IMG/VR virus record: IMGVR_UViG_3300022839_000006
Location: 93,896 to 157,895 of that record
Length of the DNA: 64,000 nucleotides
Strand: one strand, 5' to 3'
Source of the DNA: a virus
The position numbers and the translations under genes are program-made. Shown piece by piece: positions 1-64,000 of this stretch (positions within the stretch are counted from its first letter, which is position 1; every line of letters starts with the position of its first letter). A model generated the notes under the pieces. That model saw only the letters and a list, made by a program, of their open reading frames with translations. It was not told the origin of the DNA and made no database searches.

Positions 1-47
1 GTACCAGACTTCTTGAGGTGTTGGTTTCCAAGATAACCTTCTGTCAT
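1..47 (-). CDS. gp17: Terminase large subunit gp17, N-terminal fragment
   Basis: Partial gene running off the left edge. The minus strand from the ATG at 45-47 reads MTEGYLGNQHLKKSG, resembling the short YLGN-x-LKK opening I recall from marine T4-like gp17 proteins. An AGG seven bases before the ATG can act as ribosome binding site. It directly follows gp16, the usual order of the two terminase subunits. gp17 is the ATPase/nuclease that drives DNA into the prohead, but none of its catalytic motifs lie in the window, so the call rests on about 15 residues and synteny. A 16-codon ORF that starts at 97 in a TAATG overlap with the gp16 stop looks incidental. Confidence 0.6.
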   Translation of the reverse strand, partial: MTEGYLGNQHLKKSG

Positions 48-96
48 TATAATGCCTGCAGCGATCTTATAATATGTTCTGAGTTACAGCATTTCA

Positions 97-567
97 TTAG
101 GTTTCACCTTTCATCATCCTCAACAGGTCAGCAGTAGATATTATCAAATTGTTATTTGTAACATTCGTCTGAGCTTGTTCTTTAGATCCAGTTAGTTCTT
201 CTCTTTGATACTTTTTCTTCATAGACATATCTACAAAGTCTTTGTTTGCATCAAGAAGCGTTTTCATCAGGCCGGATGCAACTTCAAACGCTCTTGGAGA
301 CTCTGATTGCTTAGCAAGCTCAATCATTTCTTTAAGAGATTCGTCGCCCTTCTCTATAATATTTTTGATGTTTGATCTTGCCTGTTCGATGTCTCTATAT
401 GTCTCGTCCGCTTCTACATTGACAGGAACCACTATGTTGGAGGTGTCATCAATCAATATAGGCAGTACGTCTGAGTCGTCAGTAGGTGCGGAGCGCTCGT
501 CAGCTAGAGCATCACCCATTGGCCTTAGTCCAAGTGCAGCATCTATTGGGTTCTCATTCATCTTCAT
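97..567 (-). CDS. gp16: Terminase small subunit gp16
   Basis: 156 aa, close to T4 gp16 (164 aa). The small subunit recognises concatemeric phage DNA and stimulates the gp17 packaging ATPase. The diagnostic stretch is the helical centre: ARSNIKNIIEKGDESL is followed by a run containing SPRAFEVASGLMKTL and DANKDFVDM, the conserved coiled-coil core of T4-like gp16. The acidic N terminus and the asparagine-rich C-terminal tail are poorly conserved. The gene overlaps the end of gp15 by 14 nt and is followed by gp17, the canonical gp15-gp16-gp17 order. Confidence comes from motif plus synteny. Confidence 0.93.
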   Translation of the reverse strand: MKMNENPIDAALGLRPMGDALADERSAPTDDSDVLPILIDDTSNIVVPVNVEADETYRDIEQARSNIKNIIEKGDESLKEMIELAKQSESPRAFEVASGLMKTLLDANKDFVDMSMKKKYQREELTGSKEQAQTNVTNNNLIISTADLLRMMKGET

Positions 568-1354
568 AGTCCTTCACCAATGGCACCACACCCCAGTCGT
601 CATCGATATTTATTTCATCGTATGCAATTGTTTCGTTGATGTCGGTAGTAGGTGCGCCTGCAACTGTCAGTCCTGGTTGGACTGTTACCTGACCAGAAGT
701 TGCAACTTCTGGTGTTACGTCGTTGTGTGTTCTAACATCGACAAATTTTACAACACCACGAGATCTCTCCGGACCAAAAAACCAACCCTTCATTGTAAAT
801 GAAAGTGTCCACATGAGCGAACGTCTCGTTTCGAAGTCTGCTTCATATAGGTCTTCTAGGGAAACAGAATTTAATATCAAAGGAATATCAATTGCTGGGA
901 GATCGTCAATAATTCTTGCGCTAAACGTGTATTCTGGCTTGAAGAACGGAAGCAATTGTTCCAAGATTTTTGTGCCATCCTCTGCGTGCTTGGTCATAAT
1001 GTAAAGAGTAAATTCTAAATTGTACGGAGCAGGAGAATACATGAACGTAGTGTCGGTTGAAGTTGATCTCAGTTTATTCAACGAATTGGTTTTACGCTGA
1101 CCATCAAAAGACATGGAATTAATTTCAAACGCCATGCGAGGAAGTGATATTGCTTGTGGTCGATTCAGTCCTGGATCTTGTGTTACTCTAGCAAGAAATT
1201 TCTGGAACGGGCCATAGGCAATAGGTACTACCATAAATTGCTCTTCTTCATTGCCATTATTATCTCTTGTAACAGAGATTTTATTAAAAAGAGATCCAAA
1301 TAATGCAATGTAACGGCGAGTAGAACCGTTATAGAAGTGATTTACAATTGACAT
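554..1354 (-). CDS. gp15: Tail sheath stabiliser / tail completion protein gp15
   Basis: 266 aa, close to T4 gp15 (272 aa). gp15 caps the tail tube and sheath and makes the contact with the neck when heads join tails. The N terminus MSIVNHFYNGSTRRYIALFG followed by SLFNKI and an R-D charged turn is the family signature. The interior is beta-rich. It lies between a fibre-like gene and gp16; T4 has gp14 directly upstream, so a fibre gene has been inserted at this junction. The C-terminal codons overlap gp16 by 14 nt, suggesting coupled translation. Confidence 0.92.
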   Translation of the reverse strand: MSIVNHFYNGSTRRYIALFGSLFNKISVTRDNNGNEEEQFMVVPIAYGPFQKFLARVTQDPGLNRPQAISLPRMAFEINSMSFDGQRKTNSLNKLRSTSTDTTFMYSPAPYNLEFTLYIMTKHAEDGTKILEQLLPFFKPEYTFSARIIDDLPAIDIPLILNSVSLEDLYEADFETRRSLMWTLSFTMKGWFFGPERSRGVVKFVDVRTHNDVTPEVATSGQVTVQPGLTVAGAPTTDINETIAYDEINIDDDWGVVPLVKDYEDE

Positions 1355-1373
1355 GTTATTATCCTATATCTTA

Positions 1374-2630
1374 TTAAAGACTTGCTATTCTTGCCTGAAA
1401 GTCTACAAAATCAGCACTATCTGCAACCAGAGTCTTTAAATCAGTTACGCTGATAGAAGCGCCCGATTGTATTGAAGTGTCGGGGAACGTCAAATTGCCA
1501 TCAACTCCAAATTTCCAAACAGCATCAGCGACGTCTACGGTCCAATCAATTGCAGTGTCAACACTTGCAACTATTTTTCCTTTTGAACCATCAACCATCA
1601 AATCATTACTTGTCGAATATACAGACCCGTTTAACGTTGACTGGATGCCTGAAGGAGACAGTGTCCACGTGTTTTCGTCAGTCTTAATCAGAAAAGCAAT
1701 CGACTGTGAGTCTAACGGGTAATCAACGTTGCCATATTCATCTGTGACTGGAACGATTTGTGTTTCTAAAGTTAGAACTGTACTTGAATTACTATATTGT
1801 TTCAATCTGAGCGATGAAGGGGCTACATCTCCTACAACCAACGTGTAGAATGTTCCTACTGGGCAATCGTTTTCTGTGTTGTCTGTAAGTATAACATGCG
1901 TGTTGTAGAAATAAATGATATTACCACCTTCTTCTGCATTTAACTCGTGTCCGCTATATTGACCTATGTAAGATGTATTATAATTTCCAAATGCTCCTGT
2001 CCATGCAGTAGGTTGGTATGTCCCGTCCGGGAAGGTTACACCTATTGAAGCATTAACTAAAATTTCTGCTCTATTGTAACCAAATGTGCCGACTTCAACT
2101 GCCCACTGCGTAAATTTTACTTTATAATACTTATCATTTATCGTGTCGTGCATTACCAGGTCGGCTTTAAGAACATTAGCATCAACAGCGTGCTTTAACG
2201 CTTCTGTAAAATCGGTATAGTATCTATTTTTAACAGTGTCCAAGTTGTCATAGCCATCTGCGTTCCACTCGGTGCCCAGTGGGCTATTTCTAACCACCTG
2301 ATCATAACCAGCTTCTAATTCTGAATTGTAAATAGCGCCGGTGGCAGAGTTTCGCTTGATGGTGATGCCAGTGCCGATTGCATCACCAAGAGAAACATCC
2401 ACTACATTGGAAAAGGATGTAGTGGTCCCCAAGCCATATCTTCCAGTCAATATAATGTGGTCTGCGTTTGATGTCAGATATCCCGTGTCGTTATCTAGTT
2501 GGCTAACAGCAGTAACGAGGCCTCCATATGTTTCGGTAAAGTTTTGATTTATTTTTCCGAATGCATTTCTTAGAGTATCACCAGAGCCATCGTTGGCAAC
2601 AGCTCCTAGATTTATTGTTTGTTTAGTCAT
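1374..2630 (-). CDS. Tail-fibre-like structural protein between gp14 and gp15
   Basis: 418 aa. The first ~35 residues (TINLGAVANDGSGDTLRNAF then KINQNFTE) form a short attachment module found at the N terminus of many phage fibre proteins. The remainder is beta-rich with YSTSNDLMVDGSKGKIV-type repeats and ends in a helical DLKTLVADSADFVDFQARIA segment. No enzymatic motif or S74 chaperone is visible. It sits 9 nt after gp14 and 19 nt before gp15, so it is co-transcribed with neck genes and may decorate the neck as a whisker or collar fibre. That role is inferred from position; it could instead be a side tail fibre. Confidence 0.7.
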   Translation of the reverse strand: MTKQTINLGAVANDGSGDTLRNAFGKINQNFTETYGGLVTAVSQLDNDTGYLTSNADHIILTGRYGLGTTTSFSNVVDVSLGDAIGTGITIKRNSATGAIYNSELEAGYDQVVRNSPLGTEWNADGYDNLDTVKNRYYTDFTEALKHAVDANVLKADLVMHDTINDKYYKVKFTQWAVEVGTFGYNRAEILVNASIGVTFPDGTYQPTAWTGAFGNYNTSYIGQYSGHELNAEEGGNIIYFYNTHVILTDNTENDCPVGTFYTLVVGDVAPSSLRLKQYSNSSTVLTLETQIVPVTDEYGNVDYPLDSQSIAFLIKTDENTWTLSPSGIQSTLNGSVYSTSNDLMVDGSKGKIVASVDTAIDWTVDVADAVWKFGVDGNLTFPDTSIQSGASISVTDLKTLVADSADFVDFQARIASL

Positions 2631-2639
2631 GATATCCTC

Positions 2640-3383
2640 TTAATTTATATCTGCTGTTAAACTGGCAGAGTCCGCTGTTAAACTGGTAGAATCTGCGGTA
2701 ACTGCATTGTTGTTTGCTGGTCTACGAATCACTTCGCTGAACGGATCTATTTCCGAGAAGTCTATAATATCATCTGCTTCTTCTTCGAAGAAGATATTCT
2801 TTGCAATTGGGTCACTGTCATTGAGGCCAGTAAGTGTAGTGATAGTATCTGTTCTAATGCTATCAAAGAAACCGTCAATAGAAGGCGAGCCGGTTTCAAA
2901 CCGCTCTCCAGAAAATTCAAACAGCTCACATTTCATATCAAAAACTTGTAATGCGCCAGTCTGGTAGAACACCGATTCGTGTTCAACAAATGCAATTTCA
3001 AAGAACTTGCTATTAAGTGGCAAATATATAAGATCGCCTTCTTTAGGCCTCTCAATGAGAGGATTTGATCTTGTAATATATCGCTCAAAAGTTCTACGGG
3101 CAATTGTAAATGTTGCCTGATCTCGTATCTGCAAACCAAATTTACTTAGGAAGTCGCCTTCGCCTTGGAAGCCATCTACAGATTTAACATACATTTCAGC
3201 AGAATATGCAGCTGTGAAGATCGACAAGTCATCTTCGTTTAAAATCTGATCTACAGCTTGAAGAGACCTGGCAATATACACCATATCCAGTCCGTGAATC
3301 TGGATGGATTCGATGACTAGATCATCGATGAGACTTTGCTCATTGAAGTTGTCATAGTTCCGAAAAAATACATTAGTCGCCAT
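2640..3383 (-). CDS. gp14: Neck protein gp14
   Basis: 247 aa, close to T4 gp14 (256 aa). gp13 and gp14 form the neck that completes the filled head before tail joining. The N terminus (NVFFRNYDNFNEQSLIDDLV then IESIQIHGLDMVYIAR) is the conserved family start; YLPLNSKFFEIAFVEHE is a second conserved block. The C terminus carries two nearly identical short repeats (VTADSTSLTADSASLTAD), which look like recent slippage. It follows gp13 after a 90-nt gap holding a plus-strand promoter-like sequence, and precedes an inserted fibre-like gene. Confidence 0.92.
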   Translation of the reverse strand: MATNVFFRNYDNFNEQSLIDDLVIESIQIHGLDMVYIARSLQAVDQILNEDDLSIFTAAYSAEMYVKSVDGFQGEGDFLSKFGLQIRDQATFTIARRTFERYITRSNPLIERPKEGDLIYLPLNSKFFEIAFVEHESVFYQTGALQVFDMKCELFEFSGERFETGSPSIDGFFDSIRTDTITTLTGLNDSDPIAKNIFFEEEADDIIDFSEIDPFSEVIRRPANNNAVTADSTSLTADSASLTADIN

Positions 3384-3401
3384 ATCTTGTGCACTTTTTT
3401 G

Positions 3402-3429
3402 TTGACATGTTTTCTATGTGTGGTATAAT
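3402..3429 (+). promoter_or_regulatory. Consensus sigma70 promoter, antisense to late genes
   Basis: TTGACA (3402-3407), 16-bp spacer, TATAAT (3424-3429), both hexamers 6/6 matches, on the plus strand in the gap between gp14 and gp13. Every neighbouring gene is on the minus strand, so a transcript starting near 3436 would run antisense through gp13 and the sulfotransferase gene. The same TATAAT plus ggatttatcc core recurs at 23600. On the minus strand the core reads GGATAAATCC, a weak late-promoter look-alike, so the conservation could serve the other strand. Confidence 0.55.
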
Positions 3430-3463
3430 GGATTTATCCTCTATAGAATAAAGAGTAGGGGGG

Positions 3464-3480
3464 CGGATGAGGGTCATCCG
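3464..3480. other. Short hairpin covering the gp13 stop codon
   Basis: A 7-bp inverted repeat (CGGATGA / TCATCCG) with a 3-nt loop. It contains the gp13 stop codon at 3474-3476. On the minus strand it is followed by a C-rich run rather than a T-tract, so it is not a standard intrinsic terminator; it may stabilise the mRNA end or modulate gp14 expression. Confidence 0.4.
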
Positions 3481-4217
3481 ATGAAGTTGAACACAAGTGG
3501 TTGCAGTGTATTAATTGCTTGTTCTTCAAGGCGAAGTCTCTCTTCACGTGCATCACTTAGGATTTGTGCTCCGTTGAATGTCACACCGCCGACAAGTTGC
3601 ATATTTTCAAATTTTGTAAGGTTAAAGCCCCACTGTTCTTTTACAAGAGTGGTTGCATAATTCTGTAACCATCTGTCTCTCCAGAAGTCCGAATATAGCG
3701 TATCATCTATAATGTCATATGCTTCCATGATAATAACCATTCCAGGGTAAAATTTCTTAGCATCAATATCAATAAAAAGTTTATCTACGTGTCTGTTATA
3801 TCTGATTAGAGGCGTGCCTACGAGCATTTCCTGAATAAACTCTAAATGTTGCATTGACATGACGTAATTTGTCAAGTTATATCCTGTGACGTCCGACAAA
3901 TTATTCAACACGAACTGATACGACACATTAAACATGCCAGCCCCAGTAGATATTGAACTTGACAGATTAAAGATTCTTGTAACCCCAAGTAGTCTAGGAG
4001 ATACAGAGATATAACCATTATCAATGTCTTCTTGTGTCATTGCATGCTTGAGATATATAAGTTGCGAGCCGTCGTAGTGGTAATCTCTAAAAAAACTAAT
4101 TGCTTCATCAACACGATCGTCGACCTGCTCATCAGAGACGTTCACCTGAATAACAGGAGCACCGATTTTGCGAAGCAAATATTCTTTAAATTCTTCTCTG
4201 TTGCTTGGCTGAGCCAT
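3474..4217 (-). CDS. gp13: Neck protein gp13
   Basis: 247 aa from the chosen ATG (T4 gp13 is 309 aa). It is the head-completion/neck protein and partner of gp14. Family features are the N-terminal REEFKEYLLRKIGAPVIQVN, the acidic helix DRVDEAISFFRDYHYDGS, and the SPRLLGVTRIF block. A GTG three codons upstream (4226) also opens the frame, but AAGGGG lies 8 nt before the ATG at 4217 and touches the GTG, so ATG is preferred. A perfect late promoter lies at 4239-4246. It is the first neck gene downstream of the glycan cassette. Confidence 0.92.
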   Translation of the reverse strand: MAQPSNREEFKEYLLRKIGAPVIQVNVSDEQVDDRVDEAISFFRDYHYDGSQLIYLKHAMTQEDIDNGYISVSPRLLGVTRIFNLSSSISTGAGMFNVSYQFVLNNLSDVTGYNLTNYVMSMQHLEFIQEMLVGTPLIRYNRHVDKLFIDIDAKKFYPGMVIIMEAYDIIDDTLYSDFWRDRWLQNYATTLVKEQWGFNLTKFENMQLVGGVTFNGAQILSDAREERLRLEEQAINTLQPLVFNFIG

Positions 4218-4238
4218 TGTCCACACCCCTTTTTATTG

Positions 4239-4246
4239 TATTTATA
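4239..4246 (-). promoter_or_regulatory. T4-type late promoter for gp13
   Basis: Exact TATAAATA on the minus strand, 22 nt upstream of the gp13 ATG. T4 late promoters consist of this -10-like octamer read by the gp55-gp33-gp45 machinery; the clamp gp45 is present in the window, gp55 and gp33 are not seen. Confidence 0.75.
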
Positions 4247-4255
4247 CAAAAGGTG

Positions 4256-4825
4256 TTATGTCGCTGAAGCATCTAGAAACAGCACTTGATCTTCCTTATA
4301 GTATTCAAGTAACACTTCAATAAAAGCGGGATCTGAAAGCAACTCATTAACATAAGGCTCGACTTTGAGCTTATGTTCATTTTCTATTGTAGAGTTGTAT
4401 TTTTTCACGTCATTGATGCCCAATGCTTTAGATATATTGAGTTTGAAGTTTTTATCCATCGCAATGTATGTTGGGTTGGTAAGGTCTCTACAGAAATATG
4501 AAAGTGGCTGGTGATGAAGGTCGCCTATTGATTTGAAGTTCTTCCAATTTTTCCTTTCAAACCAAGCAGCAAAATTGTCAAATTTAAAGTTGTTATATTG
4601 CAAATGGTGGTAGCAGACTTCAATAGTAGAACCTTTCCACCTTTCCACCACATCTCGAACAACAATTATTGCTTCATAATCGTATATTGAATCTCTTATA
4701 TAATTGCCATTTTTCCAACCCATTCTCATTAGATCGTGCGAAACGCTTTTGGATGCATTCTTAGGTATATCTAACCACATCTTCCTTTCAGTGTGGTTAA
4801 GATAGCAATTGCCTGGAAAGTTCAT
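4256..4825 (-). CDS. Sulfotransferase-like protein
   Basis: 189 aa. An N-terminal LDIPKNASKSV matches the 5'-phosphosulfate-binding loop of PAPS-dependent sulfotransferases (compare IPKTAGTS-type loops). A second block, IIVVRDVVERWKGST, matches the 3'-phosphate-binding motif (VRDPVERF-like) that follows at the expected distance. The protein is shorter than most members (about 250-300 aa), so it may be minimal or divergent. Sulfate transfer to a sugar hydroxyl is the likely reaction. Its start overlaps the FkbM stop in an ATGA junction, and FkbM in turn overlaps a glycosyltransferase, so all three probably act on one glycan. The acceptor is unknown. Confidence 0.68.
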   Translation of the reverse strand: MNFPGNCYLNHTERKMWLDIPKNASKSVSHDLMRMGWKNGNYIRDSIYDYEAIIVVRDVVERWKGSTIEVCYHHLQYNNFKFDNFAAWFERKNWKNFKSIGDLHHQPLSYFCRDLTNPTYIAMDKNFKLNISKALGINDVKKYNSTIENEHKLKVEPYVNELLSDPAFIEVLLEYYKEDQVLFLDASAT

Positions 4826-5529
4826 AACCCGAAGTTAGCCTTTACTGAATCGTGAACTGCGATGTAATCTGGACCAATAAAATCTTCGTCGGTCAGACTA
4901 TACTCGTGGAACTCAACGTTGTCTGGTTTCAGCTTTCCTAATGTAAAACCAAGTGGTTGTAGGAACTTATAACTATCAATCAACATCCATTTAGTCAACA
5001 CACATATAAAACTATATTCAAACTGTATTACTTTTACTTTTCCTTCTTTGAGTGTATTTTCAAACCCTTTAAACACTTTACCTTCAGCACCTTCAGTGTC
5101 AATTTTTAGATAATCAATTTGCTGAATTTGTCTACTTTCAACATACTGATCGCCTGTCATTGTGAGGCCTGTTCTGATCTCGCTATCATCAAGTTGCAAG
5201 TCAAGAATTGAAGTGCTGAGTGCGTCATAAGAAGCTTTATATCTCATGGGGATTGAGCCAGCGGAATCAGACAAACCGAAACTGTTTGGGATCATCTTGT
5301 CGTCGAGTTCAATGTTGGAAAGCATTCTTCGGTATGTATCTGGTATTACCTCGAACATATGAATATCAGCGTCCGCTTGATATTGTCTTGTCATGTTAGT
5401 CCACTCGCCGATATTTGAACCAACGTCAAAAATGGTTTTAAACTGATTTTTAAATCTTTCTTGGATCCAAGTCTCGCCGTGCTCTTGAAATTCTCTCGTT
5501 GCGTAGGATCTATCGTATACGTGTGTCAT
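4822..5529 (-). CDS. FkbM-family SAM-dependent methyltransferase
   Basis: 235 aa. The SAM-binding glycine motif is IFDVGSNIGEWT (about residues 33-44), followed by HMFEVIPDTYRRM for the adenosine-binding acidic residue. The FkbM hallmark IDYLKIDTEGAEGKVFKGFE is at about residues 142-161. FkbM enzymes O-methylate sugars or polyketides. The gene shares 1 nt (TAATG-type) with the upstream glycosyltransferase and 4 nt with the downstream sulfotransferase, so it is translated as part of one cassette. Capping methylation of a phage-made glycan is an inference; the acceptor cannot be read from sequence. Confidence 0.85.
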   Translation of the reverse strand: MTHVYDRSYATREFQEHGETWIQERFKNQFKTIFDVGSNIGEWTNMTRQYQADADIHMFEVIPDTYRRMLSNIELDDKMIPNSFGLSDSAGSIPMRYKASYDALSTSILDLQLDDSEIRTGLTMTGDQYVESRQIQQIDYLKIDTEGAEGKVFKGFENTLKEGKVKVIQFEYSFICVLTKWMLIDSYKFLQPLGFTLGKLKPDNVEFHEYSLTDEDFIGPDYIAVHDSVKANFGL

Positions 5530-8246
5530 TATCTAAAAACCCTTGTATCATTATGTGTTACGGATACTGTATTTTCTTTTTCAACTGTTTGTGACTCGAC
5601 TGGCTGCTCTGTCTTTTCGACCACAGCAATTTGCTCATTCAATTTGAAGGTGTGATTTCCTATGTGTTCGCACTTAATCGAAGTGTCTGCCCAAATCTTA
5701 AATCCTAGGTCTCTTGCTTTTTTGCAAAAGTAAACGTCCTCAGAAACGGTGTTGATATGTTCAAGAGCTGACGTGTAATAAAAATGTGGGTATTCCATTG
5801 TGCGTATTACATTTGCTTTTACTAGACATGCACCGAAACCACATCCAGCAATTTCAACAACACCTCTGTCTTTGAGCATCTCGTAAGGAATGTTAGTCAT
5901 ACCGCCAGACGGCGTGTCCATATACAATTCAACTGTATGGGTATTTGTGATTCGTTGTATGTACAATCCAGAGATTACATCCACATCAGCAGACAACATT
6001 CTTACGAGTGCATCTTCAGGTAGTACTATATCACTGTCTACCGAAAAGAGATAATCATATCTCTTTGTCCATTCAGCAATTAAATTTCGAATCTGGTCGA
6101 TTTGATATCCATAAGCATACTGAAAGTCTACTTTGTATCCTTCTGGGACGGTCATATTATATATTGACTTCATAGTTTCAGGCTCTATGTATCTATTAGT
6201 TGGTATTGCTAATAGTATTGTTTTCACTGTTGCATCCTTTTTATCTTTTTCGTATGAAAGATTGGCATTTTTATTCTGCTCGTCTCCACTTACCTTATAA
6301 TCATTGAGTGGGTTTGCATCGTTATAATTGCAGACTATTTCCTTATTACAATAGATCTTTTCTGGTTCTATTCTTTCTATCAGTTCATAGAAAAGAGGGT
6401 TGTCGTGCCCTGATTTCATCCACTCTCCATTCACTTTGAATTTTTCGACATCAAGAGTGGGAAAATATTCTCCCAAGCATGTCCTGAGATGCGTATACGG
6501 AATTTTCCAGTTGAAGTGATGATCTCTATAAGATCTCGTTTTCTTTACTTCAATGGGATAATCTTGAGCTATCAGAGGTATGTTATCTGCAACGGACCAC
6601 ATTGACCCGTAAGTAAATTCATAGCCCTGACCATAAAGGTCGTTGTAGTAATGGAAGATTGTATTGTTATTTATAAGCCAATCGTCACCGTCTAACAACA
6701 TCACAATGTCGTCTGGTTTGCAACCACTCACCGCTTTGATCTGATTTGCGATGGCACCTTCATTTTCTTCATTTCTAATCAACTGAAATTTTGATTTTAG
6801 ATTGTGTGAAAGAGAGTTGATTGTCTGTTGTGCTATTTCGAACGAGTTGTCGTCCGAGCAATCGTCAATTAAAATGTGTGTATAGTTGTCATAATCCTGC
6901 TGGGCAATTGAAAGAATATTCTTCTGAATGTACTTTTCAGCGTTCCAAAACGGAGATATTACTGAAATTCTTTTCTGGTTGTTGAACGATCTATACTCTT
7001 TTCTGACTGGCATTTCGCTAGTTCTTCCGAACACGCGAGAAACCTTGTCGTTGATGCGAGTGACATTTTGATAGTCTTCAACGGAGAGAAACTCGTCATT
7101 GATCTTATATAAGAATTGCTTCCATTGAAGAGCAACTGTATCCCATCCGTAAACATCCTTGATGACATCGCAGTAATTTTGCTTCTGTTGATGAGCATAT
7201 GGGTTATTATAGGCATTAAAGAATGTAGCAAGAAACTTTTTAACCTGTTCTTCTTTGTTGATGTGAGGAAAAAGATTGTTAGGCTCAATTGCATAATCAA
7301 TTTGATAGCACGCAAGATCAATTGCTGTTTCTTCAAGTGCGCCAAATCGTGTTGTTACGATAGGAGTTCTATACAGTAGAGATTCAAGCGACGATATGCC
7401 GAATGTTTCTGGGAAAGCACCTGGGTACAGCATCATATATGCGTTTGCAAGTATTCCTGCAATTTCGTGCTGAGGGATTACCCCAGTAAATGTGACACCT
7501 AAATCTTTTAGATCTTGACTGTTTGTTAGTTCAGAAACTGTATTTTCCTGAGCATCAGGCTCGGCACCTTCTCTGAAACGGTAATACCCACCGATAATGG
7601 TCAACCTTGCTTCTGGGATATGTTTCTTAATCTCTGGCCAAATATGTTGTACTAGAGGCAACATTCCCTTAGTTGCAGATGCATTGTAAACAAAATGGTT
7701 CTTGTCTTTTTTTGATATGTCAACTTCAGGAATGTGACAGACAGCGCCGTTGCGAGTTTGAAAGATTGACTTCTTGAGAACTTCATAATTTCTCTTTTTA
7801 CCGTGTGCGCAAGTAAGAATATACGAGGTGTGCCAATCAGAAAGAGTAAATATGTGGTCAATTTTACCAGAAATTACAAGGTCTTCTACCAGCTGATCGC
7901 CTTCTATAAAGGTATCATGAAGCCAGAGTAACCTCTTGTTAGCAGTATGTATGAATGGGTAGTCGTTATTTACAAATGGCTCGACAGTTCTCGAAACTAT
8001 GACCGAATCGTAGGTTTCATTGTGCGACTTTGCATCTTTGTTGTCGATGTATCGAACGTTATCATACGTACCAGCTTGAGAACGGGAAGAGTCATCACAG
8101 TTGTTAAAAACCGTGACGTGAAACCCTAGTTCTGCTAGTTCTTTTGAAATCAGTGTTACAGCGGACTCTGAGCCCCCAAGACCTTGTTTTGATAGTGTAG
8201 TGCCATCATAACATAAGCCGATCTTGTCAATAAGTGCTATTTTCAT
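5529..8246 (-). CDS. Three-domain glycosyltransferase
   Basis: 905 aa with three glycosyltransferase units. Residues ~1-390 are a GT4-like GT-B fold: the QGLGGSESAVTLISKELAEL donor loop, TIIGGYY, and the FPETFGISSLESLLY E-x7-E motif. Residues ~425-640 are a GT2 GT-A domain: ISVISPFWNAEKYI, ILIDDCSDDNS and MLLDGDDW with the DxD metal site. Residues ~668-870 are a second GT-A-like unit: LLAIPTNRYIEPETM, YLFSVDSDIVLPEDAL (DSD). Such fusions can build a short oligosaccharide by sequential transfer. The gene leads a cassette with FkbM and sulfotransferase-like genes, all overlapping. Likely targets are a virion protein or a host surface glycan; the sequence does not decide between them. Confidence 0.85.
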   Translation of the reverse strand: MKIALIDKIGLCYDGTTLSKQGLGGSESAVTLISKELAELGFHVTVFNNCDDSSRSQAGTYDNVRYIDNKDAKSHNETYDSVIVSRTVEPFVNNDYPFIHTANKRLLWLHDTFIEGDQLVEDLVISGKIDHIFTLSDWHTSYILTCAHGKKRNYEVLKKSIFQTRNGAVCHIPEVDISKKDKNHFVYNASATKGMLPLVQHIWPEIKKHIPEARLTIIGGYYRFREGAEPDAQENTVSELTNSQDLKDLGVTFTGVIPQHEIAGILANAYMMLYPGAFPETFGISSLESLLYRTPIVTTRFGALEETAIDLACYQIDYAIEPNNLFPHINKEEQVKKFLATFFNAYNNPYAHQQKQNYCDVIKDVYGWDTVALQWKQFLYKINDEFLSVEDYQNVTRINDKVSRVFGRTSEMPVRKEYRSFNNQKRISVISPFWNAEKYIQKNILSIAQQDYDNYTHILIDDCSDDNSFEIAQQTINSLSHNLKSKFQLIRNEENEGAIANQIKAVSGCKPDDIVMLLDGDDWLINNNTIFHYYNDLYGQGYEFTYGSMWSVADNIPLIAQDYPIEVKKTRSYRDHHFNWKIPYTHLRTCLGEYFPTLDVEKFKVNGEWMKSGHDNPLFYELIERIEPEKIYCNKEIVCNYNDANPLNDYKVSGDEQNKNANLSYEKDKKDATVKTILLAIPTNRYIEPETMKSIYNMTVPEGYKVDFQYAYGYQIDQIRNLIAEWTKRYDYLFSVDSDIVLPEDALVRMLSADVDVISGLYIQRITNTHTVELYMDTPSGGMTNIPYEMLKDRGVVEIAGCGFGACLVKANVIRTMEYPHFYYTSALEHINTVSEDVYFCKKARDLGFKIWADTSIKCEHIGNHTFKLNEQIAVVEKTEQPVESQTVEKENTVSVTHNDTRVFR

Positions 8247-8280
8247 TTTATATCCATCATGTAGAATTTAAGGTATTGGT

Positions 8281-10041
8281 TTATTTATCCTTGCTCAATT
8301 TCCTTACCGCGTCAACCAATATTGCAATCAGAGGTATGTAAGAGACCGACTTGACACCATTTTCGTTTGTTGTTACTAAATCTGGCACAATCTGCTCTAG
8401 TTCTTGTGCAATAACACCGTAGCTTTTCTTCTTGTTGTCTTTCCAATTAAAGGAGTATGTGCCAATTTGATTAATAATACCAAGACTGTCTATATCAGAA
8501 TTGAAATTCTCTTTATAATTTGCATCAGATAGAGAGTTAAATTCAGTAGCATTTAATGTGCCAGTTGAAGGATTAAAATACAATTTATCTGAAGCAACGT
8601 ATACTACCTGCGCAACTCCGCTACTAGATCCAACGAAACCTAAAAATCTGGTTGCATCAGTAGTTTCGTTGGTTATAGTAATACTTGAACCTTCTGCAGC
8701 AGGACCTTGACTTCCGGTAAATCCTAAGTCACCTTTGGATCCGGTAAATCCTGCCCCTTGTGAGCCGACATAGCCAGTGTCACCTTTGGATCCGGTAAAT
8801 CCTACGTCACCTTTGGATCCAGTAAACCCAGCTGTGCCTTGACTTCCAGTAAAACCAAAGTCTCCCTTGGAACCAACAAAGCCAGTATCACCTCGACTGC
8901 CAGTGTAACCAATTGAACCTGCATAGCCTAGGTCACCTTTGGATCCAACAAAACCAGTAAATCCTAGTGACCCGGTGTAACCAATTGAACCAGCATAACC
9001 CAAATCGCCTTTGGACCCAGCATATCCTACGTCACCTTGCGATCCAGAATAACCCAAAACACCTTTACTGCCAGTAAATCCAAAAGATCCAGTGTATCCT
9101 ACATCGCCTTTGGATCCAGAATAACCAGTTGTACCTTGACTTCCGACATAACCAATTGAACCAGCATAACCCAAATCACCTTTGGATCCATCAAAACCAG
9201 TTGTACCTTGGCTACCGACATAACCAATCGAACCGACATAACCCAAATCGCCTTTGGATCCATCAAAACCAGTTGTACCTTGGCTACCAGTAAATCCTTG
9301 CGACCCAGTGTAACCAATCGAACCGACATAACCCAAATCGCCTTTGGATCCATCAAAACCAGTTGTACCTTGGCTACCAGTAAATCCTGCCCCTTGGGAA
9401 CCAGCATAACCCAAATCGCCTTTGGACCCATCAAAACCAGTTGTACCTTGGCTACCAGTAAATCCTAGCGACCCAGTGTAACCAATCGACCCAGTAAACC
9501 CTAGTTGGCCGCGCGACCCAGAAAAGCCTATCAAGCCCTGTGATCCTGCGAAACCTATACTGCCCTGTGATCCTGCGAAACCTATACTGCCCTGCGAACC
9601 CGCGTATCCCCGAGAACCTATATCGCCTTTCGAACCTGTGAAGCCGAGAGGACCTGTGAAGCCAGTCTCGCCTTTTGAGCCTGTAAAGCCAACAGAGGCG
9701 GCCTCTCCTGCTACACCTTGAATGCCTTGGGACCCAGAAAAGCCTAACGAACCAGTGTAACCCAGTTCGCCTTGGGATCCTGCAAAGCCAAGTGATCCAG
9801 TAAAGCCGAGAGAACCTGTGAAGCCTATCTCGCCTTTTGAGCCTGTATAGCCAACAGCAGCATATGCGCCCGCTACACCTTGAGATCCAGTAAAACCTCT
9901 ACTACCAGAAAAGCCACTGTTGCCTTTAGATCCGTCAAAGCCGCTGGTGCCCTGTGAACCTGTGTACCCTCTATTTCCTACAGTATTTACTGCTATTCTA
10001 GGACCTACGGTGGTGCTAGGTATCACGATTAAATCGCTCAA
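8281..10041 (-). CDS. Collagen-like tail fibre with S74 chaperone domain
   Basis: 586 aa. Residues ~20-415 are unbroken Gly-X-Y triplets of an unusual kind (GFT, GYT, GYA, GFD, GSK, GSQ), with aromatic residues in X and no proline enrichment. A beta linker follows, then a C-terminal peptidase_S74 intramolecular chaperone starting near residue ~500: SDANYKENF holds the Ser and the Lys five residues later used for self-cleavage, then YGVIAQELEQIVPDLV and a helical SYIPLIAILVDAVRKL tail. The domain trimerises the fibre and is then cut off in known homologues. Two more collagen-like genes (14479, 18157) share the same repeats. Confidence 0.88.
   Translation of the reverse strand: MSDLIVIPSTTVGPRIAVNTVGNRGYTGSQGTSGFDGSKGNSGFSGSRGFTGSQGVAGAYAAVGYTGSKGEIGFTGSLGFTGSLGFAGSQGELGYTGSLGFSGSQGIQGVAGEAASVGFTGSKGETGFTGPLGFTGSKGDIGSRGYAGSQGSIGFAGSQGSIGFAGSQGLIGFSGSRGQLGFTGSIGYTGSLGFTGSQGTTGFDGSKGDLGYAGSQGAGFTGSQGTTGFDGSKGDLGYVGSIGYTGSQGFTGSQGTTGFDGSKGDLGYVGSIGYVGSQGTTGFDGSKGDLGYAGSIGYVGSQGTTGYSGSKGDVGYTGSFGFTGSKGVLGYSGSQGDVGYAGSKGDLGYAGSIGYTGSLGFTGFVGSKGDLGYAGSIGYTGSRGDTGFVGSKGDFGFTGSQGTAGFTGSKGDVGFTGSKGDTGYVGSQGAGFTGSKGDLGFTGSQGPAAEGSSITITNETTDATRFLGFVGSSSGVAQVVYVASDKLYFNPSTGTLNATEFNSLSDANYKENFNSDIDSLGIINQIGTYSFNWKDNKKKSYGVIAQELEQIVPDLVTTNENGVKSVSYIPLIAILVDAVRKLSKDK
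8282..8289 (-). promoter_or_regulatory. Variant late promoter for the glycosyltransferase cassette
   Basis: GATAAATA on the minus strand (7/8 match to TATAAATA), overlapping the end of the collagen-like fibre gene and 36 nt before the glycosyltransferase start. If active it would make the three-gene glycan cassette a late unit. The single mismatch keeps confidence modest. Confidence 0.45.
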
Positions 10042-10045
10042 TTTC

Positions 10046-10384
10046 CTACTCCGGTCTTGTGATAGTTGGGATTATGTGGACAGTGCCTTCCAGTAACTTT
10101 TTCACATTTCCATTTTGATTGGTATAAATTACATCGTACTGGTATTTACCAGGTTCTAGATCGGCGGTCTTTTCAGCTCCAATGAAAATGTCTAAATCTA
10201 CTGTTTCACCACCGCCATTTTCTTGTATTGTAACTGAGGCATCAAACAACTTAGCAGATGAATAAACTTTTCTTGCACTAGAGTAGAAAGCTAAACCTTC
10301 TGTGGTGTTTTCATCTAGTGTAATCTGAAGACGAAGTAGAAAATCAATTCCCTGATCTACATAGAGATTTGCTCTTGTTGTCAT
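10046..10384 (-). CDS. Small virion-associated protein of unknown function
   Basis: 112 aa. The N terminus TTRANLYVDQGIDFLLRLQI and the LEPGKYQYDVIYTNQNGNVK block suggest a compact beta-sandwich. I recall similar small proteins next to fibre genes in marine T4-like phages, but no function is known to me. It has its own exact late promoter (10416-10423) and ends 4 nt before the collagen-like fibre, so a fibre connector or assembly role is plausible. No catalytic motif, signal peptide or membrane segment is visible. Confidence 0.7.
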   Translation of the reverse strand: MTTRANLYVDQGIDFLLRLQITLDENTTEGLAFYSSARKVYSSAKLFDASVTIQENGGGETVDLDIFIGAEKTADLEPGKYQYDVIYTNQNGNVKKLLEGTVHIIPTITRPE

Positions 10385-10415
10385 TGTGGAAACCTTCTAC
10401 TCTTGTTGTTAATCC

Positions 10416-10423
10416 TATTTATA
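10416..10423 (-). promoter_or_regulatory. T4-type late promoter
   Basis: Exact TATAAATA on the minus strand, about 32 nt before the 112-aa gene. It should drive that gene and the collagen-like fibre beyond it. Confidence 0.7.
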
Positions 10424-10698
10424 ACAAATAGCATATCTGTTATCCAGCACGTACGTATGTTTATATAGATATTCAGGAAAAGTAATAATGTTAAGTTTTG
10501 CAGAAGTGCAACATCCATGAAACTTCTTGTATTGCCTGTTCACATATTAAAGATACATGATTTATTGAATGTCGTGCTTTCTGATGCTACGCCATTCTCG
10601 TGCACAGAATTTAAAAACAACATTTGTGTTGTGGCAAATACAATACTGTTTATTAAATAGGTTTGCAGTAATGTGTAAAACCTACTTCAGTGGCAAGA
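10424..10698. other. 275-bp stretch without a convincing gene
   Basis: This AT-rich gap separates the 85-aa gene from the late promoter at 10416. A plus-strand ORF of 47 codons (10517-10660) opens here but has no ribosome binding site and no neighbours on its strand. No terminator with a T-tract was found. The stretch may be a transcript end or remains of deleted sequence. Confidence 0.4.
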
Positions 10699-10956
10699 TT
10701 ACAAAAGATAATTTACTGTGTCTGGATCAGTCCAGTTGGGATTCAGCGTAAAGTCTGTGCCGTCATAAAAGTACTTGCCACCTGTCCAATCTTCCGGGCC
10801 AGTGACACCTTCATGTAAGACTGTGTCCTCACTGCGGCAGTCACCGATGATAAACTCGGCAGGATCACCAACAGTAATTTTGTCAGCTTCGATCAGCAGT
10901 GGTTTGTCATCTTCAAATAGGTAGAGGGACAGGTTGTCTTTGGTGAGCGTTTTCAT
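10699..10956 (-). CDS. Small fibre-accessory protein, intact copy
   Basis: 85 aa, starting MKTLTKDNLSLYLFEDDKPL and ending in an aromatic-rich tail (TGGKYFYDGTDFTLNP). It lies 6 nt after the propeller-like fibre gene. A decayed copy with the same opening lies after the sister fibre at 12685-12817, so this gene and its fibre were duplicated together. Constant pairing suggests a fibre-specific chaperone or tip protein. That is an inference; the fold is not recognised. Confidence 0.75.
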   Translation of the reverse strand: MKTLTKDNLSLYLFEDDKPLLIEADKITVGDPAEFIIGDCRSEDTVLHEGVTGPEDWTGGKYFYDGTDFTLNPNWTDPDTVNYLL

Positions 10957-10962
10957 TTGTGT

Positions 10963-12573
10963 TTATCCTTTTATAATGATTTTAGTGGTGGCTACAGCAA
11001 CCCCTGCATAGACATTTGGGTTGCCTGGAGTTTGAGCTAAGGCGCCGGTACCGGTCACGAAGTATTGCTGCGCCGTTACCAAGCCTGACTGTGACTCATT
11101 TACCGAACCGCCAATTTGCACAGTAGCTGTGGCAGCATCAGCGTAGGCTCCAGCAGAAAAGCCAATGTAGTTCTCAGTGGTCAGATTTGTTCCTACAGCG
11201 TCTAGGCTATCAATTGAAATAGCAGTACCGAAGTTAGAGTTGCCGAAGTCTCTGTAAGCAATGGCAACTTTGTTTGAGTTGCTGTCAAAAGTTGCCAAGG
11301 GGGTGAAGGTACTTGCACTTTCAAACACGACAGGAGTGCCAAAGCTGATTGAAGTCCCACTGACAGTCCCTACAACGGCAGTGCCGAAGCCAGAGTTGGC
11401 TTCGTCTCTATAGGCAATGACGACCTTGTTGTTGAAACTGTCAAAAGTGATTGTGATGTTGGTGGTATCGGCACTTGCAAACACGACAGTAGTACCAAAG
11501 CTAATTGAAGTTCCACTGACAGTACCTACTCTGGCAGTGCCGAAGCTGGAGCTGCCTCTATAGGCAATGACGACCTTGTTGTTGAAACTGTCAAAAGTGG
11601 CTGAGATATGGTATGTGTATGCACTATTGAACACGACAGCAGTGCCAAAGCTGATTGAGGTTCCACTGACAGTACCTACTACAGCAGTGCCGAAGCCAGA
11701 GTTGCCGCTGTCTCTATAAGCAATGACGACTTTGTTTGAGTTGCTGTCAAAAGTGGCTGAGATAAGGGCGGTATTTGCACTTTCAAACACGACAGGAGTG
11801 CCGAAGCTAATTGAAGTTCCACTGACAGTACCTACTCTGGCAGTGCCGAAGCTGGAGTTGCCGGCGTCTGAATAAGCAATGACAACCTTATTGTTGGAAC
11901 TGTCAAAGGTGGCTGAGATGTTGGTAGCATTTGCACTCTCGAACACGACATGAGTGCCGAAGCTGATTGAAGTCCCACTGACAGTTCCTACAACGGCAGT
12001 GCCGAATTGAGAGTTGCCGTTGTCTCTATAAGCAATGACGACCTTGTTTGAGTTGCTGTCAAAGGTGGCCGCGGTATAGGTGGCACTTGCACTCTCGAAC
12101 ACGACAGGAGTGCCGAAGCTGATTGAGGTTCCGCTGACAGTACCTACAACGGCAGTGCCGAAGCCGGAGTTGCCGTAGTCTGTATAAGCAACGACAACCT
12201 TATTGTTGAAACTGTCAAAAGTGGCTGACATCCAGTCGGTAGTTGCACTATTGAACACGACAGCTTCAGAAGAACTAAGACCAACCGCACTCACAGTACC
12301 ATCTGCGTTAATAACTACAGGCACGCCATTTGGCAGTGTACCAGAGGCGATTGCTTGCAATGTCGGACCGGTCGATCCGCCAATTGATCCCCACTCAACC
12401 CCACCAAATCCTTCAAATGTAGCGGCTGTGCTGTTGTATCTTAGTTGTCCAATGACGCCCACAGGTCTTTCAAGATCAGTACCTACTGGAACCTTAATTG
12501 CAGTGGTTCCTGCTAAATCTATGTATGCAGTCTGATCGTTTATGATCGTGGTGCCTTGTATTTTGATTGCCAT
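10963..12573 (-). CDS. Tail fibre with seven ~52-residue repeats, copy B
   Basis: 536 aa. An N-terminal attachment region (MAIKIQGTTIINDQTAYIDL onward, ~110 aa) precedes seven tandem repeats of about 52 residues built on ATFDS-NSNKVVIAYRD, NS-FGTAVVGTVSG and TSISFGTPVVFES. Repeat five is two residues short. The last blade breaks into a C-terminal domain (ENYIGFSAGAYADAATATVQ). Seven repeats of blade-like length suggest a seven-bladed beta-propeller, likely for receptor binding. Most differences between repeats fall in two short loops. The neighbouring gene 12823-14442 is a close paralogue. It has its own late promoter at 12665 and is followed by the 85-aa gene. Confidence 0.85.
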   Translation of the reverse strand: MAIKIQGTTIINDQTAYIDLAGTTAIKVPVGTDLERPVGVIGQLRYNSTAATFEGFGGVEWGSIGGSTGPTLQAIASGTLPNGVPVVINADGTVSAVGLSSSEAVVFNSATTDWMSATFDSFNNKVVVAYTDYGNSGFGTAVVGTVSGTSISFGTPVVFESASATYTAATFDSNSNKVVIAYRDNGNSQFGTAVVGTVSGTSISFGTHVVFESANATNISATFDSSNNKVVIAYSDAGNSSFGTARVGTVSGTSISFGTPVVFESANTALISATFDSNSNKVVIAYRDSGNSGFGTAVVGTVSGTSISFGTAVVFNSAYTYHISATFDSFNNKVVIAYRGSSSFGTARVGTVSGTSISFGTTVVFASADTTNITITFDSFNNKVVIAYRDEANSGFGTAVVGTVSGTSISFGTPVVFESASTFTPLATFDSNSNKVAIAYRDFGNSNFGTAISIDSLDAVGTNLTTENYIGFSAGAYADAATATVQIGGSVNESQSGLVTAQQYFVTGTGALAQTPGNPNVYAGVAVATTKIIIKG

Positions 12574-12664
12574 CTTCGCTTCCCCTTGTGGATACTCGGC
12601 TATTATTTGTAATTTTCACTATAATCATTATATGTATTGTATTTTCGTACTTCAGTGTTACTTG

Positions 12665-12672
12665 TATTTATA
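12665..12672 (-). promoter_or_regulatory. T4-type late promoter for fibre copy B
   Basis: Exact TATAAATA on the minus strand in the interfibre gap, 92 nt upstream of the copy B start and just past the pseudogene remnant. Confidence 0.7.
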
Positions 12673-12684
12673 AAGGATAGACAT

Positions 12685-12817
12685 TTAATTGTGTGAGCAA
12701 AGTACACTTAAAATAGCATCACTGTCAGTGATTTTGTCACTTTCAATTAGTAGTGTCTTAGTGTCTTAGTGTCTTCAAAAGGTAGAGGGATAAATTATCT
12801 TTAGTAAGTGTTTTTAT
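12685..12817 (-). pseudogene. Decayed copy of the 85-aa fibre-accessory gene
   Basis: The minus strand reads KTLTKDNLSLYL, identical in pattern to residues 2-13 of the intact 85-aa protein, but the start codon is ATA rather than ATG. The frame is then broken by three tandem copies of the 8-mer AAGACACT (12752-12775). After the break another frame resumes with IESDKITDSDAI, matching IEADKITVGDPA of the intact protein, and stops early; the C-terminal ~45 residues are missing. It sits immediately after fibre copy A, exactly where the intact gene sits after copy B. A remnant of a duplicated fibre plus accessory unit is the simplest reading. Confidence 0.82.
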
Positions 12818-12822
12818 TTGGT

Positions 12823-14442
12823 TTATCTTTTCACTATGAGTTTTGTAGAGGATACAGCAACACCCGCATAGACTTCAGGGTTGCTCGGAGTTTCAGCTAA
12901 GGTGCCATTACCGGTCACGAAGTATTGCTGTCCGGCTGTCAAGCCTAATTGAACACCGTTGATCGCACCGATAAGCTGCACAGTAGCTGTGGTAGCATCA
13001 GCGTAGGCTCCAGCAGAAAAGCCAATATAGTTCTCAGTGGTCAGATTTGTTCCTGCAGCGCTTAGACTATCAATTGAAATAGCAGTGCCGAAGCCGGAGT
13101 TGCCGTCGTCTCTATAAGCAATGACAACCTTGTTTGAGTTACTGTCAAAGGTGGCTGAGATAAAGTAGGTAGTTGCACTTTCAAACACGACAGGAGTGCC
13201 GAAGCTGATTGAAGTCCCACTGACAGTCCCTACAACGGCAGTGCCGAAGCTGGAATTGCCCACGTCTCTATAAGCAATGACGACTTTGTTGTTGAAACTG
13301 TCAAAAGTGGCTGAGATCCGGTCGGTACCTGCACTCGCGAACACGACAGGAGTGCCGAAGCTGATTGAAGTCCCACTGACAGTTCCTACAATGGCAGTGC
13401 CGAAGTAAGAATTGCCGTTGTCTGAATAAGCAATGACGACCTTGTTTGAGTTGCTGTCAAAAGTGGCCGAGATGTAGTTGGCAGTTGCACTCTCGAACAC
13501 GACAGTAGTGCCGAAGCTGATTGAAGTCCCACTGACAGTTCCTACGACAGCAGTGCCGAAGCCAGAGTTGCCGTCGTCTCTATAAGCAATGACAACCTTG
13601 TTTGAGTTACTGTCAAAGGTGGCTGAGATAAAGTAGGTACTTGCACTCTCGAACACGACAGCAGTGCCGAAGCTGATTGAAGTCCCATTGACAGTTCCTA
13701 CGACAGCAGTGCCGAATCGAGAGTTGTTGCCTTCGTCTCTATAAGCAATGACAACCTTATTGTTGAAACTGTCAAAGGTGGCCGAGATGTGGCTGGTAGT
13801 TGCACTCTCGAACACGACAGTAGTGCCGAAGCTGATTGAAGTCCCACTGACAGTTCCTACGACAGCAGTGCCGAATCGAGAGTTGCCCACGTCTGTATAA
13901 GCAATGACAACCTTATTGTTGAAACTGTCAAAAGTGGATAAGATGTAGTTGGTAGGTACACTCGCGAACACGACAGGAGTGCCGAAGCTGATTGAAGTCC
14001 CACTGACAGTTCCTACGACAGCAGTGCCGAAGCCGGAGTTGTATGAGTCATAATAAGCAACGACAACCTTATTGTTGAAACTGTCAAAGGTGTCCGAGAT
14101 CCAGCTGGTACCTGCACTCTCGAACACGACAGCTTCAGAAGAACTAAGACCAACCGCACTCACAGTACCATCTGCGTTAATAACTACAGGCACTCCATTT
14201 GGCAGTGTACCAGATGCAATTGCTTCTAATGTTGGGTTGGCCGATCCGCCAATTGATCCCCAGCCAGCCCCACCAAATCCTTCAAATGCAGCCGCGGTGC
14301 TGTTGTATCGTATCTGTCCAGTGACACCCGCAGGTCTTTCAAGATCAGCACCTACCGGAACCTTAATTGCAGTGGTTCCTGCTAAATCTATGTATGCAGT
14401 CTGATCGTTTATGATCGTGGTGCCTTGTATTTTGATTGCCAT
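12823..14442 (-). CDS. Tail fibre with seven ~52-residue repeats, copy A
   Basis: 539 aa, paralogue of 10963-12573. The N-terminal ~70 residues differ at only a handful of positions and the repeat framework is almost invariant, pointing to recent duplication or gene conversion. It also has seven repeats. Residues at the loop between VVFES and ATFDS vary from blade to blade (TTSH, STYF, TANY, GTDR), while framework residues do not. The C-terminal domain (after SIDSLSAAGTNLTTENYIGF) has diverged more than the N terminus. A late promoter overlaps the end of the upstream gene at 14480. Its downstream accessory gene is a pseudogene, so it may depend on the copy beside fibre B. Confidence 0.85.
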   Translation of the reverse strand: MAIKIQGTTIINDQTAYIDLAGTTAIKVPVGADLERPAGVTGQIRYNSTAAAFEGFGGAGWGSIGGSANPTLEAIASGTLPNGVPVVINADGTVSAVGLSSSEAVVFESAGTSWISDTFDSFNNKVVVAYYDSYNSGFGTAVVGTVSGTSISFGTPVVFASVPTNYILSTFDSFNNKVVIAYTDVGNSRFGTAVVGTVSGTSISFGTTVVFESATTSHISATFDSFNNKVVIAYRDEGNNSRFGTAVVGTVNGTSISFGTAVVFESASTYFISATFDSNSNKVVIAYRDDGNSGFGTAVVGTVSGTSISFGTTVVFESATANYISATFDSNSNKVVIAYSDNGNSYFGTAIVGTVSGTSISFGTPVVFASAGTDRISATFDSFNNKVVIAYRDVGNSSFGTAVVGTVSGTSISFGTPVVFESATTYFISATFDSNSNKVVIAYRDDGNSGFGTAISIDSLSAAGTNLTTENYIGFSAGAYADATTATVQLIGAINGVQLGLTAGQQYFVTGNGTLAETPSNPEVYAGVAVSSTKLIVKR

Positions 14443-14478
14443 CTTCGCTTCCCCTTATGGATACTCGGCTATTTGGTT

Positions 14479-16104
14479 CTATTTATACTTCGTGGTTTCT
14501 ATATTCTCTACGCGATCTGACAGTGTTTTAAAGCCGTCAATTAAGATGGCAATTAAAGGAATGTAATTCACATACTTCTTACCGGATGTATTTGTCACCA
14601 ATTCAGGCAGTATTTGCTCAAGTTGCTGAGCAATTACACCGTAGCTTCTAACACCAGTTTCTTTCCAATCGAATGATATTGTTTCAATGCTATTAAGTAT
14701 TGCATTTGAATTGTAGATTTTATTTGGGTTATCTTTAAGTGTAATATCAGAGAGTGAATTGAATTCAGTAGCGTTTAGTGTTCCAGTCGAAGGGTTGTAG
14801 AATAATTTTGTAGATGAAACAAACAGATCATCCGTGGCACCAGAAGTATTGTTTACAAACGTAATGTATCTCGTGTTGTCAGTTGCAACATCATCAGTTA
14901 TTACAAGATCTGCTCCAGCGCCAGCACTTCCAGTAAATCCAACATTTCCCTGCGAACCTGTGAAGCCATTTGAACCAGAATATCCACTAGAACCACTAAA
15001 GCCATCTTCTCCTTTTGATCCGGCAAAGCCTTGTGGGCCGACATCACTTACATTAATAACCCCTGCCATACTTGCGTGTATAGAACACTGGTAATATAGA
15101 GTACTTGGGGCATTGTATGGCAATCTAACGATCACTATCCCATTTTCAGCGCCATTATTAGTAACACCGTCATTATATTGACTGCCAGTACCGGTTACTT
15201 GTGCTGTCTTAATGTAAAACGGATGTCCCGGAGCTGCGACGTTGAAAGCATACGTAAACCCACGAATGAGATTCAAGGTCGGCTGAGATGCACCGTCAAT
15301 GATATAATTCGAAGAACCATTATTAGTTACTGTATATTCTCTTCTGCCTTCTATTCCAGCTGATCCTGTAAAACCTTGTGAACCTGTGAAGCCAAAAGAT
15401 CCAGCAAACCCAGTTTCACCTTGGGAACCGGAGTAACCCAAGGAACCAGTAAAACCTACATCTCCTTGTGAACCAGTAAACCCAGTATCAGCCGCTTCGC
15501 CCGCAACACCTTGCGAACCAGAATACCCCATATCACCTTTAGACCCGTCAAAGCCAGTTGTGCCTCGACTGCCTGTAAAACCAAACGAGCCAGTAAAACC
15601 AACAAGGCCCTGTGAACCCGTGTAACCCAATTCACCTTGTACACCCTGCGAGCCAGTATACCCAAAAGAACCAGTATACCCTACATCTCCTTGAGAGCCA
15701 GTATAACCTTGAGAGCCAGTATAGCCGACGAAGCCGCCCTGTCCAGTCGAACCAGTAAACCCTTTACTTCCGGAATAACCTCGCGAGCCTGCATAACCCA
15801 AATCTCCTTGAGAGCCAGTAAAGCCAAACGAACCAGTAAAACCAACAATACCCTGAGAACCCGTATATCCTTGGGATCCATCAAATCCTGTAATACCTTG
15901 AGAGCCAACAAATCCAGTTTCGCCTTGAGAGCCAGTATAACCTTGAGAACCTGTATAGCCTTGAGAACCCGTATAACCTATAGAAGCAGCTTCGCCGGGA
16001 ACACCTTGTGAACCTACGAAGCCAGCGCCTTGACTTCCCGTAAAGCCCCGAGAACCGTCAAACCCCTTATATGAACCACTTATAAAACTACTTAAAACTG
16101 TCAT
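14479..16104 (-). CDS. Collagen-like fibre with cupredoxin-like insert and S74 tail
   Basis: 541 aa. Residues ~10-245 are Gly-X-Y triplets (GFT, GYT, GSQ, GSF). Then about 100 residues form a cupredoxin-like domain: REYTVTNNGSSNYIIDG, LIRGFTYAFNV, PGHPFYIKTAQ and YYQCSIHASMAGVI, where GHPF plus C-x2-H-x2-M resembles a type-1 copper ligand set. A second short triplet tract follows, then a beta linker and an S74 chaperone (SDITLKDNP with Ser and Lys+5; YGVIAQQLEQILPELV). The chaperone should be cut off after trimerisation. Its late promoter is at 16165. Whether copper binds cannot be told from sequence. Confidence 0.85.
   Translation of the reverse strand: MTVLSSFISGSYKGFDGSRGFTGSQGAGFVGSQGVPGEAASIGYTGSQGYTGSQGYTGSQGETGFVGSQGITGFDGSQGYTGSQGIVGFTGSFGFTGSQGDLGYAGSRGYSGSKGFTGSTGQGGFVGYTGSQGYTGSQGDVGYTGSFGYTGSQGVQGELGYTGSQGLVGFTGSFGFTGSRGTTGFDGSKGDMGYSGSQGVAGEAADTGFTGSQGDVGFTGSLGYSGSQGETGFAGSFGFTGSQGFTGSAGIEGRREYTVTNNGSSNYIIDGASQPTLNLIRGFTYAFNVAAPGHPFYIKTAQVTGTGSQYNDGVTNNGAENGIVIVRLPYNAPSTLYYQCSIHASMAGVINVSDVGPQGFAGSKGEDGFSGSSGYSGSNGFTGSQGNVGFTGSAGAGADLVITDDVATDNTRYITFVNNTSGATDDLFVSSTKLFYNPSTGTLNATEFNSLSDITLKDNPNKIYNSNAILNSIETISFDWKETGVRSYGVIAQQLEQILPELVTNTSGKKYVNYIPLIAILIDGFKTLSDRVENIETTKYK
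14480..14487 (-). promoter_or_regulatory. T4-type late promoter for fibre copy A
   Basis: Exact TATAAATA on the minus strand, overlapping the last codons of the S74 fibre gene, 37 nt upstream of the copy A start. Confidence 0.7.
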
Positions 16105-16117
16105 TTACTTTACCTTG

Positions 16118-18157
16118 TTATACTAGGAAATTTCCGGTATTTGTTGATGGATACTCTCTAGTGTTATTTATATTCCCCCAGATTATGCGAACTGCGCCGG
16201 AGCTGCCGCCGTAGCCTGTGCCACCCAATGTAGTAGATGGTACGATGTTACTGTTCCATCCACTGCCGCCTTGCCCGCCACCGCCTGCAAATATCGGACC
16301 AACTGAGCCATTCCTTATAGCCCCACTGCCACTGACCGCACCAGATGTACCTTCTGCTATAATTCCAACCCGACCTCCATCGGATACGCTACCGGCTCTG
16401 TTTCCTCCAGCACCGCCGCCGCCAGTTCCAGCAGCCGCGACTGTTGGGCCAGGTGCATATCCTGCACCCGCGCCGCCGTCACCAGAATAACCGGCAGCGC
16501 CTCCACCACCGCTGGGACTTCCGCCCAGTTCCTGGGTGGAGTGCTGTCCACCGTTGCCACCGTTGCCACCGCCAAGTCTTCCAGTACCACTAGACAAAAT
16601 ACTACCAGAACCGTCAGGACCAATTGTACCGTATACGCCACCGCCTTCACCGCCACCTGCACCCAATAACGACGTGCCAGAAAAACTATCTCGTCTTATA
16701 TAAGTAGACAGTCCGTCATTACCATGATTACCTTTGCCTATGCCAGCACCTGAACCAGTTCGATTGGCGCCACCAGAACCTACAGTAATGTAAAGAATCT
16801 CGCCAGGAGTGACACTGAATGTTCCATATGCGAGTGCACCGCCACCGCCACCACCACCACCGGACGTAGCATTTGTTGAAGTTCCTTTATTTACGCCACT
16901 GGCACCACTACCACCGCCGCCTATAGCAACAGCAGACAACTCTGATATTCCCAAAGGCACAACAAACTCATATAGCGACTCGGTTTGCGAAGAACTCAAT
17001 TGACCATAATACACCTCTTCTGGCAGTGCTTTATTTTCTATTGTTACCTCATGTGAAACTGATCTTGTTTGGTTTCCGGCACTGTCGGTCGCGGCCAGTG
17101 TTATTCTGAAAATTTCAGCATCAGGTTCTACAACATAAACTGCGTATATACCGCTAAATGTAGCAGTAAGATCCCAGGTCGCCAAAAATTCGGAAGTGCT
17201 CAAATCCCACGGTGTAAGCAATTTATATACGTGTACTTTACCAGAGTCATCAGACAAATACATTTTTGTGCCTAATAGTGGGTCCACAAACACATCAGAC
17301 ACACTAAATCCTACAGTAAGTGTATGTGAGAGAGTCCAGTTGTTGCATTGGTTTGCGACTCCGCTGTACTCCAACACTACAGTAGGTGATAGACTCGAGA
17401 CGAATGCCCTTGTACCATCACGGCTTACGGCAATCCCTGATGGAAGAGAAGTAGCAGCAGAAATATCGAGAGTTCTTGCAGGTGCGTCTGGAAAAAGTGG
17501 ACTCCATGCTGGAATATCATCTTGCAATATGGTCTGAATATCGCGATCTACTTGGAATAGTATTGTTCCTGTTTCATCTATCCACATCCCTTGATGGTTG
17601 CCGCCGGTACTCCCATAACTTCCTGTGACTGCGGTAGGATTTATTGTGCTGAGATTCCACTGATCTACGCTAGGGGCTGCAGTCAATGAATACTCTCTAA
17701 ACTGATCGTTCGTCGCATCTTGTAGCCACATTTTACTACCATCAGGCTTAAAAAACATGCCTAAGTTAGAACTTGATTCTACCTCGTTGTATGTTTCTTG
17801 TAATACAGGGGAAGAAAGTTTTCTATCTGTTGAATATCTTTTGACAGTTTTGGATCCTAAACCAGAATCTCCTAGGACAAAAATAAGAGTATCATCATTT
17901 TGAGTTGTCGTTGTGGACAATTGAGCAGAATTGTTTGTCAAAGAAAACTGACCAGACAATGACGAAGTAATATCATTGCTATTAATACCATCGATGGTGT
18001 AATTTACTGTAGTGCCATTTGCAAGAACTATGCCCTCGGCATCAAGTGTTATTGTAAATCCATTGCCTTCAGAAACCAATGCGGTAGAGCTTAATAAATT
18101 AAACCTTACCGACGCCAAGAAATTTGCCAATACCATGTGTAAATTGCCTATTGACAT
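16118..18157 (-). CDS. Large adhesin with glycine-rich C-terminal domain
   Basis: 679 aa from the ATG at 18157, which overlaps the upstream stop as TAATG; a GTG at 18184 is possible but less favoured. The N-terminal half has an Ig/cadherin-like beta stretch followed by propeller-like strands (FFKPDGSKMWLQDATNDQFR, GIAVSRDGTRAFVSSLSPT). The last ~250 residues are glycine-rich, with a core (YEFVVPLGISELSAVAIGGG, SVTPGEILYITVGSGG) like the glycine-rich tip domains of phage adhesins. Those form polyglycine-helix bundles that present receptor-binding loops in T-even gp38. It is translationally coupled to the collagen-like fibre 18157-20085, so it may be its tip. Confidence 0.78.
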   Translation of the reverse strand: MSIGNLHMVLANFLASVRFNLLSSTALVSEGNGFTITLDAEGIVLANGTTVNYTIDGINSNDITSSLSGQFSLTNNSAQLSTTTTQNDDTLIFVLGDSGLGSKTVKRYSTDRKLSSPVLQETYNEVESSSNLGMFFKPDGSKMWLQDATNDQFREYSLTAAPSVDQWNLSTINPTAVTGSYGSTGGNHQGMWIDETGTILFQVDRDIQTILQDDIPAWSPLFPDAPARTLDISAATSLPSGIAVSRDGTRAFVSSLSPTVVLEYSGVANQCNNWTLSHTLTVGFSVSDVFVDPLLGTKMYLSDDSGKVHVYKLLTPWDLSTSEFLATWDLTATFSGIYAVYVVEPDAEIFRITLAATDSAGNQTRSVSHEVTIENKALPEEVYYGQLSSSQTESLYEFVVPLGISELSAVAIGGGGSGASGVNKGTSTNATSGGGGGGGGALAYGTFSVTPGEILYITVGSGGANRTGSGAGIGKGNHGNDGLSTYIRRDSFSGTSLLGAGGGEGGGVYGTIGPDGSGSILSSGTGRLGGGNGGNGGQHSTQELGGSPSGGGGAAGYSGDGGAGAGYAPGPTVAAAGTGGGGAGGNRAGSVSDGGRVGIIAEGTSGAVSGSGAIRNGSVGPIFAGGGGQGGSGWNSNIVPSTTLGGTGYGGSSGAVRIIWGNINNTREYPSTNTGNFLV
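16165..16172 (-). promoter_or_regulatory. T4-type late promoter for the cupredoxin-domain fibre
   Basis: Exact TATAAATA on the minus strand, inside the last codons of the glycine-rich adhesin and 60 nt before the next gene start. Confidence 0.65.
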
Positions 18158-20085
18158 TAGAATATAGCCCCACCCACAACACACTTATTAGTATCAACAA
18201 ACAACACAGTACATATTCCTCTTGTAGCTAAGGTAACAGAAGACACGTTGGTATTTACACCGGATATATATGCAGTAGCAACAGAGCATGTAATTGTTGC
18301 ATTTCCTGTAGTATCGTTATAGATGGTAATTACATCGCCAGGCGAAAACACGCTATTTGGAATTGTAATACTTCCACCAGTTCCTATCGAAACGTATTCG
18401 CCTTTGTCTGCAATCGCTAAGGTATATGATGTCGTTTTATCTGTGCCTGCACTTGGTACTGTATTTACACCTTGCGAGCCTGTAAAGCCGATGGACCCCT
18501 GTGAACCTGCAAAGCCTGTAGAGCCTGTATTACCGCTTGAGCCTTGAGAACCTGAAAATCCACGAGAACCTGTGAAGCCTGCAACAGTACTTGCCTCACC
18601 TGCAGGTCCCTGAGATCCGGAAAACCCACGAGAACCTGTAAAGCCTGTATCAGCTACAGCTCCTTCTATTCCTTGTGCACCACGGGAACCTGTAAAACCT
18701 ATATCGCCTTTTGAACCTGTATAACCAATTGCGTCAGCTGCGCCCGGAATACCTTGCGAGCCTGTATACCCAAGATCGCCCCCAGATCCTGTATAACCAA
18801 TTGTGCCGAAAGAACCTTGCTCTCCTTGAGAGCCAGTGTATCCGATTGCTTCTGCTGCCCCAGGGACACCTTGCGAACCTGTATAACCAACTGCGTCAGC
18901 TGCGCCTGGAATACCACGGGAACCTGTAAAACCTACATCGCCTTTCGATCCTGTATAACCAATTGCATCAGCTGCGCCTGGAACACCTTGTGAACCAGTA
19001 AAGCCGATGTTGCCCCTAGATCCATCATATCCTGTGCCAGCAGAGCCTGTAAATCCAACAGGGCCCTGGTTTCCGACGTTGGCATAAAGCTGCCAAGTAG
19101 ATCCGTCCCATGCAAAATCTACACGGACATTAGGAAGATCAATAACAAGGTCTTGAGCAGAACCTTCAATTGTGTTGCCATTGCCATCTACAATTAAGTT
19201 GAAAGTCTGAAAACTACTTCCGTCTGCAATCGTTATGACACTGCCTTCTTCTGGGTTGAGAGGAAAAAATATCGTAAATGTGCCGCCGCTAGTATCTGCA
19301 ATAATACCATCTTGGTTGATCGCTGTGTAGTTTGATGTCTTTCTTGCCCAATTAAGAGTAGCATTCAGTCCAGCAGATCCTGTAAAGCCAAAAGATCCTG
19401 CAAATCCCTGTGAGCCTGTGAAGCCACGGGAGCCATCATATCCACGAGATCCTGTAAAACCAATAGCACCGAAAGATCCAACAGATCCTGTAAAGCCTTG
19501 AGAGCCAGTAAAGCCAAACGAACCAGTGAAACCACGAGATCCTGTAAAACCACGAGATCCTGTAAAACCACGAGATCCTGAAAAGCCCCGAGATCCATCA
19601 AATCCTGTTGAGCCTGAGAAACCTTGTGAACCTGTGTATCCAAACGAGCCCGTATAGCCAATAGAACCTGTAAAACCGGTTGGGCCCAAGATAGGTCCTA
19701 TCACGTTGAATTCAGATCCGTTCCACACGTAAAGAATTGCTTCATCTTCTACAAAGTATGCTGTGTTTGTCTCGTTGCCTACAGTAGGAAGGTCATTGGC
19801 AGTGGGTACTGCGTCTTCGAACGTAAAGCCCTCTCCTCTTTCGCCGCGAGAACCTGTGAAACCACGAGAACCTGTAAAACCAAACGAACCTGTGAAGCCG
19901 CGGGAACCTGTGAAACCAGAACTAACAGGCAGCCAAATATATCCATCCGATGCGTAAATTACATCATCATCGCCATAAACCATTGCTCCACGGTATACGG
20001 CCGGGTCCAGACCGATCGGTGTTGGTTGAGGCAACCCGTGTGACAGAAGCTGCGTTCTACCTCGTGTTGTTTTAAACGACATCAT
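18157..20085 (-). CDS. Collagen-like tail fibre without S74 domain
   Basis: 642 aa. A ~55-residue N-terminal module (DPAVYRGAMVYGDDDVIYAS) is followed by Gly-X-Y tracts (GFTGSRGFTGSFGFTGSQG type), interrupted by a globular insert (TVGNETNTAYFVEDEAILYV) and a beta domain (NWARKTSNYTAINQDGIIAD). A second triplet tract has GVPGAADAIGYTGSKG units. The C terminus is a beta domain (AGTDKTTSYTLAIADKGEYV) like those in other fibres, without an S74 chaperone. Its first codons overlap the 148-aa gene by 14 nt and its stop overlaps the glycine-rich adhesin, so the three form a coupled unit. Confidence 0.83.
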   Translation of the reverse strand: MMSFKTTRGRTQLLSHGLPQPTPIGLDPAVYRGAMVYGDDDVIYASDGYIWLPVSSGFTGSRGFTGSFGFTGSRGFTGSRGERGEGFTFEDAVPTANDLPTVGNETNTAYFVEDEAILYVWNGSEFNVIGPILGPTGFTGSIGYTGSFGYTGSQGFSGSTGFDGSRGFSGSRGFTGSRGFTGSRGFTGSFGFTGSQGFTGSVGSFGAIGFTGSRGYDGSRGFTGSQGFAGSFGFTGSAGLNATLNWARKTSNYTAINQDGIIADTSGGTFTIFFPLNPEEGSVITIADGSSFQTFNLIVDGNGNTIEGSAQDLVIDLPNVRVDFAWDGSTWQLYANVGNQGPVGFTGSAGTGYDGSRGNIGFTGSQGVPGAADAIGYTGSKGDVGFTGSRGIPGAADAVGYTGSQGVPGAAEAIGYTGSQGEQGSFGTIGYTGSGGDLGYTGSQGIPGAADAIGYTGSKGDIGFTGSRGAQGIEGAVADTGFTGSRGFSGSQGPAGEASTVAGFTGSRGFSGSQGSSGNTGSTGFAGSQGSIGFTGSQGVNTVPSAGTDKTTSYTLAIADKGEYVSIGTGGSITIPNSVFSPGDVITIYNDTTGNATITCSVATAYISGVNTNVSSVTLATRGICTVLFVDTNKCVVGGAIF

Positions 20086-20518
20086 CTTGCTCCGCTTGTC
20101 CTACGGTATATGAAATTGTTATGTCGATTGCACCATTGACAGATGCAAGAACATCCAACGTATCTCCCCTAAAGATGAACTGACCGTTCAGTGGAATTGG
20201 TATCATGTCATTTACTGGAATCGGCACATCCTTCATAACAAAGAAATATGTCCCTGTATTGTTGCCCAAGTCTTCTTGATTTTCTCTGTAGATGCGAATA
20301 CTCACTGTTGCGGTTGCTGCTGAAAAGTTAGAAATAAGAAGAGGGCTGATAATTTCCCCGACGCCAGGAACAATATCAACTCCGCCACCGAATGACTGTT
20401 GCGGAACTTCGTATGAAGGAACTTCAATAATTGAAACCCAGTCTGTAGTAAGTGTTGTACTAAAAGCAACGGGTTTCGCGTCTGGAGCTTGACTTGTGAT
20501 AATTAGCTGTGTTGTCAT
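20072..20518 (-). CDS. Small virion-associated beta-rich protein
   Basis: 148 aa, with TTQLIITSQAPDAKPVAFST at the start and PLNGQFIFRGDTLDVLA near the end; predicted beta sandwich. Proteins of this kind sit among structural genes of marine T4-like phages, but I know no assigned function. It overlaps the upstream 975-aa gene by 4 nt (ATGA) and the downstream collagen-like fibre by 14 nt, so it probably joins or assembles these fibres. No catalytic residues are apparent. Confidence 0.7.
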   Translation of the reverse strand: MTTQLIITSQAPDAKPVAFSTTLTTDWVSIIEVPSYEVPQQSFGGGVDIVPGVGEIISPLLISNFSAATATVSIRIYRENQEDLGNNTGTYFFVMKDVPIPVNDMIPIPLNGQFIFRGDTLDVLASVNGAIDITISYTVGQAEQDDVV

Positions 20519-23442
20519 AGTGTTGTCCTACTGTTAGCGGCTCTTCTAGCCAATCTTCTTACTGATGATGTGAAGGGGCGACCTTCAAGTCGCCCGGTTC
20601 TTCCGTTAATTTTCAAACCTCTCGCAAAATACTGGTTATTAAGTTCGTCAGCACCTGACCAACGGACTCTACCAAGATCTTCTTGGAGAACAGAACCGCT
20701 TGCTGCAAGCGGAGTTCCCACTCTTCTGAAGTTCAACGGAAGAGCGTTCGTGTTAACACCAGCGCCAGCAAGGTTGAACTGATGACCAATAGATTCAATT
20801 AGACTTCCGAATTGTAATTTTTTAGGTTTCAATAGTGTTGTTTTAAGTAATATAAACAACTCGTCCAGCATAACGAGTTCTGGCGTTGTCAATGTCACGT
20901 TATTTACTATATATTCTTCTATTTTTCCATATGCAAATACAAACGAATCTAAGACTGATGTGTTGTTCGGACCGTCATTTATCCATGCAGAACCGCTCCA
21001 GTAATATATATTTCCTTCATAGTAATTATTAACTGTCACTGCAACAATATATGCATCATTTACATTAGGCAGAAGAACACTTTCGTCAAGAGAAGCAATG
21101 CTGAAAAGACTTTTAATATATGTCAAGCCATCTGTTACTGGGTTGAATACTCTGAAAACATGATCTCCCTTATAATCGAAAAATCCAGCTGCATAGTTTC
21201 GAATTGGTGATTGATTGCCAGATTGGAAGTCATACACAAGAGAAGTTATAAGATTCCCGGTATCCCTTCTAGTAAAGATTTCATCAATGAAGTTATATTC
21301 AAGATTGATATAAACTGCTGTGTCAATTTTAATTTTCTCTGCGTCAGCCTCGATCAGTTCTTTACTTTCGATGAAGTTGGATGCAACCCAATCGAAATCT
21401 GGTTCAAATCCAAGTGCAAGTGCGCCAAGAGTATTTTGTTTAATTACAGTTGATATAATACCTGTTAGCCGTGCACATAGCAGAGCTTCTACGTCCGATG
21501 CAACATTGCCTGATATTACCTGAGTAGGTAATGTGCCAACAACCGCAAGTGCACATTGGCTGCCTAGGTATTCGATAGCTGCGGCAGTGGATGCTCTCTG
21601 ATCAGCGGGCAATTGACTCGAAGATCCAAGAAAATAAGCTTGTGCATTGACTATAGAAGCAAGGTTGCCACCGTAGTTTAAATCGTGTGAAAGCGCATCA
21701 ATGATGTACCCAGTATCTCTAACACACGTGGCTGTGTTATACGATATAGAAGGATGATTCGTACCAATCCAACTTATTACGCTATCTATAATCAGAGATC
21801 TGTTTGCTAGCAATTGAGTTCTTGCACTTACTTGATTTGGCACACCAGAATCTGCGAAAGTGAGGACATTTGCATTTGCACTTCCGTTTACTAATATGTC
21901 AAGCGTTTCATCAAAAGAAGCGTTTGATCTTGTTATGCTTGGAGCATCAGTTAGAAGTGCAGCAACTGCATTCCTAGCATATACAATTCCACCAACAGTT
22001 TCCTCTAACTGATCAGTAATTACAAGGGCGGACATTGCTCTTCTGTATGATATACCATTTACTATTGACCAATAGTTCGTATCAAGAGTAATATCTCTTC
22101 CCACACCATCTAGTATATAACCAATGTCTCTTTTGCACTTAGTTGAATCATAACCTTGGTAGCCTAGATCAGAAACAAGCGCGTCCCATACATAATCAGT
22201 GATGTCGTCTTTAATTGCCGTTATGTCAGCAGCGGCCTGTTCGCCTACGACCATAAGGTCTGTGTCTGACACCTCGAAAGGATCTACTACAAACGTCGAA
22301 CCTTTCGAGCGCATTGATATGTCGCCGAATTGAGTGCCTGAGTTGTTTAATGTAACCTGGCCGCCATTGAGTGCGAAGAATGCACATCTCTGGAATATTG
22401 TGATAGAACCAATTCCGTTAATACCAGCGCCATTCTTAGCAACATATCCTAGCCCGTTTGGCGAGCGAGGAGTAGCACCAAAAGCAAGCATGTATGGGAA
22501 TATTGAATTTTGATTTAATACTGATCTGTCTGCAAGAAGCATGCCGCCGCCACGGCCGACCAATGAGTTAGGATGGTCAGTACCGCCAAGATCACTAATT
22601 CCGCCTAGACTGTTTGTTGGATTTAAAGGGGCAGCAATTGTTTTGCGTCTATAGTTTGAAATTTGACTACTATCTCTTATATAAGGAGATCGAAGAATAA
22701 GAGCACCAGGTCTATATGCTACTGCAAATCCCTTAGTAGGGTTATCAAAACTGTCAACTTGCTGGCCTATAAATGCAAACCCTTGCACATAGCATCCAGA
22801 TCCAACTAGGAAGACATTGTTTACTTCATAACCTTCTTGCATAATGATATTTGTTGCGTACTGGCCGTTTGTGGAGACGACAGAGCAGTCGTCTGGTAAC
22901 GCCAAATTGCCTTTTGTGTAGTAACTACCTGGAAGTACAGATATTGCTACAGGAGTCAAGCTACGCTGTGCTGCAGCAAAGCCATCTTCAAGTGTGTTGT
23001 AGGGCTTCATGTAACTTCCGTTGGCGGAAGTTGCGGAATATCCATCAGCTGAAATGTACACTTTTGTAGTTTTCTTGAATTCGTCAGCAATGCTAGCTGT
23101 CAAGTCAGCCCAAGAAAAAGATACAATGGTATCGGCTGACTGGTCTTTTAGCAGGAAATGATCATCTTCAGCAACAGTATCGGTTAGGACAGGAAGATTT
23201 GAAAATGTCGGGTTTAAAATATCAATAACATCGAATGACGAGTTTCTTATGGTAACATTAGATATGTCACCGCCTGTAATATTAATATCAGAAAAATCTT
23301 CTTGCTGTATAGCGTTTACAAGTTCTTTTCGTGTAATGTTCTTAGTACCAAGATCACCAGCTTCTACATCAACTGTAACAAACAAATCGTTGGTTTTTGT
23401 TTGAATACCGGCCTTTGGTAATAACTCAGAGATTTTTGACAT
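20515..23442 (-). CDS. Large beta-helical fibre/structural protein
   Basis: 975 aa. The N terminus (MSKISELLPKAGIQTKTNDL) looks like a short baseplate-attachment module. Residues ~130-400 look like a right-handed parallel beta-helix: SADGYSATSANGSYMKPYNT, ISVLPGSYYTKGNLALPDDC, and GCYVQGFAFIG, with short beta steps typical of pectate-lyase-like fibres. Repeated KRDIGYILDGVGRDITLDTN and VRDTGYIIDALSHDLNYGGN blocks form an internal duplication. I see no enzymatic signature. Two tandem late promoters precede it, which suggests high expression. It could be a proximal long-fibre subunit. Confidence 0.78.
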   Translation of the reverse strand: MSKISELLPKAGIQTKTNDLFVTVDVEAGDLGTKNITRKELVNAIQQEDFSDINITGGDISNVTIRNSSFDVIDILNPTFSNLPVLTDTVAEDDHFLLKDQSADTIVSFSWADLTASIADEFKKTTKVYISADGYSATSANGSYMKPYNTLEDGFAAAQRSLTPVAISVLPGSYYTKGNLALPDDCSVVSTNGQYATNIIMQEGYEVNNVFLVGSGCYVQGFAFIGQQVDSFDNPTKGFAVAYRPGALILRSPYIRDSSQISNYRRKTIAAPLNPTNSLGGISDLGGTDHPNSLVGRGGGMLLADRSVLNQNSIFPYMLAFGATPRSPNGLGYVAKNGAGINGIGSITIFQRCAFFALNGGQVTLNNSGTQFGDISMRSKGSTFVVDPFEVSDTDLMVVGEQAAADITAIKDDITDYVWDALVSDLGYQGYDSTKCKRDIGYILDGVGRDITLDTNYWSIVNGISYRRAMSALVITDQLEETVGGIVYARNAVAALLTDAPSITRSNASFDETLDILVNGSANANVLTFADSGVPNQVSARTQLLANRSLIIDSVISWIGTNHPSISYNTATCVRDTGYIIDALSHDLNYGGNLASIVNAQAYFLGSSSQLPADQRASTAAAIEYLGSQCALAVVGTLPTQVISGNVASDVEALLCARLTGIISTVIKQNTLGALALGFEPDFDWVASNFIESKELIEADAEKIKIDTAVYINLEYNFIDEIFTRRDTGNLITSLVYDFQSGNQSPIRNYAAGFFDYKGDHVFRVFNPVTDGLTYIKSLFSIASLDESVLLPNVNDAYIVAVTVNNYYEGNIYYWSGSAWINDGPNNTSVLDSFVFAYGKIEEYIVNNVTLTTPELVMLDELFILLKTTLLKPKKLQFGSLIESIGHQFNLAGAGVNTNALPLNFRRVGTPLAASGSVLQEDLGRVRWSGADELNNQYFARGLKINGRTGRLEGRPFTSSVRRLARRAANSRTTL

Positions 23443-23475
23443 AGTCTGCCTTTTCCATGTGGTGTTATTTGATTC

Positions 23476-23483
23476 TATTTATA
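23476..23483 (-). promoter_or_regulatory. Proximal late promoter of the 975-aa fibre gene
   Basis: Exact TATAAATA on the minus strand, 34 nt before the start codon, in repeat copy 1. Confidence 0.72.
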
Positions 23484-23546
23484 CTTTTTGAGTTGACAGA
23501 AATGTGTTGACCTAGTCTGCCTTATCCATGCGGTGTCATTTGATTC

Positions 23547-23554
23547 TATTTATA
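23547..23554 (-). promoter_or_regulatory. Distal late promoter of the 975-aa fibre gene
   Basis: Exact TATAAATA on the minus strand in repeat copy 2, 71 bp upstream of the proximal one. Identical context implies it arose by the tandem duplication. Confidence 0.7.
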
Positions 23555-23576
23555 CGTTTGAGTTGACAGAAATGTG

Positions 23577-23605
23577 TTGACATGCTTCAAAGTGAGTGGT
23601 ATAAT
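23577..23605 (+). promoter_or_regulatory. Perfect consensus sigma70 promoter, antisense to late genes
   Basis: TTGACA (23577-23582), 17-bp spacer, TATAAT (23600-23605) on the plus strand. It points into the 3' end of the minus-strand adhesin gene 23669-25105. No plus-strand gene follows. The bases after the -10 (ggatttatccc) match those after the similar site at 3424, so the two share a module. Confidence 0.6.
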
Positions 23606-23668
23606 GGATTTATCCCCTATAATATGATAGAGTGTGTGTAGGTCCGTTGTAGTGGAATTCTTAGAGAT

Positions 23669-25105
23669 TTAAGGGAATGTAGGATCGACAGGTGCAGTTG
23701 GTGACAACTGTGTCTTTGTTCCACTTCCGTTAAGTGGAACTGTAAGAGTAGCATTTTTTGAGAAAGTATAAGAGTTGCCATTAAACGATATTTCCGCGTA
23801 GCCCTGCCTTGCAGGCGCACCCGAATATCTAAAGTCGTGACCTTGTCCACCAGCGCCCAGTTTAATTTTTATTGTGTCGCCTATGTTGACATTAATCGTG
23901 CCCGACACGATTTTACCTGCCTCGCCGCCACGTCCTCCATTGCCACTGGAATCAAAAGTACTAGGGCTGTCACCACCACCACCGCCGCCCCCAGATCCCC
24001 AAGCGCCAGCTCCAGGTGAACTGCCCCTTTGTTTTAAGCCACCGCGTCTACCGCCCGTGTTTGGAAACCAACCAGATTTTCCATCCATTTGGGTAAGATC
24101 ATTATAGCTATTCGCAAATGATCGACCAGCTGTTCCTCCCGCGGCAGTTTTCTTTACTGTGTTGTTAATCGCAAAGGTAGAACTTCCGCCAGGAGCAGGA
24201 TATATGCCAGCGCCAGCGCCACCGTCATCTTCTCTGCCAGCACCTCCACCACCACCGCCTCCTATAATTTTATAGGTTACAGTATAAAAAGTAGGCAGTG
24301 CTGGTCGTACTGCAATAAATACATTTGCTGATCTACTAACTGATTGAGTTACGTTGCCTGCATATGTGGCGGTAACAGTAGTATTTGTTGCAAGCAATTG
24401 GTAATTAGTGGTTGATGTAGCACCACTTCCTGAATATGTTGGAGATACAGATCTCGTGCCAGTTGAAGATACGGTCCCAATTCCTACTAATTCAACTTTG
24501 GTCGCACCTGTAACACTCCACGATAGAGTAGCACTGTCACCTGAATATATAGTGGCAGGGCTTCTAGAAAATGTGATGCTGGGTGCAACAGGAGGTGTGA
24601 TAGATTCATCAAGTATCACAACAGTAGATGATGTTGATACTATAGTACCAGATACCGAGCCAGTTCTTAGTTGAATATTAAATGACTGAGTGCCCTCTGT
24701 TAACAGATCCTTTTTAAGTGTCCTTGTAAATTGTGCAGCGTTGTTAACAATAGTAATAGAACCCGTTAGAGCAGAATCAGTAAAATCTGCTGCTGTTGCA
24801 GAACCAGATGTTGACCAATACAATTTGGTGCCGTCTACTATAGCGGTAGTTCTGACTTGGAAAGTTGCAGTGGAACCTTCTGGGATTGAACCTGCCGAAG
24901 TCACAACACTAAACGATTCGTTTACTGAACCATAAAAATTAGAGAAAAGAATTCTGCCAGATGTTGGTATATTAATATTTTCTGTGCCACTAGGAACACG
25001 GACACCGCTGCGATAGTATTCACTTACATCATGAGGTGCAGTTCCGCCAAACTCTGCTACTACGTCCGCGCTTAAACCCAGAGCTCCAGCCGATTTAATT
25101 ACCAT
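23669..25105 (-). CDS. Adhesin with Calx-beta-like, Ig-like and glycine-rich domains
   Basis: 478 aa. The N-terminal module (DVSEYYRSGVRVPSGTENIN then RILFSNFYG) resembles the opening of several marine phage structural proteins. A Calx-beta-like stretch follows (SIPEGSTATFQVRTT, GTQSFNIQLRTGS, VVILDESI), then an Ig-like domain with SGDSATLSWSVTGATKVELV. The last ~200 residues are glycine-rich (IIGGGGGGGAG, VNIGDTIKIKLGAGGQG), like the domain ending the 679-aa protein. It starts 11 nt inside the upstream S74 fibre gene (25095-26147). A host-recognition role is likely by analogy. Confidence 0.78.
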   Translation of the reverse strand: MVIKSAGALGLSADVVAEFGGTAPHDVSEYYRSGVRVPSGTENINIPTSGRILFSNFYGSVNESFSVVTSAGSIPEGSTATFQVRTTAIVDGTKLYWSTSGSATAADFTDSALTGSITIVNNAAQFTRTLKKDLLTEGTQSFNIQLRTGSVSGTIVSTSSTVVILDESITPPVAPSITFSRSPATIYSGDSATLSWSVTGATKVELVGIGTVSSTGTRSVSPTYSGSGATSTTNYQLLATNTTVTATYAGNVTQSVSRSANVFIAVRPALPTFYTVTYKIIGGGGGGGAGREDDGGAGAGIYPAPGGSSTFAINNTVKKTAAGGTAGRSFANSYNDLTQMDGKSGWFPNTGGRRGGLKQRGSSPGAGAWGSGGGGGGGDSPSTFDSSGNGGRGGEAGKIVSGTINVNIGDTIKIKLGAGGQGHDFRYSGAPARQGYAEISFNGNSYTFSKNATLTVPLNGSGTKTQLSPTAPVDPTFP

Positions 25106-26147
25106 TTTTAAAAACTTCTATTTCTTGCTTTAACTCTTTGATCGCTTCTATCAAGAGGCCTACAATATTTCCGTATGCTACAGATTTATAGTCTCCATTG
25201 TCAACAACAACTTCAGGTATTACTTTTTCAACTTCTTGTGCAATGACACCCATGCCGTTCTTGTCATCTTTTGTAAAATAGACTCCTCTTAGCTTTAAGA
25301 CTTTTTCTAACGCTGAATCTATTGTTACGACGTTACTCTTTAGGCGAATATCAGAGAACGCAGTCACGTCACCAGAAGCCAAAATACTGCCATTGACTGT
25401 CAATGCTTGAGTTGGATTTGAGTTGTTGATTCCTACTCTTGCAGTTGCACCAATCCAAGTCACTCCACTTATTGCAACATTCCCAGTACCATTTCCTACT
25501 AGTAGCTTGTTTGCTTGAAGAGTTGCAAGTCCTGTCCCGCCACGCACCACGGGCAAAGCTCCGGCAGTGATCTTGTCCGCATCAAGATCGGGTATTCTTG
25601 CCACGTCGAATGTTCCTGTGCCAATAGCATTGGGATCAATGTTGGTTATGAGAGACCCGTCGCCTTGGAGCTTTGCTACAGTAAGAGTTCCATTCTGATC
25701 TAATCTTAGCTGGGGGTCTACTCCAACTCCAGTTCTTATTACAAATGGTGTCGAAGCGTTAGCTGTTTCAAGAGCTACGTTCCACGTAGTGACTGCACCG
25801 TTTGTAAGTCTTATTATAGGTCGAAAGCCAGAACTTGCAATCACGTCTAAAAGGTTTTCTTGGGATCCTGGTCCGTTAATTCTAAGAGGCGAGTTTACAT
25901 CAATGGAAAGTTCTGCGTCAGTTTCACGAGTTATCGAACTTAATGCAACGTCTGATATTGTAGAAAAATCTGCAACAAAAGCACCTGCGGAAAATTCTCC
26001 ATCAATTGCAACATTGCCTATTCTTGGAACTGGGGTTCCTGCTGTTACAACAAGAGCACTATCATTTATTACGCTAATAACCTCATTGGTTCGGTTTAAC
26101 CAAACCTGAAAGGTGTCTGATATTACGATTGGGTCTACAGTTGACAT
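25095..26147 (-). CDS. Tail fibre with S74 chaperone domain
   Basis: 350 aa. The N terminus (MSTVDPIVISDTFQVWLNRT) is a short attachment module. The middle is beta-rich with a TLTVAKLQGDGSLITNIDPN segment common in phage fibre shafts. The C terminus is an S74 intramolecular chaperone: SDIRLKSNV carries the self-cleavage Ser and Lys+5, followed by GMGVIAQEVEKVIPEVV and a coiled tail (LIEAIKELKQEIEVF). It lies 4 nt after the coiled-coil microgene and overlaps the next adhesin gene by 11 nt. A late promoter at 26190 lies 43 nt upstream. Confidence 0.87.
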   Translation of the reverse strand: MSTVDPIVISDTFQVWLNRTNEVISVINDSALVVTAGTPVPRIGNVAIDGEFSAGAFVADFSTISDVALSSITRETDAELSIDVNSPLRINGPGSQENLLDVIASSGFRPIIRLTNGAVTTWNVALETANASTPFVIRTGVGVDPQLRLDQNGTLTVAKLQGDGSLITNIDPNAIGTGTFDVARIPDLDADKITAGALPVVRGGTGLATLQANKLLVGNGTGNVAISGVTWIGATARVGINNSNPTQALTVNGSILASGDVTAFSDIRLKSNVVTIDSALEKVLKLRGVYFTKDDKNGMGVIAQEVEKVIPEVVVDNGDYKSVAYGNIVGLLIEAIKELKQEIEVFKNGN

Positions 26148-26151
26148 TTAA

Positions 26152-26328
26152 TTACCTATTCTCTAGTCTTATAACAGTTTCGCTCAATCTATTTATACAC
26201 TCTGTCAAAGACTTCACTTCTAGTCTCAGATCTGTTAGTTCCTTTGCCCGATTTCTTTCTGCCTGGTACTTTTTTAATTCTTGTAGATTTGTTTCGACGA
26301 TTGCTTTTGAAAAATTATCTCTTATCAT
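26152..26328 (-). CDS. 58-aa coiled-coil microprotein
   Basis: Uncalled small gene. Its ATG (26326-26328) overlaps the stop of the 1822-aa gene as ATGA and its TAA lies 4 nt before the next fibre start, filling the gap exactly. The product begins MIRDNFSKAIVETNLQELKK and is almost entirely charged heptad-like helix (LTDLRLEVKSLTECINRLSE), with no membrane segment. A coiled coil at this position could be a fibre attachment or assembly factor; the function is unknown. A late promoter for the next gene lies inside its coding sequence. Confidence 0.8.
   Translation of the reverse strand: MIRDNFSKAIVETNLQELKKYQAERNRAKELTDLRLEVKSLTECINRLSETVIRLENR
26190..26197 (-). promoter_or_regulatory. T4-type late promoter inside the 58-aa gene
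   Basis: Exact TATAAATA on the minus strand, 43 nt upstream of the S74 fibre start at 26147. Confidence 0.65.
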
Positions 26329-29300
26329 TGGAAGGAAATCCCTCTATAATCTAGTACCTTTGGCACTCGAGCAACATCGTCCGAAAGTAAATCAATCCGA
26401 ATCGAGAACGATCTAAACGAATAGTATGTGCCAGTGGAATTTGTATATGTTGTAATGCCAGCGAGTTTTTCTGTTTCTGGTATTTCAAATACAAATTCCT
26501 TATAATCATTCACGTTTGATGTGCTAGAGAATAGTGTAGAACCTTCAATTTTGTCCAATTCGAACCATTCGTTGTTACGCAACGAAACAGGGTCATCGCC
26601 ATTCTTTACTTTCAGGTAAACCTTAATGTCAGAACCTATCGGTCTGTATCCTGTGAGATACAATCTAAAGTCTTCTGCATCAAATCCTTCTTGTAATTCC
26701 ACTCTTTTGGATATGTACTTAGAAGTAGTTTCGACAGTGTCTGTTATATTATAGACATATGCAAATATCTTGGCAGTTTCAATGTCAACAAGCGGGGTGG
26801 TTGTTGCAATGGAATCTTTCTCAAGTGTGAGAACTACACGCAAGTTCTTGTCGTTTGTGATATCATTTGATTTACTATAAACAACACAACCCTTTTCGTT
26901 GAATGCTTTTTTGTCTGCAAAGCTGAACTCACTTGTATAAGCAGCATTTCCAGGCGCAGCAGGGTCTATCGCCTTCACTGCAGTTCTAACATTCGTATTT
27001 GTGTCAGTTATTCTATTGACCATAGCCTGTATGTAGCTCAATTCAATGTTATCAACTGAAACAATTGAAGCAGTTGCTCCGCTATCAATGCCGTATATAA
27101 TCCCAGCAGATGCAAATATTCTTGTGTCTCTTGCAGACGAATCTTCAAGAACTAAGAAGTCTGGCTTTCTGGTATTAAAATAATTGATTTTTCCTGCAAC
27201 TACTGGTCTTGAATTTATGGTACCTGCAAACTTTGGAAGCTTGTCTACAATAATTTGGGTAGAATTTGTGACAGATACGACCCGCAGAAGATCTTTTTCT
27301 CCTGAAGTGTGTTCAACATACACATAATCGCCTGCGCTGTAATTATTTAGAGCAGAACCTGTAACTACATTTGTTGTTACGTTGAGAACTAACTGATATG
27401 TGGTACCTGCCGCAGCAGTGAACACGTATGCAAGTTCGTTGTTAGCAAATCCACCTACAGTATTTTGAATGGAGAAGAATTCTGCGTTATCAGTTTCTAA
27501 TTCGACAGTACCCTGGTCAACATTGAAGTTGTAGCGATAAAGATCAAACCTGATATCCTCATCCTGATACGAGTTCCATGAGCGGTTGTTTGTCGACGTA
27601 AACAGAACACCGTCACCCCAATCCGAATTTACAGCAGTTCCTGTTAAGAGGTCAGTGCCTCCTACTTTCTGTGTAAAGATTAGGTAGTCTGGGTCTGCTG
27701 CGTCTGGCATTACAACTATTGCGTATTCTTTTTCGGTGTCTAGTCTTACAGGAGCCTCGAAGATTATAGAAGTTACGACTGATGCGTCATTGGATATGTT
27801 CACTTGGGATGCTCTTAGGTGTATCTTTGAAAAAGGAAGTATTTCAAAGCTAGGATATCCGTTTTCTACTTCTCTTATCATCACAGTAATGCCATTAGTG
27901 GCACTTTTTCTGCTAAAGTAAAGATCGAGTCTTCCTAGGTATAGGCAATCCGCCCCTTGTGTCATGGTATCTTTAACAAAGAAGGTCTGTGCGAGAGGAT
28001 CTCTTGGTGGGTCGCGGTCATCTCTTTCGCTTCTTTGTATTACCGGTGGAACTGGCGGTATGTTTCTTATAGTAACCGAGTTTGTGGTCGTGACAGAGCG
28101 CGTGCTCTTAATGTCAAACTCTGGTTTTCTTGTAGACATCGTTAGCCCAGTTTTTTCAATGCTGAAGTTATATGCGTTGAATTTCAGTCTTCCTGCTGAT
28201 GCAGCAGCGCTTTCTATATCTTCGAATGTGCCGACGTCTGCAATTACTAATTCTCTTTCGCCAATGATAAACGTATTGCCTGGGATTTTAAATATAGCAA
28301 ACAATTCTCCGTTACTGTTTGTTGTAACGGAGGTTCCAAATTTTCCTGCTCTACGGACTCTATCACCTGAAGTTGCTCCAGAGATATCACTGCGTAGCGT
28401 TCCAGGCGCAATGAAGTCATCTACAATTTTTTCGTCAAAGAAGAAGAAGTGTTGCGTGTTCGGTCTTAGACCATACATTTCGACAGAAAGCTCAATCGAT
28501 TTGATGTAAGGCTTGTATTGGAAATTGGTAACAAAGTCGCCTACAAATTCCTCTTGTGCAGGTCCACTAGCAACATTTAATTCTTTAAATATGTTTTTGA
28601 ATGTGTCGGTTGTAGTAGTTGTAATCTGCCTACCTGCCGCAGCATTTCCAGTTTCAGACACCTTGTTCGTCGATTTGATCTTTTTCTTTTTCGAGGACGT
28701 GAGAGGCACGAATTCGCTTATTGCCTCAGCAAATTCAGCAAATGGCGACACAAGATCGATTGCGTATGTCTTTGGAGTCGTTACAGTGTCATACGCAACA
28801 TCGTATTCTGGGGTAAGGTAACCAGTGCCTTTGTAGCTATAGAAATTGCTTGTACAGGTTCTAACATTTGTTGCATACTGCTGTCTCAAAAACCGAACAT
28901 ACTGGTTTGAACTTAGCGTAGCAGTTTTGTTGTCTACATCAAACGATTGGGTATCAGTAAATCCTTTCACCTTCAAGTTCAAAGGGAATTGTCTAAAGCT
29001 TGGGTATAGAGCATTTTCAGTAAAGTCAACAGAAGAGTTGAATGTGGGATCGCTGACGTCAGCAATTGACAGGTCGTTAAACGGATCCACTACGATTCCA
29101 TTTTTAAATCTGTTCAAGCCGTTTTCATCTTGAATTAGCAAATCACGTGTTGCATTTTCTAGCGCAGTAAGCTGCGTGTAGTATGTGATTTGATCAAGTT
29201 GCGAAGAAATTTTATCAATGTCTTGCATAGTGTATGTTTTTGTAGTTTTTCTCGTGAGCTGCAACGTCTCGTTTCTGCGACCCAATCTTGCAGCAAGTTC

Positions 29301-31793
29301 AGAGGACAGCAAAGGATATCCAGGAACTGTTATTTCAGCAATAATAGAATTTTCGCTCTTGTCAATTGCGTTGGCGGAATTGCCAGTAACGTCGCCAACA
29401 ATATATTTGAAGCGACCATAAGAGTTGCCCACAATATAATCTACTCTGCTTCCGTAGTATTCAATGTCAACAGAAGCGCTAGTATTAAATGCAGGAACCA
29501 CGTGATTTATGTCTATATCAAATAACTGTGTTGCGCTTGTTGGTAGAGAGACACCTGGTGCTAGCGTAGTAGCACCCCCAACAGTTGCGGAATAACTAGC
29601 AGTCGCTAGTCTATAAGGTCTAAAGTCTATTGACGATTTTAAATCAAAAACGTCTCCGTTTTCTGTCTCGAAATACGAGACGTATTCTTGGTCAATGTTA
29701 ACATAGCTATCTACTGTAAAGAAGTTAATATCAGAGCTTACATCTACTTTGAATGTTCTTACTTTTATAGTCAACGCTGCGTTGTTAGCAGGTAAAGTGC
29801 GGCCAGGTATCTTTTCGATGTATGAGTGGTCATAGAAATTGTCTTTTTGGTTTTTTACTAAGCGGAAGCTACTAGTAAAATCTTTATTCGAAGAGTCTAC
29901 TATGCTAATAATCTCAGCTACATCAGGGAGACCTAACGTATATTTTGATATGTCTGCATCTGTTTTGTATGTGGTTTTTACATACACATCAAGTAGTTGT
30001 TTCACTCTTTGTTCAGCACTTGTAAGTTTTGCGTTATAATAAACTGTTACGTTTTGCGTGCCTGCAGATGTTGTAATAACAAGGTTGGATCCTACAATGG
30101 CAGTATTTGTAATTGTCGAAGCAGTATTATTGTTACTTTGTATTACAAGAACATCTCTTAGTGTTTCCGCATCAAACACTTCATCGACCGCTGGTTCTAC
30201 TGTTATGGTACCAGCCGAAGAAGGTGCAACTTTACTTTTTCTAATGCTGAACGACATGTCTGAAAGTGATTTTACAAAAGATTTGTTTGCATCAAAGATT
30301 AGTTTTGATTCGGACGAATTGATGATTTTTGGCGTTATCTGAATTTGCCCATTAGTAGAACCTTCTTTCACGTAGCCAACATTTTCAAATGCTTGACCTG
30401 TGTTCATACGAATGGCATATAGATATACCCTGTCTCTCGTGTAGTTTTTAACAATAGCGGAACCAATTGCAACAAGTGACGAGTTCAAAAGTGAAACGTT
30501 GGCCATGGTGCCTATCGTGACACTACCAGTTGCTGCTATGACTTTACAGAAGCCGCCGTAATTGAAGTTTACTGGTTGGCTGTTAATGTCGAATGTTACA
30601 GTATTTGCATTTGGAACTTCGAATATTCTTTTTGAATCGTTTGCAATGCGATATCCTTTTGAATATGCGATTCCTTCGCCCATTTCAACAAAGAATGTGT
30701 CTGTTGCATCGTTCTTTACAATTTCAAATTGAAATTTGTTCTTCGTAAAGTCACCGTTTGTTTCGTACGTTCTACGTGCAAGCTCTTTAGCAATCGAATT
30801 AAATTCAGAGACGTTTCTTGTTTCGACTGCGTATCCATTTTCATATCTACGAAGAATGAAAAACTCAGCATCAGCTTCTGCTGCTACTGTATTCAGTGCA
30901 ATCAATCTTGGGACGAGTAGCAATCTGTCCGCACCGGGGGCGTTCTCGTTCGCTGAGCCGTTTGCGTTATCAAGCAGTGAAGTGTCCTGTTGGGAGTTAA
31001 CGATTGACTCATCAACTGCGTAACCCACCGATGTGTTATTAGGCTGAATTGCAAAGGGGTCTTCTTCATCAACTTCAGACAAATATTTACTAACAATGAC
31101 TGTTTGATCATCAACGAATAGGAAGTGCCCACGCTGGAACACAATACCTTCGGATGAGTTAAGACCGAACGACTTTCCGATTGGGCTAGAGAAACCTGCA
31201 ACTGAAGTGCTTGCTACAATGCCGTTGTCTATAGTTGTTTCGCTCGATACGCCCTCGACAACTTGTGTTCTAAGGATGTATTCTCTTACTGAAAGTGAAT
31301 CGTTAGGTTCATACACTTTCTTTTCAATGCCTTCTACTTCAACGGTGTTTAGATATACCATGAAGAACGTGTTAAGGTCTGGTGCTCTACTTTGAAAACC
31401 ACTTGTTCCTTGAATAATAAGAGACTTGAGACCCGAACTGTCTTCTATCTCGAAGTAATATTCATCAACCGTGCCGTCAATCTGAACTACAGTACGCTCG
31501 ATAAAATCTTCTGGTCTTGCTCTTCCTCCACCACCAGCAAGTAGAATACTATCTACAACTTTTGCATATTGAAGGTTGCGAATCTCTGTGAATGTGCAGC
31601 CCTTAATGATTGAACCTTCTTTATAGATATTCTCCCCAAACTGTTCAATTTGGTTTTGAAGCGTTGTTTGTAGCTGAGTCAATTCTCTCGCTTGAACCGC
31701 AAAGCCAGGCTTAAAAAGCACTCTATAATATTTGTTGGCAATATCATAGTCGTCAAAGTACGGTGCAATATTCAGATCTGTTTTGATACTCAT
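26325..31793 (-). CDS. Giant baseplate/fibre-attachment structural protein (DUF4815-like)
   Basis: 1822 aa, the largest gene in the window. The N terminus (DLNIAPYFDDYDIANKYYRV, LFKPGFAVQARELTQLQTTL, QNQIEQFGENIYKEGSI) matches the DUF4815-type family I recall from marine T4-like phages. Long beta-rich regions follow, with a central helical stretch and a lysine-rich patch (SSKKKKIKSTNKVSE). It sits immediately downstream of gp8, where T4 has gp9 and gp10, the baseplate proteins that connect fibres, and is followed directly by fibre genes. A baseplate-to-fibre platform role is inferred; the gp10 equivalence is not demonstrated. Confidence 0.75.
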   Translation of the reverse strand: MSIKTDLNIAPYFDDYDIANKYYRVLFKPGFAVQARELTQLQTTLQNQIEQFGENIYKEGSIIKGCTFTEIRNLQYAKVVDSILLAGGGGRARPEDFIERTVVQIDGTVDEYYFEIEDSSGLKSLIIQGTSGFQSRAPDLNTFFMVYLNTVEVEGIEKKVYEPNDSLSVREYILRTQVVEGVSSETTIDNGIVASTSVAGFSSPIGKSFGLNSSEGIVFQRGHFLFVDDQTVIVSKYLSEVDEEDPFAIQPNNTSVGYAVDESIVNSQQDTSLLDNANGSANENAPGADRLLLVPRLIALNTVAAEADAEFFILRRYENGYAVETRNVSEFNSIAKELARRTYETNGDFTKNKFQFEIVKNDATDTFFVEMGEGIAYSKGYRIANDSKRIFEVPNANTVTFDINSQPVNFNYGGFCKVIAATGSVTIGTMANVSLLNSSLVAIGSAIVKNYTRDRVYLYAIRMNTGQAFENVGYVKEGSTNGQIQITPKIINSSESKLIFDANKSFVKSLSDMSFSIRKSKVAPSSAGTITVEPAVDEVFDAETLRDVLVIQSNNNTASTITNTAIVGSNLVITTSAGTQNVTVYYNAKLTSAEQRVKQLLDVYVKTTYKTDADISKYTLGLPDVAEIISIVDSSNKDFTSSFRLVKNQKDNFYDHSYIEKIPGRTLPANNAALTIKVRTFKVDVSSDINFFTVDSYVNIDQEYVSYFETENGDVFDLKSSIDFRPYRLATASYSATVGGATTLAPGVSLPTSATQLFDIDINHVVPAFNTSASVDIEYYGSRVDYIVGNSYGRFKYIVGDVTGNSANAIDKSENSIIAEITVPGYPLLSSELAARLGRRNETLQLTRKTTKTYTMQDIDKISSQLDQITYYTQLTALENATRDLLIQDENGLNRFKNGIVVDPFNDLSIADVSDPTFNSSVDFTENALYPSFRQFPLNLKVKGFTDTQSFDVDNKTATLSSNQYVRFLRQQYATNVRTCTSNFYSYKGTGYLTPEYDVAYDTVTTPKTYAIDLVSPFAEFAEAISEFVPLTSSKKKKIKSTNKVSETGNAAAGRQITTTTTDTFKNIFKELNVASGPAQEEFVGDFVTNFQYKPYIKSIELSVEMYGLRPNTQHFFFFDEKIVDDFIAPGTLRSDISGATSGDRVRRAGKFGTSVTTNSNGELFAIFKIPGNTFIIGERELVIADVGTFEDIESAAASAGRLKFNAYNFSIEKTGLTMSTRKPEFDIKSTRSVTTTNSVTIRNIPPVPPVIQRSERDDRDPPRDPLAQTFFVKDTMTQGADCLYLGRLDLYFSRKSATNGITVMIREVENGYPSFEILPFSKIHLRASQVNISNDASVVTSIIFEAPVRLDTEKEYAIVVMPDAADPDYLIFTQKVGGTDLLTGTAVNSDWGDGVLFTSTNNRSWNSYQDEDIRFDLYRYNFNVDQGTVELETDNAEFFSIQNTVGGFANNELAYVFTAAAGTTYQLVLNVTTNVVTGSALNNYSAGDYVYVEHTSGEKDLLRVVSVTNSTQIIVDKLPKFAGTINSRPVVAGKINYFNTRKPDFLVLEDSSARDTRIFASAGIIYGIDSGATASIVSVDNIELSYIQAMVNRITDTNTNVRTAVKAIDPAAPGNAAYTSEFSFADKKAFNEKGCVVYSKSNDITNDKNLRVVLTLEKDSIATTTPLVDIETAKIFAYVYNITDTVETTSKYISKRVELQEGFDAEDFRLYLTGYRPIGSDIKVYLKVKNGDDPVSLRNNEWFELDKIEGSTLFSSTSNVNDYKEFVFEIPETEKLAGITTYTNSTGTYYSFRSFSIRIDLLSDDVARVPKVLDYRGISFQ

Positions 31794-31808
31794 GGTGTGC
31801 TTTTATCC

Positions 31809-33407
31809 TTAGAAGTCTATGATTAAACGTATTTGCTCAGCTTTGTCTTCTGTTCTATCAATTGGTGTCGAATCCGCAATAAATAAAACATCTCCGCTAT
31901 CACCAACATACGGTGAATATTCAATAGTATTTATACCAAAACTTGTAGAGTTGATTGTTAGTGGAAGTGAATCCACAAAACTTTCAGAATAAGGGCCTTT
32001 GTAGTCCGAAAGATATATTGTATTTTCTGCTGCAATCACTTGATGCACGATGCCTTGAACCGGTTCTTGTGTTACAGTAGAACCAACATCTATGCCTACA
32101 GATCCAGATGCTGTAACTATTTTTACACGATTGTCAAACGTCACAGCATCTATATCATCTTCAAAGGTTGTCGAAAATCGTGGCTTTTTTACCAAGCCTA
32201 TTTTACTATAAGTACCGAACCCAGGTATACTTGAGCCATTCAATTCGGATATAGTTTTTGCAATTCCTATGTGCCGACATTTTAATTCTCTTAATATATT
32301 TGTGCCATGACCACCGTCAGGTGAAATAATAGGTCTTAGTATTGCCCTTACAGCTCCCTCTCCTGCGTTGAAGCCTTGAGCTGCATCAACAACTACAGCC
32401 GTTGCCCTTGTATAGCCAGTGCCATAATTAAGAATTCTGACTGATACAATTCTTTGTTCTACAAACACAGGCATCGCAGTAGCATCTTCACCATCGCCGG
32501 TAATTATTATTGTAGGAGCTATTTGAACTGTGTCTCCCGACTCTATGAAAGAATTTGCTTCTACTATTAAAAATGGCTTTGAATTTTGTAGCCCAGACTC
32601 TACTATTCTGAAAGAAGACGTTTCAAGAATAGGCGAAGATTCATTTTTTCGGACATACAGCGTTCTGCCAACATAGAAGTTGGGTGTCGCAAAGTCAAAT
32701 GATTGGATGGTAGAAAAAGAATTGCTATTTGTGTTGTCTGACGAATCAAGTTTTACTGTCGCATTTAAGAATATTTTTGAAGTAACAACATCAAAACTTT
32801 CTACGACTCCAGCTATCAATTCGTAATTTCTATTTAGATCCTGATTTTCAACGAGTATTGAATAGATTCCATCATTAGCAACATTTTCTACTTCAGCATT
32901 TCTTACTACTGGCATAAATGTTCTGGCAGCAAATCTTCTATGTGTGTTATAAGGTGTTGACGACATATACTTCCAGATATAGCCATCAGGTAGTTCGTAT
33001 ATGCCATCCTCAATGCTGCTTGTAAATTCTGGTTTATTGAGAGAAGGAGTACTTCTTGCGTTTGATATGCACTTAAACAGATTGTAGTTGCCTCCTTCAA
33101 TGTCAGGCTCTACCACAACATAAAAAGTTTTTTCGGTTAGTATTGCCATATCATCAAACGGGGCATATGTGGTACCTTGCCTCCATACAATAACAGGTAG
33201 CATAAACGAAATGTCTTTAGGTCCGATCTTTGTACCAAAGATAGTTTTACCTAAGAAGTCTCTGGCAGTAGACAAAGTGTTGAATGAGTTCGGCTTAACA
33301 GTATCGACCGAACTCGAACCGAATAACCAGAAGTCGTTGGCAATCAGATTTTTCAAATAATAGTTCTCGACCATATCATAGTCAAATTTATCAAATTTAG
33401 TTGTCAC
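31809..33407 (-). CDS. gp8: Baseplate wedge subunit gp8-like
   Basis: 532 aa, longer than T4 gp8 (334 aa). Family-like features are an early FWLFGSSSVDTVKP block (T4: FGRSEPW), a FDDMAILTEKTFYVVVEPD stretch, YELPDGYIWKYMSSTPYNTH (T4: GDGYVWEYLFEIP), and the ending TPIDRTEDKAEQIRLIIDF (T4: MDQTEEINILFTF). The extra ~200 residues include Gly/Asp beta repeats. It lies between gp7-like and DUF4815-like genes, as in T4 order gp6-gp7-gp8. gp8 bridges gp7 and gp6 in the wedge. Confidence 0.82.
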   Translation of the reverse strand: MTTKFDKFDYDMVENYYLKNLIANDFWLFGSSSVDTVKPNSFNTLSTARDFLGKTIFGTKIGPKDISFMLPVIVWRQGTTYAPFDDMAILTEKTFYVVVEPDIEGGNYNLFKCISNARSTPSLNKPEFTSSIEDGIYELPDGYIWKYMSSTPYNTHRRFAARTFMPVVRNAEVENVANDGIYSILVENQDLNRNYELIAGVVESFDVVTSKIFLNATVKLDSSDNTNSNSFSTIQSFDFATPNFYVGRTLYVRKNESSPILETSSFRIVESGLQNSKPFLIVEANSFIESGDTVQIAPTIIITGDGEDATAMPVFVEQRIVSVRILNYGTGYTRATAVVVDAAQGFNAGEGAVRAILRPIISPDGGHGTNILRELKCRHIGIAKTISELNGSSIPGFGTYSKIGLVKKPRFSTTFEDDIDAVTFDNRVKIVTASGSVGIDVGSTVTQEPVQGIVHQVIAAENTIYLSDYKGPYSESFVDSLPLTINSTSFGINTIEYSPYVGDSGDVLFIADSTPIDRTEDKAEQIRLIIDF

Positions 33408-33425
33408 TGTTTAAACCTCGATGAG

Positions 33426-35996
33426 TTATGTAATTAGGTATTGAAAGCCGGTTTCGGCAAGCACGACTGCGTCATCTTCTATGTAATCAGCAGCAACATC
33501 TAGGCCAATGTCAGTAATTCTAGGTGCTGGTAATGTTATATTTATTTCGATTATGTCTGTTTTTCCAAATTTAGTGAATAGTTTAAGTCCTGCAGGATGC
33601 ATTAATTCTTTGTATTCTTCTTGATATACGTTGGTCGATACATCAGTATTTATTTCGTATGAATAGTCCTGATAGTAGAAACTATCTTGTATGACCTTGT
33701 TGCTGTTAAGATGTGAAAAGAAGCTTACCCAACGACCTTCGGTTAAACCTTGGCTTCTTGCCGAAGCAATTCCCTCAGCATCGGGACTAGAATCAAGCAA
33801 AATGAACAAGTCAGTATTTTCCTGATACCAAGTCTCTTTGACTAGCTGAGGCACAATTATATTCTTCCATCTGTCAACGATACCTTCACTTGCAGTGCCA
33901 TCTGCAATCTTTTCAAATTGAAGAACGTCTAGTGAACCAAAATGTTCATTCTCGTCAATGTCCCCGTATGCAAAGCCATCATAATATATTGTTCTTAGAA
34001 ATAGATCAAGTTCCACAGATTTAAGATTGCTATCTACCGCACATTTTAAAAGTTCTACTGCAAACGTTCCACCTTGAGAAGCTGGTTTTGGTCGAATTGG
34101 TATTACATTTTCTCTGTCTCTTTTTGTAATGTTATACAACCGAACAGTGGCATCGTCTCGATAAGCAAAGCCACTATCAATTATATCTAATTTTTCTATT
34201 TTGCCAGTAACTGTTTCAACAATCCCGTTTATTTTTGCATTGAGACCCATTGGTTGTGAATCGAGGTCTCTTGATATTGTGCTAATAGATATTGGTATTG
34301 AACCGTTTTCTTTAAATAGTGGTTGTGTTTGTACAAACGATTCAAAGGTAAGCTGAGTAACGTATATATTATTTCCCTCAACTTTTACTACTCTGCCTTT
34401 TACTTCAACTGTTGTGTTTATGCCATCAAAACTTTGTATTACTTTTGATTGTACGAGAGTGTCGTCTTCAAAAATAACAACACCAGCAACAGGAAGTGTC
34501 CGTATAATTTGATCACGCAGATTAAATCTGCGTATGATATTCTCTCTAGCAACAACGAAGGTATCGCTGAAATATTCTGTCCCTGGATTAATATTTGCCA
34601 AAGCAGCGAGAACACCTATCGTAAACGTCTCTGGTACGAAAGCTACATTTAAACGTGTGCTCAACTTAGGGACTATGGAATTTACTCTAGTTCCACTCAT
34701 TTCAAGCAGTGCGGGTGGTATCTGCGAATAATTTGACGAATTTATTGGAACGTCTAAATAATTTTCAATTGTGTCCACAATAACAGTAATGGTTTCGGTA
34801 TCACTTATCGACCCTATATCAGCACTTGCAGAACTGTTAGTATCTGTAACGAATACAGGTTCTACCGTGATGTTGTCTATTCTGTCTAGAGTCGAAACAT
34901 CATAACCGCCTTCTAAGAAATACGTGGTCGGGTCTGCAATAGCTTCTGATGTTGTTGTGTCAAGTCTTAGTCCCACTGAAATGTTATTTTGTCCGATTAT
35001 CGATGCTGTAACAGTTGTTCCATAGCTGTTAATTTGTTGAACATTTTCGCCTACAATAAATTTTATATCGACCGCGGCAGCTAATGGATCTGGATCTGCA
35101 AAAAACAGAGATTGAGTGGAAATTTCGACGTCTGTATCTGAAGTAGTATAACCATAGCCGCCAGATACAATATCAAATACAATCTCGCCTGTAAGTTCGT
35201 CTGAAACTTTTGTAACTCTGCCCTTTGCTCCATAACCAGTAGACGATTCTATTTCTATAATATCGCCAATTTGGTTATTGCTTCTAGGTGCATTAGTCAC
35301 ATCAACAGTTTTAAGCGAACCATATACCCTGCCGTAAGTTGCATCGGGGTCGGCACTGTATATAACATCAAACCCTTTAAATTCGCCTCTTACATCACTC
35401 AAGAAAATGATGGGTATAATAGAATTTTGAATATTTACGAAGTAGACACTATCGACAAATGCTTCTGCTTGCGATTTATCTCCAAGTATTCTTTTGTTGA
35501 CAATGTCGTTAAACGGAATGATACTATCAACTGCATGAAGTTGAATAAACGTACCTACCTTCCACTTGGATGATGACAGCCTCAGCATATCTTCTGAAGG
35601 ATAATAAATCTCTACTTCAGCGTCAAAAAACAACTTGAAGAACAGCTCTATGCCTTCTTTCGACCCTTTTCTGCGATATAGATCAAGTATGTTCTTTACA
35701 ATAAATCTTGTGTCTTCTTCAAAAAACAAACCGCTCAGAAACTTGTTCTTGAAGTATATAAGCATCCTTTCAAGAGTCGTATCAATGTTGCGATACTCAT
35801 ACATTCTTCGAGCATTGTATATCGATTGATTTTCTTCCGATTCAAGAAATTCATAATAGCCTTTGACGAGCTCTACGAGTTCTTTGCCTTCTTCTCTGTA
35901 GATTGCAGGAAACTGATTTTCTATGAGGTATGATATCTTTTTTGGTTCAGCAAATACGTAATCTGAAAGACGAATATCGTTTAGGTTTTCTGTCAT
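33426..35996 (-). CDS. gp7: Baseplate wedge protein gp7-like
   Basis: 856 aa (T4 gp7 is 1032 aa). The N-terminal ~150 residues are helical and tail-protein-I-like (FPAIYREEGKELVELVKGYY, DLYRRKGSKEGIELFFKLFF). The remainder is repeated beta domains (YGAKGRVTKVSDELTGEIVF). It follows gp6 with a 4-nt overlap and precedes gp8, matching T4 gp6-gp7-gp8. gp7 is the first scaffold for wedge assembly in T4. Direct similarity to T4 gp7 is not obvious by eye, so the call leans on synteny. Confidence 0.7.
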   Translation of the reverse strand: MTENLNDIRLSDYVFAEPKKISYLIENQFPAIYREEGKELVELVKGYYEFLESEENQSIYNARRMYEYRNIDTTLERMLIYFKNKFLSGLFFEEDTRFIVKNILDLYRRKGSKEGIELFFKLFFDAEVEIYYPSEDMLRLSSSKWKVGTFIQLHAVDSIIPFNDIVNKRILGDKSQAEAFVDSVYFVNIQNSIIPIIFLSDVRGEFKGFDVIYSADPDATYGRVYGSLKTVDVTNAPRSNNQIGDIIEIESSTGYGAKGRVTKVSDELTGEIVFDIVSGGYGYTTSDTDVEISTQSLFFADPDPLAAAVDIKFIVGENVQQINSYGTTVTASIIGQNNISVGLRLDTTTSEAIADPTTYFLEGGYDVSTLDRIDNITVEPVFVTDTNSSASADIGSISDTETITVIVDTIENYLDVPINSSNYSQIPPALLEMSGTRVNSIVPKLSTRLNVAFVPETFTIGVLAALANINPGTEYFSDTFVVARENIIRRFNLRDQIIRTLPVAGVVIFEDDTLVQSKVIQSFDGINTTVEVKGRVVKVEGNNIYVTQLTFESFVQTQPLFKENGSIPISISTISRDLDSQPMGLNAKINGIVETVTGKIEKLDIIDSGFAYRDDATVRLYNITKRDRENVIPIRPKPASQGGTFAVELLKCAVDSNLKSVELDLFLRTIYYDGFAYGDIDENEHFGSLDVLQFEKIADGTASEGIVDRWKNIIVPQLVKETWYQENTDLFILLDSSPDAEGIASARSQGLTEGRWVSFFSHLNSNKVIQDSFYYQDYSYEINTDVSTNVYQEEYKELMHPAGLKLFTKFGKTDIIEINITLPAPRITDIGLDVAADYIEDDAVVLAETGFQYLIT

Positions 35997-37777
35997 CTGA
36001 TTTCTACTACATTAATTGTTACATCTTCGTCCTTGAGCACCAACACTCTTCCTTTAGGTGACGAGACGTTCTTCTCTTGTGTATTTGCTGATACCCTTAT
36101 TCCGGCACCAGCGTATGAATCGACCACGAAGTCAGACAGCCTTGCAATACCGTTCTTGTAGTCAACAGTACCGACATTTCGTCTTATTATATCGAAGATT
36201 CCTTCATTTCTTCGGGCTTCGTTGATGATATTAATAATACCCAAGCCGTCATCTTCAAAGATTGCATTAATACCATCATACACAAAAACACTACTACGAA
36301 CAAACGTATTATAACTTAGAGTATTATTAGATTGTAAGAATATTCCCTGACTTGCCAGTGAAGTGCCAAAATCAAATTTCGGATTGTCGCTTTTCTTAAA
36401 CTCTGGAGAATAGAGAATATACGGTAGTGCATCGAGCGTGTTACTTGTGATGGAAGCATTGCTATTATCTATTAGTGTCGACGCTCTTGATACTTCAAAT
36501 ACAGCACCAAACTTTTCAAGTGATGTGATGTTGTACTGAGTCAACACTTCTCTTACTGCCTGCTCCAAATCAGACTTTGATTGAGATGTCTGCTTAGGTG
36601 AATAGAATAGATTTATGCTCAGGGTGACATAAAGGAATTCAGGCGGCAAGAATATAGGCTGAATTGCAACAGGTGTCTTATCTCTTAGATACACTTCATA
36701 ATTTCTAGCCGCAGCTTCTGACAGACCACCGTCAAGATTGACAGATATAGCAACTTTGCCATAACGTGGCGGGTCCAATTCGTCGCCGCCGTAAACAGAA
36801 ATGTCTCTTATTTCATTGAATCTCTGCTTCAGCAATACTTCGTAGTCTCTTTCAGTTACTGCTCTTTCCTGTATCTGAATTGACCGGGGTGCAAAAAACT
36901 TCGTGTCTTCAATTGTCTCTTTTTCTGCTCCGCCCGCTGCGTGCGTAACTGTAGTAACCGTGACATTGCTTTTGAACGCAGTAGAAAATCTGCAAGCTCC
37001 GTTTGCTTCTGTACCGCTTGAGAGCCTGTAAATAACTCTTATCTGCTCGTTTGCCGCTGGAGTTCTACCAAATCTGTTGTTACCGAATATGATTTCATAT
37101 GTGCTATCGAAGCTTGGCTCAATATAAAAAACAGGATCATCCGCTGCGACACCAAAGATGTCCCCTCGGTATACATATTCAATTCTATCGAGTGGCTCAT
37201 CGAAAGACTCAAATACCTTGATGCTTGATGTGTCAATATTTTGATTTAAAAGCCTAATTGTGTTTCTTGTTCCTGTAACAAAGAATGCTTCATCAACAAT
37301 TTCTCCCTCGAAGATGTCAACACCTTCAACTACATACTTGCCACTTGTTGTATCTTTTCTGGCGATGTACGTCTCGTTTGTAAAGAAGTTATACCTATCA
37401 CCTGCATGAGTGGTTGTAAACCTAGTATTTTCTGGTATTACAATGGTTGAGCTAGTACTATTAGTGTCAGATATTGAGATGTTAACGGAAGACACCGCAG
37501 ATGTTGAAGACCTAGGTAGATAGTTTAACTCTTTCGCGTGCGATACAACTGAATTTTCCATCTGTGCAGTATCAAGAAACATCTCAGATATTGCCATATT
37601 AGTATAAAAGTTGTTCTGATATGTGTTGTATGCCAACACATCAAGTAATACTGACATGTTAGAACCTTCAAAGTCAAAATCTTTGAAGCGGTCAGCGGGG
37701 TCCGCTCTTAGATATTCTTTAAGTTGATTTTTAACTCGAAAGAAGTCTAGCTCTGTGATGGGTGTCTTCAATGACAT
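35993..37777 (-). CDS. gp6: Baseplate wedge subunit gp6
   Basis: 594 aa (T4 gp6 is 660 aa). The N-terminal signature LDVLAYNTYQNNFYTNMAIS with NMSVLLD before it and FLDTAQMENSVVSHAKELNY after is the conserved gpJ/gp6 motif. ERAVTERDYEVLLKQRFNEI and VAISVNLDGGL are further conserved blocks. gp6 forms the inner ring of the baseplate that governs contraction. It lies 4 nt downstream of gp25, its partner in the wedge, and overlaps gp7-like by 4 nt. Confidence 0.93.
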   Translation of the reverse strand: MSLKTPITELDFFRVKNQLKEYLRADPADRFKDFDFEGSNMSVLLDVLAYNTYQNNFYTNMAISEMFLDTAQMENSVVSHAKELNYLPRSSTSAVSSVNISISDTNSTSSTIVIPENTRFTTTHAGDRYNFFTNETYIARKDTTSGKYVVEGVDIFEGEIVDEAFFVTGTRNTIRLLNQNIDTSSIKVFESFDEPLDRIEYVYRGDIFGVAADDPVFYIEPSFDSTYEIIFGNNRFGRTPAANEQIRVIYRLSSGTEANGACRFSTAFKSNVTVTTVTHAAGGAEKETIEDTKFFAPRSIQIQERAVTERDYEVLLKQRFNEIRDISVYGGDELDPPRYGKVAISVNLDGGLSEAAARNYEVYLRDKTPVAIQPIFLPPEFLYVTLSINLFYSPKQTSQSKSDLEQAVREVLTQYNITSLEKFGAVFEVSRASTLIDNSNASITSNTLDALPYILYSPEFKKSDNPKFDFGTSLASQGIFLQSNNTLSYNTFVRSSVFVYDGINAIFEDDGLGIINIINEARRNEGIFDIIRRNVGTVDYKNGIARLSDFVVDSYAGAGIRVSANTQEKNVSSPKGRVLVLKDEDVTINVVEIR

Positions 37778-37781
37778 TTGA

Positions 37782-38222
37782 TTACCTTACTCGTTCTATA
37801 AATACAGTTACAGATATCGGATCTTCGCTACTCTTCACGTAAAAATAAATTATTACTTTTACTTTGTTGTCACCGTAAAGAGAAGTGACATCAACGTCAA
37901 TCAGAGACACTCTCGGTTCAAAGTTATTTATAACATCTTTTACACGTTCTTCTAGAATTTTAAGAGTAACGGGCGTTGCGTTCTCAAATAATGATGCTCT
38001 TACGTCAGAGCCGAGATTGGGTTGAAACAATCGTTCTCCACGGTCAGTTAGAATTAAGTTCTTTAGAGATTCTTTGATGGATTCCTCATTGCTTTTTAGT
38101 GCCAAATCCAAAGACAGTGGATTTATTGTCAGATCTTTATGAAAGTCTGTGTATATTACCCGCTTCTTCCGTAGTGGCGAAACTCTAGGTATTGGGCTGA
38201 GTGGATCGTTTAATGTGGTCAT
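37782..38222 (-). CDS. gp25: Baseplate wedge subunit gp25
   Basis: 146 aa (T4 gp25 is 132 aa). The family fold is visible from YTDFHKDLTINPLSLDLALK, SIKESLKNLILTDRGERLFQ and PNLGSDVRASLFENATPVT, with EPRVSLIDVDV near the end. gp25 forms the central beta-hairpin linking inner baseplate to the sheath, conserved in all contractile systems. It is flanked by the M15-peptidase structural gene and by gp6 with gaps of 3-4 nt. Confidence 0.95.
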   Translation of the reverse strand: MTTLNDPLSPIPRVSPLRKKRVIYTDFHKDLTINPLSLDLALKSNEESIKESLKNLILTDRGERLFQPNLGSDVRASLFENATPVTLKILEERVKDVINNFEPRVSLIDVDVTSLYGDNKVKVIIYFYVKSSEDPISVTVFIERVR

Positions 38223-38225
38223 ATC

Positions 38226-40367
38226 TTATGCTCCTTTTGCTCCTGATGGACCTGATAGTTGGTAATACTGAAAATAACCCCAATCCCTTGAATCTGATGT
38301 ATCAATGTGAGTAAAAGTGCTGTATGACCCAAACCCTCTAAAACCAACCTGATATGCAAGGTTCATAAATTTTATCTGGTTGGCCTGACCGCTGATATTA
38401 CAATCAAACGCTTTTCCTGCTAGGTGCAAAGATCCGCGAGCACCTCCTGCTGATGCGTTTGCTTGAGGATTTCTAAACGCACTGACTACATTGAAAGGCG
38501 AACCCCAACGCTGAACTAGTTTGTATAGCTTATACATTGCCTCTGTATCTACTCCGCCTCCGATGGAAATTGGAGTAAACCCCGCTTTGCCTGATATCTT
38601 CGACGAAGGCCCAGGAGTGTAGGTAATACCGCCCATGCCCTTCAGAGCCTCTTCGTACGATGGAAACTCGTAACCCTCTGAGGTATTTGGCGTTGGTCCA
38701 AAGCCGTCGTATGGTAGTGTGCCCTGTGGCAAATTCACGATGCTGCCCGACGACACGGTAGTAGCTGGAATTAATCCTGCCTGAGTAAATGCCGACACTC
38801 TTGCGCTTGTATCGAATCTGGTTGCTCCTGCCTGCATTGTACTCAAGGTTCTTCTATTGCCAGCAGCAGACAAAACCCTATCTGCTTCTCTGTATTGGTT
38901 ATGCAACTCTTCTAGTGGCTTTGAAGTCCCATCATATATCCTTTGAATTTCTGCATTGAGATTGCTAAAGCGAAGAACGACAAAATCAACTTCTTCCTTT
39001 TTTGATTCTCTGTATTTTTGAGACGCAATGGCAATTTGTCCTTTTACCACATCCTTCATCTGATTAGTTGTGTCGTCAGTTGACGCTTTTTGGGCGTCCG
39101 CCAGTAAGCCTGCGTTCTTTGCATAAACAGCACCCATATTGAAATTGAAACTGTTATTCAATGATTTTGAGTTGAAGAAGTGTATCTTAGATTTAAGTTG
39201 AGATACTGCAGTGTCAATGCTGTTTGATAGCTGTTCGTGTAGATTATCTAGCACGCCCACAGCTGCATATGATCTTGAAAGTTCTCTCAATCTGTCTGAT
39301 TCTACTTCAAGCGACAGTCCCGTATCTTTTGATGCTTTGCCCAAGGAAGAAAATGATGATGAAAGGTTGCCATTTAATGCACTCTTGATTAAATTGCTTA
39401 TCTCTAATGTTCTGGCCGGATCTGTGACAGAAACTTGTTCTGCTTCAACATAAAGACCTTTTGCCAAAGTATCAATTGTGCTTGTCACAGCAACAAAATC
39501 ACTGTACATTTTAAAATTTAACTCGCCTGTCAAAACTGACAGTGTCGACAAATAAGACAACAGTGAATCTATGCTGACCTTTGATATTGGGCAGGTAAGT
39601 TCGTTGTTCGCATCTTTAATGCTATCTATGAATGAAACAACGTTGCGTATTAGAGATATTAACGCTAGTGCCTCTGTAATGCCAAAATTAGAAGCAAAGA
39701 TGTTACCCAGTGACACAGTAGTTATCTGTGTCACTGCTACCATGTTAGCAACCAATTCTTGAATAGTCTGAACGAGCGATAAAAGTTTGTCGGTTATGCT
39801 TATTAGTTCATCAAGCTTCGCGCCAATTGAATTGACTAAGCTGTTAAATTCGTCAATAAATGAGTATAGGTTCCCAAAAGGATCCTTTGTTGGAGGTATG
39901 GCTGCATATACGTTTCTTACTGCAAAGCACGGGCTGATTATATCGATTCTTGTGCCAAGGCTTTCAAGATACTTTTCAGTAAGATCAATGAATCTAGTAG
40001 GTTTTGATGCTACTTGCAAACTCAGTAAAACTGGATCGATTCCATTTATTTCGATTATTTGATTTACTTCTGCTGATGACAAATCGTTTATGATGAACTG
40101 AGAGTTTGTAGTAGTTGCCGTTGAAGCACCTAAAGTAATTCTTTTCTCTAGTATAGGATACTCGTCAGAAAATAATCTAGATGTGATAGCCAGAGAGTTT
40201 CTTGTATTGCGATACTTTTTTATCTCTGAGTTTATCAAGTCGGTGTTGCTATTTAATAGCGACACGTTGAGATTTTCAATCCCCATTGAAGTAGAAAACA
40301 GATCCTCGGATGCTGCCTGCAACATATTAACTAAATCTTCTGAGTAACTACAATCTTTAATGTTCAT
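38226..40367 (-). CDS. Baseplate-region structural protein with M15 peptidase domain
   Basis: 713 aa. The first ~580 residues are mostly helical with coiled coils (SKREDVDFVV-like charged runs, DLINSEIKKYRNTRNSLAIT) and no recognised fold. The C-terminal ~110 residues are a zinc D,D-peptidase of the M15 type: RGSLHLAGKAFD gives the H-x6-D ligands, and TFTHIDTSD the third His. The enzyme would cut peptidoglycan crosslinks. It sits between gp5, which carries a tail lysozyme, and gp25, so both may open the cell wall during tail penetration. Delivery at the hub is inferred from context. Confidence 0.82.
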   Translation of the reverse strand: MNIKDCSYSEDLVNMLQAASEDLFSTSMGIENLNVSLLNSNTDLINSEIKKYRNTRNSLAITSRLFSDEYPILEKRITLGASTATTTNSQFIINDLSSAEVNQIIEINGIDPVLLSLQVASKPTRFIDLTEKYLESLGTRIDIISPCFAVRNVYAAIPPTKDPFGNLYSFIDEFNSLVNSIGAKLDELISITDKLLSLVQTIQELVANMVAVTQITTVSLGNIFASNFGITEALALISLIRNVVSFIDSIKDANNELTCPISKVSIDSLLSYLSTLSVLTGELNFKMYSDFVAVTSTIDTLAKGLYVEAEQVSVTDPARTLEISNLIKSALNGNLSSSFSSLGKASKDTGLSLEVESDRLRELSRSYAAVGVLDNLHEQLSNSIDTAVSQLKSKIHFFNSKSLNNSFNFNMGAVYAKNAGLLADAQKASTDDTTNQMKDVVKGQIAIASQKYRESKKEEVDFVVLRFSNLNAEIQRIYDGTSKPLEELHNQYREADRVLSAAGNRRTLSTMQAGATRFDTSARVSAFTQAGLIPATTVSSGSIVNLPQGTLPYDGFGPTPNTSEGYEFPSYEEALKGMGGITYTPGPSSKISGKAGFTPISIGGGVDTEAMYKLYKLVQRWGSPFNVVSAFRNPQANASAGGARGSLHLAGKAFDCNISGQANQIKFMNLAYQVGFRGFGSYSTFTHIDTSDSRDWGYFQYYQLSGPSGAKGA

Positions 40368-40377
40368 ATATTACCTT

Positions 40378-42603
40378 TTATGCAAAGCCTGTTTGGTCTG
40401 GCGTGATAACCGATCTTGTGGGCGGAATGTCAATCCCGTCTTGCTCAGTTGTTGTTGCTTCTGTTGGCTGTTCAGCTGTGTCAGCCTGTTCGCCCGCAGC
40501 AGTTGGGTCGTAGTTAAAGTCTGGCGCATCAAGTTGTTGCTTTACAAGAGCAGGGTCAGAGTTCCCACCCGCCAAATCTATGATATCGTCTATGTAAACA
40601 GTAGGACCGCTTATATGCACGTTCCCTGCACCTGTCACACGCACTTCTGAGCCTGCATTCGCATGGATTGATCCAGAACCACCATCAAGATAAAGCGTAG
40701 AAGATTTCAGAGAAACCAGTCCGCTCGAATTGATGTTGGTAGTTGCATTTGATTCGAGCATCATATTAGCTTCAGATTTGATACTCATAAAGCTTTCTGA
40801 CTTCATGACTATTGCAGCACCTGAATTTATTCTCAGATTGCCAGTTGCTTGCAAGGATATGGTCCCTTCCCCAGAATTTAAATATAGATTCTGTGTAGGG
40901 TTAAGGAAAACATTGCCTTTTGCTTTCATGTGTAAACTATCATTGGACTCCAGATACACACCTTTTTCGCCAGTGACACTTGTCCAATCACCGCCAAGGC
41001 GCATATTCTTCGATTTGGTATTAAACGATTCAACAGATTGCATTATAATATTCTTTTTAGCGCGAACTTGGAAGTTTTCTATATTTGCCTCGATGCCTAT
41101 CGATGCGCTTCGAATGTCGGTTCTGTCTGCTGCGTTCAGTTCAAGCTTGCCAGCGCCGCCGATCATTATATTTCCATGAACTATTTGCTTGTAGTCACCT
41201 TGAATTTCCTCAACTTTATTTCCCTTAATAAGCATGTGGCAATCACCGTCAATTGTTACAAGGTTATTCCCCTTGATATAGACGTGGTGGTTTCGATCGT
41301 GGATATCGTAGCTGTCGCCTGTATTTTTGTTTGTTGTAGACGTTGCTGCAATTTGGATATAAGATCCGTTTTTGTGCCAGATCATAATACGTTCTGCATT
41401 TGGAGTATCGTCAAGCTCGATCGAGTGACCAGATGCAGTTTCGATGACTCTATTATAAGGGTACTGTGCTGCGTATGCTGATGCTGGTTCTTCCCACGAA
41501 GTGGTCTCGACTGTTTCTGTTGAAGAACTATCCATATATCCGCTATATGTATTATTGGTCCCTGCTTGACCTGTGCTCGCAACGTCGAACTTGGTTTCGT
41601 CACCAAAATTAATTGTTGCTAATCTTTGTGCTTCTGCTATTCTTTTTCCCATATTGGGAATTCCTGGGCGTAGATTTTGCTCAGAGAAAATACGTGCCGC
41701 CTGTACTGGATCATTGGCGGCTGCAAGCGATCTTCCTGATCTTGCTTCTGTGGTGTTGAGTTCTTCCACTAAAAAGTCTAATTGAAAATCTACATTCGAA
41801 ACAGGGACACCACGTGCACGCGCGGCAGTCTCTAATGCTACTCTGCGCGGCCCTGTCCACTGAATTAAGCCAAGGCCGCCTCTACTGCCTGCAACGGTAG
41901 GCGATATTTCATTTATTCCAGCATCTAATCCACTTTCAGCAACCATATTAGCAATGACACCTCTCGAGGCAGCATCTGACAGTCCTCTGCGGCGCAATCC
42001 ATTATAAACAGATTCTTCATTTGCACCGGGAGTCCCAGTTCTGCTTGTCGGTGCTTGCCCCGTCTCGCTAATATCAATTCCCCAAGCATTTCCATTTCCG
42101 ATGCTGGTGTGATTTTTAATCTTACCACCGCCAATGGGGACATTCTTAACACGGTTTGTTTCAAGCGTCTCGTTATATGTCTCATTTAAAAACTCACCAG
42201 TCGCAAGTTTCGACATCGGAGATAAGCCTAAATCTCTTGGTCTTGAACCCTGTGCTTGTCTATCATAATTTTCTACTGGTATTGCTCCCCAGCCCGTCGC
42301 TGATGGGTCAATGACAGAAGTAACTTGGGTAGGTATCAAACCAAGAACCATTGGCTGCTGTGCATCTCTGCCATCTATAAAGAAACCAAATATCCAAGCA
42401 TTGAGTGGAGGTATTGTAAAGTTTACATCATGACTGCCAATAATAAGTGTTGCCCAAGGAAGGTCTTCTGTTGGCACGTCTTGGTTTGACCCATGCACGC
42501 CAAAAGCTCTTACTTGCACTCTACCTTCTGCACGAGGATCTTCTCGGTTTTCAACTACGCCAATAAAGAAAAGAGGTTGAATAAAGCCAAGACCAGTGTC
42601 CAT
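40378..42603 (-). CDS. gp5: Baseplate hub subunit and tail lysozyme gp5
   Basis: 741 aa (T4 gp5 is 575 aa). The N-terminal OB fold is ENREDPRAEGRVQVRAFGVH then LPWATLIIGS and PLNAWIFGFFIDG. The middle (~residues 190-335) is a phage tail lysozyme of the Phage_lysozyme2 type rather than the T4-lysozyme fold: GLSDAASRGVIANMVAESGL, GLGLIQWTGPRRVAL. The C-terminal ~350 residues form a triple beta-helix needle (IQGDYKQIVHGNIMIGGAGK, LYLNSGEGTISLQATGNL). It is preceded by the gp27-like hub gene with a 1-nt overlap. Swapped lysozyme type versus T4 is seen in sequence. Confidence 0.92.
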   Translation of the reverse strand: MDTGLGFIQPLFFIGVVENREDPRAEGRVQVRAFGVHGSNQDVPTEDLPWATLIIGSHDVNFTIPPLNAWIFGFFIDGRDAQQPMVLGLIPTQVTSVIDPSATGWGAIPVENYDRQAQGSRPRDLGLSPMSKLATGEFLNETYNETLETNRVKNVPIGGGKIKNHTSIGNGNAWGIDISETGQAPTSRTGTPGANEESVYNGLRRRGLSDAASRGVIANMVAESGLDAGINEISPTVAGSRGGLGLIQWTGPRRVALETAARARGVPVSNVDFQLDFLVEELNTTEARSGRSLAAANDPVQAARIFSEQNLRPGIPNMGKRIAEAQRLATINFGDETKFDVASTGQAGTNNTYSGYMDSSSTETVETTSWEEPASAYAAQYPYNRVIETASGHSIELDDTPNAERIMIWHKNGSYIQIAATSTTNKNTGDSYDIHDRNHHVYIKGNNLVTIDGDCHMLIKGNKVEEIQGDYKQIVHGNIMIGGAGKLELNAADRTDIRSASIGIEANIENFQVRAKKNIIMQSVESFNTKSKNMRLGGDWTSVTGEKGVYLESNDSLHMKAKGNVFLNPTQNLYLNSGEGTISLQATGNLRINSGAAIVMKSESFMSIKSEANMMLESNATTNINSSGLVSLKSSTLYLDGGSGSIHANAGSEVRVTGAGNVHISGPTVYIDDIIDLAGGNSDPALVKQQLDAPDFNYDPTAAGEQADTAEQPTEATTTEQDGIDIPPTRSVITPDQTGFA

Positions 42604-44096
42604 TACAATCCACCTACAAGTGCGCCACCAGCACTGATTCTCAAATCAGTGCTGCTCCAGTCCTTTTTCACCATGACATAGTAATTTTTCATCTCATCTT
42701 GTTCCATTCTGTGATTTACCGATCTTACTATATACTTGCCACTTAGGTGTTTATTTCTTTCTGGAGAACTTCTGCTTGTACCATCTGCTTGTTGAAACTT
42801 CTTGACGTCCAAATCGATAATGTCTCCAGCAGTAATGTCGAGTCGACCAGGCCCTATAGCAGATACAGTAACACTTTCAATGTGCTTTTCATATGCTTGT
42901 CTATTTGAAATTATTTCTGCATAGTAATTTTCCGAATTTAGAGAATTTGCATCACTCGACGCGTCGCCATTCTTATCATAATTTACAACCACAATGAATT
43001 TCTTCTGAATATCTTCATCGCGGCCAGTGGCTTGCAAACTTCGATGGGAAGCATCTACAAATTTGTTTGTGTGTTTATCTTGTAGCTTTTGATAACTTTC
43101 AATATTGAAATACTTGTCACGCTCTTGGAAATAGTTATACTGGCCGTCATCATTTAGAAGATTTGTTTGTCTTCTGAGAATGTCCAATTCAATCACTTTG
43201 TTTCTATATGCGCCGTTGTAAAGATCATCAAGACTGTTTATTCTGTGGGTATTTTCGATAGTCTCTAAGTTGTTTAGCTGAGCATCAAAAAAGTCAAGCG
43301 TATTTGGTATCGCATCATAATACGTAAAATTGAACAATCTTGTTTCATCATAGTCAGGCGTTTTTATGTCTTCCGCAAGTCGAAATAGATGTTCGTCAGT
43401 AACAAAATGGTAACCACGAGAAGACTCGAAGAATCTATATGTGCACGAGGGGCTGTTGTCAGCTGAATAGGCTCTCTTGGTAAGAAATTCCATTGCTTCT
43501 TCTGCTCTCATAGCAGGAATTATACAACGTGTTCTTCCACTTGTTTCTTCGACGATAAGATCTTTGTTGTCATACGATCTTCTGTTTAATGACTTTGAAA
43601 ATGCATCAGCACTGTTATCAAAGTAATCAGCAAAAACAATTTTTGCCATTTCTGAAATAGGGACATCGCGAAACGGGCGTGTTATTTTATAGGTGCCAGC
43701 TTTGTATGATTGGTACGAGATGAAGTGTAGGTCGTAGTAGATGCCATCGTTTGTGTCTTTTACAGTTACATTGTCAATCTTATAGATGAAGCCAATAAAT
43801 CTAAATGGCTCAGCAACCGCACCTGTTTGAACACCACCATTCTCGTTTATGATTTTTGAATCAGCAAGTTCAAAAACAATCTGCTCTTCGCCTCTCAGCG
43901 GAGTTTCTTCAAGCAATCCAACAGAATCGATTATACGGACTGTGCCGTGCATAGTTTCACTGTTAGTAGATGAATTTAAACTAATCGAAGGGATCAAGGC
44001 TGTTATGTCAAGATCGCGTTGACTATCATCAAATTCAAATCTAATAGTAGCTTTTTGAAGATTGTAATATGTTGGGTTGACAAACGAATCGCTCAT
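42603..44096 (-). CDS. gp27: Baseplate hub subunit, gp27-like
   Basis: 497 aa (T4 gp27 is 391 aa). It begins NLQKATIRFEFDDSQRDLDI and ends with LSGKYIVRSVNHRMEQDEM then YYVMVKKDWS, the pattern expected at the end of gp27/gpD-like hub proteins (GKYIV-x-H). RLDITAGDIIDLDVKKFQQ is the beta barrel segment that precedes it. Directly upstream of gp5 with a 1-nt overlap, as hub partners usually are. gp27 forms the trimeric ring between tube and gp5 spike. I assign it by fold pattern and neighbours; sequence similarity to T4 gp27 is weak by eye. Confidence 0.75.
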   Translation of the reverse strand: MSDSFVNPTYYNLQKATIRFEFDDSQRDLDITALIPSISLNSSTNSETMHGTVRIIDSVGLLEETPLRGEEQIVFELADSKIINENGGVQTGAVAEPFRFIGFIYKIDNVTVKDTNDGIYYDLHFISYQSYKAGTYKITRPFRDVPISEMAKIVFADYFDNSADAFSKSLNRRSYDNKDLIVEETSGRTRCIIPAMRAEEAMEFLTKRAYSADNSPSCTYRFFESSRGYHFVTDEHLFRLAEDIKTPDYDETRLFNFTYYDAIPNTLDFFDAQLNNLETIENTHRINSLDDLYNGAYRNKVIELDILRRQTNLLNDDGQYNYFQERDKYFNIESYQKLQDKHTNKFVDASHRSLQATGRDEDIQKKFIVVVNYDKNGDASSDANSLNSENYYAEIISNRQAYEKHIESVTVSAIGPGRLDITAGDIIDLDVKKFQQADGTSRSSPERNKHLSGKYIVRSVNHRMEQDEMKNYYVMVKKDWSSTDLRISAGGALVGGL

Positions 44097-44344
44097 TCAC
44101 GAAGAGACCTTCTAAATTCTTCGACAATTTGATTGCGATATACTTTATCAATCAAAATAATCTCGCGTTTGTTCTCGTTCATCTGCCTTTCAAAATCATA
44201 CAACCGGATTGGCTTCCACTCATCTGGTATAATCTGCCGAATGGTTATTCTTCTACCTTCTTCAGTCAGAAGAACAACTTCATCCTCTTTTCGCAAGAAA
44301 AGTGTTCTAAACGATTCGGGGCTAATTCTTACAACATCTGTCAT
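44093..44344 (-). CDS. Small conserved protein of unknown function
   Basis: 83 aa, charged, with VVLLTEEGRRITIRQIIPDE and WKPIRLYDFERQMNENKRE. It overlaps both neighbours (4 nt with gp53 upstream, 4 nt with the hub gene downstream), so its translation is tied to the baseplate operon. No motif is recognised. A small baseplate assembly factor is plausible by position only. Confidence 0.7.
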   Translation of the reverse strand: MTDVVRISPESFRTLFLRKEDEVVLLTEEGRRITIRQIIPDEWKPIRLYDFERQMNENKREIILIDKVYRNQIVEEFRRSLRE

Positions 44345-44730
44345 TTTACTACATCCTTATAGTAGTATACAATATTATCAGTTCTTTCTTCGTCCTGAGC
44401 CCACGATATAACATCATACGTGCCACCAGTAGTTCTTGATATATCTGCGTATTTATTGGCAAAGTATTGATTGAATTCTCTTTCGTCCATTACCCATTTT
44501 GTATAGGGATCTGTAATGCCATTCGAAAGCATTACTAACCAAGTATCATCTACTGACCCGTAATAATTTTGAGCAATGTCTTCTGGTTTCTCTCCTTCCC
44601 TCACTGTGTATGGCAAAAAGATGTAGGGATCTTTTAGTAAATCATCAATGATTTTGCTGCGCCTTGTTATGTCTGTAATTGTTTTACCGTCATATTGTAT
44701 CAGGGGAAAATTTGCAAAGTATTTTGACAT
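44341..44730 (-). CDS. gp53: Baseplate wedge subunit gp53
   Basis: 129 aa (T4 gp53 is 196 aa, so C-terminally shorter). FANFPLIQYDGKTITDITRR and YTVREGEKPEDIAQNYYGSV match the family; the latter is a LysM-like PEDIAQNYYG turn. TWLVMLSNGITDPYTKW is the conserved end block. gp53 joins wedges at the baseplate rim in T4. It overlaps gp48 by 1 nt and the 83-aa gene by 4 nt. Confidence 0.92.
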   Translation of the reverse strand: MSKYFANFPLIQYDGKTITDITRRSKIIDDLLKDPYIFLPYTVREGEKPEDIAQNYYGSVDDTWLVMLSNGITDPYTKWVMDEREFNQYFANKYADISRTTGGTYDVISWAQDEERTDNIVYYYKDVVK

Positions 44731-45686
44731 TAAGTGGATCCTACTCGTCCAGGGAACGTTGGATTGTTGCCAGATGAATTTACATTCGTGCTTGTTGCAC
44801 CGTAATCTTCCGCCGTGTGGATGTCTGATTCGATTACAGTCATTTGCATTTGAACAGCAGCAGGTCTTCCACCACGCAACACAGCATTTCCGTTTGGTGT
44901 GAAGTTTGAGGAAAACGTTTGAACCATTGCTGTTTTAAAATAGAAATAGTGTCCTGGGTCGATGCCGACAAAGAACATATCAACCATCGCAGGATATTTA
45001 AACATTGCTCTTTGAACTACAGAAGTATTTACGTATTGAGGCAGCATATTCTTTTTAATTGTATCTGATATTTGTTGCAAATTAAAAGATTCCTCAGCGC
45101 TTTTGGGTGCAAGAGTCCAATCAAAACTGTGGGTTTTCATTTCCACGCCATCGAATGACAGCGCAGCTTTTGGGTTTACGAATGTCCCGGTTCCAGCATC
45201 TATATTCCTACCTTGATTTGAAAACACTCCGTCAATGCCCTTTCTTGCAAGGAAAGCAATGTCCTTAGATAAATTGCCAGCAATTTCCTGCAAATTGTTA
45301 CCCTGAATGCCGGGAATGTTCTTGAGAGCACCTTTTACTATTGCGCCCGATAGGTTACCAAGGCCTAGATCTTCCACATCGATTTCTGACAGAAGGCTCG
45401 AAACGACGTCTCCAGCGGTGCCTTGGTCAAATCTCTGAATGCGGACGTTAAATGTATCTGATATATTTGCGGGTAGTGGCAAGAAGATTGTATCAGTAGA
45501 TCTTGTACCGGCGCTTACCAATTGAGAAAACCCTCTTTCAGAAGACGTCCGATATTGATATTCTCTGAACATAAGTAGAATACCATAATCATTATCTTCG
45601 ATCGGAAAGTTAAGATTTTTAGGTGCGTTTTTTGCTGCCCTAAATAATTCTTCTTTTATCGGTTTAAAATTTGAACCGTTAGGCAT
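44730..45686 (-). CDS. gp48: Baseplate tail-tube cap gp48
   Basis: 318 aa (T4 gp48 is 364 aa). FLPLPANISDTFNVRIQRFD near the start and FDGVEMKTHSFDWTLAPKSA then FKYPAMVDMFFVGIDPG and PAAVQMQMTVIES match the tube-cap family, whose C-terminal half shares the tail-tube fold. gp48 seats on the baseplate hub and receives gp54 and gp19. It is the first gene of the minus-strand baseplate operon, behind the late promoter at 45724-45731. Confidence 0.9.
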   Translation of the reverse strand: MPNGSNFKPIKEELFRAAKNAPKNLNFPIEDNDYGILLMFREYQYRTSSERGFSQLVSAGTRSTDTIFLPLPANISDTFNVRIQRFDQGTAGDVVSSLLSEIDVEDLGLGNLSGAIVKGALKNIPGIQGNNLQEIAGNLSKDIAFLARKGIDGVFSNQGRNIDAGTGTFVNPKAALSFDGVEMKTHSFDWTLAPKSAEESFNLQQISDTIKKNMLPQYVNTSVVQRAMFKYPAMVDMFFVGIDPGHYFYFKTAMVQTFSSNFTPNGNAVLRGGRPAAVQMQMTVIESDIHTAEDYGATSTNVNSSGNNPTFPGRVGST

Positions 45687-45700
45687 TTTGTTCCCATCGT

Positions 45701-45708
45701 TATAAATA
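45701..45708 (+). promoter_or_regulatory. Late promoter of the plus-strand tail operon
   Basis: Exact TATAAATA on the plus strand, 38 nt upstream of gp4. It faces the minus-strand late promoter 16 bp away, so initiation sites of the two overlap. Confidence 0.78.
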
Positions 45709-45723
45709 ACTATTGACTAGTTC

Positions 45724-45731
45724 TATTTATA
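45724..45731 (-). promoter_or_regulatory. Late promoter of the baseplate operon
   Basis: Exact TATAAATA on the minus strand, 38 nt upstream of the gp48 start. Its spacing to gp48 equals the spacing of the plus-strand promoter to gp4, making a symmetric pair. Confidence 0.78.
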
Positions 45732-45746
45732 CAGAAAGATAAAAAT

Positions 45747-46211
45747 TTGGCATATAGTGGAAGGTTTCGCCCGAAAAATCCTGGCAAATACAAGGGCGAT
45801 CCAACAAAGATTACTTATCGATCTTTGTGGGAATTAAAGGTATTTCGCAGATGTGATGAACATCCTGATATAGTTGAATGGCAATCTGAAGAGATTGCCA
45901 TACCATATATGAATCCGGTCAAAGGCAAAACAAGTAGATATTTTCCAGACATCGTGATTAAGAAGCGCGTATCTGCGGATAAATACCATATGATAATGAT
46001 TGAAATAAAACCTAAGAGCCAGACTAAACCGCCAGATCCTTCTGGAAGAAACAAGACAGCAACAGGTAGAGTATCACGGCGGTACATAAACGAAGCTGCA
46101 ACTTATGCGGTCAATGAAGCAAAATGGAACGCAGCGGAAAGATATTGTAGAGAACGCAATTGGACTTTTCATATTATGACAGAAGATGAAATTAAACCAC
46201 TAGGGAAGTAA
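45747..46211 (+). CDS. gp4: Head completion protein gp4
   Basis: 154 aa (T4 gp4 is 150 aa). The opening MAYSGRFRPKNPGKYKGD and TYRSLWELKVFRRCDEHPDI are diagnostic. FPDIVIKKR and MIEIKPKSQTKPP form the conserved nuclease-like E-x-K strand. gp4 (also gp50) finishes filled heads in T4. It uses a TTG start (45747-45749), consistent with the T4-like MGYSGRF start. It is first in the plus-strand operon. Confidence 0.92.
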   Translation: MAYSGRFRPKNPGKYKGDPTKITYRSLWELKVFRRCDEHPDIVEWQSEEIAIPYMNPVKGKTSRYFPDIVIKKRVSADKYHMIMIEIKPKSQTKPPDPSGRNKTATGRVSRRYINEAATYAVNEAKWNAAERYCRERNWTFHIMTEDEIKPLGK

Positions 46212-46213
46212 AA

Positions 46214-46810
46214 ATGGCAGCATCACTATTCGATGACATTCTATTAAAAGGACTTCGGTCAGGTCAAGTGCCTGCTCGGTCGGAGTCAGCGCGTACTTGG
46301 TTTAGAGACAAAGCAAAATCCATGGGTAAAGTATCAGAAACAAAAATTCTGAGAGATGATACTTCAAGATTGAAAAATCGTTCTGCTATAGGTAAAATGT
46401 ATTTCTTCATGTATGACGCAAAGCATAAGAAAACACTTCCTTACTATGATGCGTTTCCGCTTATTTTTCCAGTTGATAGAGTCGAAGGCGGATTTTACGG
46501 ACTTAACATGCATTACCTGCCTCTGAAATTAAGAGCACAGCTAATGGACGCGCTGTACGACATAGCAAGTAATAGCAGATATGATCAAAGTACAAAGCTA
46601 AAACTCTCATACAGTGTTCTAAAAGGCGCTGAAAAATTTAAGATATTTCAGCCTACATTCAAACGATATTTGAGCAGTAACGTAAGAAGTAGATTCGTAG
46701 AAGTAGAGTCTGCAGAGTGGGACATTGCACTATTTCTCGGTTCGGAGCAATTCGTCGGCGCATCGAAAACAAAAGTCTGGGCAGATTCTAGAAAAATAAT
46801 AAAAGGTTAA
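46214..46810 (+). CDS. Conserved T4-like protein, candidate DNA end protector gp2
   Basis: 198 aa. SLFDDILLKGLRSGQVPARS at the N terminus, GGFYGLNMHYLPLKLRAQLM in the middle and EWDIALFLGSEQFVGASKT plus KVWADSRK at the end are blocks I associate with a protein next to gp4 in marine T4-like phages. T4 has gp2 (DNA end protector) beside gp4, which suggests that role, but T4 gp2 is longer (274 aa) and I cannot confirm similarity. Spacing to gp4 is 2 nt. No membrane segment or signal peptide is seen. Confidence 0.6.
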   Translation: MAASLFDDILLKGLRSGQVPARSESARTWFRDKAKSMGKVSETKILRDDTSRLKNRSAIGKMYFFMYDAKHKKTLPYYDAFPLIFPVDRVEGGFYGLNMHYLPLKLRAQLMDALYDIASNSRYDQSTKLKLSYSVLKGAEKFKIFQPTFKRYLSSNVRSRFVEVESAEWDIALFLGSEQFVGASKTKVWADSRKIIKG

Positions 46811-46815
46811 TATAG

Positions 46816-47526
46816 ATGTTCAACATCTCAGAGTTTAAAGCAAGAATAGACCGTCACGGCGGTCCTGCTCGCACGAGTTTGTTTGAGGTGGCTATATCAC
46901 CAACGAATAGACGCGGGGAACTAATCGTCCCTGGAGTTATTTCGACGGATGACCTTCGTTTCTTTTGTCAGACTGTATCCATGCCAGGCATCAACCTAGA
47001 GGTAATGCCGTATAGACCAAATGGCTTGGGTTTTACCGAATCAATGCCAATGAACTCGTCTCCCGACCAATTAAATGCGGTATTCATGCTTGATAGTAAT
47101 CAGCGTGTTATGACTTATTTTCATCGTTGGATAGCATCAGTTGTAAACGTGAATGGGAACAGAGGAGACAGTGTAACAGGACTTGCACCTAAGCTCATTG
47201 AATATAAAGATACATATGCTGCATCTGAATTGACCATTAGACACTATTCCACGCATAACCCGTTTGAATATTATGAATGTCGCTACGAGGGTGTGTTTCC
47301 TACTCAAGTCGGCGCACTTGAGTTAAGTTGGGCTGGCGACGGCGCAGCAACAATAACCGTAAATTTCACATACAACAGAATGGTGTATTCTGGGTTTACA
47401 GAGTCGAATGTTGACGTGTCGTCCAGTTTTGTTGGGACACAAGGCTCTACAATAAGAGGCAATAACTTGGCTCAGACAATACAAGACTTCAACACGAGAT
47501 CGGTTGATTTACTTACAACAGTATAA
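46816..47526 (+). CDS. gp54: Baseplate tail-tube initiator gp54-like
   Basis: 236 aa (T4 gp54 is 320 aa). FFCQTVSMPGINLEVM early and FMLDSNQRVMTYFHRWIASV then YECRYEGVFPTQVGALELSW with a final TVNFTYNRMVYSGF match the tail-tube fold shared by gp54 and gp19; gp54 has the equivalent GCIPISVSAPELSYDGDN. Its place just before gp26 and the tape measure fits the initiator role, although gp19 cannot be fully excluded because no separate gp18-gp19 pair is in view. An AAAGG precedes the ATG. Confidence 0.75.
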   Translation: MFNISEFKARIDRHGGPARTSLFEVAISPTNRRGELIVPGVISTDDLRFFCQTVSMPGINLEVMPYRPNGLGFTESMPMNSSPDQLNAVFMLDSNQRVMTYFHRWIASVVNVNGNRGDSVTGLAPKLIEYKDTYAASELTIRHYSTHNPFEYYECRYEGVFPTQVGALELSWAGDGAATITVNFTYNRMVYSGFTESNVDVSSSFVGTQGSTIRGNNLAQTIQDFNTRSVDLLTTV

Positions 47527-47552
47527 TTACAACATAAAGGATACTACATATT

Positions 47553-48254
47553 ATGGCACTACCTAAAATTGAGCTTCCAGTCTACCAATGTGAATTACCA
47601 TCAACAGGCAAGAAGGTCAAATTCCGCCCATTTACCGTTAAGGAGGAAAAGATACTGTTGACTGCTCAAGAGTCAAAGGAAACTGAGCAAATATTACTGT
47701 CTATTAAACAGATTCTGACTAACTGTATTGTTGATAAAGACGTGGCCGAGCTTGCTATTTTTGACGTTGAATATTTGCTTATTCAACTTAGATCAAAATC
47801 AGTCGACAACAGAGTTGAATTTGAGATAACAGATCCTGCAACAGAAGAAAAGATTAAACTTGAACTTGACCTAGGAACAGTAAAGGTAGAGCACAACAAA
47901 GAGCATACGGATAAGATTGTGATTTCCGAACAATATACACTGTTTCTAAAGTATCCAACCATTGACGACTTTGAAACACTGATGTCGAAAGAAGAGCCAA
48001 CTGCGGAAGATAGCTACCAGTTAATGATTTCTTGCCTTGACAAACTTGCATCAGAAGATGAAGTTTTTAACTTTAAAGATTTTCCCAAAGAGGAAATTGA
48101 CGAATTCGTTGAAAGTCTGCACAGTGATACGATCAAAAAAATAAAGACATTCTTTGATACAATGCCTAAAGTCCGCCACGAAATAAAATATAAAAACTCT
48201 AAGGGCGACTCGAACATATTTGTGATGGAAGGAACCCAAACTTTTTTTATCTGA
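47553..48254 (+). CDS. gp26: Baseplate hub / tail assembly chaperone gp26-like
   Basis: 233 aa (T4 gp26 is 208 aa). Family features: LPVYQCELPSTGKKVKFRPF, TVKEEKILLTAQESKETEQI, and an acidic YPTIDDFETLMSKEEPTAED domain. T4-like gp26 acts in hub assembly. Here it ends in ACT TTT TTT ATC TGA; a T TTT TTT heptamer four codons before the stop, a spacer and a stem-loop form a strong -1 frameshift signal that would extend it into a 60-codon open frame. The zero-frame product is the shorter gpG-like chaperone. The gene lies between the tube-fold gene and the tape measure, as lambda gpG does. Confidence 0.85.
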   Translation: MALPKIELPVYQCELPSTGKKVKFRPFTVKEEKILLTAQESKETEQILLSIKQILTNCIVDKDVAELAIFDVEYLLIQLRSKSVDNRVEFEITDPATEEKIKLELDLGTVKVEHNKEHTDKIVISEQYTLFLKYPTIDDFETLMSKEEPTAEDSYQLMISCLDKLASEDEVFNFKDFPKEEIDEFVESLHSDTIKKIKTFFDTMPKVRHEIKYKNSKGDSNIFVMEGTQTFFI

Positions 48255-48312
48255 TGTTGAGCCATACAAGTTTGTCGATATATTACCAAAAAATATTTTC
48301 CATGGCTCAACA
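48227..48312 (+). promoter_or_regulatory. Predicted -1 programmed ribosomal frameshift signal
   Basis: All elements lie in phase. An SD-like GGAAGGAA is at 48227-48234. The slippery heptamer T TTT TTT is at 48242-48248, with its last two TTT codons in the gp26 frame. A 6-nt spacer (48249-48254) is followed by an 11-bp perfect stem TGTTGAGCCAT (48255-48265) pairing with ATGGCTCAACA (48302-48312), loop 36 nt. The -1 frame is open through the gp51-like ORF. The gp26 stop is in the spacer. The stem also covers the ORF's internal ATG (48302). Confidence 0.82.
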
Positions 48313-48430
48313 CCATAAATATAGTATTACAGAATTAGAGGCAATGTTACCGTACGAGAGGGACATTTATTTTGAATTGTTAATTGATTTCATAGAAAAA
48401 CAAAGAGAAGAACAAAGGAATCGAAGCTAA
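48248..48430 (+). CDS. gp51: gp51-like frameshift extension of gp26
   Basis: A -1 frame ORF of 60 codons beginning YLMLSHTSLSIYYQKIF and continuing through MAQHHKYSITELEAMLPY and ERDIYFELLIDFIEK to a basic tail. The YSITELEAMLPYERD core is what I recall for gp51-like small proteins of marine T4-like phages. From slippage the fusion would be about 292 aa. Independent translation is less likely: the ATG at 48302 lies in the stem and has no SD, although a TGATG at 48252-48256 could allow reinitiation giving 58 aa. The stop TAA overlaps the tape measure ATG as TAATG. Confidence 0.75.
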   Translation, partial: YLMLSHTSLSIYYQKIFSMAQHHKYSITELEAMLPYERDIYFELLIDFIEKQREEQRNRS

Positions 48431-50208
48431 TGGCGGAAGCAACTCTACAGAATGTCATTCAACATATGAAGGTAGAAGGTCAGCTGGTGCGAAACACTGG
48501 CACAAATTCTATCAGATCGGTAAAAATTGAACTGCAGAGTATCTACAAAACTGTGTTCGAACAGACCGCAATTCTGCAACAGATGTTGGACCTTACGAAA
48601 GTTGATTCAGAGGCGGCAGAGCGACGCAGGCAGACTGCACAGGCAGATACGTCTAATGTTGTACCACAAATGGTTGCACCTCCTGTGGTACAACCTGTCA
48701 CTTCTTCTATGTCAAGCGACTCTGCGCTCATGTCAGCAATATCCAGTCTTAAAGGCGTAGGTATTCTTGCGGGCTCGATGGCACTAGGTCTGGGAACTGC
48801 ATTAGGCTTGGTCTCAGGACAATTAAAGGCAATAAGAATCTTAATTCCCGGTCTTAATTCTACAATTGCTTCTATATCAAAATTCTTTTCTGATTTTAAA
48901 GCAAACCTTACAAGTAAAATTACAAGCATTACAACTATCACTGGAAAGATATTTGACGGCGCATTGTCATTCATAAAGAACACTTTTTCATTAGGCGACA
49001 ATTCAGGTATAGCTAAGGTTCTTGTGCCAATAAAAAATTATTTAAGCGACGCTGTAAAAATGTTTACAGGTATAGGTAAAACACTGGGCAGCATTTTTAG
49101 TTTTGTGGGCAAATGGTCAATTACATTTAAAGCGCTAAAAGGCAGTTTTGGCCTGATAGGATCAGCAATAGGGTCCATCGGAAAGGTAGCAGGAAAACTA
49201 TTTGCTCCTATAGCTATAATCACAACAGCATTCGACACGATAAAAGGCGCACTTGACGGCTTTGCTTCTGGTGGTATTCTTGGAGGTATACAAGGCGCAA
49301 TCACTGGGTTTGTAACATCATTAATTACAGTTCCGTTAGATTTGATAAAGAATGCTGTGGCATGGGTATTAGGCAAATTTGGCTTCGAAGGTGCATCAGA
49401 GGTTCTAAAAGGTTTTAGTTTTACAGACCTATATAAAGAATTAATAGGCTCGATATTCTCTGGCGTAGAAGGTGTGATAAATTTTGTTAAGGATCTGTTT
49501 ACAAGTCTTATTGACGGCGCATTTTCTGGTATTAATATGGCAATAGATTTTGTAAAAGGTATCTTTGGATTTGATACGAGTGAAGAACCATTCAAACTTC
49601 AAGACTGGATTATGTCTAAGGCAACAGAAATTTTTGAATGGATAGGTAAACTCTTCTCATTCCTTCCTTCAGTAGAGGAAATAAAGAATACTCTCATGTC
49701 TTATCTGCCCGAGTGGATGCAACCAGATTCTATTAATGCGCAACGAGACTCAATCTCCAATCAAATTTCCCAGCAAAGAGCATACATGTCAAGTGGCGAT
49801 ATGCGTGACTGGAAAGGCAAAAGCAGAGAAAATATAGTACAGGAGCTAGAAGATCAGAAGTCCCTATTGCCAGGATATAGCACAGGCACTCGAGGATTTG
49901 TCGATTTTGGTGTCGGTTCTCCTGCTATGCTTCACGGCATAGAGGCTGTGGTTCCTAGAAACACTGCTGCGGGCTTGTTTCTTGCCAACAACTTTGATAA
50001 GAACTATGCTCCGATTTCAAAGAACATTGCAAACGTATCAACTGCTGCAATACAGGCGTCTGGCGCTGCACCGATTGTAATTGCAAATGCGCCAACCATT
50101 GCCCCAGTGACCAATAACGTGCGAGGAGCAACTAACTATAGCAACCAACGGATAACTGCTATGGGCAGTGGTTCTAGTGGTTCTGGCCTAGGCAGGTTTG
50201 CAAATTAA
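48430..50208 (+). CDS. gp29: Tail tape measure protein, gp29-like
   Basis: 592 aa, matching T4 gp29 (590 aa). The N-terminal helical stretch (NSIRSVKIELQSIYKTVFEQ) precedes a Gly/Ala hydrophobic central region with possible membrane helices (LAGSMALGLGTALGLVSG, IGSIGKVAGKLFAPIAIITT). The C-terminal GVGSPAMLHGIEAVVPRNT resembles the end motif of many tape measures. The protein sets tail length and probably spans the membrane during injection. It starts in a TAATG overlap with gp51 and ends at a bidirectional terminator. Confidence 0.85.
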   Translation: MAEATLQNVIQHMKVEGQLVRNTGTNSIRSVKIELQSIYKTVFEQTAILQQMLDLTKVDSEAAERRRQTAQADTSNVVPQMVAPPVVQPVTSSMSSDSALMSAISSLKGVGILAGSMALGLGTALGLVSGQLKAIRILIPGLNSTIASISKFFSDFKANLTSKITSITTITGKIFDGALSFIKNTFSLGDNSGIAKVLVPIKNYLSDAVKMFTGIGKTLGSIFSFVGKWSITFKALKGSFGLIGSAIGSIGKVAGKLFAPIAIITTAFDTIKGALDGFASGGILGGIQGAITGFVTSLITVPLDLIKNAVAWVLGKFGFEGASEVLKGFSFTDLYKELIGSIFSGVEGVINFVKDLFTSLIDGAFSGINMAIDFVKGIFGFDTSEEPFKLQDWIMSKATEIFEWIGKLFSFLPSVEEIKNTLMSYLPEWMQPDSINAQRDSISNQISQQRAYMSSGDMRDWKGKSRENIVQELEDQKSLLPGYSTGTRGFVDFGVGSPAMLHGIEAVVPRNTAAGLFLANNFDKNYAPISKNIANVSTAAIQASGAAPIVIANAPTIAPVTNNVRGATNYSNQRITAMGSGSSGSGLGRFAN

Positions 50209-50235
50209 AAAAGGAGCCTTCAGAAGGCTCCTTTT
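50209..50235. terminator. Bidirectional intrinsic terminator
   Basis: A 12-bp perfect stem AAAAGGAGCCTT / AAGGCTCCTTTT with a 3-nt loop, directly after the tape measure stop and before the convergent dUTPase gene. On plus it ends in TTTTGTTT, on minus in TTTTTTAATTT, so both strands have a U-tract. Confidence 0.92.
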
Positions 50236-50259
50236 GTTTCGATTGCGTTGAGATAGGTG

Positions 50260-50775
50260 TTATTCTACTCCCGTCGAACCCAAACCGCCTTCGCGGTCAG
50301 TCTTTTGAGTCGGACGTGACAAACGCTCTGTGAGTTTGCACTTATCCCTATCGATCTTCTGCAACTGTGCTTGGGCAATTCTATCGCCTGCATATATTGT
50401 AATCGGCGTATCGCTTGCATTGTAGACCATTACGTATGTAGGATCAATGTAGTCCGAATCGATAACACCAACACCGTTTGCAAGCATCAGTCCATATTTT
50501 AGAGCCATGCTTGAACGAATGTAGATCTTCATCTCGTGATATTTGGGGATATCAAATATCAAACCTGTAGGGACAAGAGTTCTGAACGATGCGTGAAGCT
50601 GAATAGAAGGTTTGCCACCTGCAATTCTAACTGGTAGTTGCATAGTTTTGTTGTGAGGATTGTATGCTGTAACTTTGTCTTCCAGATCAAAACATGCACG
50701 AAGATCAAAACATGCTGACCCTTCTGTTGCAAATTCGGGGATTACAGCTGACTCTTTATCACGAAATATTCTCAT
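50260..50775 (-). CDS. dut: dUTPase
   Basis: 171 aa from the ATG at 50775; a TTG at 50802 also opens the frame but lacks support, while GAGGA lies 10 nt before the ATG. All five dUTPase motifs are seen: GSACFDLRA (1), YIRSSMALKYG (2), GVGVIDSDYIDPTYVM (3), GDRIAQAQL (4) and REGGLGSTG (5). It hydrolyses dUTP to dUMP and pyrophosphate, keeping uracil out of DNA and supplying thymidylate synthesis. It overlaps the end of regA by 17 nt and ends at the shared terminator. Confidence 0.95.
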   Translation of the reverse strand: MRIFRDKESAVIPEFATEGSACFDLRACFDLEDKVTAYNPHNKTMQLPVRIAGGKPSIQLHASFRTLVPTGLIFDIPKYHEMKIYIRSSMALKYGLMLANGVGVIDSDYIDPTYVMVYNASDTPITIYAGDRIAQAQLQKIDRDKCKLTERLSRPTQKTDREGGLGSTGVE

Positions 50776-51208
50776 TGTATGTTCTTCCTCTTTTGGTGCC
50801 AACTGTGTACTTGCTCTCTAACGACCAATTACTTTTTTCTTTGAAGGCAATGATTTTAATTTTGTTTAACTCCGCCACGGGCGTATCAGATTGATCAGGG
50901 TACACAATTTCTAACAGTCCCCATTCTTCAAGAAGAATGGCTGTGGTGTTTCTACGTGCAATGTCTTCTTCGTCTAGGGTATTATGCTTTCCATCAAGAA
51001 TAAACAACTCTTTGAAATGCATAATAGCGTACCGACTTGCATCTGTACTTTTGTCTTTTTTGTGTAGTATGTGACAGGACTGGTACAAGATGCGTTCTCT
51101 CCGTGACGCAATTCCTATTCGTGTTAGTGTCTCTTTTATCTTTAGGAAATTGTCTGGGGTGATTAGCTCGATTTCTACACCGTGTCCTCTAAATAGGTTC
51201 TGATACAT
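50759..51208 (-). CDS. regA: Translational repressor RegA
   Basis: 149 aa (T4 RegA is 122 aa). VEIELITPDNFLKIKETLTR followed by IGIASRRERILYQSCHILHK and MHFKELFILDG match T4 RegA closely; LLEEWGLLEIVYP is a further conserved block. In T4 it binds start regions of early mRNAs, including gp44 and gp45, and stops their translation. The C terminus carries ~25 extra basic residues (NWSLESKYTVGTKRGRTY). It follows gp62 as in T4 and overlaps dut. Confidence 0.95.
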   Translation of the reverse strand: MYQNLFRGHGVEIELITPDNFLKIKETLTRIGIASRRERILYQSCHILHKKDKSTDASRYAIMHFKELFILDGKHNTLDEEDIARRNTTAILLEEWGLLEIVYPDQSDTPVAELNKIKIIAFKEKSNWSLESKYTVGTKRGRTYNENIS

Positions 51209-51289
51209 GTTATGTTCACTCTCATTTCTTGTTATTATCTACGACGAGTTCATTGTGAATGTTCGCATGTTTATTTATCATTTTTATTT
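51209..51289 (-). other. 81-bp gap between gp62 and regA with A/T tracts
   Basis: The minus strand carries A-rich runs and a GATAAATA (51272-51279, 7/8 to the late promoter consensus) 64 nt before regA. No hairpin was noticed. It may hold a weak promoter for regA, or simply be leader sequence. Confidence 0.35.
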
Positions 51290-51769
51290 TTATTTTTTTG
51301 TGGGCTTCTGCTCTCCTGTTTCTGATAATGTACGTAGATCGCTGAGATTTTGCTCTGTAAGTAGTTTCAGGTATTGTTTTGCTATTTCAGGACGAACACC
51401 ATACAACTTTTGAACCATCACAATGTCATCGTTCTTTTCTAGTTTGTGCCACTTTGAAAATCTCTTTCGCTTTCTGAGCGAACCCATGTAATAGTAGAAC
51501 TGTGCTGTATCTGGTATACACGAATGTATATTCATCTCATTGGCGTGCAAGACCGTATCAGGGAAAAACCCAAACCCACGATTGATGATATACGCTACAT
51601 AGTCTTTTGCAACCTCAGGCTCCTGTGCAATCATGTCTTTTTTGGTTTCAGATACAGCTGTCATGAACTCGAACGGACTTTTCTTCAACGTCTTCGTAAC
51701 GACTTGTTCCTCAGCACAACCTTCATATGGCTTTATCACATCACACGCGTCAATTTCTACCAAACTCAT
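51290..51769 (-). CDS. gp62: Clamp loader small subunit gp62
   Basis: 159 aa (T4 gp62 is 187 aa). PFEFMTAVSETKKDMI and YVAYIINRGFGFFPDTVLHA then NEMNIHS match the family (T4: [21 protein letters not shown]), and FYYYMGSLRKRKRFSKWHKL matches its conserved RGKRYGKW segment. gp62 acts with gp44 to load the gp45 clamp on DNA. The start overlaps the stop of the zinc-ribbon microgene as ATGA. The lysine-rich C terminus is shorter than in T4. Confidence 0.88.
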   Translation of the reverse strand: MSLVEIDACDVIKPYEGCAEEQVVTKTLKKSPFEFMTAVSETKKDMIAQEPEVAKDYVAYIINRGFGFFPDTVLHANEMNIHSCIPDTAQFYYYMGSLRKRKRFSKWHKLEKNDDIVMVQKLYGVRPEIAKQYLKLLTEQNLSDLRTLSETGEQKPTKK

Positions 51770-51936
51770 AAATCCTTCCCACTGACCATTTTTTGCATCG
51801 TATCAGCACACTCTAAACACACAACAAGTACATGATCGCCGTCCGCCGTATTGATATGTAGACTGAACTTCTCTTTTTCACTGACCATCGCTGGACATAG
51901 CTTACACTTGACTTTCTTGGCTTTGAATATGCTCAC
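51766..51936 (-). CDS. 56-aa zinc-ribbon microprotein between gp44 and gp62
   Basis: Uncalled small gene with a GTG start (51934-51936) overlapping the gp44 stop as GTGA, and a TGA overlapping the gp62 ATG as ATGA. The product has VKCKLCPAMVSE and, 22 residues later, VVCLECADTM: two CxxC knuckles, the pattern of a zinc ribbon. Both overlaps imply strict translational coupling with the clamp loader. It may bind DNA or the loader; the function is unknown. No such gene lies between 44 and 62 in T4 as far as I recall. Confidence 0.82.
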   Translation of the reverse strand: MSIFKAKKVKCKLCPAMVSEKEKFSLHINTADGDHVLVVCLECADTMQKMVSGKDL

Positions 51937-52877
51937 AAATCACACGATGCCATTATTTCTGTCAAACATGCAACCAAATTCAACTCGTGATCAGGAACGG
52001 AAGTGTGTTGAAACTGGTATTTTCCAAGAAGAACAACAAAGTCAGCCATAGAGTTAAGGGGAACAACAGTAAGTCCTGTATCAAACAACTTGCGAAAGAT
52101 GTTCGCGAAATCTTGGTCAGTATTAGAAGCGACCCACTTACGCATTTCTGTGAAGTTCTTGTCTTTCAAAAACACAAACAATCCGTCAACAGACTCTTGT
52201 TTGAAGTTAACAAATATCCCCTCGTCAATTCTACCCGAAGAAGCGTATTTTTGCAATTCGTTAAGGGTCCGACGGAAATCAGGGAAATGCTTTTCAACAA
52301 CTTTCGCTACTACTTTTGTGTCAAAGTCCACACCTTCCTCTTTAAGGATCGAAAGTACTCGTTTGAAGAACTGCGCGGCTATTACAGGCTTCTCAGATTT
52401 GTCGATGGAAAATTCTACAAGAGAAAAACGTGAGTGAAGAGGCTCAATGATACGGTTTTTAAAGTTGCATGTGAAAATGAATCCACAGTTGCGGCTAAAC
52501 TCTTCAGAGAACGATCGAAGTGCATATTGTGTGTTTGGAGTGAGGTAATCAGCCTCGTCAATTATCACATACTTGCGACCGCCCGCAAACGATACAGAGG
52601 ACGCAAAATTTGAGATCTCATAGCGGAGAGTGTCGATGCCACCATTCAACGATCCGTTGATAATGATGTAGTCGCAGCTAAGCTCTTTGAGCATTGCGAC
52701 TGCAGCAGTCGTTTTACCTGTTCCAGGCGTTCCAGAAAGTAGTAGGTTGGGGATGTTTTTATCGTCTACAAACTTTTGAAAAGACTTCGTTGTCTTTTCT
52801 GGTAGGATGATATCAGAAACTTTTTGAGGTCTGTACTTCTGGCACCACAGCATTTCAGCAGCAATTGAATCGAGCAT
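51933..52877 (-). CDS. gp44: Clamp loader large subunit gp44
   Basis: 314 aa (T4 gp44 is 319 aa). AAA+ ATPase: Walker A LLSGTPGTGKTTAAVAML, Walker B YVIIDEADYLT, sensor-1 FIFTCNFKNRI and the arginine-finger-like SRF block (LHSRFSLVEF). The start WCQKYRPQKVSDIILP is the clamp loader signature. It loads gp45 with gp62. It follows the 71-aa gene after a 51-nt gap that holds part of a 38-bp palindrome. Confidence 0.96.
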   Translation of the reverse strand: MLDSIAAEMLWCQKYRPQKVSDIILPEKTTKSFQKFVDDKNIPNLLLSGTPGTGKTTAAVAMLKELSCDYIIINGSLNGGIDTLRYEISNFASSVSFAGGRKYVIIDEADYLTPNTQYALRSFSEEFSRNCGFIFTCNFKNRIIEPLHSRFSLVEFSIDKSEKPVIAAQFFKRVLSILKEEGVDFDTKVVAKVVEKHFPDFRRTLNELQKYASSGRIDEGIFVNFKQESVDGLFVFLKDKNFTEMRKWVASNTDQDFANIFRKLFDTGLTVVPLNSMADFVVLLGKYQFQHTSVPDHELNLVACLTEIMASCDL

Positions 52878-52911
52878 AATATAATACCTTTGTGTGTGTT
52901 AATCAAATAGG

Positions 52912-52949
52912 GTGGATGGTGATGGTCTTTAAAGACCATCACCATCCAC
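52912..52949. repeat. Perfect 38-bp palindrome between the small gene and gp44
   Basis: 19-bp arms GTGGATGGTGATGGTCTTT and its exact complement with no loop bases. It spans the last codons and stop (52929-52931) of the 71-aa gene. RNA from either strand forms a long hairpin. No T-tract follows on the minus strand, so it is not a standard terminator. It may be an mRNA processing or attenuation element upstream of gp44. Confidence 0.8.
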
Positions 52950-53144
52950 TTCGTGATCCATTTCGCCATCCACTTCGGTGGCTTCAGCTGAGTGGCTCTC
53001 TATAAACACAACAAACCTCTCGCGTACAGTTCCCACTGCAACTAACTCACTTCCTTTGAACGAGCCACGCTCTGTACAGGCATCAATGATGTTGACCACC
53101 ATTCCAAGATCGTTTAGTGTCAGGCTGTTTTGTAGGTCAGTCAT
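52929..53144 (-). CDS. Small protein between gp45 and gp44
   Basis: 71 aa from the ATG at 53144, preceded by AAGGGG at 7 nt; the longer frame to 53249 runs into gp45 and is not needed. TLNDLGMVVNIIDACTERGS and ELVAVGTVRERFVVFIE form a compact helical pair that I recall from marine T4-like phages at this position. It overlaps the end of gp45 by 8 nt. The C terminus is acidic (EVDGEMDHEVDGDG). Function unknown; association with clamp or loader is possible. Confidence 0.75.
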   Translation of the reverse strand: MTDLQNSLTLNDLGMVVNIIDACTERGSFKGSELVAVGTVRERFVVFIESHSAEATEVDGEMDHEVDGDGL

Positions 53145-53811
53145 GTCGTTGCCCCTTTTTATATGTTGATTTTGATTCGATTGCAATGAAGTATGTAACT
53201 TTAGATGAACAGAATTTTGATATCCCTTTTGAGGACAGTTCAACTTCATAGTCGCCTGAGAGAAGAGGTAGATTCTCCGTTTTAATAATCAGCGAAAAAG
53301 TATCATCTGTATTGCCCAATTCGAACCCATACGAGTCAGCAGACGGGTTTGCACTGTCAATTGCTTGTAGATAACACTTGCCCTCAGCGCCCACAAACGC
53401 AATCTCAGGCAACTGAAAGACACTCGACGCCTTCAACACCTTTGATAGATCATCTGCAGAAAGTGAAACAGACACGTCAACAGATGGCAGCTTAATTTCT
53501 TTCTCTGGGGGCGAAATTATCATGGACGGATCAGCATAAACATACTTCGCCTTGCTCTTTCCTTCAACGATTGTGATAAAGCTGCTACCAAAGTCAAGAT
53601 CAGGATCTGAATATAGGCTACATACAGACAAGAAGCGTGGAAGGTTGTATATTCCTGCTGTTCGTGGAAACTCGTCAGGAACAGTGGCAATTGCCATGAT
53701 AGTTTTTAGCGGACTGATCGTTTTGAGTGTGTTGCCTTCTTTAAGAAGGATGGATTGGTTGATTCCTGCAAAATTCTTTAGTACTGTCATCGTTTCACTT
53801 GATAGCTTCAT
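53137..53811 (-). CDS. gp45: Sliding clamp gp45
   Basis: 224 aa (T4 gp45 is 228 aa). MKLSSETMTVLKNFAGINQS and KTIMAIATVPDEFPRTAGIY with NLPRFLSVCSLYSDPDLDFG match the family start; KLPSVDVSVSLSADDLSKVL opens the second clamp domain. It is the trimeric processivity clamp and, in T4, the mobile activator of late transcription. A clear sigma70 promoter lies at 53844-53872. Confidence 0.95.
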   Translation of the reverse strand: MKLSSETMTVLKNFAGINQSILLKEGNTLKTISPLKTIMAIATVPDEFPRTAGIYNLPRFLSVCSLYSDPDLDFGSSFITIVEGKSKAKYVYADPSMIISPPEKEIKLPSVDVSVSLSADDLSKVLKASSVFQLPEIAFVGAEGKCYLQAIDSANPSADSYGFELGNTDDTFSLIIKTENLPLLSGDYEVELSSKGISKFCSSKVTYFIAIESKSTYKKGQRHD

Positions 53812-53843
53812 AGTATATCCTTTGTATGTGTTGGAGTGTTATA

Positions 53844-53872
53844 ATTATAACAGATCTTGGCGTCGAAGTCAA
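53844..53872 (-). promoter_or_regulatory. Early sigma70 promoter for the clamp operon
   Basis: Minus-strand TTGACT (53867-53872, 5/6), exact 17-bp spacer, TATAAT (53844-53849, 6/6), with the start expected near 53837, about 26 nt before gp45. It points the same way as the genes and would drive gp45, the small gene, gp44, zinc ribbon, gp62, regA and dut. Confidence 0.82.
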
Positions 53873-53875
53873 TGG

Positions 53876-53900
53876 GGGACCGCTCTTCAATAGCGGTCCC
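53876..53900. other. 9-bp hairpin just upstream of the gp45 promoter
   Basis: GGGACCGCT / AGCGGTCCC with a 7-nt loop. It lies 4 bp upstream of the -35 box and overlaps the end of a 33-codon ORF. It lacks a T-tract; it may insulate the clamp operon from upstream transcripts. Confidence 0.6.
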
Positions 53901-53988
53901 GTTCTATGACAGACGCTGATTTTCCTCGATAGCTGGGGCTGTATTCCAGACACAATCTACTGATCATTTCCTCACGAGTAGTTGTCAT
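53887..53988 (-). CDS. Possible 33-aa microprotein upstream of the gp45 promoter
   Basis: The ORF opens at an ATG (53986-53988) with GGAG 8 nt upstream and reads MTTTREEMISRLCLEYSPSY before a basic end. It fills the gap after the DexA-like gene. Good SD and spacing support it, but the short length and lack of recognised homologues leave it unproven. Its 3' end lies inside the hairpin 53876-53900. Confidence 0.45.
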   Translation of the reverse strand: MTTTREEMISRLCLEYSPSYRGKSASVIERDRY

Positions 53989-54022
53989 TTGTCACGCTCC
54001 ATTTTTTGTAGAAGGGCGATTG

Positions 54023-54667
54023 TTATCTGTCGACGTTTTCCATGTCGAGCTCTGCACGCATAATTGCTTGCATACGAAGAATATTAGCCATAACGTCGAT
54101 GCTCGAGTCTGCTTTTACATGAATGCTTTTCCAATATTCTTCATCGTTAATTGGCGCCATGTCAAGCTTGGGAAGATTGAACTCAAACTTCGAATCTATA
54201 AACGTTGACATGTCGCGGGACTTGTGACGAGGAAGGTGTTCGCGGATCACACCTTCTTTCGTTGATTCACAGAACAGACGCCACAAGATTGCTGCATCAT
54301 CCATGCTGTTCCAAGACCACCAAAGATCGATTTTACCGTACGGTGCTAGGTAATTTACGAATTCTTTCGTAAATTCGTCTACTGTAAGATCTTTAGAATG
54401 TGGCTTCAACGTCCTTTCAATAATCGCTTTGGGCTGAGATGTCCAAAACTCAACACCGTCTGACAGTGCCACACGTCCACGCGCTTTTTGGTCAGCAATG
54501 CTAAACTTGAATCGTCTTATCTTTGAATAGGCTGATTTTGTAGTGTACGGAGTAGAGGATACCATTGTTTTTGTGTCGACTACAGCAACAGAGCAGTCCA
54601 AGACAATACAGCTTTCAGGGTGGTAACCAAGCATTGAGAAGTCTATGAACAGAAACTTATCCTTCAT
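54023..54667 (-). CDS. dexA: DexA-like DnaQ-fold exonuclease, probably degenerate
   Basis: 214 aa from the ATG at 54667 (MKDKFLFIDFSM); T4 DexA is 227 aa. The fold-level match is FLFIDFSMLGYHPESCIVLD, the FWTSQPKAI stretch (T4: EWWKNQSPEA) and DLWWSWNSMDDAAILW. In T4 motif I is D-x-E (DFETM); here it is D-F-S. In the third motif, ADSSIDVMANIL aligns with HDSIHDCAKDIL, so the general-base His becomes Ile. If the alignment is right, catalysis is impaired. It overlaps the upstream gene by 11 nt. Confidence 0.75.
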   Translation of the reverse strand: MKDKFLFIDFSMLGYHPESCIVLDCSVAVVDTKTMVSSTPYTTKSAYSKIRRFKFSIADQKARGRVALSDGVEFWTSQPKAIIERTLKPHSKDLTVDEFTKEFVNYLAPYGKIDLWWSWNSMDDAAILWRLFCESTKEGVIREHLPRHKSRDMSTFIDSKFEFNLPKLDMAPINDEEYWKSIHVKADSSIDVMANILRMQAIMRAELDMENVDR

Positions 54668-55190
54668 TACACGTTCCCGCTTTATACAAATTAAGTTCCA
54701 TTTGCTTGGTTGTACCGTCCGTTGCACGTCCATAGTCACCGTCATACGTCTTCAATGCTTCTGCTTCAAACAACACAAATTGAGCAATTCGAGTGCCTTG
54801 TTTGACTCTGACAGGCCCTGTTGTAACATGCAGTGCACCACCAACATTCCCACTGTATCCTGTATCATAAACACCCGACGTGATGAACACTCCATTACGA
54901 TTAAACGAGGAGCGAATTACCAGCCATCCAGCCTCACTCTCCCCGACCGAGACATCGCTACCCATTACAACATCATAAACACCAACGTCTAAGTTAAAAT
55001 ATCCGTCGGCATCAACCTCGACATTGGTGCGATCGCGGTGCTGTTTTTTATCGTCATCAATCTCAAAAAGCGCAGATGAAATGGCGAATACTCTGTCCAA
55101 TCGTACATCTATCGCGTTGGAGCTTACCATGTCCTTATCGACGTTGGTCGCTGTACTGTTGCTCTGTTCACTGGCGATGTGTTTCATCAT
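54657..55190 (-). CDS. dCTP-deaminase/dUTPase superfamily protein
   Basis: 177 aa. The trimeric-barrel signature is spread over MGSDVSVGESEAGWLVIRSS, FNRNGVFITSGVYDTGYSGN, GALHVTTGPVRVKQGTRIAQ and the end YDGDYG, as in dCTP deaminases (RSSLAR, D-x-G, IAQ, Y-x-G-x-Y). The catalytic Glu usually seen in deaminases after D-x-G-x2-G is not evident (GALHV), so it might be a dUTPase-like or regulatory member. A separate true dUTPase is encoded at 50260. It overlaps the DUF3310 gene upstream by 4 nt and dexA by 11 nt. Confidence 0.75.
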   Translation of the reverse strand: MMKHIASEQSNSTATNVDKDMVSSNAIDVRLDRVFAISSALFEIDDDKKQHRDRTNVEVDADGYFNLDVGVYDVVMGSDVSVGESEAGWLVIRSSFNRNGVFITSGVYDTGYSGNVGGALHVTTGPVRVKQGTRIAQFVLFEAEALKTYDGDYGRATDGTTKQMELNLYKAGTCNEG

Positions 55191-55525
55191 GTTTCCCGAC
55201 GCTCCTTGTCCGTAAAATGTGTCAGAAGGATGATGTAATGCATCGACTTGAGAAGGTCCTTCCGGTTGATACCTTCTTTACGTCCAAGTCTCATGAGATA
55301 TTTGATGGCTGTCCCTTGACACATTTCACTGGCAATGTCGAGTGATTCCCACACGTCTATTGTTTGAATCTCTTCCTTGCCGACGTAGTGTTGAGAATAA
55401 GTACTTCCGATGTACTCTCCTACGTCGCGGAGTATTTCTTGCTCACTAAACTTGTATTTAATTGGAGGCAAGTAGTGGTCGTCTGTCGTTTCTTTATGTT
55501 GGGGTTCGTCTAATTCATCTTGCAA
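55187..55525 (-). CDS. DUF3310-like protein
   Basis: 112 aa from a TTG start at 55525 with GGAG 7 nt upstream; a start at 55579 is possible but overlaps dpdA by 65 nt. SSTYSQHYVG-type segment (IGSTYSQHYVG), DVWESLDIASEMCQGTAIKY and LMRLGRKEGINRKDLLKSMH match DUF3310, a family annotated as phage nucleotide-metabolism related but without a proven function. It overlaps the DpdA-like gene by 11 nt and the next gene by 4 nt. Confidence 0.8.
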   Translation of the reverse strand: MQDELDEPQHKETTDDHYLPPIKYKFSEQEILRDVGEYIGSTYSQHYVGKEEIQTIDVWESLDIASEMCQGTAIKYLMRLGRKEGINRKDLLKSMHYIILLTHFTDKERRET

Positions 55526-56384
55526 GGTCAGTCTCCATGTTAATAAGGTTGTCGATATAATCACAATTGGTCCTGGCAAGGTTGATCAAGGCTGAATCGG
55601 TACATACCATGTCAAAATCAACCTCGTGCTCATACTTGCCGTTCACTAAGCCTGAAGGACTATTGTCGAATCTGACGTTGTTCAATCCTGCCCACACAGC
55701 AGCAGAACTGTCCCACGTGTTAATATACCCAAGGTGATCTTTGACCAGAGATATTTCATTGGGACCGTCGACCATTCCAAGCATGTGAACACGCTTGTTG
55801 TTGTCCTGGATCTTTTGTACAATCCCACGATCAACGAGGGCGTTCAGAAAGTGCCATCTGGAAAGAAACCGTTGAAGTTTGTTGTCTTGCTCTACGCCAT
55901 ATGCATTCGGTATAGCAAGAATGGACACGCCAATGTAATCTACGTGTTTGGAATCAGCTGCCCATGCAAAACCATCGATTAGATCTTCGATGTCACCAAT
56001 ATTCGACTGTGGGACAAAGAATGTCCCAAACCCACCATCCCTGATTTCTCGGCTAGTTTCAACAGCTTTGTCGATTGTTTTTTGACCTGGCTCAGCAGGA
56101 TAATCAGACATTACAATGTAATCGGCACCTACTGTTGTGCCCATCTCGACAAGCTTTGATGAAGGATACATAGGTAACCCTTGCTTGAACATCTCAAACC
56201 CGCCGTTATCAAGAATTGTGATGTTATCAGGGTTTTCAAAATTTTCGTCGCTATACCACTGTGCATAACGTTGATCTGTTTCAACAAGATGTGCCAACAC
56301 AAGATGTGTCTTTCTTCCTTTAGCAAAGTCGTCAAGGTGGGGGGTGGGCGCAATGTGACAAAAGTCTGTCATGTAGTTCTCCAT
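55515..56384 (-). CDS. dpdA: DpdA-like 7-deazaguanine transglycosylase
   Basis: 289 aa TIM-barrel enzyme of the tRNA-guanine-transglycosylase superfamily. ITILDNGGFEMFKQGLP carries the conserved D-x-GG-F; ADYIVMSDYPAEPG, VDYIGVSI, HMLGMVDGPNEISLV and YINTWDSSAAVWAGLNN are the later barrel motifs. Phage DpdA swaps guanine in DNA for a 7-deazaguanine. FolE, QueD and QueE, which make the precursor, are encoded 3-6 kb upstream. It has GGAG 6 nt before the ATG and is preceded by a terminator-like hairpin, so it may have its own promoter. Confidence 0.82.
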   Translation of the reverse strand: MENYMTDFCHIAPTPHLDDFAKGRKTHLVLAHLVETDQRYAQWYSDENFENPDNITILDNGGFEMFKQGLPMYPSSKLVEMGTTVGADYIVMSDYPAEPGQKTIDKAVETSREIRDGGFGTFFVPQSNIGDIEDLIDGFAWAADSKHVDYIGVSILAIPNAYGVEQDNKLQRFLSRWHFLNALVDRGIVQKIQDNNKRVHMLGMVDGPNEISLVKDHLGYINTWDSSAAVWAGLNNVRFDNSPSGLVNGKYEHEVDFDMVCTDSALINLARTNCDYIDNLINMETDLAR

Positions 56385-56399
56385 ACTATAAATGCAAAG

Positions 56400-56427
56400 A
56401 AGTGGAGGGCATTGGTGCCCTCCACTT
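56400..56427 (-). terminator. Intrinsic terminator between the PTPS-like gene and dpdA
   Basis: 12-bp perfect stem AAGTGGAGGGCA / TGCCCTCCACTT with a CCAA loop on the minus strand, followed by CTTTGCATTTA. It lies right after the PTPS-like gene. The U-tract is imperfect, so read-through is likely. Confidence 0.7.
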
Positions 56428-56438
56428 ATTAGTTCTGG

Positions 56439-56819
56439 TTATTGGTAGATTGAAGTGGAGCCGTTCTCACCATCTTCAGATATTTCGATGTGAATGCCAC
56501 GATCGGGATATCGCGCTGATATCTTCTCTGCAAGATCATCTGAAATCATCTCACAGCTTTTGTAGTCTAGCTGCAGGGTACCGTCACCATACAACGATTC
56601 AAGCCAACGCTTGAATTGAATAAATTCAATGTCACGGTCGTCGTGAAAGACGTCAATGGCCACTTTGATGTGAAAGATGTGACGATGTGGATAACCCAAA
56701 AAGCTGACATCATACTCGTCACCTGTAGCGAGTTCCGGATCAGTCAGGGCAGCGGGATATTTGTGAATCCCCTCTCGCTGAAACTTGACCCAAATACGGT
56801 TTGTAATTTTATTTAGCAT
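56439..56819 (-). CDS. PTPS/QueD-like T-fold protein
   Basis: 126 aa. YPHRHIFHIKVAIDVFHDDR followed by DIEFIQFKRWLESLYGDGTL, a KSCEMISDDLAEKI block and HIEISEDGENGSTSIY align by eye with E. coli QueD (HGHSFMVRLEITGEVD..., SEVLAKWI, VKETCTAGCIY), so this is probably a T-fold relative. The HRH keeps two His ligands, but the catalytic Cys before it and the D-H pair are not evident. It lies between two terminator hairpins beside dpdA, separate from the true QueD at 61952. It may bind pterin or deazapurine without catalysis. Confidence 0.6.
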   Translation of the reverse strand: MLNKITNRIWVKFQREGIHKYPAALTDPELATGDEYDVSFLGYPHRHIFHIKVAIDVFHDDRDIEFIQFKRWLESLYGDGTLQLDYKSCEMISDDLAEKISARYPDRGIHIEISEDGENGSTSIYQ

Positions 56820-56839
56820 TATACGTCTCCATTATATAG

Positions 56840-56871
56840 AAAATGATGTAGGACAGAACCTACACCATTTT
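56840..56871 (-). terminator. Intrinsic terminator upstream of the PTPS-like gene
   Basis: 13-bp stem AAAATGGTGTAGG / CCTACATCATTTT (one G-U pair) with a 6-nt loop, followed by CTATATAAT on the minus strand, after the stop of the 88-aa gene at 56895. A TATAAT at 56831-56836 could start a new transcript for the PTPS-like gene. Confidence 0.72.
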
Positions 56872-56894
56872 GATTGTTGTTCGTCGGTTCGTCA

Positions 56895-57161
56895 TTAGTC
56901 GATTTGCGTAACAGGAACCATCGTCATTCCTCCTTTGTTATCAACTTCAACTTTTGCATAAGATCTGCCGCCGCGATTCTCAAGACCTTTATATCGTCCA
57001 GTTGTCTTCACACCCTTGGTGTTTGTAAAGGATACAGGATCGCCTTTTTTCATCTTTTGTACGCGCTTTTTGGCTTTGTCATATTCTGCATCGCGTGATG
57101 CAGGCATGTCCTCGGAAAGCTTAGCTTTAATTGATTCTTCGATTAGTTGTTTGATTGACAT
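56895..57161 (-). CDS. Small basic protein of unknown function
   Basis: 88 aa from the ATG at 57161 with AGGAG 8 nt upstream; an earlier ATG at 57194 is less supported. MSIKQLIEESIKAKLSEDMP is helical, then a basic stretch (KAKKRVQKMKKGDPVSFTNT) and a small beta part (TGRYKGLENRGGRSYAKVEV) that resembles an SH3-like barrel. It could bind nucleic acid, but nothing more is recognised. A terminator follows it. Confidence 0.7.
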   Translation of the reverse strand: MSIKQLIEESIKAKLSEDMPASRDAEYDKAKKRVQKMKKGDPVSFTNTKGVKTTGRYKGLENRGGRSYAKVEVDNKGGMTMVPVTQID

Positions 57162-57221
57162 GTGCAATTCTCCTGTTATTGACTTGATTAGCATTGTCGT
57201 CTATTTATGTGAAAACGAAAA

Positions 57222-57452
57222 CTACACAACGCGGTTATCTGGAAATAATGCAAGCTGGGCTGCAATTCGGTCAAGTTCATTGGGCGTAGAGGCTTTGCGA
57301 ATCGTCGACTGAAAGCGTTTGACGTTTTGGCTATTCTCGCCTTTAGCGACGAATTCTTTCACAGCTTTCAAGAGAATCTGTTGTTTTTCGTCTGCTGATT
57401 GTGCTGCCCATACTTTTTTTGCTACGTCGCTATAATCATTCAGAGTTTTCAT
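57222..57452 (-). CDS. Small helical protein of unknown function
   Basis: 76 aa, all-helical by appearance (MKTLNDYSDVAKKVWAAQSA, EKQQILLKAVKEFVAKGE, PNELDRIAAQLALF). AAGGA lies 8 nt before the ATG. It sits between two other small early genes and follows the 132-aa gene by 5 nt. No motif is recognised. Confidence 0.7.
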   Translation of the reverse strand: MKTLNDYSDVAKKVWAAQSADEKQQILLKAVKEFVAKGENSQNVKRFQSTIRKASTPNELDRIAAQLALFPDNRVV

Positions 57453-57457
57453 TTGAT

Positions 57458-57856
57458 CTATCCTTTTATTGACGCCTTATGATACGATTTAGAGCGACGG
57501 GAGTCAACACTGGTACTCATGAATGTAGGAGGACCGTCGCAATAAATTGTCCTATCGCCTCCTCTTTTGAGATGGTCTTTTAAGATTTTTGTGTCACACC
57601 ATGCCATCTGTTGGTTTGAATTGTCAACAAAGAACATCCGATGTGTCTTGACAGACTCGATTAATTTGTCATTAAGCATGAGGTGTCCTCTTGAATTGAA
57701 TGGAACGACAGTGCCTGTATATCCATTTGACCACTTAGGGTTCTTGAATCTTATCGTGTTGTTACCTGTTCTGTTGCATTCCCATCTCCATTTGACGATT
57801 GTATAGACTGCAGTCTTTACCGCACCATCTACTTGTAGATCAACAAATTCTTCCAC
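57458..57856 (-). CDS. Hypothetical early protein
   Basis: 132 aa, with a GTG start at 57856 preceded by GAAGGA at 8 nt. YTIVKWRWECNRTGNNTIRF, FNSRGHLMLNDKLIESVKTH and SNQQMAWCDTKILKDHLKR give a mixed alpha/beta protein with two well-spaced Cys and several aromatic residues. I do not recognise the family. It lies just downstream of the homing endonuclease and ends 6 nt before the 76-aa gene. Confidence 0.62.
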   Translation of the reverse strand: MEEFVDLQVDGAVKTAVYTIVKWRWECNRTGNNTIRFKNPKWSNGYTGTVVPFNSRGHLMLNDKLIESVKTHRMFFVDNSNQQMAWCDTKILKDHLKRGGDRTIYCDGPPTFMSTSVDSRRSKSYHKASIKG

Positions 57857-57872
57857 AATTACGTTCCTTCGA

Positions 57873-59585
57873 TTATTTTGTATACTTCAACTTTCCACAA
57901 TCATACACTTTTAAAAACCCGTGATTTAGTGCGTTCTGGTGCTCTGTCAATTCGGGACAAAAAGTGTCAGGATACTTTGCTTGGAGTTTGGCTCTTGTCA
58001 TTTGCCTCCGAGGGATTCTCCTCTTTGTAGCTCTACAGTAGTAAGTGTAATCTGGTTTTGTCTGATGGGTCAGACTCATCCCCGACTTTTGATATATGTT
58101 GTTTTCAAAATCAGTCCACAACAAATCAGCATACGTGTAGACGTTGGTAACCTTTGACATTATTTTTGACAGTCCACCTACAACAGGGAGTTTTGACGCA
58201 AATCTTGTAAGATCGTGACTGTCACCATACCGCTTAAATGTCGCAACAGAAACCAACAGACCCTCATGCTCGAGGCCTATGTTGAAAGAGTGATTGACAT
58301 TCCCTTGAATGTGATGATGCTCGAGAAACTCCTTACAATCAACATCATATACTACTTTTGTCTTTCTTGCCCCTATAGATATATCTGATGGCTCCAAAAG
58401 AGACATGATTTTTCGTCGGATTAGATCTGGACCATCTCTTAGATCATCTTCAAACAGGTGGATCAATCTTATACCATTATGTGCAGCATCTTTCTTTTTG
58501 TCTAAATGATAATTTGTAGGTTTGAATTTCTCGGAGTGCCAATAACAACCATTTATTTCAAACCCTATGTTATAATCAGGGAGAAAGATGTCAATCTCCT
58601 TACGGTCACTCAACAATGTTCTATCATTGAATATAGGAGAATAATCAGCTAGCCATCTACCAACCATGTGCTCGTAGGATGAAGGCTGTCCAATTCCCTT
58701 TCTCAGAATGTCGAAACTATCAAGCATCTCTGCTACAATAGGGTGGCTGCATCCTAGAAATTCGCCCATTTGCTCGAGTGACATCGTTTTATAAAGTTCC
58801 TCCAACAGAACTTTGTCGTAAAGACCTTCAATGTTTTCTCTTGGTGTTCCTTTTGTAAACACACCCAGTTTGTGTATTTGTGTGTTGATTATGTGATTCT
58901 TGACCTTATATTTTTTCGCAATCTGTGGTATCGTATATTGCTCTCTTAGTTTACGTAGAGTATCAGCACTCTGTATGTCTATATGAATCTCTACATGTGT
59001 GTTTCTTTTTGTGTCTTCTCCAGACTGTTTAATAATATCTGATGCTGTCTGAACACTACAGCCAATTTCTTTTGAACATTGTGTGACATTAGAACCGCTA
59101 TGCCATTGTTTTAATATCTGTGTTTTCACACTCTCTACATCGAACTTAAACTTGTCAAACTTTTTGTACTTTTTGGCCCACTTGGTTACAGTAGAGGGTG
59201 CATGTCCTGTAATTGCTGATATTCCAACAATTGTCTCGCACGAATCGAATAGGATAGGATCGAAGGGGATTGATTTAATCACAACAATCTTGCTAATTCT
59301 CACAAATCTTCGAACAGAATCTACTGGAACCTCTAACCTGTCTGCAATGACTCTGCAATTGATATTTCCGCTAATATAATCATCCTGAAACTCACAGAAC
59401 CTACGCGCGACAATATCATAGAACGTCTCCCTCAATACTACGCCCCAACGATCTGCAAGTTCCTGCACCGACGAAGACGATACGCCGTACGTATTTGCAA
59501 TGGAAGAGAAGCTCTCTCCCGAATCGATTAGATCCTGAAAAGAGCTTCTATTAAGAACAGACGTAAGTGTTCCTCTTTTAGACAC
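57873..59585 (-). CDS. Vsr-like (EDxHD-type) homing endonuclease with HTH repeats
   Basis: 570 aa. The N-terminal ~290 residues hold several short helix-turn-helix units (SFSSIANTYGVSSSSVQELA, ITGHAPSTVTKWAKKY, SGSNVTQCSKEIGCSVQTAS, MSLEQMGEFLGCSHPIVAEM), as in site-recognition parts of free-standing homing endonucleases. The nuclease core follows: DRKEIDIFLPDYNIGFEING, CYWHSEK and GIRLIHLFEDDL, the Vsr/PD-(D/E)xK-type core. The C-terminal ~170 residues (LTRFASKLPVVGGLSKIMSK) match long phage endonucleases. The GTG start overlaps the folE stop (TAGTG). It was probably acquired as a mobile gene. Confidence 0.82.
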   Translation of the reverse strand: MSKRGTLTSVLNRSSFQDLIDSGESFSSIANTYGVSSSSVQELADRWGVVLRETFYDIVARRFCEFQDDYISGNINCRVIADRLEVPVDSVRRFVRISKIVVIKSIPFDPILFDSCETIVGISAITGHAPSTVTKWAKKYKKFDKFKFDVESVKTQILKQWHSGSNVTQCSKEIGCSVQTASDIIKQSGEDTKRNTHVEIHIDIQSADTLRKLREQYTIPQIAKKYKVKNHIINTQIHKLGVFTKGTPRENIEGLYDKVLLEELYKTMSLEQMGEFLGCSHPIVAEMLDSFDILRKGIGQPSSYEHMVGRWLADYSPIFNDRTLLSDRKEIDIFLPDYNIGFEINGCYWHSEKFKPTNYHLDKKKDAAHNGIRLIHLFEDDLRDGPDLIRRKIMSLLEPSDISIGARKTKVVYDVDCKEFLEHHHIQGNVNHSFNIGLEHEGLLVSVATFKRYGDSHDLTRFASKLPVVGGLSKIMSKVTNVYTYADLLWTDFENNIYQKSGMSLTHQTKPDYTYYCRATKRRIPRRQMTRAKLQAKYPDTFCPELTEHQNALNHGFLKVYDCGKLKYTK

Positions 59586-60292
59586 TATGCGCGATTACCT
59601 GCAAACTGCTGCTGCATTTTCACATTGTCAAAGAACTCTTGCTTGACACTTTGGTTGAAGAATTGTCCCCTAAGTTCTGTTGTTTGAGTCAAAGAGCTGT
59701 TTGCCATCACTCCTCGTGTGGAACAACATCCGTGTGTAGCTTGGATGTAGACAGCAACATCACGCGTTTCTGTCGCCTTGCTGATCTCGTTAGCAATGTC
59801 CATCGTCAACTGCTCTTGGAGTGTTCCACGACGTGCTGCATGTTGAGCAATTCGAATGTACTTCGAGAGCCCGATCACACTTGATGATGGCAAAACTCCG
59901 ATATATGCGACACCTTGAACGTCCTTGTGGTGGTGACTACACATTGAGTGGATCTCTGCACGTACAACAATCATTCCGCTATACCGTGTATCAGGATCAG
60001 TGTTTGGGAATGAAGTTACAGGTGGAGGTGGCGTGTAGCGACCTCGCATCGTTTCGTTGATGTACATCTTTGCAAGACGCTTTGCTGTTCCCATTGAGTT
60101 TGGATCTGTATTGCGATCGATAATTAGAGAGTCGAGTACACCTTCAAACTTAATTGCCAATTCATCGATCAGCATATCCGTTTCGCCCTCTTCAATGAAT
60201 GGCGATATGTTGTCATTTGCCCAGAAACGGCTATTACTGTCTTGTATCCGCGCACGTATTGTCTCGGAGATTGTTTTGTTTTCTTTCGTCAT
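59585..60292 (-). CDS. folE: GTP cyclohydrolase I (FolE)
   Basis: 235 aa from the ATG at 60292, chosen because AAAGG is nearby and the longer frame to 60442 overlaps the upstream gene without conserved residues. Zinc and active-site residues are present: MCSHHHKDVQG (C and H), VIGLSKYIRIAQHAARRGTL with QEQL, and HGCCSTRGV (third zinc Cys). The enzyme opens GTP to dihydroneopterin triphosphate, the substrate of QueD. With QueD, QueE and DpdA it points to 7-deazaguanine synthesis. It overlaps the homing endonuclease by 1 nt. Confidence 0.93.
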   Translation of the reverse strand: MTKENKTISETIRARIQDSNSRFWANDNISPFIEEGETDMLIDELAIKFEGVLDSLIIDRNTDPNSMGTAKRLAKMYINETMRGRYTPPPPVTSFPNTDPDTRYSGMIVVRAEIHSMCSHHHKDVQGVAYIGVLPSSSVIGLSKYIRIAQHAARRGTLQEQLTMDIANEISKATETRDVAVYIQATHGCCSTRGVMANSSLTQTTELRGQFFNQSVKQEFFDNVKMQQQFAGNRA

Positions 60293-60322
60293 GTTTGTAG
60301 TGCCTTTCAGATTGTGTTTTAT

Positions 60323-60388
60323 GTCAGTGGAAAGGAGCGAGGACTGACACACTCGGCCAACAGAAAACCTTACGGTGCAACCTGTTGG
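60323..60388 (-). promoter_or_regulatory. Two hairpins in the folE leader
   Basis: The 112-nt gap before folE holds a hairpin at 60357-60388 (7-bp CCAACAG / CTGTTGG stem, inner ACC-GTAA-GGT capped by a GNRA tetraloop) and a second one at 60323-60348 (GTCAGT / ACTGAC). No riboswitch class was recognised. They may affect folE translation or end the upstream transcript. Confidence 0.4.
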
Positions 60389-60404
60389 AAAGTCTTGTTG
60401 CTTT

Positions 60405-60845
60405 CTATTGTTGTTCCCAGGGAAATGTGACCCAGGGCGCATCGGCTGGGATCAACATGGCTGTCACATCACTGTTGAATATGCTATCTACTTTTGTAAC
60501 AAGTGATGCGTATACGACGTTGTCTGTGCCGCCATACACATTGTTTATTGAGTTAAAAGTATGACCAGTATCATTGATGTCGTCAACAAATACAACTCTT
60601 TTACCTGATTTTATACCTTCTTTGAGTTCAGAGTTGTGCTCACACTTCTGAACATCGCGTGTTTGCCACACAATAGTTTGGAGCGGCAACTCAAGATGGT
60701 GTGATAGGTAAAGAGCAGGAAGAAGCCCCCCTCTTGTAATTCCTACAATAATGTCAGGACTATGTGTTTCGACGTGCGTCCTGAGGTGTTTACACATGAG
60801 ATCAATATCATTGTAGCTGATATGCATTTTAGCGACTGTGCTCAT
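60405..60845 (-). CDS. Purine-type phosphoribosyltransferase
   Basis: 146 aa. The PRPP loop is RVVFVDDINDTGHTF, with IIVGITRGGLLPALYLSHHL for the N-terminal phosphate contact, and the end PWVTFPWE is typical of Gpt/HPRT-type enzymes. It likely converts a purine base and PRPP into a nucleotide. AGGAG precedes the ATG at 7 nt. Sitting between queE and folE it might salvage guanine for GTP or act on a deazapurine base; substrate is not deducible. Confidence 0.82.
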   Translation of the reverse strand: MSTVAKMHISYNDIDLMCKHLRTHVETHSPDIIVGITRGGLLPALYLSHHLELPLQTIVWQTRDVQKCEHNSELKEGIKSGKRVVFVDDINDTGHTFNSINNVYGGTDNVVYASLVTKVDSIFNSDVTAMLIPADAPWVTFPWEQQ

Positions 60846-60872
60846 TTACGTGCTCCTATTGTAGGCGGAATG

Positions 60873-60909
60873 AACGACAGATCTGCTTCATTCAATCAGA
60901 TCTGTCGTT
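60873..60909. other. 13-bp hairpin after queE
   Basis: Perfect stem AACGACAGATCTG / CAGATCTGTCGTT with an 11-nt loop, between queE and the phosphoribosyltransferase gene. It has no T-tract, so attenuation or mRNA processing is more likely than full termination. The 93 bp between it and queE contain no convincing gene. Confidence 0.65.
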
Positions 60910-61002
60910 TGTATGTTAGGTTACGATTTGGTTTTCAAATCGATACACGTGAACTCTTGCAGCTACGTTGGGTGTGGGCACAAGAGGCTCACCACCTTGA
61001 TG

Positions 61003-61887
61003 TTACGCTAAACTGGCATAGAGGTGAATCTGAAGATTGAGAACGTAACCGTGTTCGATGCAGTATTGTGCTGCATATTCATGATTACGTTGATTTGCAT
61101 CCATATCCAACAATCCAGGTTCCCAGAAGCTAATTACCTCATCGACTGTAGATCTTTCTCCGATCTCAATTCTATTTGCTCCACTGTTCCGCAACTCCTT
61201 ACTCTTTATTGGCTCGTCGTTGTATACGTTCATTGGACTGATGTAGATTGGCTTGTTTGTCTTTTCGTGCCATTCTTGTGCCCACTCTGGAATTGAGCTG
61301 TATGGGCTGTCCGGATCCGCTTCCATCACGAACTTCAAACAATCCGCATCGATCATGTTGTCTTTGTGTGGTTTGATGTACTTGCCCATCATTCCACCCT
61401 TCTCGATGCACTTTGGACTCATAACCAAAACCGTTGTTTTCGGAATACTCGATTGATGAACGATCCCATTGGATTCGATTTGAGTATTCTTAAATACCTT
61501 ATTCATCCGTTCCAACAGCGGTCCAATATTCTTCTGTAAGAGGGGTTCACCACCCGTCATTACAAGAACCACTTGCTTTTTAATTCCCGTCAACGGATCA
61601 TGCAAAGTCCAATCAGGACGATTCATCCCCTTGTCTGAATAGAATTTGTCTATTGCTGTTTCGATGTTCGCATCGACCTCGTCGAACGTCATCCAATCGC
61701 CATCATCAAAGAATGTGTCACAAAAACTACAAGCCAGATTACATTTTGCTAATCTAATAAAGAAAGCTGGTTCGCCCCGGAATGGCCCTTCCCCTTGTAA
61801 GGTCATGAACATCGAAGTGACGAACAACTTGTCTTCTTCTGCGTCCTTAAAATATTTTTGTCCTACTATTTCGTTTTTTCCAAACAT
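61003..61887 (-). CDS. queE: 7-carboxy-7-deazaguanine synthase (QueE)
   Basis: 294 aa radical-SAM enzyme. The [4Fe-4S] motif is AKCNLACSFCDTFF (C-x3-C-x2-C), and the SAM-contact GGE is VLVMTGGEPLLQKN. FMTLQGEGPFRGEPAFFIRL is the QueE N-terminal signature. It turns 6-carboxytetrahydropterin into 7-carboxy-7-deazaguanine. ATAAGGA precedes the ATG. It lies directly downstream of queD with a 64-nt gap. Confidence 0.93.
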   Translation of the reverse strand: MFGKNEIVGQKYFKDAEEDKLFVTSMFMTLQGEGPFRGEPAFFIRLAKCNLACSFCDTFFDDGDWMTFDEVDANIETAIDKFYSDKGMNRPDWTLHDPLTGIKKQVVLVMTGGEPLLQKNIGPLLERMNKVFKNTQIESNGIVHQSSIPKTTVLVMSPKCIEKGGMMGKYIKPHKDNMIDADCLKFVMEADPDSPYSSIPEWAQEWHEKTNKPIYISPMNVYNDEPIKSKELRNSGANRIEIGERSTVDEVISFWEPGLLDMDANQRNHEYAAQYCIEHGYVLNLQIHLYASLA

Positions 61888-61951
61888 TACATGTCCTTAT
61901 TTCTTGAGTGTTGAAATTTCATTGATCAGTTGAAACTGTGTGTCGTTCACT

Positions 61952-62596
61952 TTACGGTGTGCCACAAGAGCATTCATGATCTCCTTGCTCGATTTTTGTT
62001 AGATGTGACCAGGATCCAAGACGCTCAATCGCATCGATTGGCGCTTCCCAATCCCATCGTGATTTGATAGGAAGAGTTTCGTGACCGCCATCAATCTTAC
62101 TATTTGCATCAGCAAAGGCTGTTTGTTTATCTACTTCGCACATTGCATCGTTGCGGTTGTGCTCATATACACGTACACGTTCTACATAACAGCGTCCGTC
62201 CGTTACCTTATACACGTAATGGTTGACGTGCTCCCAGATAAACAGCGAGCTCATTTCCATAGATACACCACTTGGCAATACACGCAACGTGCCAAGTATG
62301 CCACCAGGCGCTGTCAGTTCGGACGTGATTTGTCCAAGTCTCGGATCGTCAGCAGGAAGTACTGTGACGTGATCGAAGTAATATTCGAGGAAGTGTTTCA
62401 CAGGACCGAGTTCACCAAACGGAACAATCCATCCATGTGGATCAATCTCTCCTGCAAATGTAAACTCAACTTCACGATCGTATCCGTGAACGCTTGCACA
62501 ATCACCTGGCGTGCCGTCAGGATTCTTGTCAAAATGTTGTGCATGGCCACACGGAAGGTACTTGAACACCTTCGTTGCCTTAATTTGTATTGCCAT
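61952..62596 (-). CDS. queD: 6-carboxytetrahydropterin synthase (QueD-like)
   Basis: 214 aa, longer than E. coli QueD (~120 aa). GDCASVHGYDREVEFTFAGE matches the CxxxHGH region, FDHVTVLPADD matches LDHHYLND, and VRVYEHNRNDAMCE matches the catalytic Glu region. The second His of the HGH zinc motif is Tyr here. WIVPFGELGPVKHFLEYY is the substrate-binding loop. It converts the FolE product into CPH4, the QueE substrate. The C-terminal ~70 residues (ETLPIKSRWDWEAPIDAIER) are an extension of unknown role with a CSC end. Confidence 0.85.
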   Translation of the reverse strand: MAIQIKATKVFKYLPCGHAQHFDKNPDGTPGDCASVHGYDREVEFTFAGEIDPHGWIVPFGELGPVKHFLEYYFDHVTVLPADDPRLGQITSELTAPGGILGTLRVLPSGVSMEMSSLFIWEHVNHYVYKVTDGRCYVERVRVYEHNRNDAMCEVDKQTAFADANSKIDGGHETLPIKSRWDWEAPIDAIERLGSWSHLTKIEQGDHECSCGTP

Positions 62597-62664
62597 TGTA
62601 AATACTCCTTTGATTATCGGTCGGAGTGTTTAGAGAGGGTCGATCCGTAGTCCTCTTGCTTAAT

Positions 62665-63126
62665 CTATTGTACGGCATTTCCATAGTTGACGTCAACAAA
62701 ATTGTCGCTTATAGACGTGCCGTAATATCTGTACCAACTAGGTTTAGATCGGATTCGCTCGACGACTCTTGCTACATTCACAGCGAGATCTACACTGTTG
62801 GGGACCCAATCTTGCCACAGACCCTCAGCTCGTTGAAACACTGTCCAATCTATCACCCTTTCTTCTGGTTTCATGTTATAACCACGCATACGCAACTCAG
62901 CGATTAGGCTATGGTACCTGTTTAAGAGATACAGGCCCTTGTCGTAGTGAAAGGTTACGTGTCCCTTATTTAGCGTATAATTCTTAGGGATCCGTCCTTT
63001 GACTAGTCCACTTTTTGAGTCTAATGTGCGTCTCAGAGATGCGTTGACCATAGGCAATTCCCTATATTCAGCCATTGCATGTTGATCTGTGAGTTTCGAT
63101 GGAGGAATCACGTTAATTCTAGTCAT
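62665..63126 (-). CDS. denV: Pyrimidine-dimer glycosylase DenV (endonuclease V)
   Basis: 153 aa (T4 DenV is 138 aa). MTRINVIPPSKLTDQHAMAE then YRELP is nearly the T4 opening; Thr2 provides the catalytic amine once Met1 is removed, and Glu23 is present. GHVTFHYDKGLYLLNRYHSL and KPSWYRYYGTSISDNF match the DNA-binding and C-terminal aromatic segments. It removes UV cyclobutane dimers, useful in sunlit water. It ends upstream of the QueD promoter and follows a 61-aa gene closely. Confidence 0.95.
   Translation of the reverse strand: MTRINVIPPSKLTDQHAMAEYRELPMVNASLRRTLDSKSGLVKGRIPKNYTLNKGHVTFHYDKGLYLLNRYHSLIAELRMRGYNMKPEERVIDWTVFQRAEGLWQDWVPNSVDLAVNVARVVERIRSKPSWYRYYGTSISDNFVDVNYGNAVQ
62667..62696 (-). 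promoter_or_regulatory. Likely sigma70 promoter for queD-queE
   Basis: Minus-strand TTGACG (62691-62696), 18-bp spacer, TACAAT (62667-62672), each 5/6 to consensus, inside the end of denV and 71 nt upstream of queD. Confidence 0.6.
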
Positions 63127-63127
63127 A

Positions 63128-63313
63128 TTAGCAATTCCAAAGGTAAGTAGTGTCTGTCTCTGGATTGTCTAGGATGTCTTCTGACATTCCAACGATCATT
63201 TCCGCTTCTTCTTCTACGTCGCCTTCAAGCTGTACAGTGTTGATGTAATGCTCCATCGCTTTTTTGATAATTTCAAGTTGGTCAGAGTTCATCTCAATGC
63301 TAATTTTACTCAT
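63128..63313 (-). CDS. Small acidic protein downstream of gp43
   Basis: 61 aa from the ATG at 63313 with GAGGAA ending 6 nt upstream; a longer frame to 63397 overlaps gp43 and is not supported. MSKISIEMNSDQLEIIKKAM and QLEGDVEEEAEMIVGMSEDI give an acidic helical protein with no recognised motif. It lies 1 nt before denV. A TTGACG 17-bp upstream of TACGTT could be a weak promoter (63327-63374). Confidence 0.7.
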   Translation of the reverse strand: MSKISIEMNSDQLEIIKKAMEHYINTVQLEGDVEEEAEMIVGMSEDILDNPETDTTYLWNC

Positions 63314-63368
63314 TGCGTGTTCCTCAATGTTACTTATACAAATAACGTACACTTCATATGAGGCAGCG

Positions 63369-64000
63369 TCAAGCGAAAAAGTCTTCCAACGTGTCAACCT
63401 TTGTGGCAGACCACCCCAATGAGTCGAGAATGTTTTGAATTGGATCTAGGAACACTTTTGAGAACTGCTTCTCTCTGTCAACGTAATTGTCTATTTCCAT
63501 TTCAGCAGGAGGACTCTCAATGAACGATATTATATTTTCGCGAAGAGGATTCGGCAGCTTCAAGTACACGAACTTGATTTTGTCTCCTGACTGTATAAGA
63601 GGATAACGATTGACGAGGTCATTGTCTACAGTCCACTTGTTTGATAGAAGACAACCACGGATGTGAATTGGACAGGCCTTTTTGTATATCGTCCTTGGAT
63701 CAGCATAGCCATCCACGTCGTTGGTCCCAGAGACCTTAGCTATGTGTTGAACAGACAAACCAAAAAACTCCTCCTTGAAGTCTCTTATAAATTCCTGTGT
63801 CTCAGACTCGCCTTGCGTAACAATGATCTTAAACGCTTCAAAAAACTTCTTTCTACATATTTCTGGTGTAGAGCTTCTTGCCGCATCAATTCCCGTGACA
63901 GACACCTTTGGCTCATCATAGTGAACACCCTCACTATTAAGAACATTTAATATGTATCGCTTCTTTGCAACAAAGATGGCCTTGTCTGCAATCTTTTCAC
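63369..64000 (-). CDS. gp43: DNA polymerase gp43, C-terminal part
   Basis: The right edge cuts the gene; about 210 C-terminal residues are visible. The frame stays open to the edge (KIADKAIFVAKKRYILNVLN, then YDEPKVSVTGIDAARSSTP), matching T4 gp43 (GKKRYALNV, EPKLKIMGLETQKSSTP). CPIHIRGCLLSNKWT, SGDKIKFVYLKLPNP and DREKQFSKVFLDPIQNIL match the thumb and C-terminal parts. The final TLEDFFA is the clamp-binding tail (T4: LDFLF). A GTG at 63905 is internal, not a start. Confidence 0.93.
   Translation of the reverse strand, partial: EKIADKAIFVAKKRYILNVLNSEGVHYDEPKVSVTGIDAARSSTPEICRKKFFEAFKIIVTQGESETQEFIRDFKEEFFGLSVQHIAKVSGTNDVDGYADPRTIYKKACPIHIRGCLLSNKWTVDNDLVNRYPLIQSGDKIKFVYLKLPNPLRENIISFIESPPAEMEIDNYVDREKQFSKVFLDPIQNILDSLGWSATKVDTLEDFFA

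Follow-up and report, generated by a model that had tools for sequence, protein, structure and literature searches.

A candidate glycan-assembly cassette with a sulfotransferase-like gene beside a collagen-like fibre gene of a phage

Between the fibre and neck genes of a large T4-like phage we find three overlapping genes, encoding a three-domain glycosyltransferase (GT), an FkbM-family methyltransferase and a sulfotransferase-like protein. The best explanation, to which we give about an even chance, is that they form a late-expressed glycan-assembly cassette acting on a virion protein. The likeliest acceptor is either the neighbouring collagen-like fibre, which is rich in Ser and Thr, or a different fibre produced at the same time. 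The GT would place up to three sugars in turn onto this cytoplasmic acceptor, the FkbM enzyme would methylate a sugar in a SAM-dependent reaction and the third enzyme would add sulfate from host PAPS, presumably to the same chain. Such decoration would shield the fibre or alter its binding. A built, methylated and sulfated chain had been put forward in the original prediction, and the enzyme assignments obtained from sequence and structural models support the idea.

The window, as we call the whole 64,000-nucleotide stretch analysed (positions 93,896 to 157,895 of IMG/VR record IMGVR_UViG_3300022839_000006), carries the cassette on its minus strand. As predicted, the GT gene (5529-8246, 905 aa) overlaps the FkbM gene (4822-5529, 235 aa) by 1 nt, and the latter overlaps the sulfotransferase-like gene (4256-4825, 189 aa) by 4 nt. 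The position between fibre and neck genes is likewise confirmed. Immediately upstream, on the same strand, lies the gene of a 586-aa collagen-like fibre (8281-10041), our candidate acceptor, whose repeats are of the (GYTGSQG) type and whose C-terminus is Peptidase_S74; downstream, also on the minus strand, follow the genes of a gp13-like neck protein (3474-4226; PHROG head-tail adaptor) and a gp14-like neck protein (2640-3383; Pfam and PHROG). This gene order is not due to chance, because the identical order was found again in related contigs.

Virus contigs hold relatives of the GT at 66 loci, and many of these lie between fibre genes and gp13. The cassette itself belongs to a variable block of host-recognition type, where fibre genes are followed by GT, FkbM and sulfotransferase genes and then by gp13 and gp14, with variable inserts in relatives. 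Pelagimyophages and cyanomyophages, which are T4-like, have a host recognition cluster in the same slot, with GTs accompanying fibre genes directly ahead of the neck genes (PMC7029224). GT8 is the most represented GT family there, whereas here a single three-domain GT is accompanied by an FkbM methyltransferase and a sulfotransferase, neither of which occurs in the main text of that article. Sinorhizobium phiM12 and Methylophilales phage Melnitz-3, which are among the nearest named phages by gp14, have no such cassette annotated before gp13. What is new about the cassette is how its genes are combined; the slot itself is a known hypervariable one, and the kind of system is not new.

A late-type promoter had also been claimed for the cassette. 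The candidate, GATAAATA at 8282-8289 (minus strand, overlapping the end of the fibre gene), is present in the window at chance frequency (3 copies vs 2.98 expected). The motif TATAAATA occurs 14 times vs 3.02 expected, with minus-strand copies between the cassette and gp13 (4239-4246) and upstream of a gene for a 112-aa protein (10416-10423). The part of the claim that stands rests on [N]ATAAATA: of the 34 distinct sequences compared upstream of the GT, nine contain it 30-52 nt before the GT start (mean 0.65 and maximum 3 in 300 shuffles); the interval from -52 to -30 was picked after viewing the motif positions, and over the wider range from -80 to -8 the same 9 of 34 compare with a shuffle mean of 2.26. 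Because of this recurrence, a late promoter upstream of the GT is likely. The 112-aa gene (10046-10384, minus strand), being the first after TATAAATA, may head a transcript running through the fibre and the cassette.

The domain assignments of the original prediction (GT4, GT2 and a second GT-A, followed by FkbM and sulfotransferase) are supported by families, folds and invariant motifs, that of the third GT domain being tentative and that of the sulfotransferase weak by sequence. In the 905-aa protein, Pfam, PHROG, fold and alignment delimit a GT4-like GT-B domain (residues 1-386), a GT2 GT-A domain (about 426-640) and a third, GT-A-like domain (about 675-870). Pfam places Glycos_transf_1 at 188-312 and Glycos_transf_2 at 428-582 (PF00535, E 8.8e-19). 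Key residues of GGSE, EX7E, DxDD, DSD and SED are retained in all 26 aligned GTs, among them the three Asps of DGDD in the GT2 domain and the pair E280/E288 of EX7E, which we take to be a GT4 motif. The structural model (mean pLDDT 82.6) matches MshA over its GT4 part (Z 29.5, rmsd 3.0, 335 residues), and heparosan synthase and K4 chondroitin polymerase are the top Foldseek matches. The third domain has the DSD motif in 26/26 and matches PHROG 1574 (unknown function) as well as PHROG 12406 and 34859 (both named glycosyltransferase); its counterpart in locus L067 gives weak PF13506 and PF03452 matches. Tandem GT-A matches in Foldseek come from the whole-protein model. We infer three active sugar transfers, proceeding in the order proposed. 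Beyond the match in the cassette itself, the 208-kb record contains no further PF00535 match. Human LH3 and mimivirus R699 also appear among the Foldseek matches. We rejected them as a sign of a collagen GT, because they cover tandem GT-A domains with low TM-scores and stand alongside heparosan and chondroitin polymerases.

The 235-aa protein belongs to the FkbM family (PF05050, Methyltransf_21/FkbM, 2.9e-13; TIGR01444, 3.2e-20, 73.1 bits vs a cut-off of 37.7). Among the 26 aligned GTs, an FkbM domain is fused to the GT in 11 and encoded by the next gene in six. Chain building and methylation therefore look like a single pathway.

Not every cassette has the sulfotransferase: it is an accessory gene, present in eight records and in 8/8 directly preceded by FkbM. 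The 189-aa protein gives a marginal Sulfotransfer_2 match (1.9e-5, 25.4 bits vs a cut-off of 22, profile positions 128-249 of 252); one relative also exceeds the cut-off (L067, 22.4 bits) and another has no Pfam match at E 0.001 (L025). Profile search found no sequence match to a solved structure, and comparison with 50,697 phage records gave no match at E 0.01. The predicted fold points to sulfotransferases. Confidence in the model is moderate (mean pLDDT 72.8, residues 18-41 below 50), yet the first 44 of the 50 fold-search matches listed are sulfotransferases or PAP-binding relatives (retinol dehydratase, Teg12/Teg14). The model aligns best with carbohydrate sulfotransferases, the best match being a 3-O-sulfotransferase with a middling Z of 5.7 (rmsd 4.1, 152 residues, aligned span 11-188); the top Foldseek match is also a sulfotransferase, but with E 0.14. 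A PAPS pocket, on which the original prediction had staked this gene, is suggested by this fold and by IPKNASK, R57 and S66, invariant in seven relatives. We take IPKNASK to be the 5' phosphosulfate loop, itself modelled with low confidence, and the Arg...Ser pair to bind the 3' phosphate, the Ser standing at +9 from the Arg, where we presume +8 to be canonical. The weak Pfam score, the relative lacking a match, the missing profile match to a solved structure and the displaced Ser would fit a degenerate or non-sulfating relative, whose product would be methylated only. We consider this unlikely: 57 columns are invariant across the seven relatives, which share 48-67% identity with the window protein, the fold is that of sulfotransferases, and a second sulfotransferase-like gene adjoins the first in L067 and L074. 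Of these two second genes, one was scanned with Pfam and gave 2.5e-12.

The candidate acceptor contains 13.3% Ser and 9.2% Thr. Of 18 non-redundant GT loci, 12 have a collagen-like ORF close to the GT and six do not, whereas none of 15 GT-less relatives has one close to gp13 (Fisher 5e-5). This comparison has differing anchors (GT vs gp13), mutually related phages and thresholds of our choosing (12 repeats, 5.5 kb flank, crude k-mer de-duplication). It left out the window itself, and the closest relatives of the window were dropped for short flanks, though a collagen-like gene is adjacent in them. Two loci with a different gene order, L078 and L090, have the GT divergent beside collagen-like genes. 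Co-occurrence over whole records was rejected as proof of the target: collagen-like matches (E <= 0.001) occur in 26/34 GT-bearing and 17/30 GT-less records (p 0.11 before redundancy removal; the two p values obtained are 0.11 and 0.12), and in 16 GT-less records a match exceeds Pfam's cut-off. The earlier proposal of a fibre or capsid target is favoured by nearness to collagen-like genes and weakened by their presence elsewhere in GT-less relatives and by a published host-surface interpretation. The 208-kb record, possibly incomplete, has no match to a PF13640 hydroxylase, an APS kinase or an epimerase; hydroxylysine-type glycosylation and self-supplied PAPS are therefore unsupported.

The same enzymes might instead act on the host surface, modifying O-chain or capsule and thereby keeping competing phages, or the phage's own progeny, from binding the dying cell, a reading we hold less likely. 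GT4-domain structural matches include the LPS enzyme WaaG, and the accessory cytidylyltransferase/cupin genes of L056 and L022 would suit surface sugars. The pelagimyophage study, with GTs in the same fibre-to-neck cluster, proposes O-chain modification and coinfection avoidance (PMC7029224). Expression from a late structural block with late-type motifs would, however, be late for exclusion, profile searches recognised no lipid-carrier enzyme in the cassette, and the nearness to collagen-like fibres argues for the virion. Hypermodification of phage DNA bases by the GTs appears very improbable. Viral GTs that modify DNA are known (cited in PMC12619734), and the record carries a gene of the thymidylate synthase family. 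This gene, however, has the Asn typical of thymidylate synthase and lacks the change expected in dCMP hydroxymethylase. Neither the presence of a sulfotransferase nor the late structural location fits DNA modification.

If the glycan sits on the virion, fibres could be charged, post-translationally tuned structures, with effects on adsorption and recognition invisible to sequence alone. Phage sulfotransferases would also gain a first testable role, for which the optional sulfotransferase and the exchange of fused and separate methyltransferases provide natural variants. That collagen-like fibres are coated with a phage-made methylated and sulfated oligosaccharide is a doubtful extension; if true, phages would have their own version of collagen glycosylation, and this might be the first sulfated glycan on a phage virion. 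A phage-encoded sulfated glycan had been called unusual in the original prediction; phage sulfotransferases as such are already reported, as Sulfotransfer_3 proteins in OM43 phages and S-SRM01, where their role is called unclear (PMC10580990). Those are phage-encoded like the 189-aa protein but belong to a different Pfam family, and the main text of that article has no occurrence of glycosyltransferase. A literature search, covering few subscription papers, found no single paper joining phage, sulfotransferase, glycosyltransferase and FkbM, and among the papers listed none came nearer than the works cited here.

Glycans on structural proteins are known from mycobacteriophages (Freeman et al. 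2023, cited in PMC12619734); these are unrelated phages, modified at capsid and tail tube C-termini, with no sulfation mentioned in the account given there. Mimivirus L71/L230 and Bacillus anthracis BclA resemble the proposed system in joining a collagen-like surface protein with sugars (PMC9614988), and the BclA tetrasaccharide bears an O-methyl group. L230 acts on hydroxylysine, whereas the phage record has no PF13640 match. Two uncharacterised proteins of uncultured Caudovirales phages, A0A6J5T3W3 (41% identity) and A0A6J5M7M7 (46%), match the GT in the BFVD fold search. Unlike the cassette, they have no sulfotransferase link known to us; A0A6J5M7M7 is named Methyltransferase FkbM, as expected of a GT-FkbM fusion.

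The three minus-strand genes delimited by ORF calling, for a glycosyltransferase (GT; 5529-8246), an FkbM methyltransferase (4822-5529) and a sulfotransferase-like protein (4256-4825), form a glycan cassette that is widespread in phages but uncharacterised, and that in this case includes a sulfotransferase in addition. Neither this genomic slot nor the notion that phages encode GTs within it is new; the new combination is the three-domain GT, its FkbM fusion in relatives and the sulfotransferase. The cassette, in the window (93896-157895 of the 208,230-bp virus record), lies between a collagen-like fibre gene ending in Peptidase_S74, which it follows, and gp13-like and gp14-like neck genes. 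GT and FkbM overlap by 1 nt, FkbM and sulfotransferase by 4 nt, and identical overlaps occur in the relative loci L003 and L025. The same fibre block encodes another collagen-like protein that also ends in Peptidase_S74 (14479-16104).

Pfam recognises GT1-type and GT2 domains in the cassette GT. In its structure model (mean pLDDT 82.6), residues 1-386 form a GT-B domain matching MshA (Z 29.5, rmsd 3.0, 335 residues); the rest of the model gives a predicted GT2 GT-A domain, then a third GT-A-like part. Two-domain heparosan and chondroitin polymerases are the best Foldseek rows. Catalytic-looking motifs of all three parts are conserved in all 26 aligned GTs (selected from the loci and including the window's own GT), excepting two positions: a single Gly in DGDD, and D461, replaced by Asn in six. 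The alignment places an extra stretch of ~200 residues ahead of the third domain in L022 and L051, and Pfam counts two Glycos_transf_2 stretches in the L022 GT. Elsewhere an opposite-strand DUF7487 ORF, perhaps a mobile or homing element, interrupts the GT gene before the third domain (L027:5619-6908, 1.4e-12, also in L063; L067:237-1373, 6.8e-10).

Both Pfam and NCBIfam assign the methyltransferase to FkbM. GT and FkbM would serve one product, for which the fusion of both activities in relatives is the best evidence: by alignment, 11 of the 26 GTs carry an FkbM-like C-terminal extension, confirmed by Pfam in all five scanned (L007, L008, L014, L030, L043). A separate FkbM gene adjoins the GT in six (window, L003, L011, L022, L025, L078); nine have neither arrangement, including L012 and L039, which end near a contig end. 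L090 has in this place a Methyltransf_24 match (5.4e-5; 24.5 bits, under the cut-off of 26.3).

Sequence support for the sulfotransferase is marginal (Pfam, 25.4 bits), with zero matches in PHROGs, NCBIfam and solved-structure sequences. Its model is moderate (mean pLDDT 72.8; residues 18-41 under 50) and the first Foldseek row is a sulfotransferase, but with E only 0.14. After re-alignment of the candidates, sulfotransferases and PAP-binding relatives fill the first 44 of the best 50 listed, led by heparan 3-O-, N- and 6-O-sulfotransferases (ranks 1-9) at middling Z values of 5.7-5.0 (rmsd 4.1-4.6, 143-157 residues). The gene occurs in eight records (L002, L003, L004, L005, L011, L025, L067, L074), of which L003-L005 are mutually close, while across these genes L002 and the window do not differ. 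FkbM directly precedes it in all eight and gp13 immediately follows in six; in the other two, L067 and L074, one more protein intervenes, which in L067 is a Sulfotransfer_2 protein (2.5e-12). Fragments L098 and L100 retain the gene's end before gp13.

The virion is favoured as acceptor, at about even probability, because 12 of 18 non-redundant loci with sufficient flanking sequence have a collagen-like ORF no more than ~6 kb from the GT, compared with 0 of 15 for the stretch preceding gp13 in relatives that lack the GT (p 5e-5; anchored on the GT in the former, on gp13 in the latter), GT and collagen-like genes stay side by side in L078 and L090 despite differing gene order, and the fibre repeats are rich in Ser and Thr. 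The host surface as target, which we consider rather less probable, agrees with a pelagimyophage study (PMC7029224) that gives the GT role as host O-chain modification. Whole-record collagen-like matches, in 26 of 34 GT-bearing versus 17 of 30 GT-less records (eight with a weak partial GT match, 22 with none), count against the virion.

The GT search yielded 66 virus loci and a sole bacterial-genome contig, L090, itself bearing phage neck and fibre genes; named phages gave only partial, low-identity matches. Glycan genes concentrate in this block, making it a hotspot. In L022 and its copies FkbM is followed by a longer block with GT17, GT4-like, GT2, methyltransferase and cytidylyltransferase/cupin genes, and in L056 there is a single cytidylyltransferase/cupin gene. 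The L022 glycan block (12088-19072) holds eight genes between FkbM and gp13; its first gene (355 aa) has no family match in Pfam or NCBIfam.

The window holds more copies of the late-promoter-type motif TATAAATA than expected (14 versus 3.02), and 12 of the 14 lie at most 200 nt upstream of the start of an ORF on their own strand; GATAAATA is not enriched there. Among 34 distinct GT-upstream sequences, including the window's copy L002, each motif occurs 30-52 nt ahead of the GT start in four, and any [N]ATAAATA in nine. A terminator scan of the region stayed at shuffle level (six versus a mean of 4.8). TATAAATA also precedes each of two tandem paralogous proteins (10963-14442; ~540 aa each) with GTAVVGTVSGTSISFGT-type repeats, the one at 12823-14442 having no Pfam family match at E 0.01. 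Between gp14 and gp13, on the strand opposite the neck genes, a site (3402-3429, + strand) matches a sigma-70-type promoter at 12 of 12 positions and has a TG ahead of the -10. Elsewhere in the virus record a phage thymidylate synthase gene (G000:C1:25246-26127; 3.4e-95) is followed downstream by an ORF that, by eye, resembles a ribonucleotide reductase small chain.

Follow-up and report, generated by a model that had tools for sequence, protein, structure and literature searches.

We found that gene gp26 of a T4-like virus and the open −1 frame at its 3′ end very probably form one tail assembly chaperone gene of the lambda gpG/gpGT type, from which two protein forms would be made by −1 ribosomal frameshifting. 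The sequence analysed, hereafter the window, is a stretch of 64,000 nt (positions 93,896 to 157,895 of IMG/VR record IMGVR_UViG_3300022839_000006). In the proposed mechanism, most ribosomes would terminate at the gp26 stop codon at 48252 and release a 233-aa short form, while a minority would slip one base back on T TTT TTT and read on through the gp51 domain to give a long form of 292 aa; this slippage would be stimulated by an SD-like element upstream and a hairpin 6 nt downstream. An earlier note, made from the letters of the window alone, had proposed that a −1 frameshift joins gp26 to a gp51-like domain, and the proposal is now backed by the invariance of the heptamer, a switch of coding frame, a covarying stem, a selected SD-like element and unconserved start codons.

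Organization of the gp26 locus

Table 1. Features of the gp26 locus, in window coordinates
Feature	Position	Strand	Evidence or remark
Tube-fold protein, gp54-like (baseplate tail tube initiator type)	46816..47526	+	phrog_45, E 1.3e-35
gp26, putative short form of tail assembly chaperone	47553..48254	+	233 aa; phrog_150 2.8e-63, PF12322 1.9e-57
SD-like GGAAGGAA	48227..48234	+	7 nt 5′ of heptamer
Slippery heptamer T TTT TTT, gp26 phase	48242..48248	+	sequence; kept among relatives
−1 frame extension, "gp51" domain	48248..48430	+	60 codons + stop; phrog_634 3.8e-22
Spacer ATCTGA, 6 nt	48249..48254	+	holds gp26 stop (48252-48254)
5′ stem arm TGTTGAGCCAT	48255..48265	+	fold and compensatory changes
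3′ stem arm ATGGCTCAACA	48302..48312	+	contains in-frame ATG 48302
Tape-measure-like protein, 592 aa	48430..50208	+	several tape measure PHROGs matched weakly, at best 1.5e-6

The 3′ end of gp26 reads ACC CAA ACT TTT TTT ATC TGA in the gp26 frame (Table 1). A −1 slippery heptamer is therefore present in phase near the end of the gene and is followed by an open −1 frame, the configuration that marks chaperone genes of the lambda type. The SD-like element 7 nt before the heptamer, the 6-nt spacer holding the gp26 stop and the perfect stem that the earlier note had described were all found in place, with TGTTGAGCCAT pairing with ATGGCTCAACA over 11 bp around a loop of 36 nt. The −1 frame runs without a stop from 48248 up to the stop at 48428-48430, which confirms 60 open codons with a gp51-like core, and the phrog_634 (gp51) match begins at residue 2 after the slip. 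The predicted fusion is 232 + 60 = 292 aa, in line with the length of ~292 aa given earlier. As had also been claimed, the stem buries the ATG at 48302; this is not, however, the only internal ATG, since three occur in the −1 frame, at 48254 (overlapping the stop as TGATG), 48302 and 48344.

Both parts of the gene matched T4-like chaperone families (phrog_150 and PF12322 for gp26, phrog_634 for the extension), the extension being the C-terminal domain of the long form, which the records of relatives call gp51. Only a single gp26 is encoded in the 208-kb record of the window: the phrog_150 search matched only gp26 and its −1 extension, and no second, T4-style long gp51 gene was found by it. For the gp26 structure model (pLDDT 89), the second-ranked PDB fold match was the HK97 tail assembly chaperone 2ob9, a weak match (E 1.2, prob 0.60, 63 columns), and sequence searches of the PDB with gp26 returned no convincing relative.

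Gene order, which is typical of lambda-type chaperones and not strictly defining, was partly as expected. The chaperone gene lies just upstream of the tape-measure-like gene, whose counterpart is annotated as tape measure in the Cr30 record. Thus the lambda V-G-T-H order suggested by the earlier note holds for the chaperone, the extension and the tape-measure-like gene, but not for the gene directly upstream of gp26, where a gp54-type gene is found and not a major tail tube gene; genes at the same position are annotated as gp54 or tail tube initiator in PX29, OLIVR6 and Mosig. The genome encodes three tube-fold (phrog_45) proteins (G000:C1 89202-89738, 140687-141397 and 172004-172513), two of them short and gp19-like and one longer and gp54-like, and the upstream gene was classed as gp54-type because the gp19-like tubes sit elsewhere in the genome.

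In another part of the window (44093-44730, − strand), two genes with an ATGA overlap share the coding of the baseplate wedge protein gp53 (phrog_232). The halves, of 129 and 83 aa, match consecutive parts of the profile, and their joint contains no slippery site.

Conservation of the heptamer and switch of coding frame

Relatives were collected as 80 IMG/VR loci found with the gp26 of the window and 162 further loci found with the gp26 of P-SSM2, Mosig and Cr30, together with named phages, and removal of duplicates left 193 distinct junctions. Among these junctions, which are related and hence not independent trials (an aligned sample was ~29-75% identical to the window), T TTT TTY was found in the gp26 phase in 192 of 193, the lone exception being G TTT TTT at locus L064; an alignment of the 26-51 junction in relatives was the check that the earlier note had suggested. 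The first Phe codon was TTT in all 193, compared with 1719/2179 (79%) elsewhere in the same genes, and the base preceding it was T in 192. At 131 of the 193 sites the pair reads TTT TTC, by which the T run is cut to 6. No short −1 frame was found among the distinct junctions with enough sequence. The shift site is shared by phages of Caulobacter, Sinorhizobium, Prochlorococcus, Synechococcus, Pseudomonas, Stenotrophomonas, Vibrio, Pelagibacter and Aeromonas. A distant Vibrio phage, VPALA (L091 3660-3880), has an open gp51-like −1 extension without the canonical heptamer, with CTT TTC instead.

The window holds far fewer runs of seven T than shuffles predict, with 6 found against 35 expected, and this strong window-wide avoidance makes the conserved run at 48242 stand out.

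The coding frame was evaluated from the synonymous share of single-base differences in 42 close relatives. This share was 0.60 in the 0 frame for the 20 codons before the heptamer, and in the −1 frame it was 0.60 for the 15 codons from the heptamer to the internal Met and 0.65 after the Met. The remaining frames had synonymous shares of 0.07-0.16 and contained stops, while downstream of the heptamer the −1 frame had no stops. Purifying selection therefore moves from the 0 frame to the −1 frame at the heptamer.

Selection on the hairpin and the SD-like element

The 72 nt 3′ of the heptamer folded with a z-score of −3.15; a longer 126-nt fold was not significant by itself (z = −1.53). In group A1, to which the window belongs (42 sequences), 89.3% of the stem cells were paired and three pairs showed compensatory changes; the covariation of 0.239 exceeded the values of 0.036-0.118 obtained when the stem was slid. 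RNAalifold recovered the core of this stem unprompted. The stem had a mean of 9.86 pairs in this group, compared with 7.41 (max 7.98) after synonymous re-drawing with the proteins kept and 9.29 (max 9.55) after shuffling of codons within columns. It was poor at one locus, L078, with 4 of 11 pairs.

Other groups have hairpins of their own. P-SSM2-type cyanophages carry a different hairpin of 10 bp and the Caulobacter phage Cr30 one of 9 bp, both of which begin 6 nt past the heptamer; the cyanophage stem is mostly invariant, so that covariation is uninformative there. The evidence is weaker in the pelagiphage-type group, where the named 6-bp stem had 79% paired cells with a few compensatory changes and RNAalifold gave no consensus hairpin. 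These comparisons indicate an RNA structure under selection within 5-9 nt downstream of the shift site, as expected of a frameshift stimulator. On the 5′ side of the heptamer, SD-like 5-mers occurred in 73% of the 193 relatives against 39% (max 48%) in synonymous re-draws, which indicates selection on the SD-like element.

Alternative explanations for the junction

The −1 ORF might instead be a small gene in its own right, gp51, whose translation would begin by termination-reinitiation at the TGATG of 48254 or at the ATG of 48302. We consider this very improbable, even though TGATG is a classic coupling overlap that would permit coupled reinitiation in the window, which counts against the fusion, TAATG or TGATG is found in many relatives and databases annotate gp51 on its own. 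The overlap ATG is missing in many other relatives (TAGCG, TGACG) and is kept as Met in only 23 of the 42 close ones, and it lies 19 nt from the SD-like element; the internal ATG at 48302 is not conserved either, turning into TTG or CTG in some relatives. When the −1 frame was scanned from its upstream stop to 17 codons past the slip, 53 of the 193 relatives had no ATG, GTG or TTG near the junction. Because the overlap ATG is so poorly conserved and these relatives have no nearby start, independent initiation cannot, on the comparative evidence, be the general mechanism for the extension. Furthermore, the stretch from the heptamer to the internal Met is conserved at the protein level, and a separate gene needs no invariant heptamer, since FF can be encoded in other ways than T TTT TTY.

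Transcriptional slippage on the T run, producing mRNAs that read into the −1 frame, would also yield fusions, and the window does have a T7 run. Its probability is nevertheless minimal, since the run is only 6 in the 131 relatives with TTT TTC and since a selected SD-like element and a covarying stem at fixed spacing fit a signal at the level of the ribosome. That the break falls at a homopolymer of a metagenomic record could point to a sequencing error, or to gene decay, in this uncultured genome, but the same stop and frame relation recur in 193 distinct junctions and in finished isolate genomes; the relatives thus refute this explanation, and we regard its probability as negligible. Ribosomal frameshifting on the heptamer is the reading we retain, and the G TTT TTT of L064, the non-canonical site of VPALA, the poor stem of L078 and the weakness of the fold match to a known tail chaperone are the other observations that count against it.

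Two-gene encoding in T4 and the T-even phages

T4 gp51 (249 aa) matched phrog_150 over its whole length (2.6e-84) and also PF12322, and its C-terminus matched phrog_634. By these matches, the T4 counterpart of the short form is gp26 and that of the complete long form is gp51, which comprises a gp26-like domain plus the extension; in T4 the long form thus has a gene to itself. The earlier note had described gp26 and gp51 as separate genes in T4, which is correct as to their number, but T4 gp51 is not the short extension that this implied. The T4 proteins belong to the same family as those of the window, but they are encoded by two paralogous genes on opposite strands, where the window has one gene and a shift. 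T TTT TTY is absent from six T-even gp26 genes, T4 among them, and the FF pair is TTC TTT in T4 and KpV477. Loss of the heptamer with both ORFs kept, which the earlier note had named as evidence against frameshifting, was encountered in the T-even phages and nowhere else, and there a full gene of its own encodes the long form.

In an unrooted tree, in which the short forms are placed with weak support, the long T-even proteins all fell in one clade (100/100) and the T-even short and long forms were split from all frameshifting phages (98/94). This topology fits an origin of the T-even short and long genes from one duplication. The Straboviridae members Aeromonas PX29 and Vibrio V05 retain the frameshift arrangement. 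A wider reading, to which we give as much doubt as belief, is that a compact signal (an SD-like element, T TTT TTY, exactly 6 nt and a hairpin) drives chaperone frameshifting across T4-like phages with the hairpin re-invented by clade, and that recoding gave way to two genes through a single duplication in the T-even ancestor, with loss of the heptamer following.

Relation to known systems and implications

Frameshifting of tail chaperones is established, and a 2016 review (PMC5009743) described it as conserved, with T4 as the exception. Vladimirov, Gautam and Davidson 2022 (doi 10.1016/j.virol.2021.11.003) identified the T4-like chaperones, as related by PMC10885494 and PMC12846349; the former reports from that study that in some T4-like phages frameshifting is replaced by two genes, one short and the other a long fusion, and the latter refers to it for slippery poly-T sites in the chaperone genes of T4-like phages. 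The mechanism as such is already known and, as far as these citing papers convey, so is its T4-like use. In the literature, with Vladimirov 2022 represented by the papers that cite it, we found no description of covarying hairpins with a fixed spacer.

The window gene resembles lambda gpG/gpGT in that one gene, placed just before a tape-measure-like gene, would give a short and a long form through −1 slippage close to its 3′ end. The likeness is one of arrangement. Lambda has another heptamer; it also differs in the gene upstream, which is gp54-like here and not a major tube, and in the stem and SD-like element conserved here. The gp26/gp51 genes of cyanophages, pelagiphages and exo-T-even phages share the position of the heptamer, the −1 extension and, where a hairpin is seen, the 6-nt spacer, but the hairpin sequences are clade-specific and gp51 is there either a separate short gene or unannotated. 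A conserved −1 shift at a poly-T site near the 3′ end is also known for the chaperone of Pseudomonas phage Adele and the Vandenendeviridae (PMC12846349), which belong to another phage family and have a GTTTTT motif. In none of the frameshift-type records inspected was a joined gp26-gp51 gene annotated. The extension is unannotated in DSL-LC03, S-H9-1 and ACG-2014h (L081-L083) and a separate gene in other records.

What comparison itself demonstrates is the conserved shift site, the apparent translation of the −1 frame, the covarying stem and the two-gene encoding in T-even phages, whereas we infer the slippage, its efficiency and the binding partners of each form. If the two forms act as lambda gpG and gpGT do, the tape measure protein would be coated by the short form, and the few copies of the long form would, through their extension, bring in tube-type subunits as tail assembly begins.

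The window locus adds what appears from sequence to be a well-supported case to the known frameshifted chaperones. A comparison in 2010 found cyanophage gp51 to be ~20% of the usual length and gp51 to be absent in Aeh1, and left both unexplained (PMC3037559); frameshifting would explain the short cyanophage gp51 and its reported absence in Aeh1, and also why T4 has been called the exception to conserved tail-chaperone frameshifting. It suggests that, in several hundred public genomes of T4-like phages, the annotation of gp51 should be changed to the end of a gp26 frameshift product, and the family would offer a natural comparison between recoding and gene duplication as ways to set a protein ratio.
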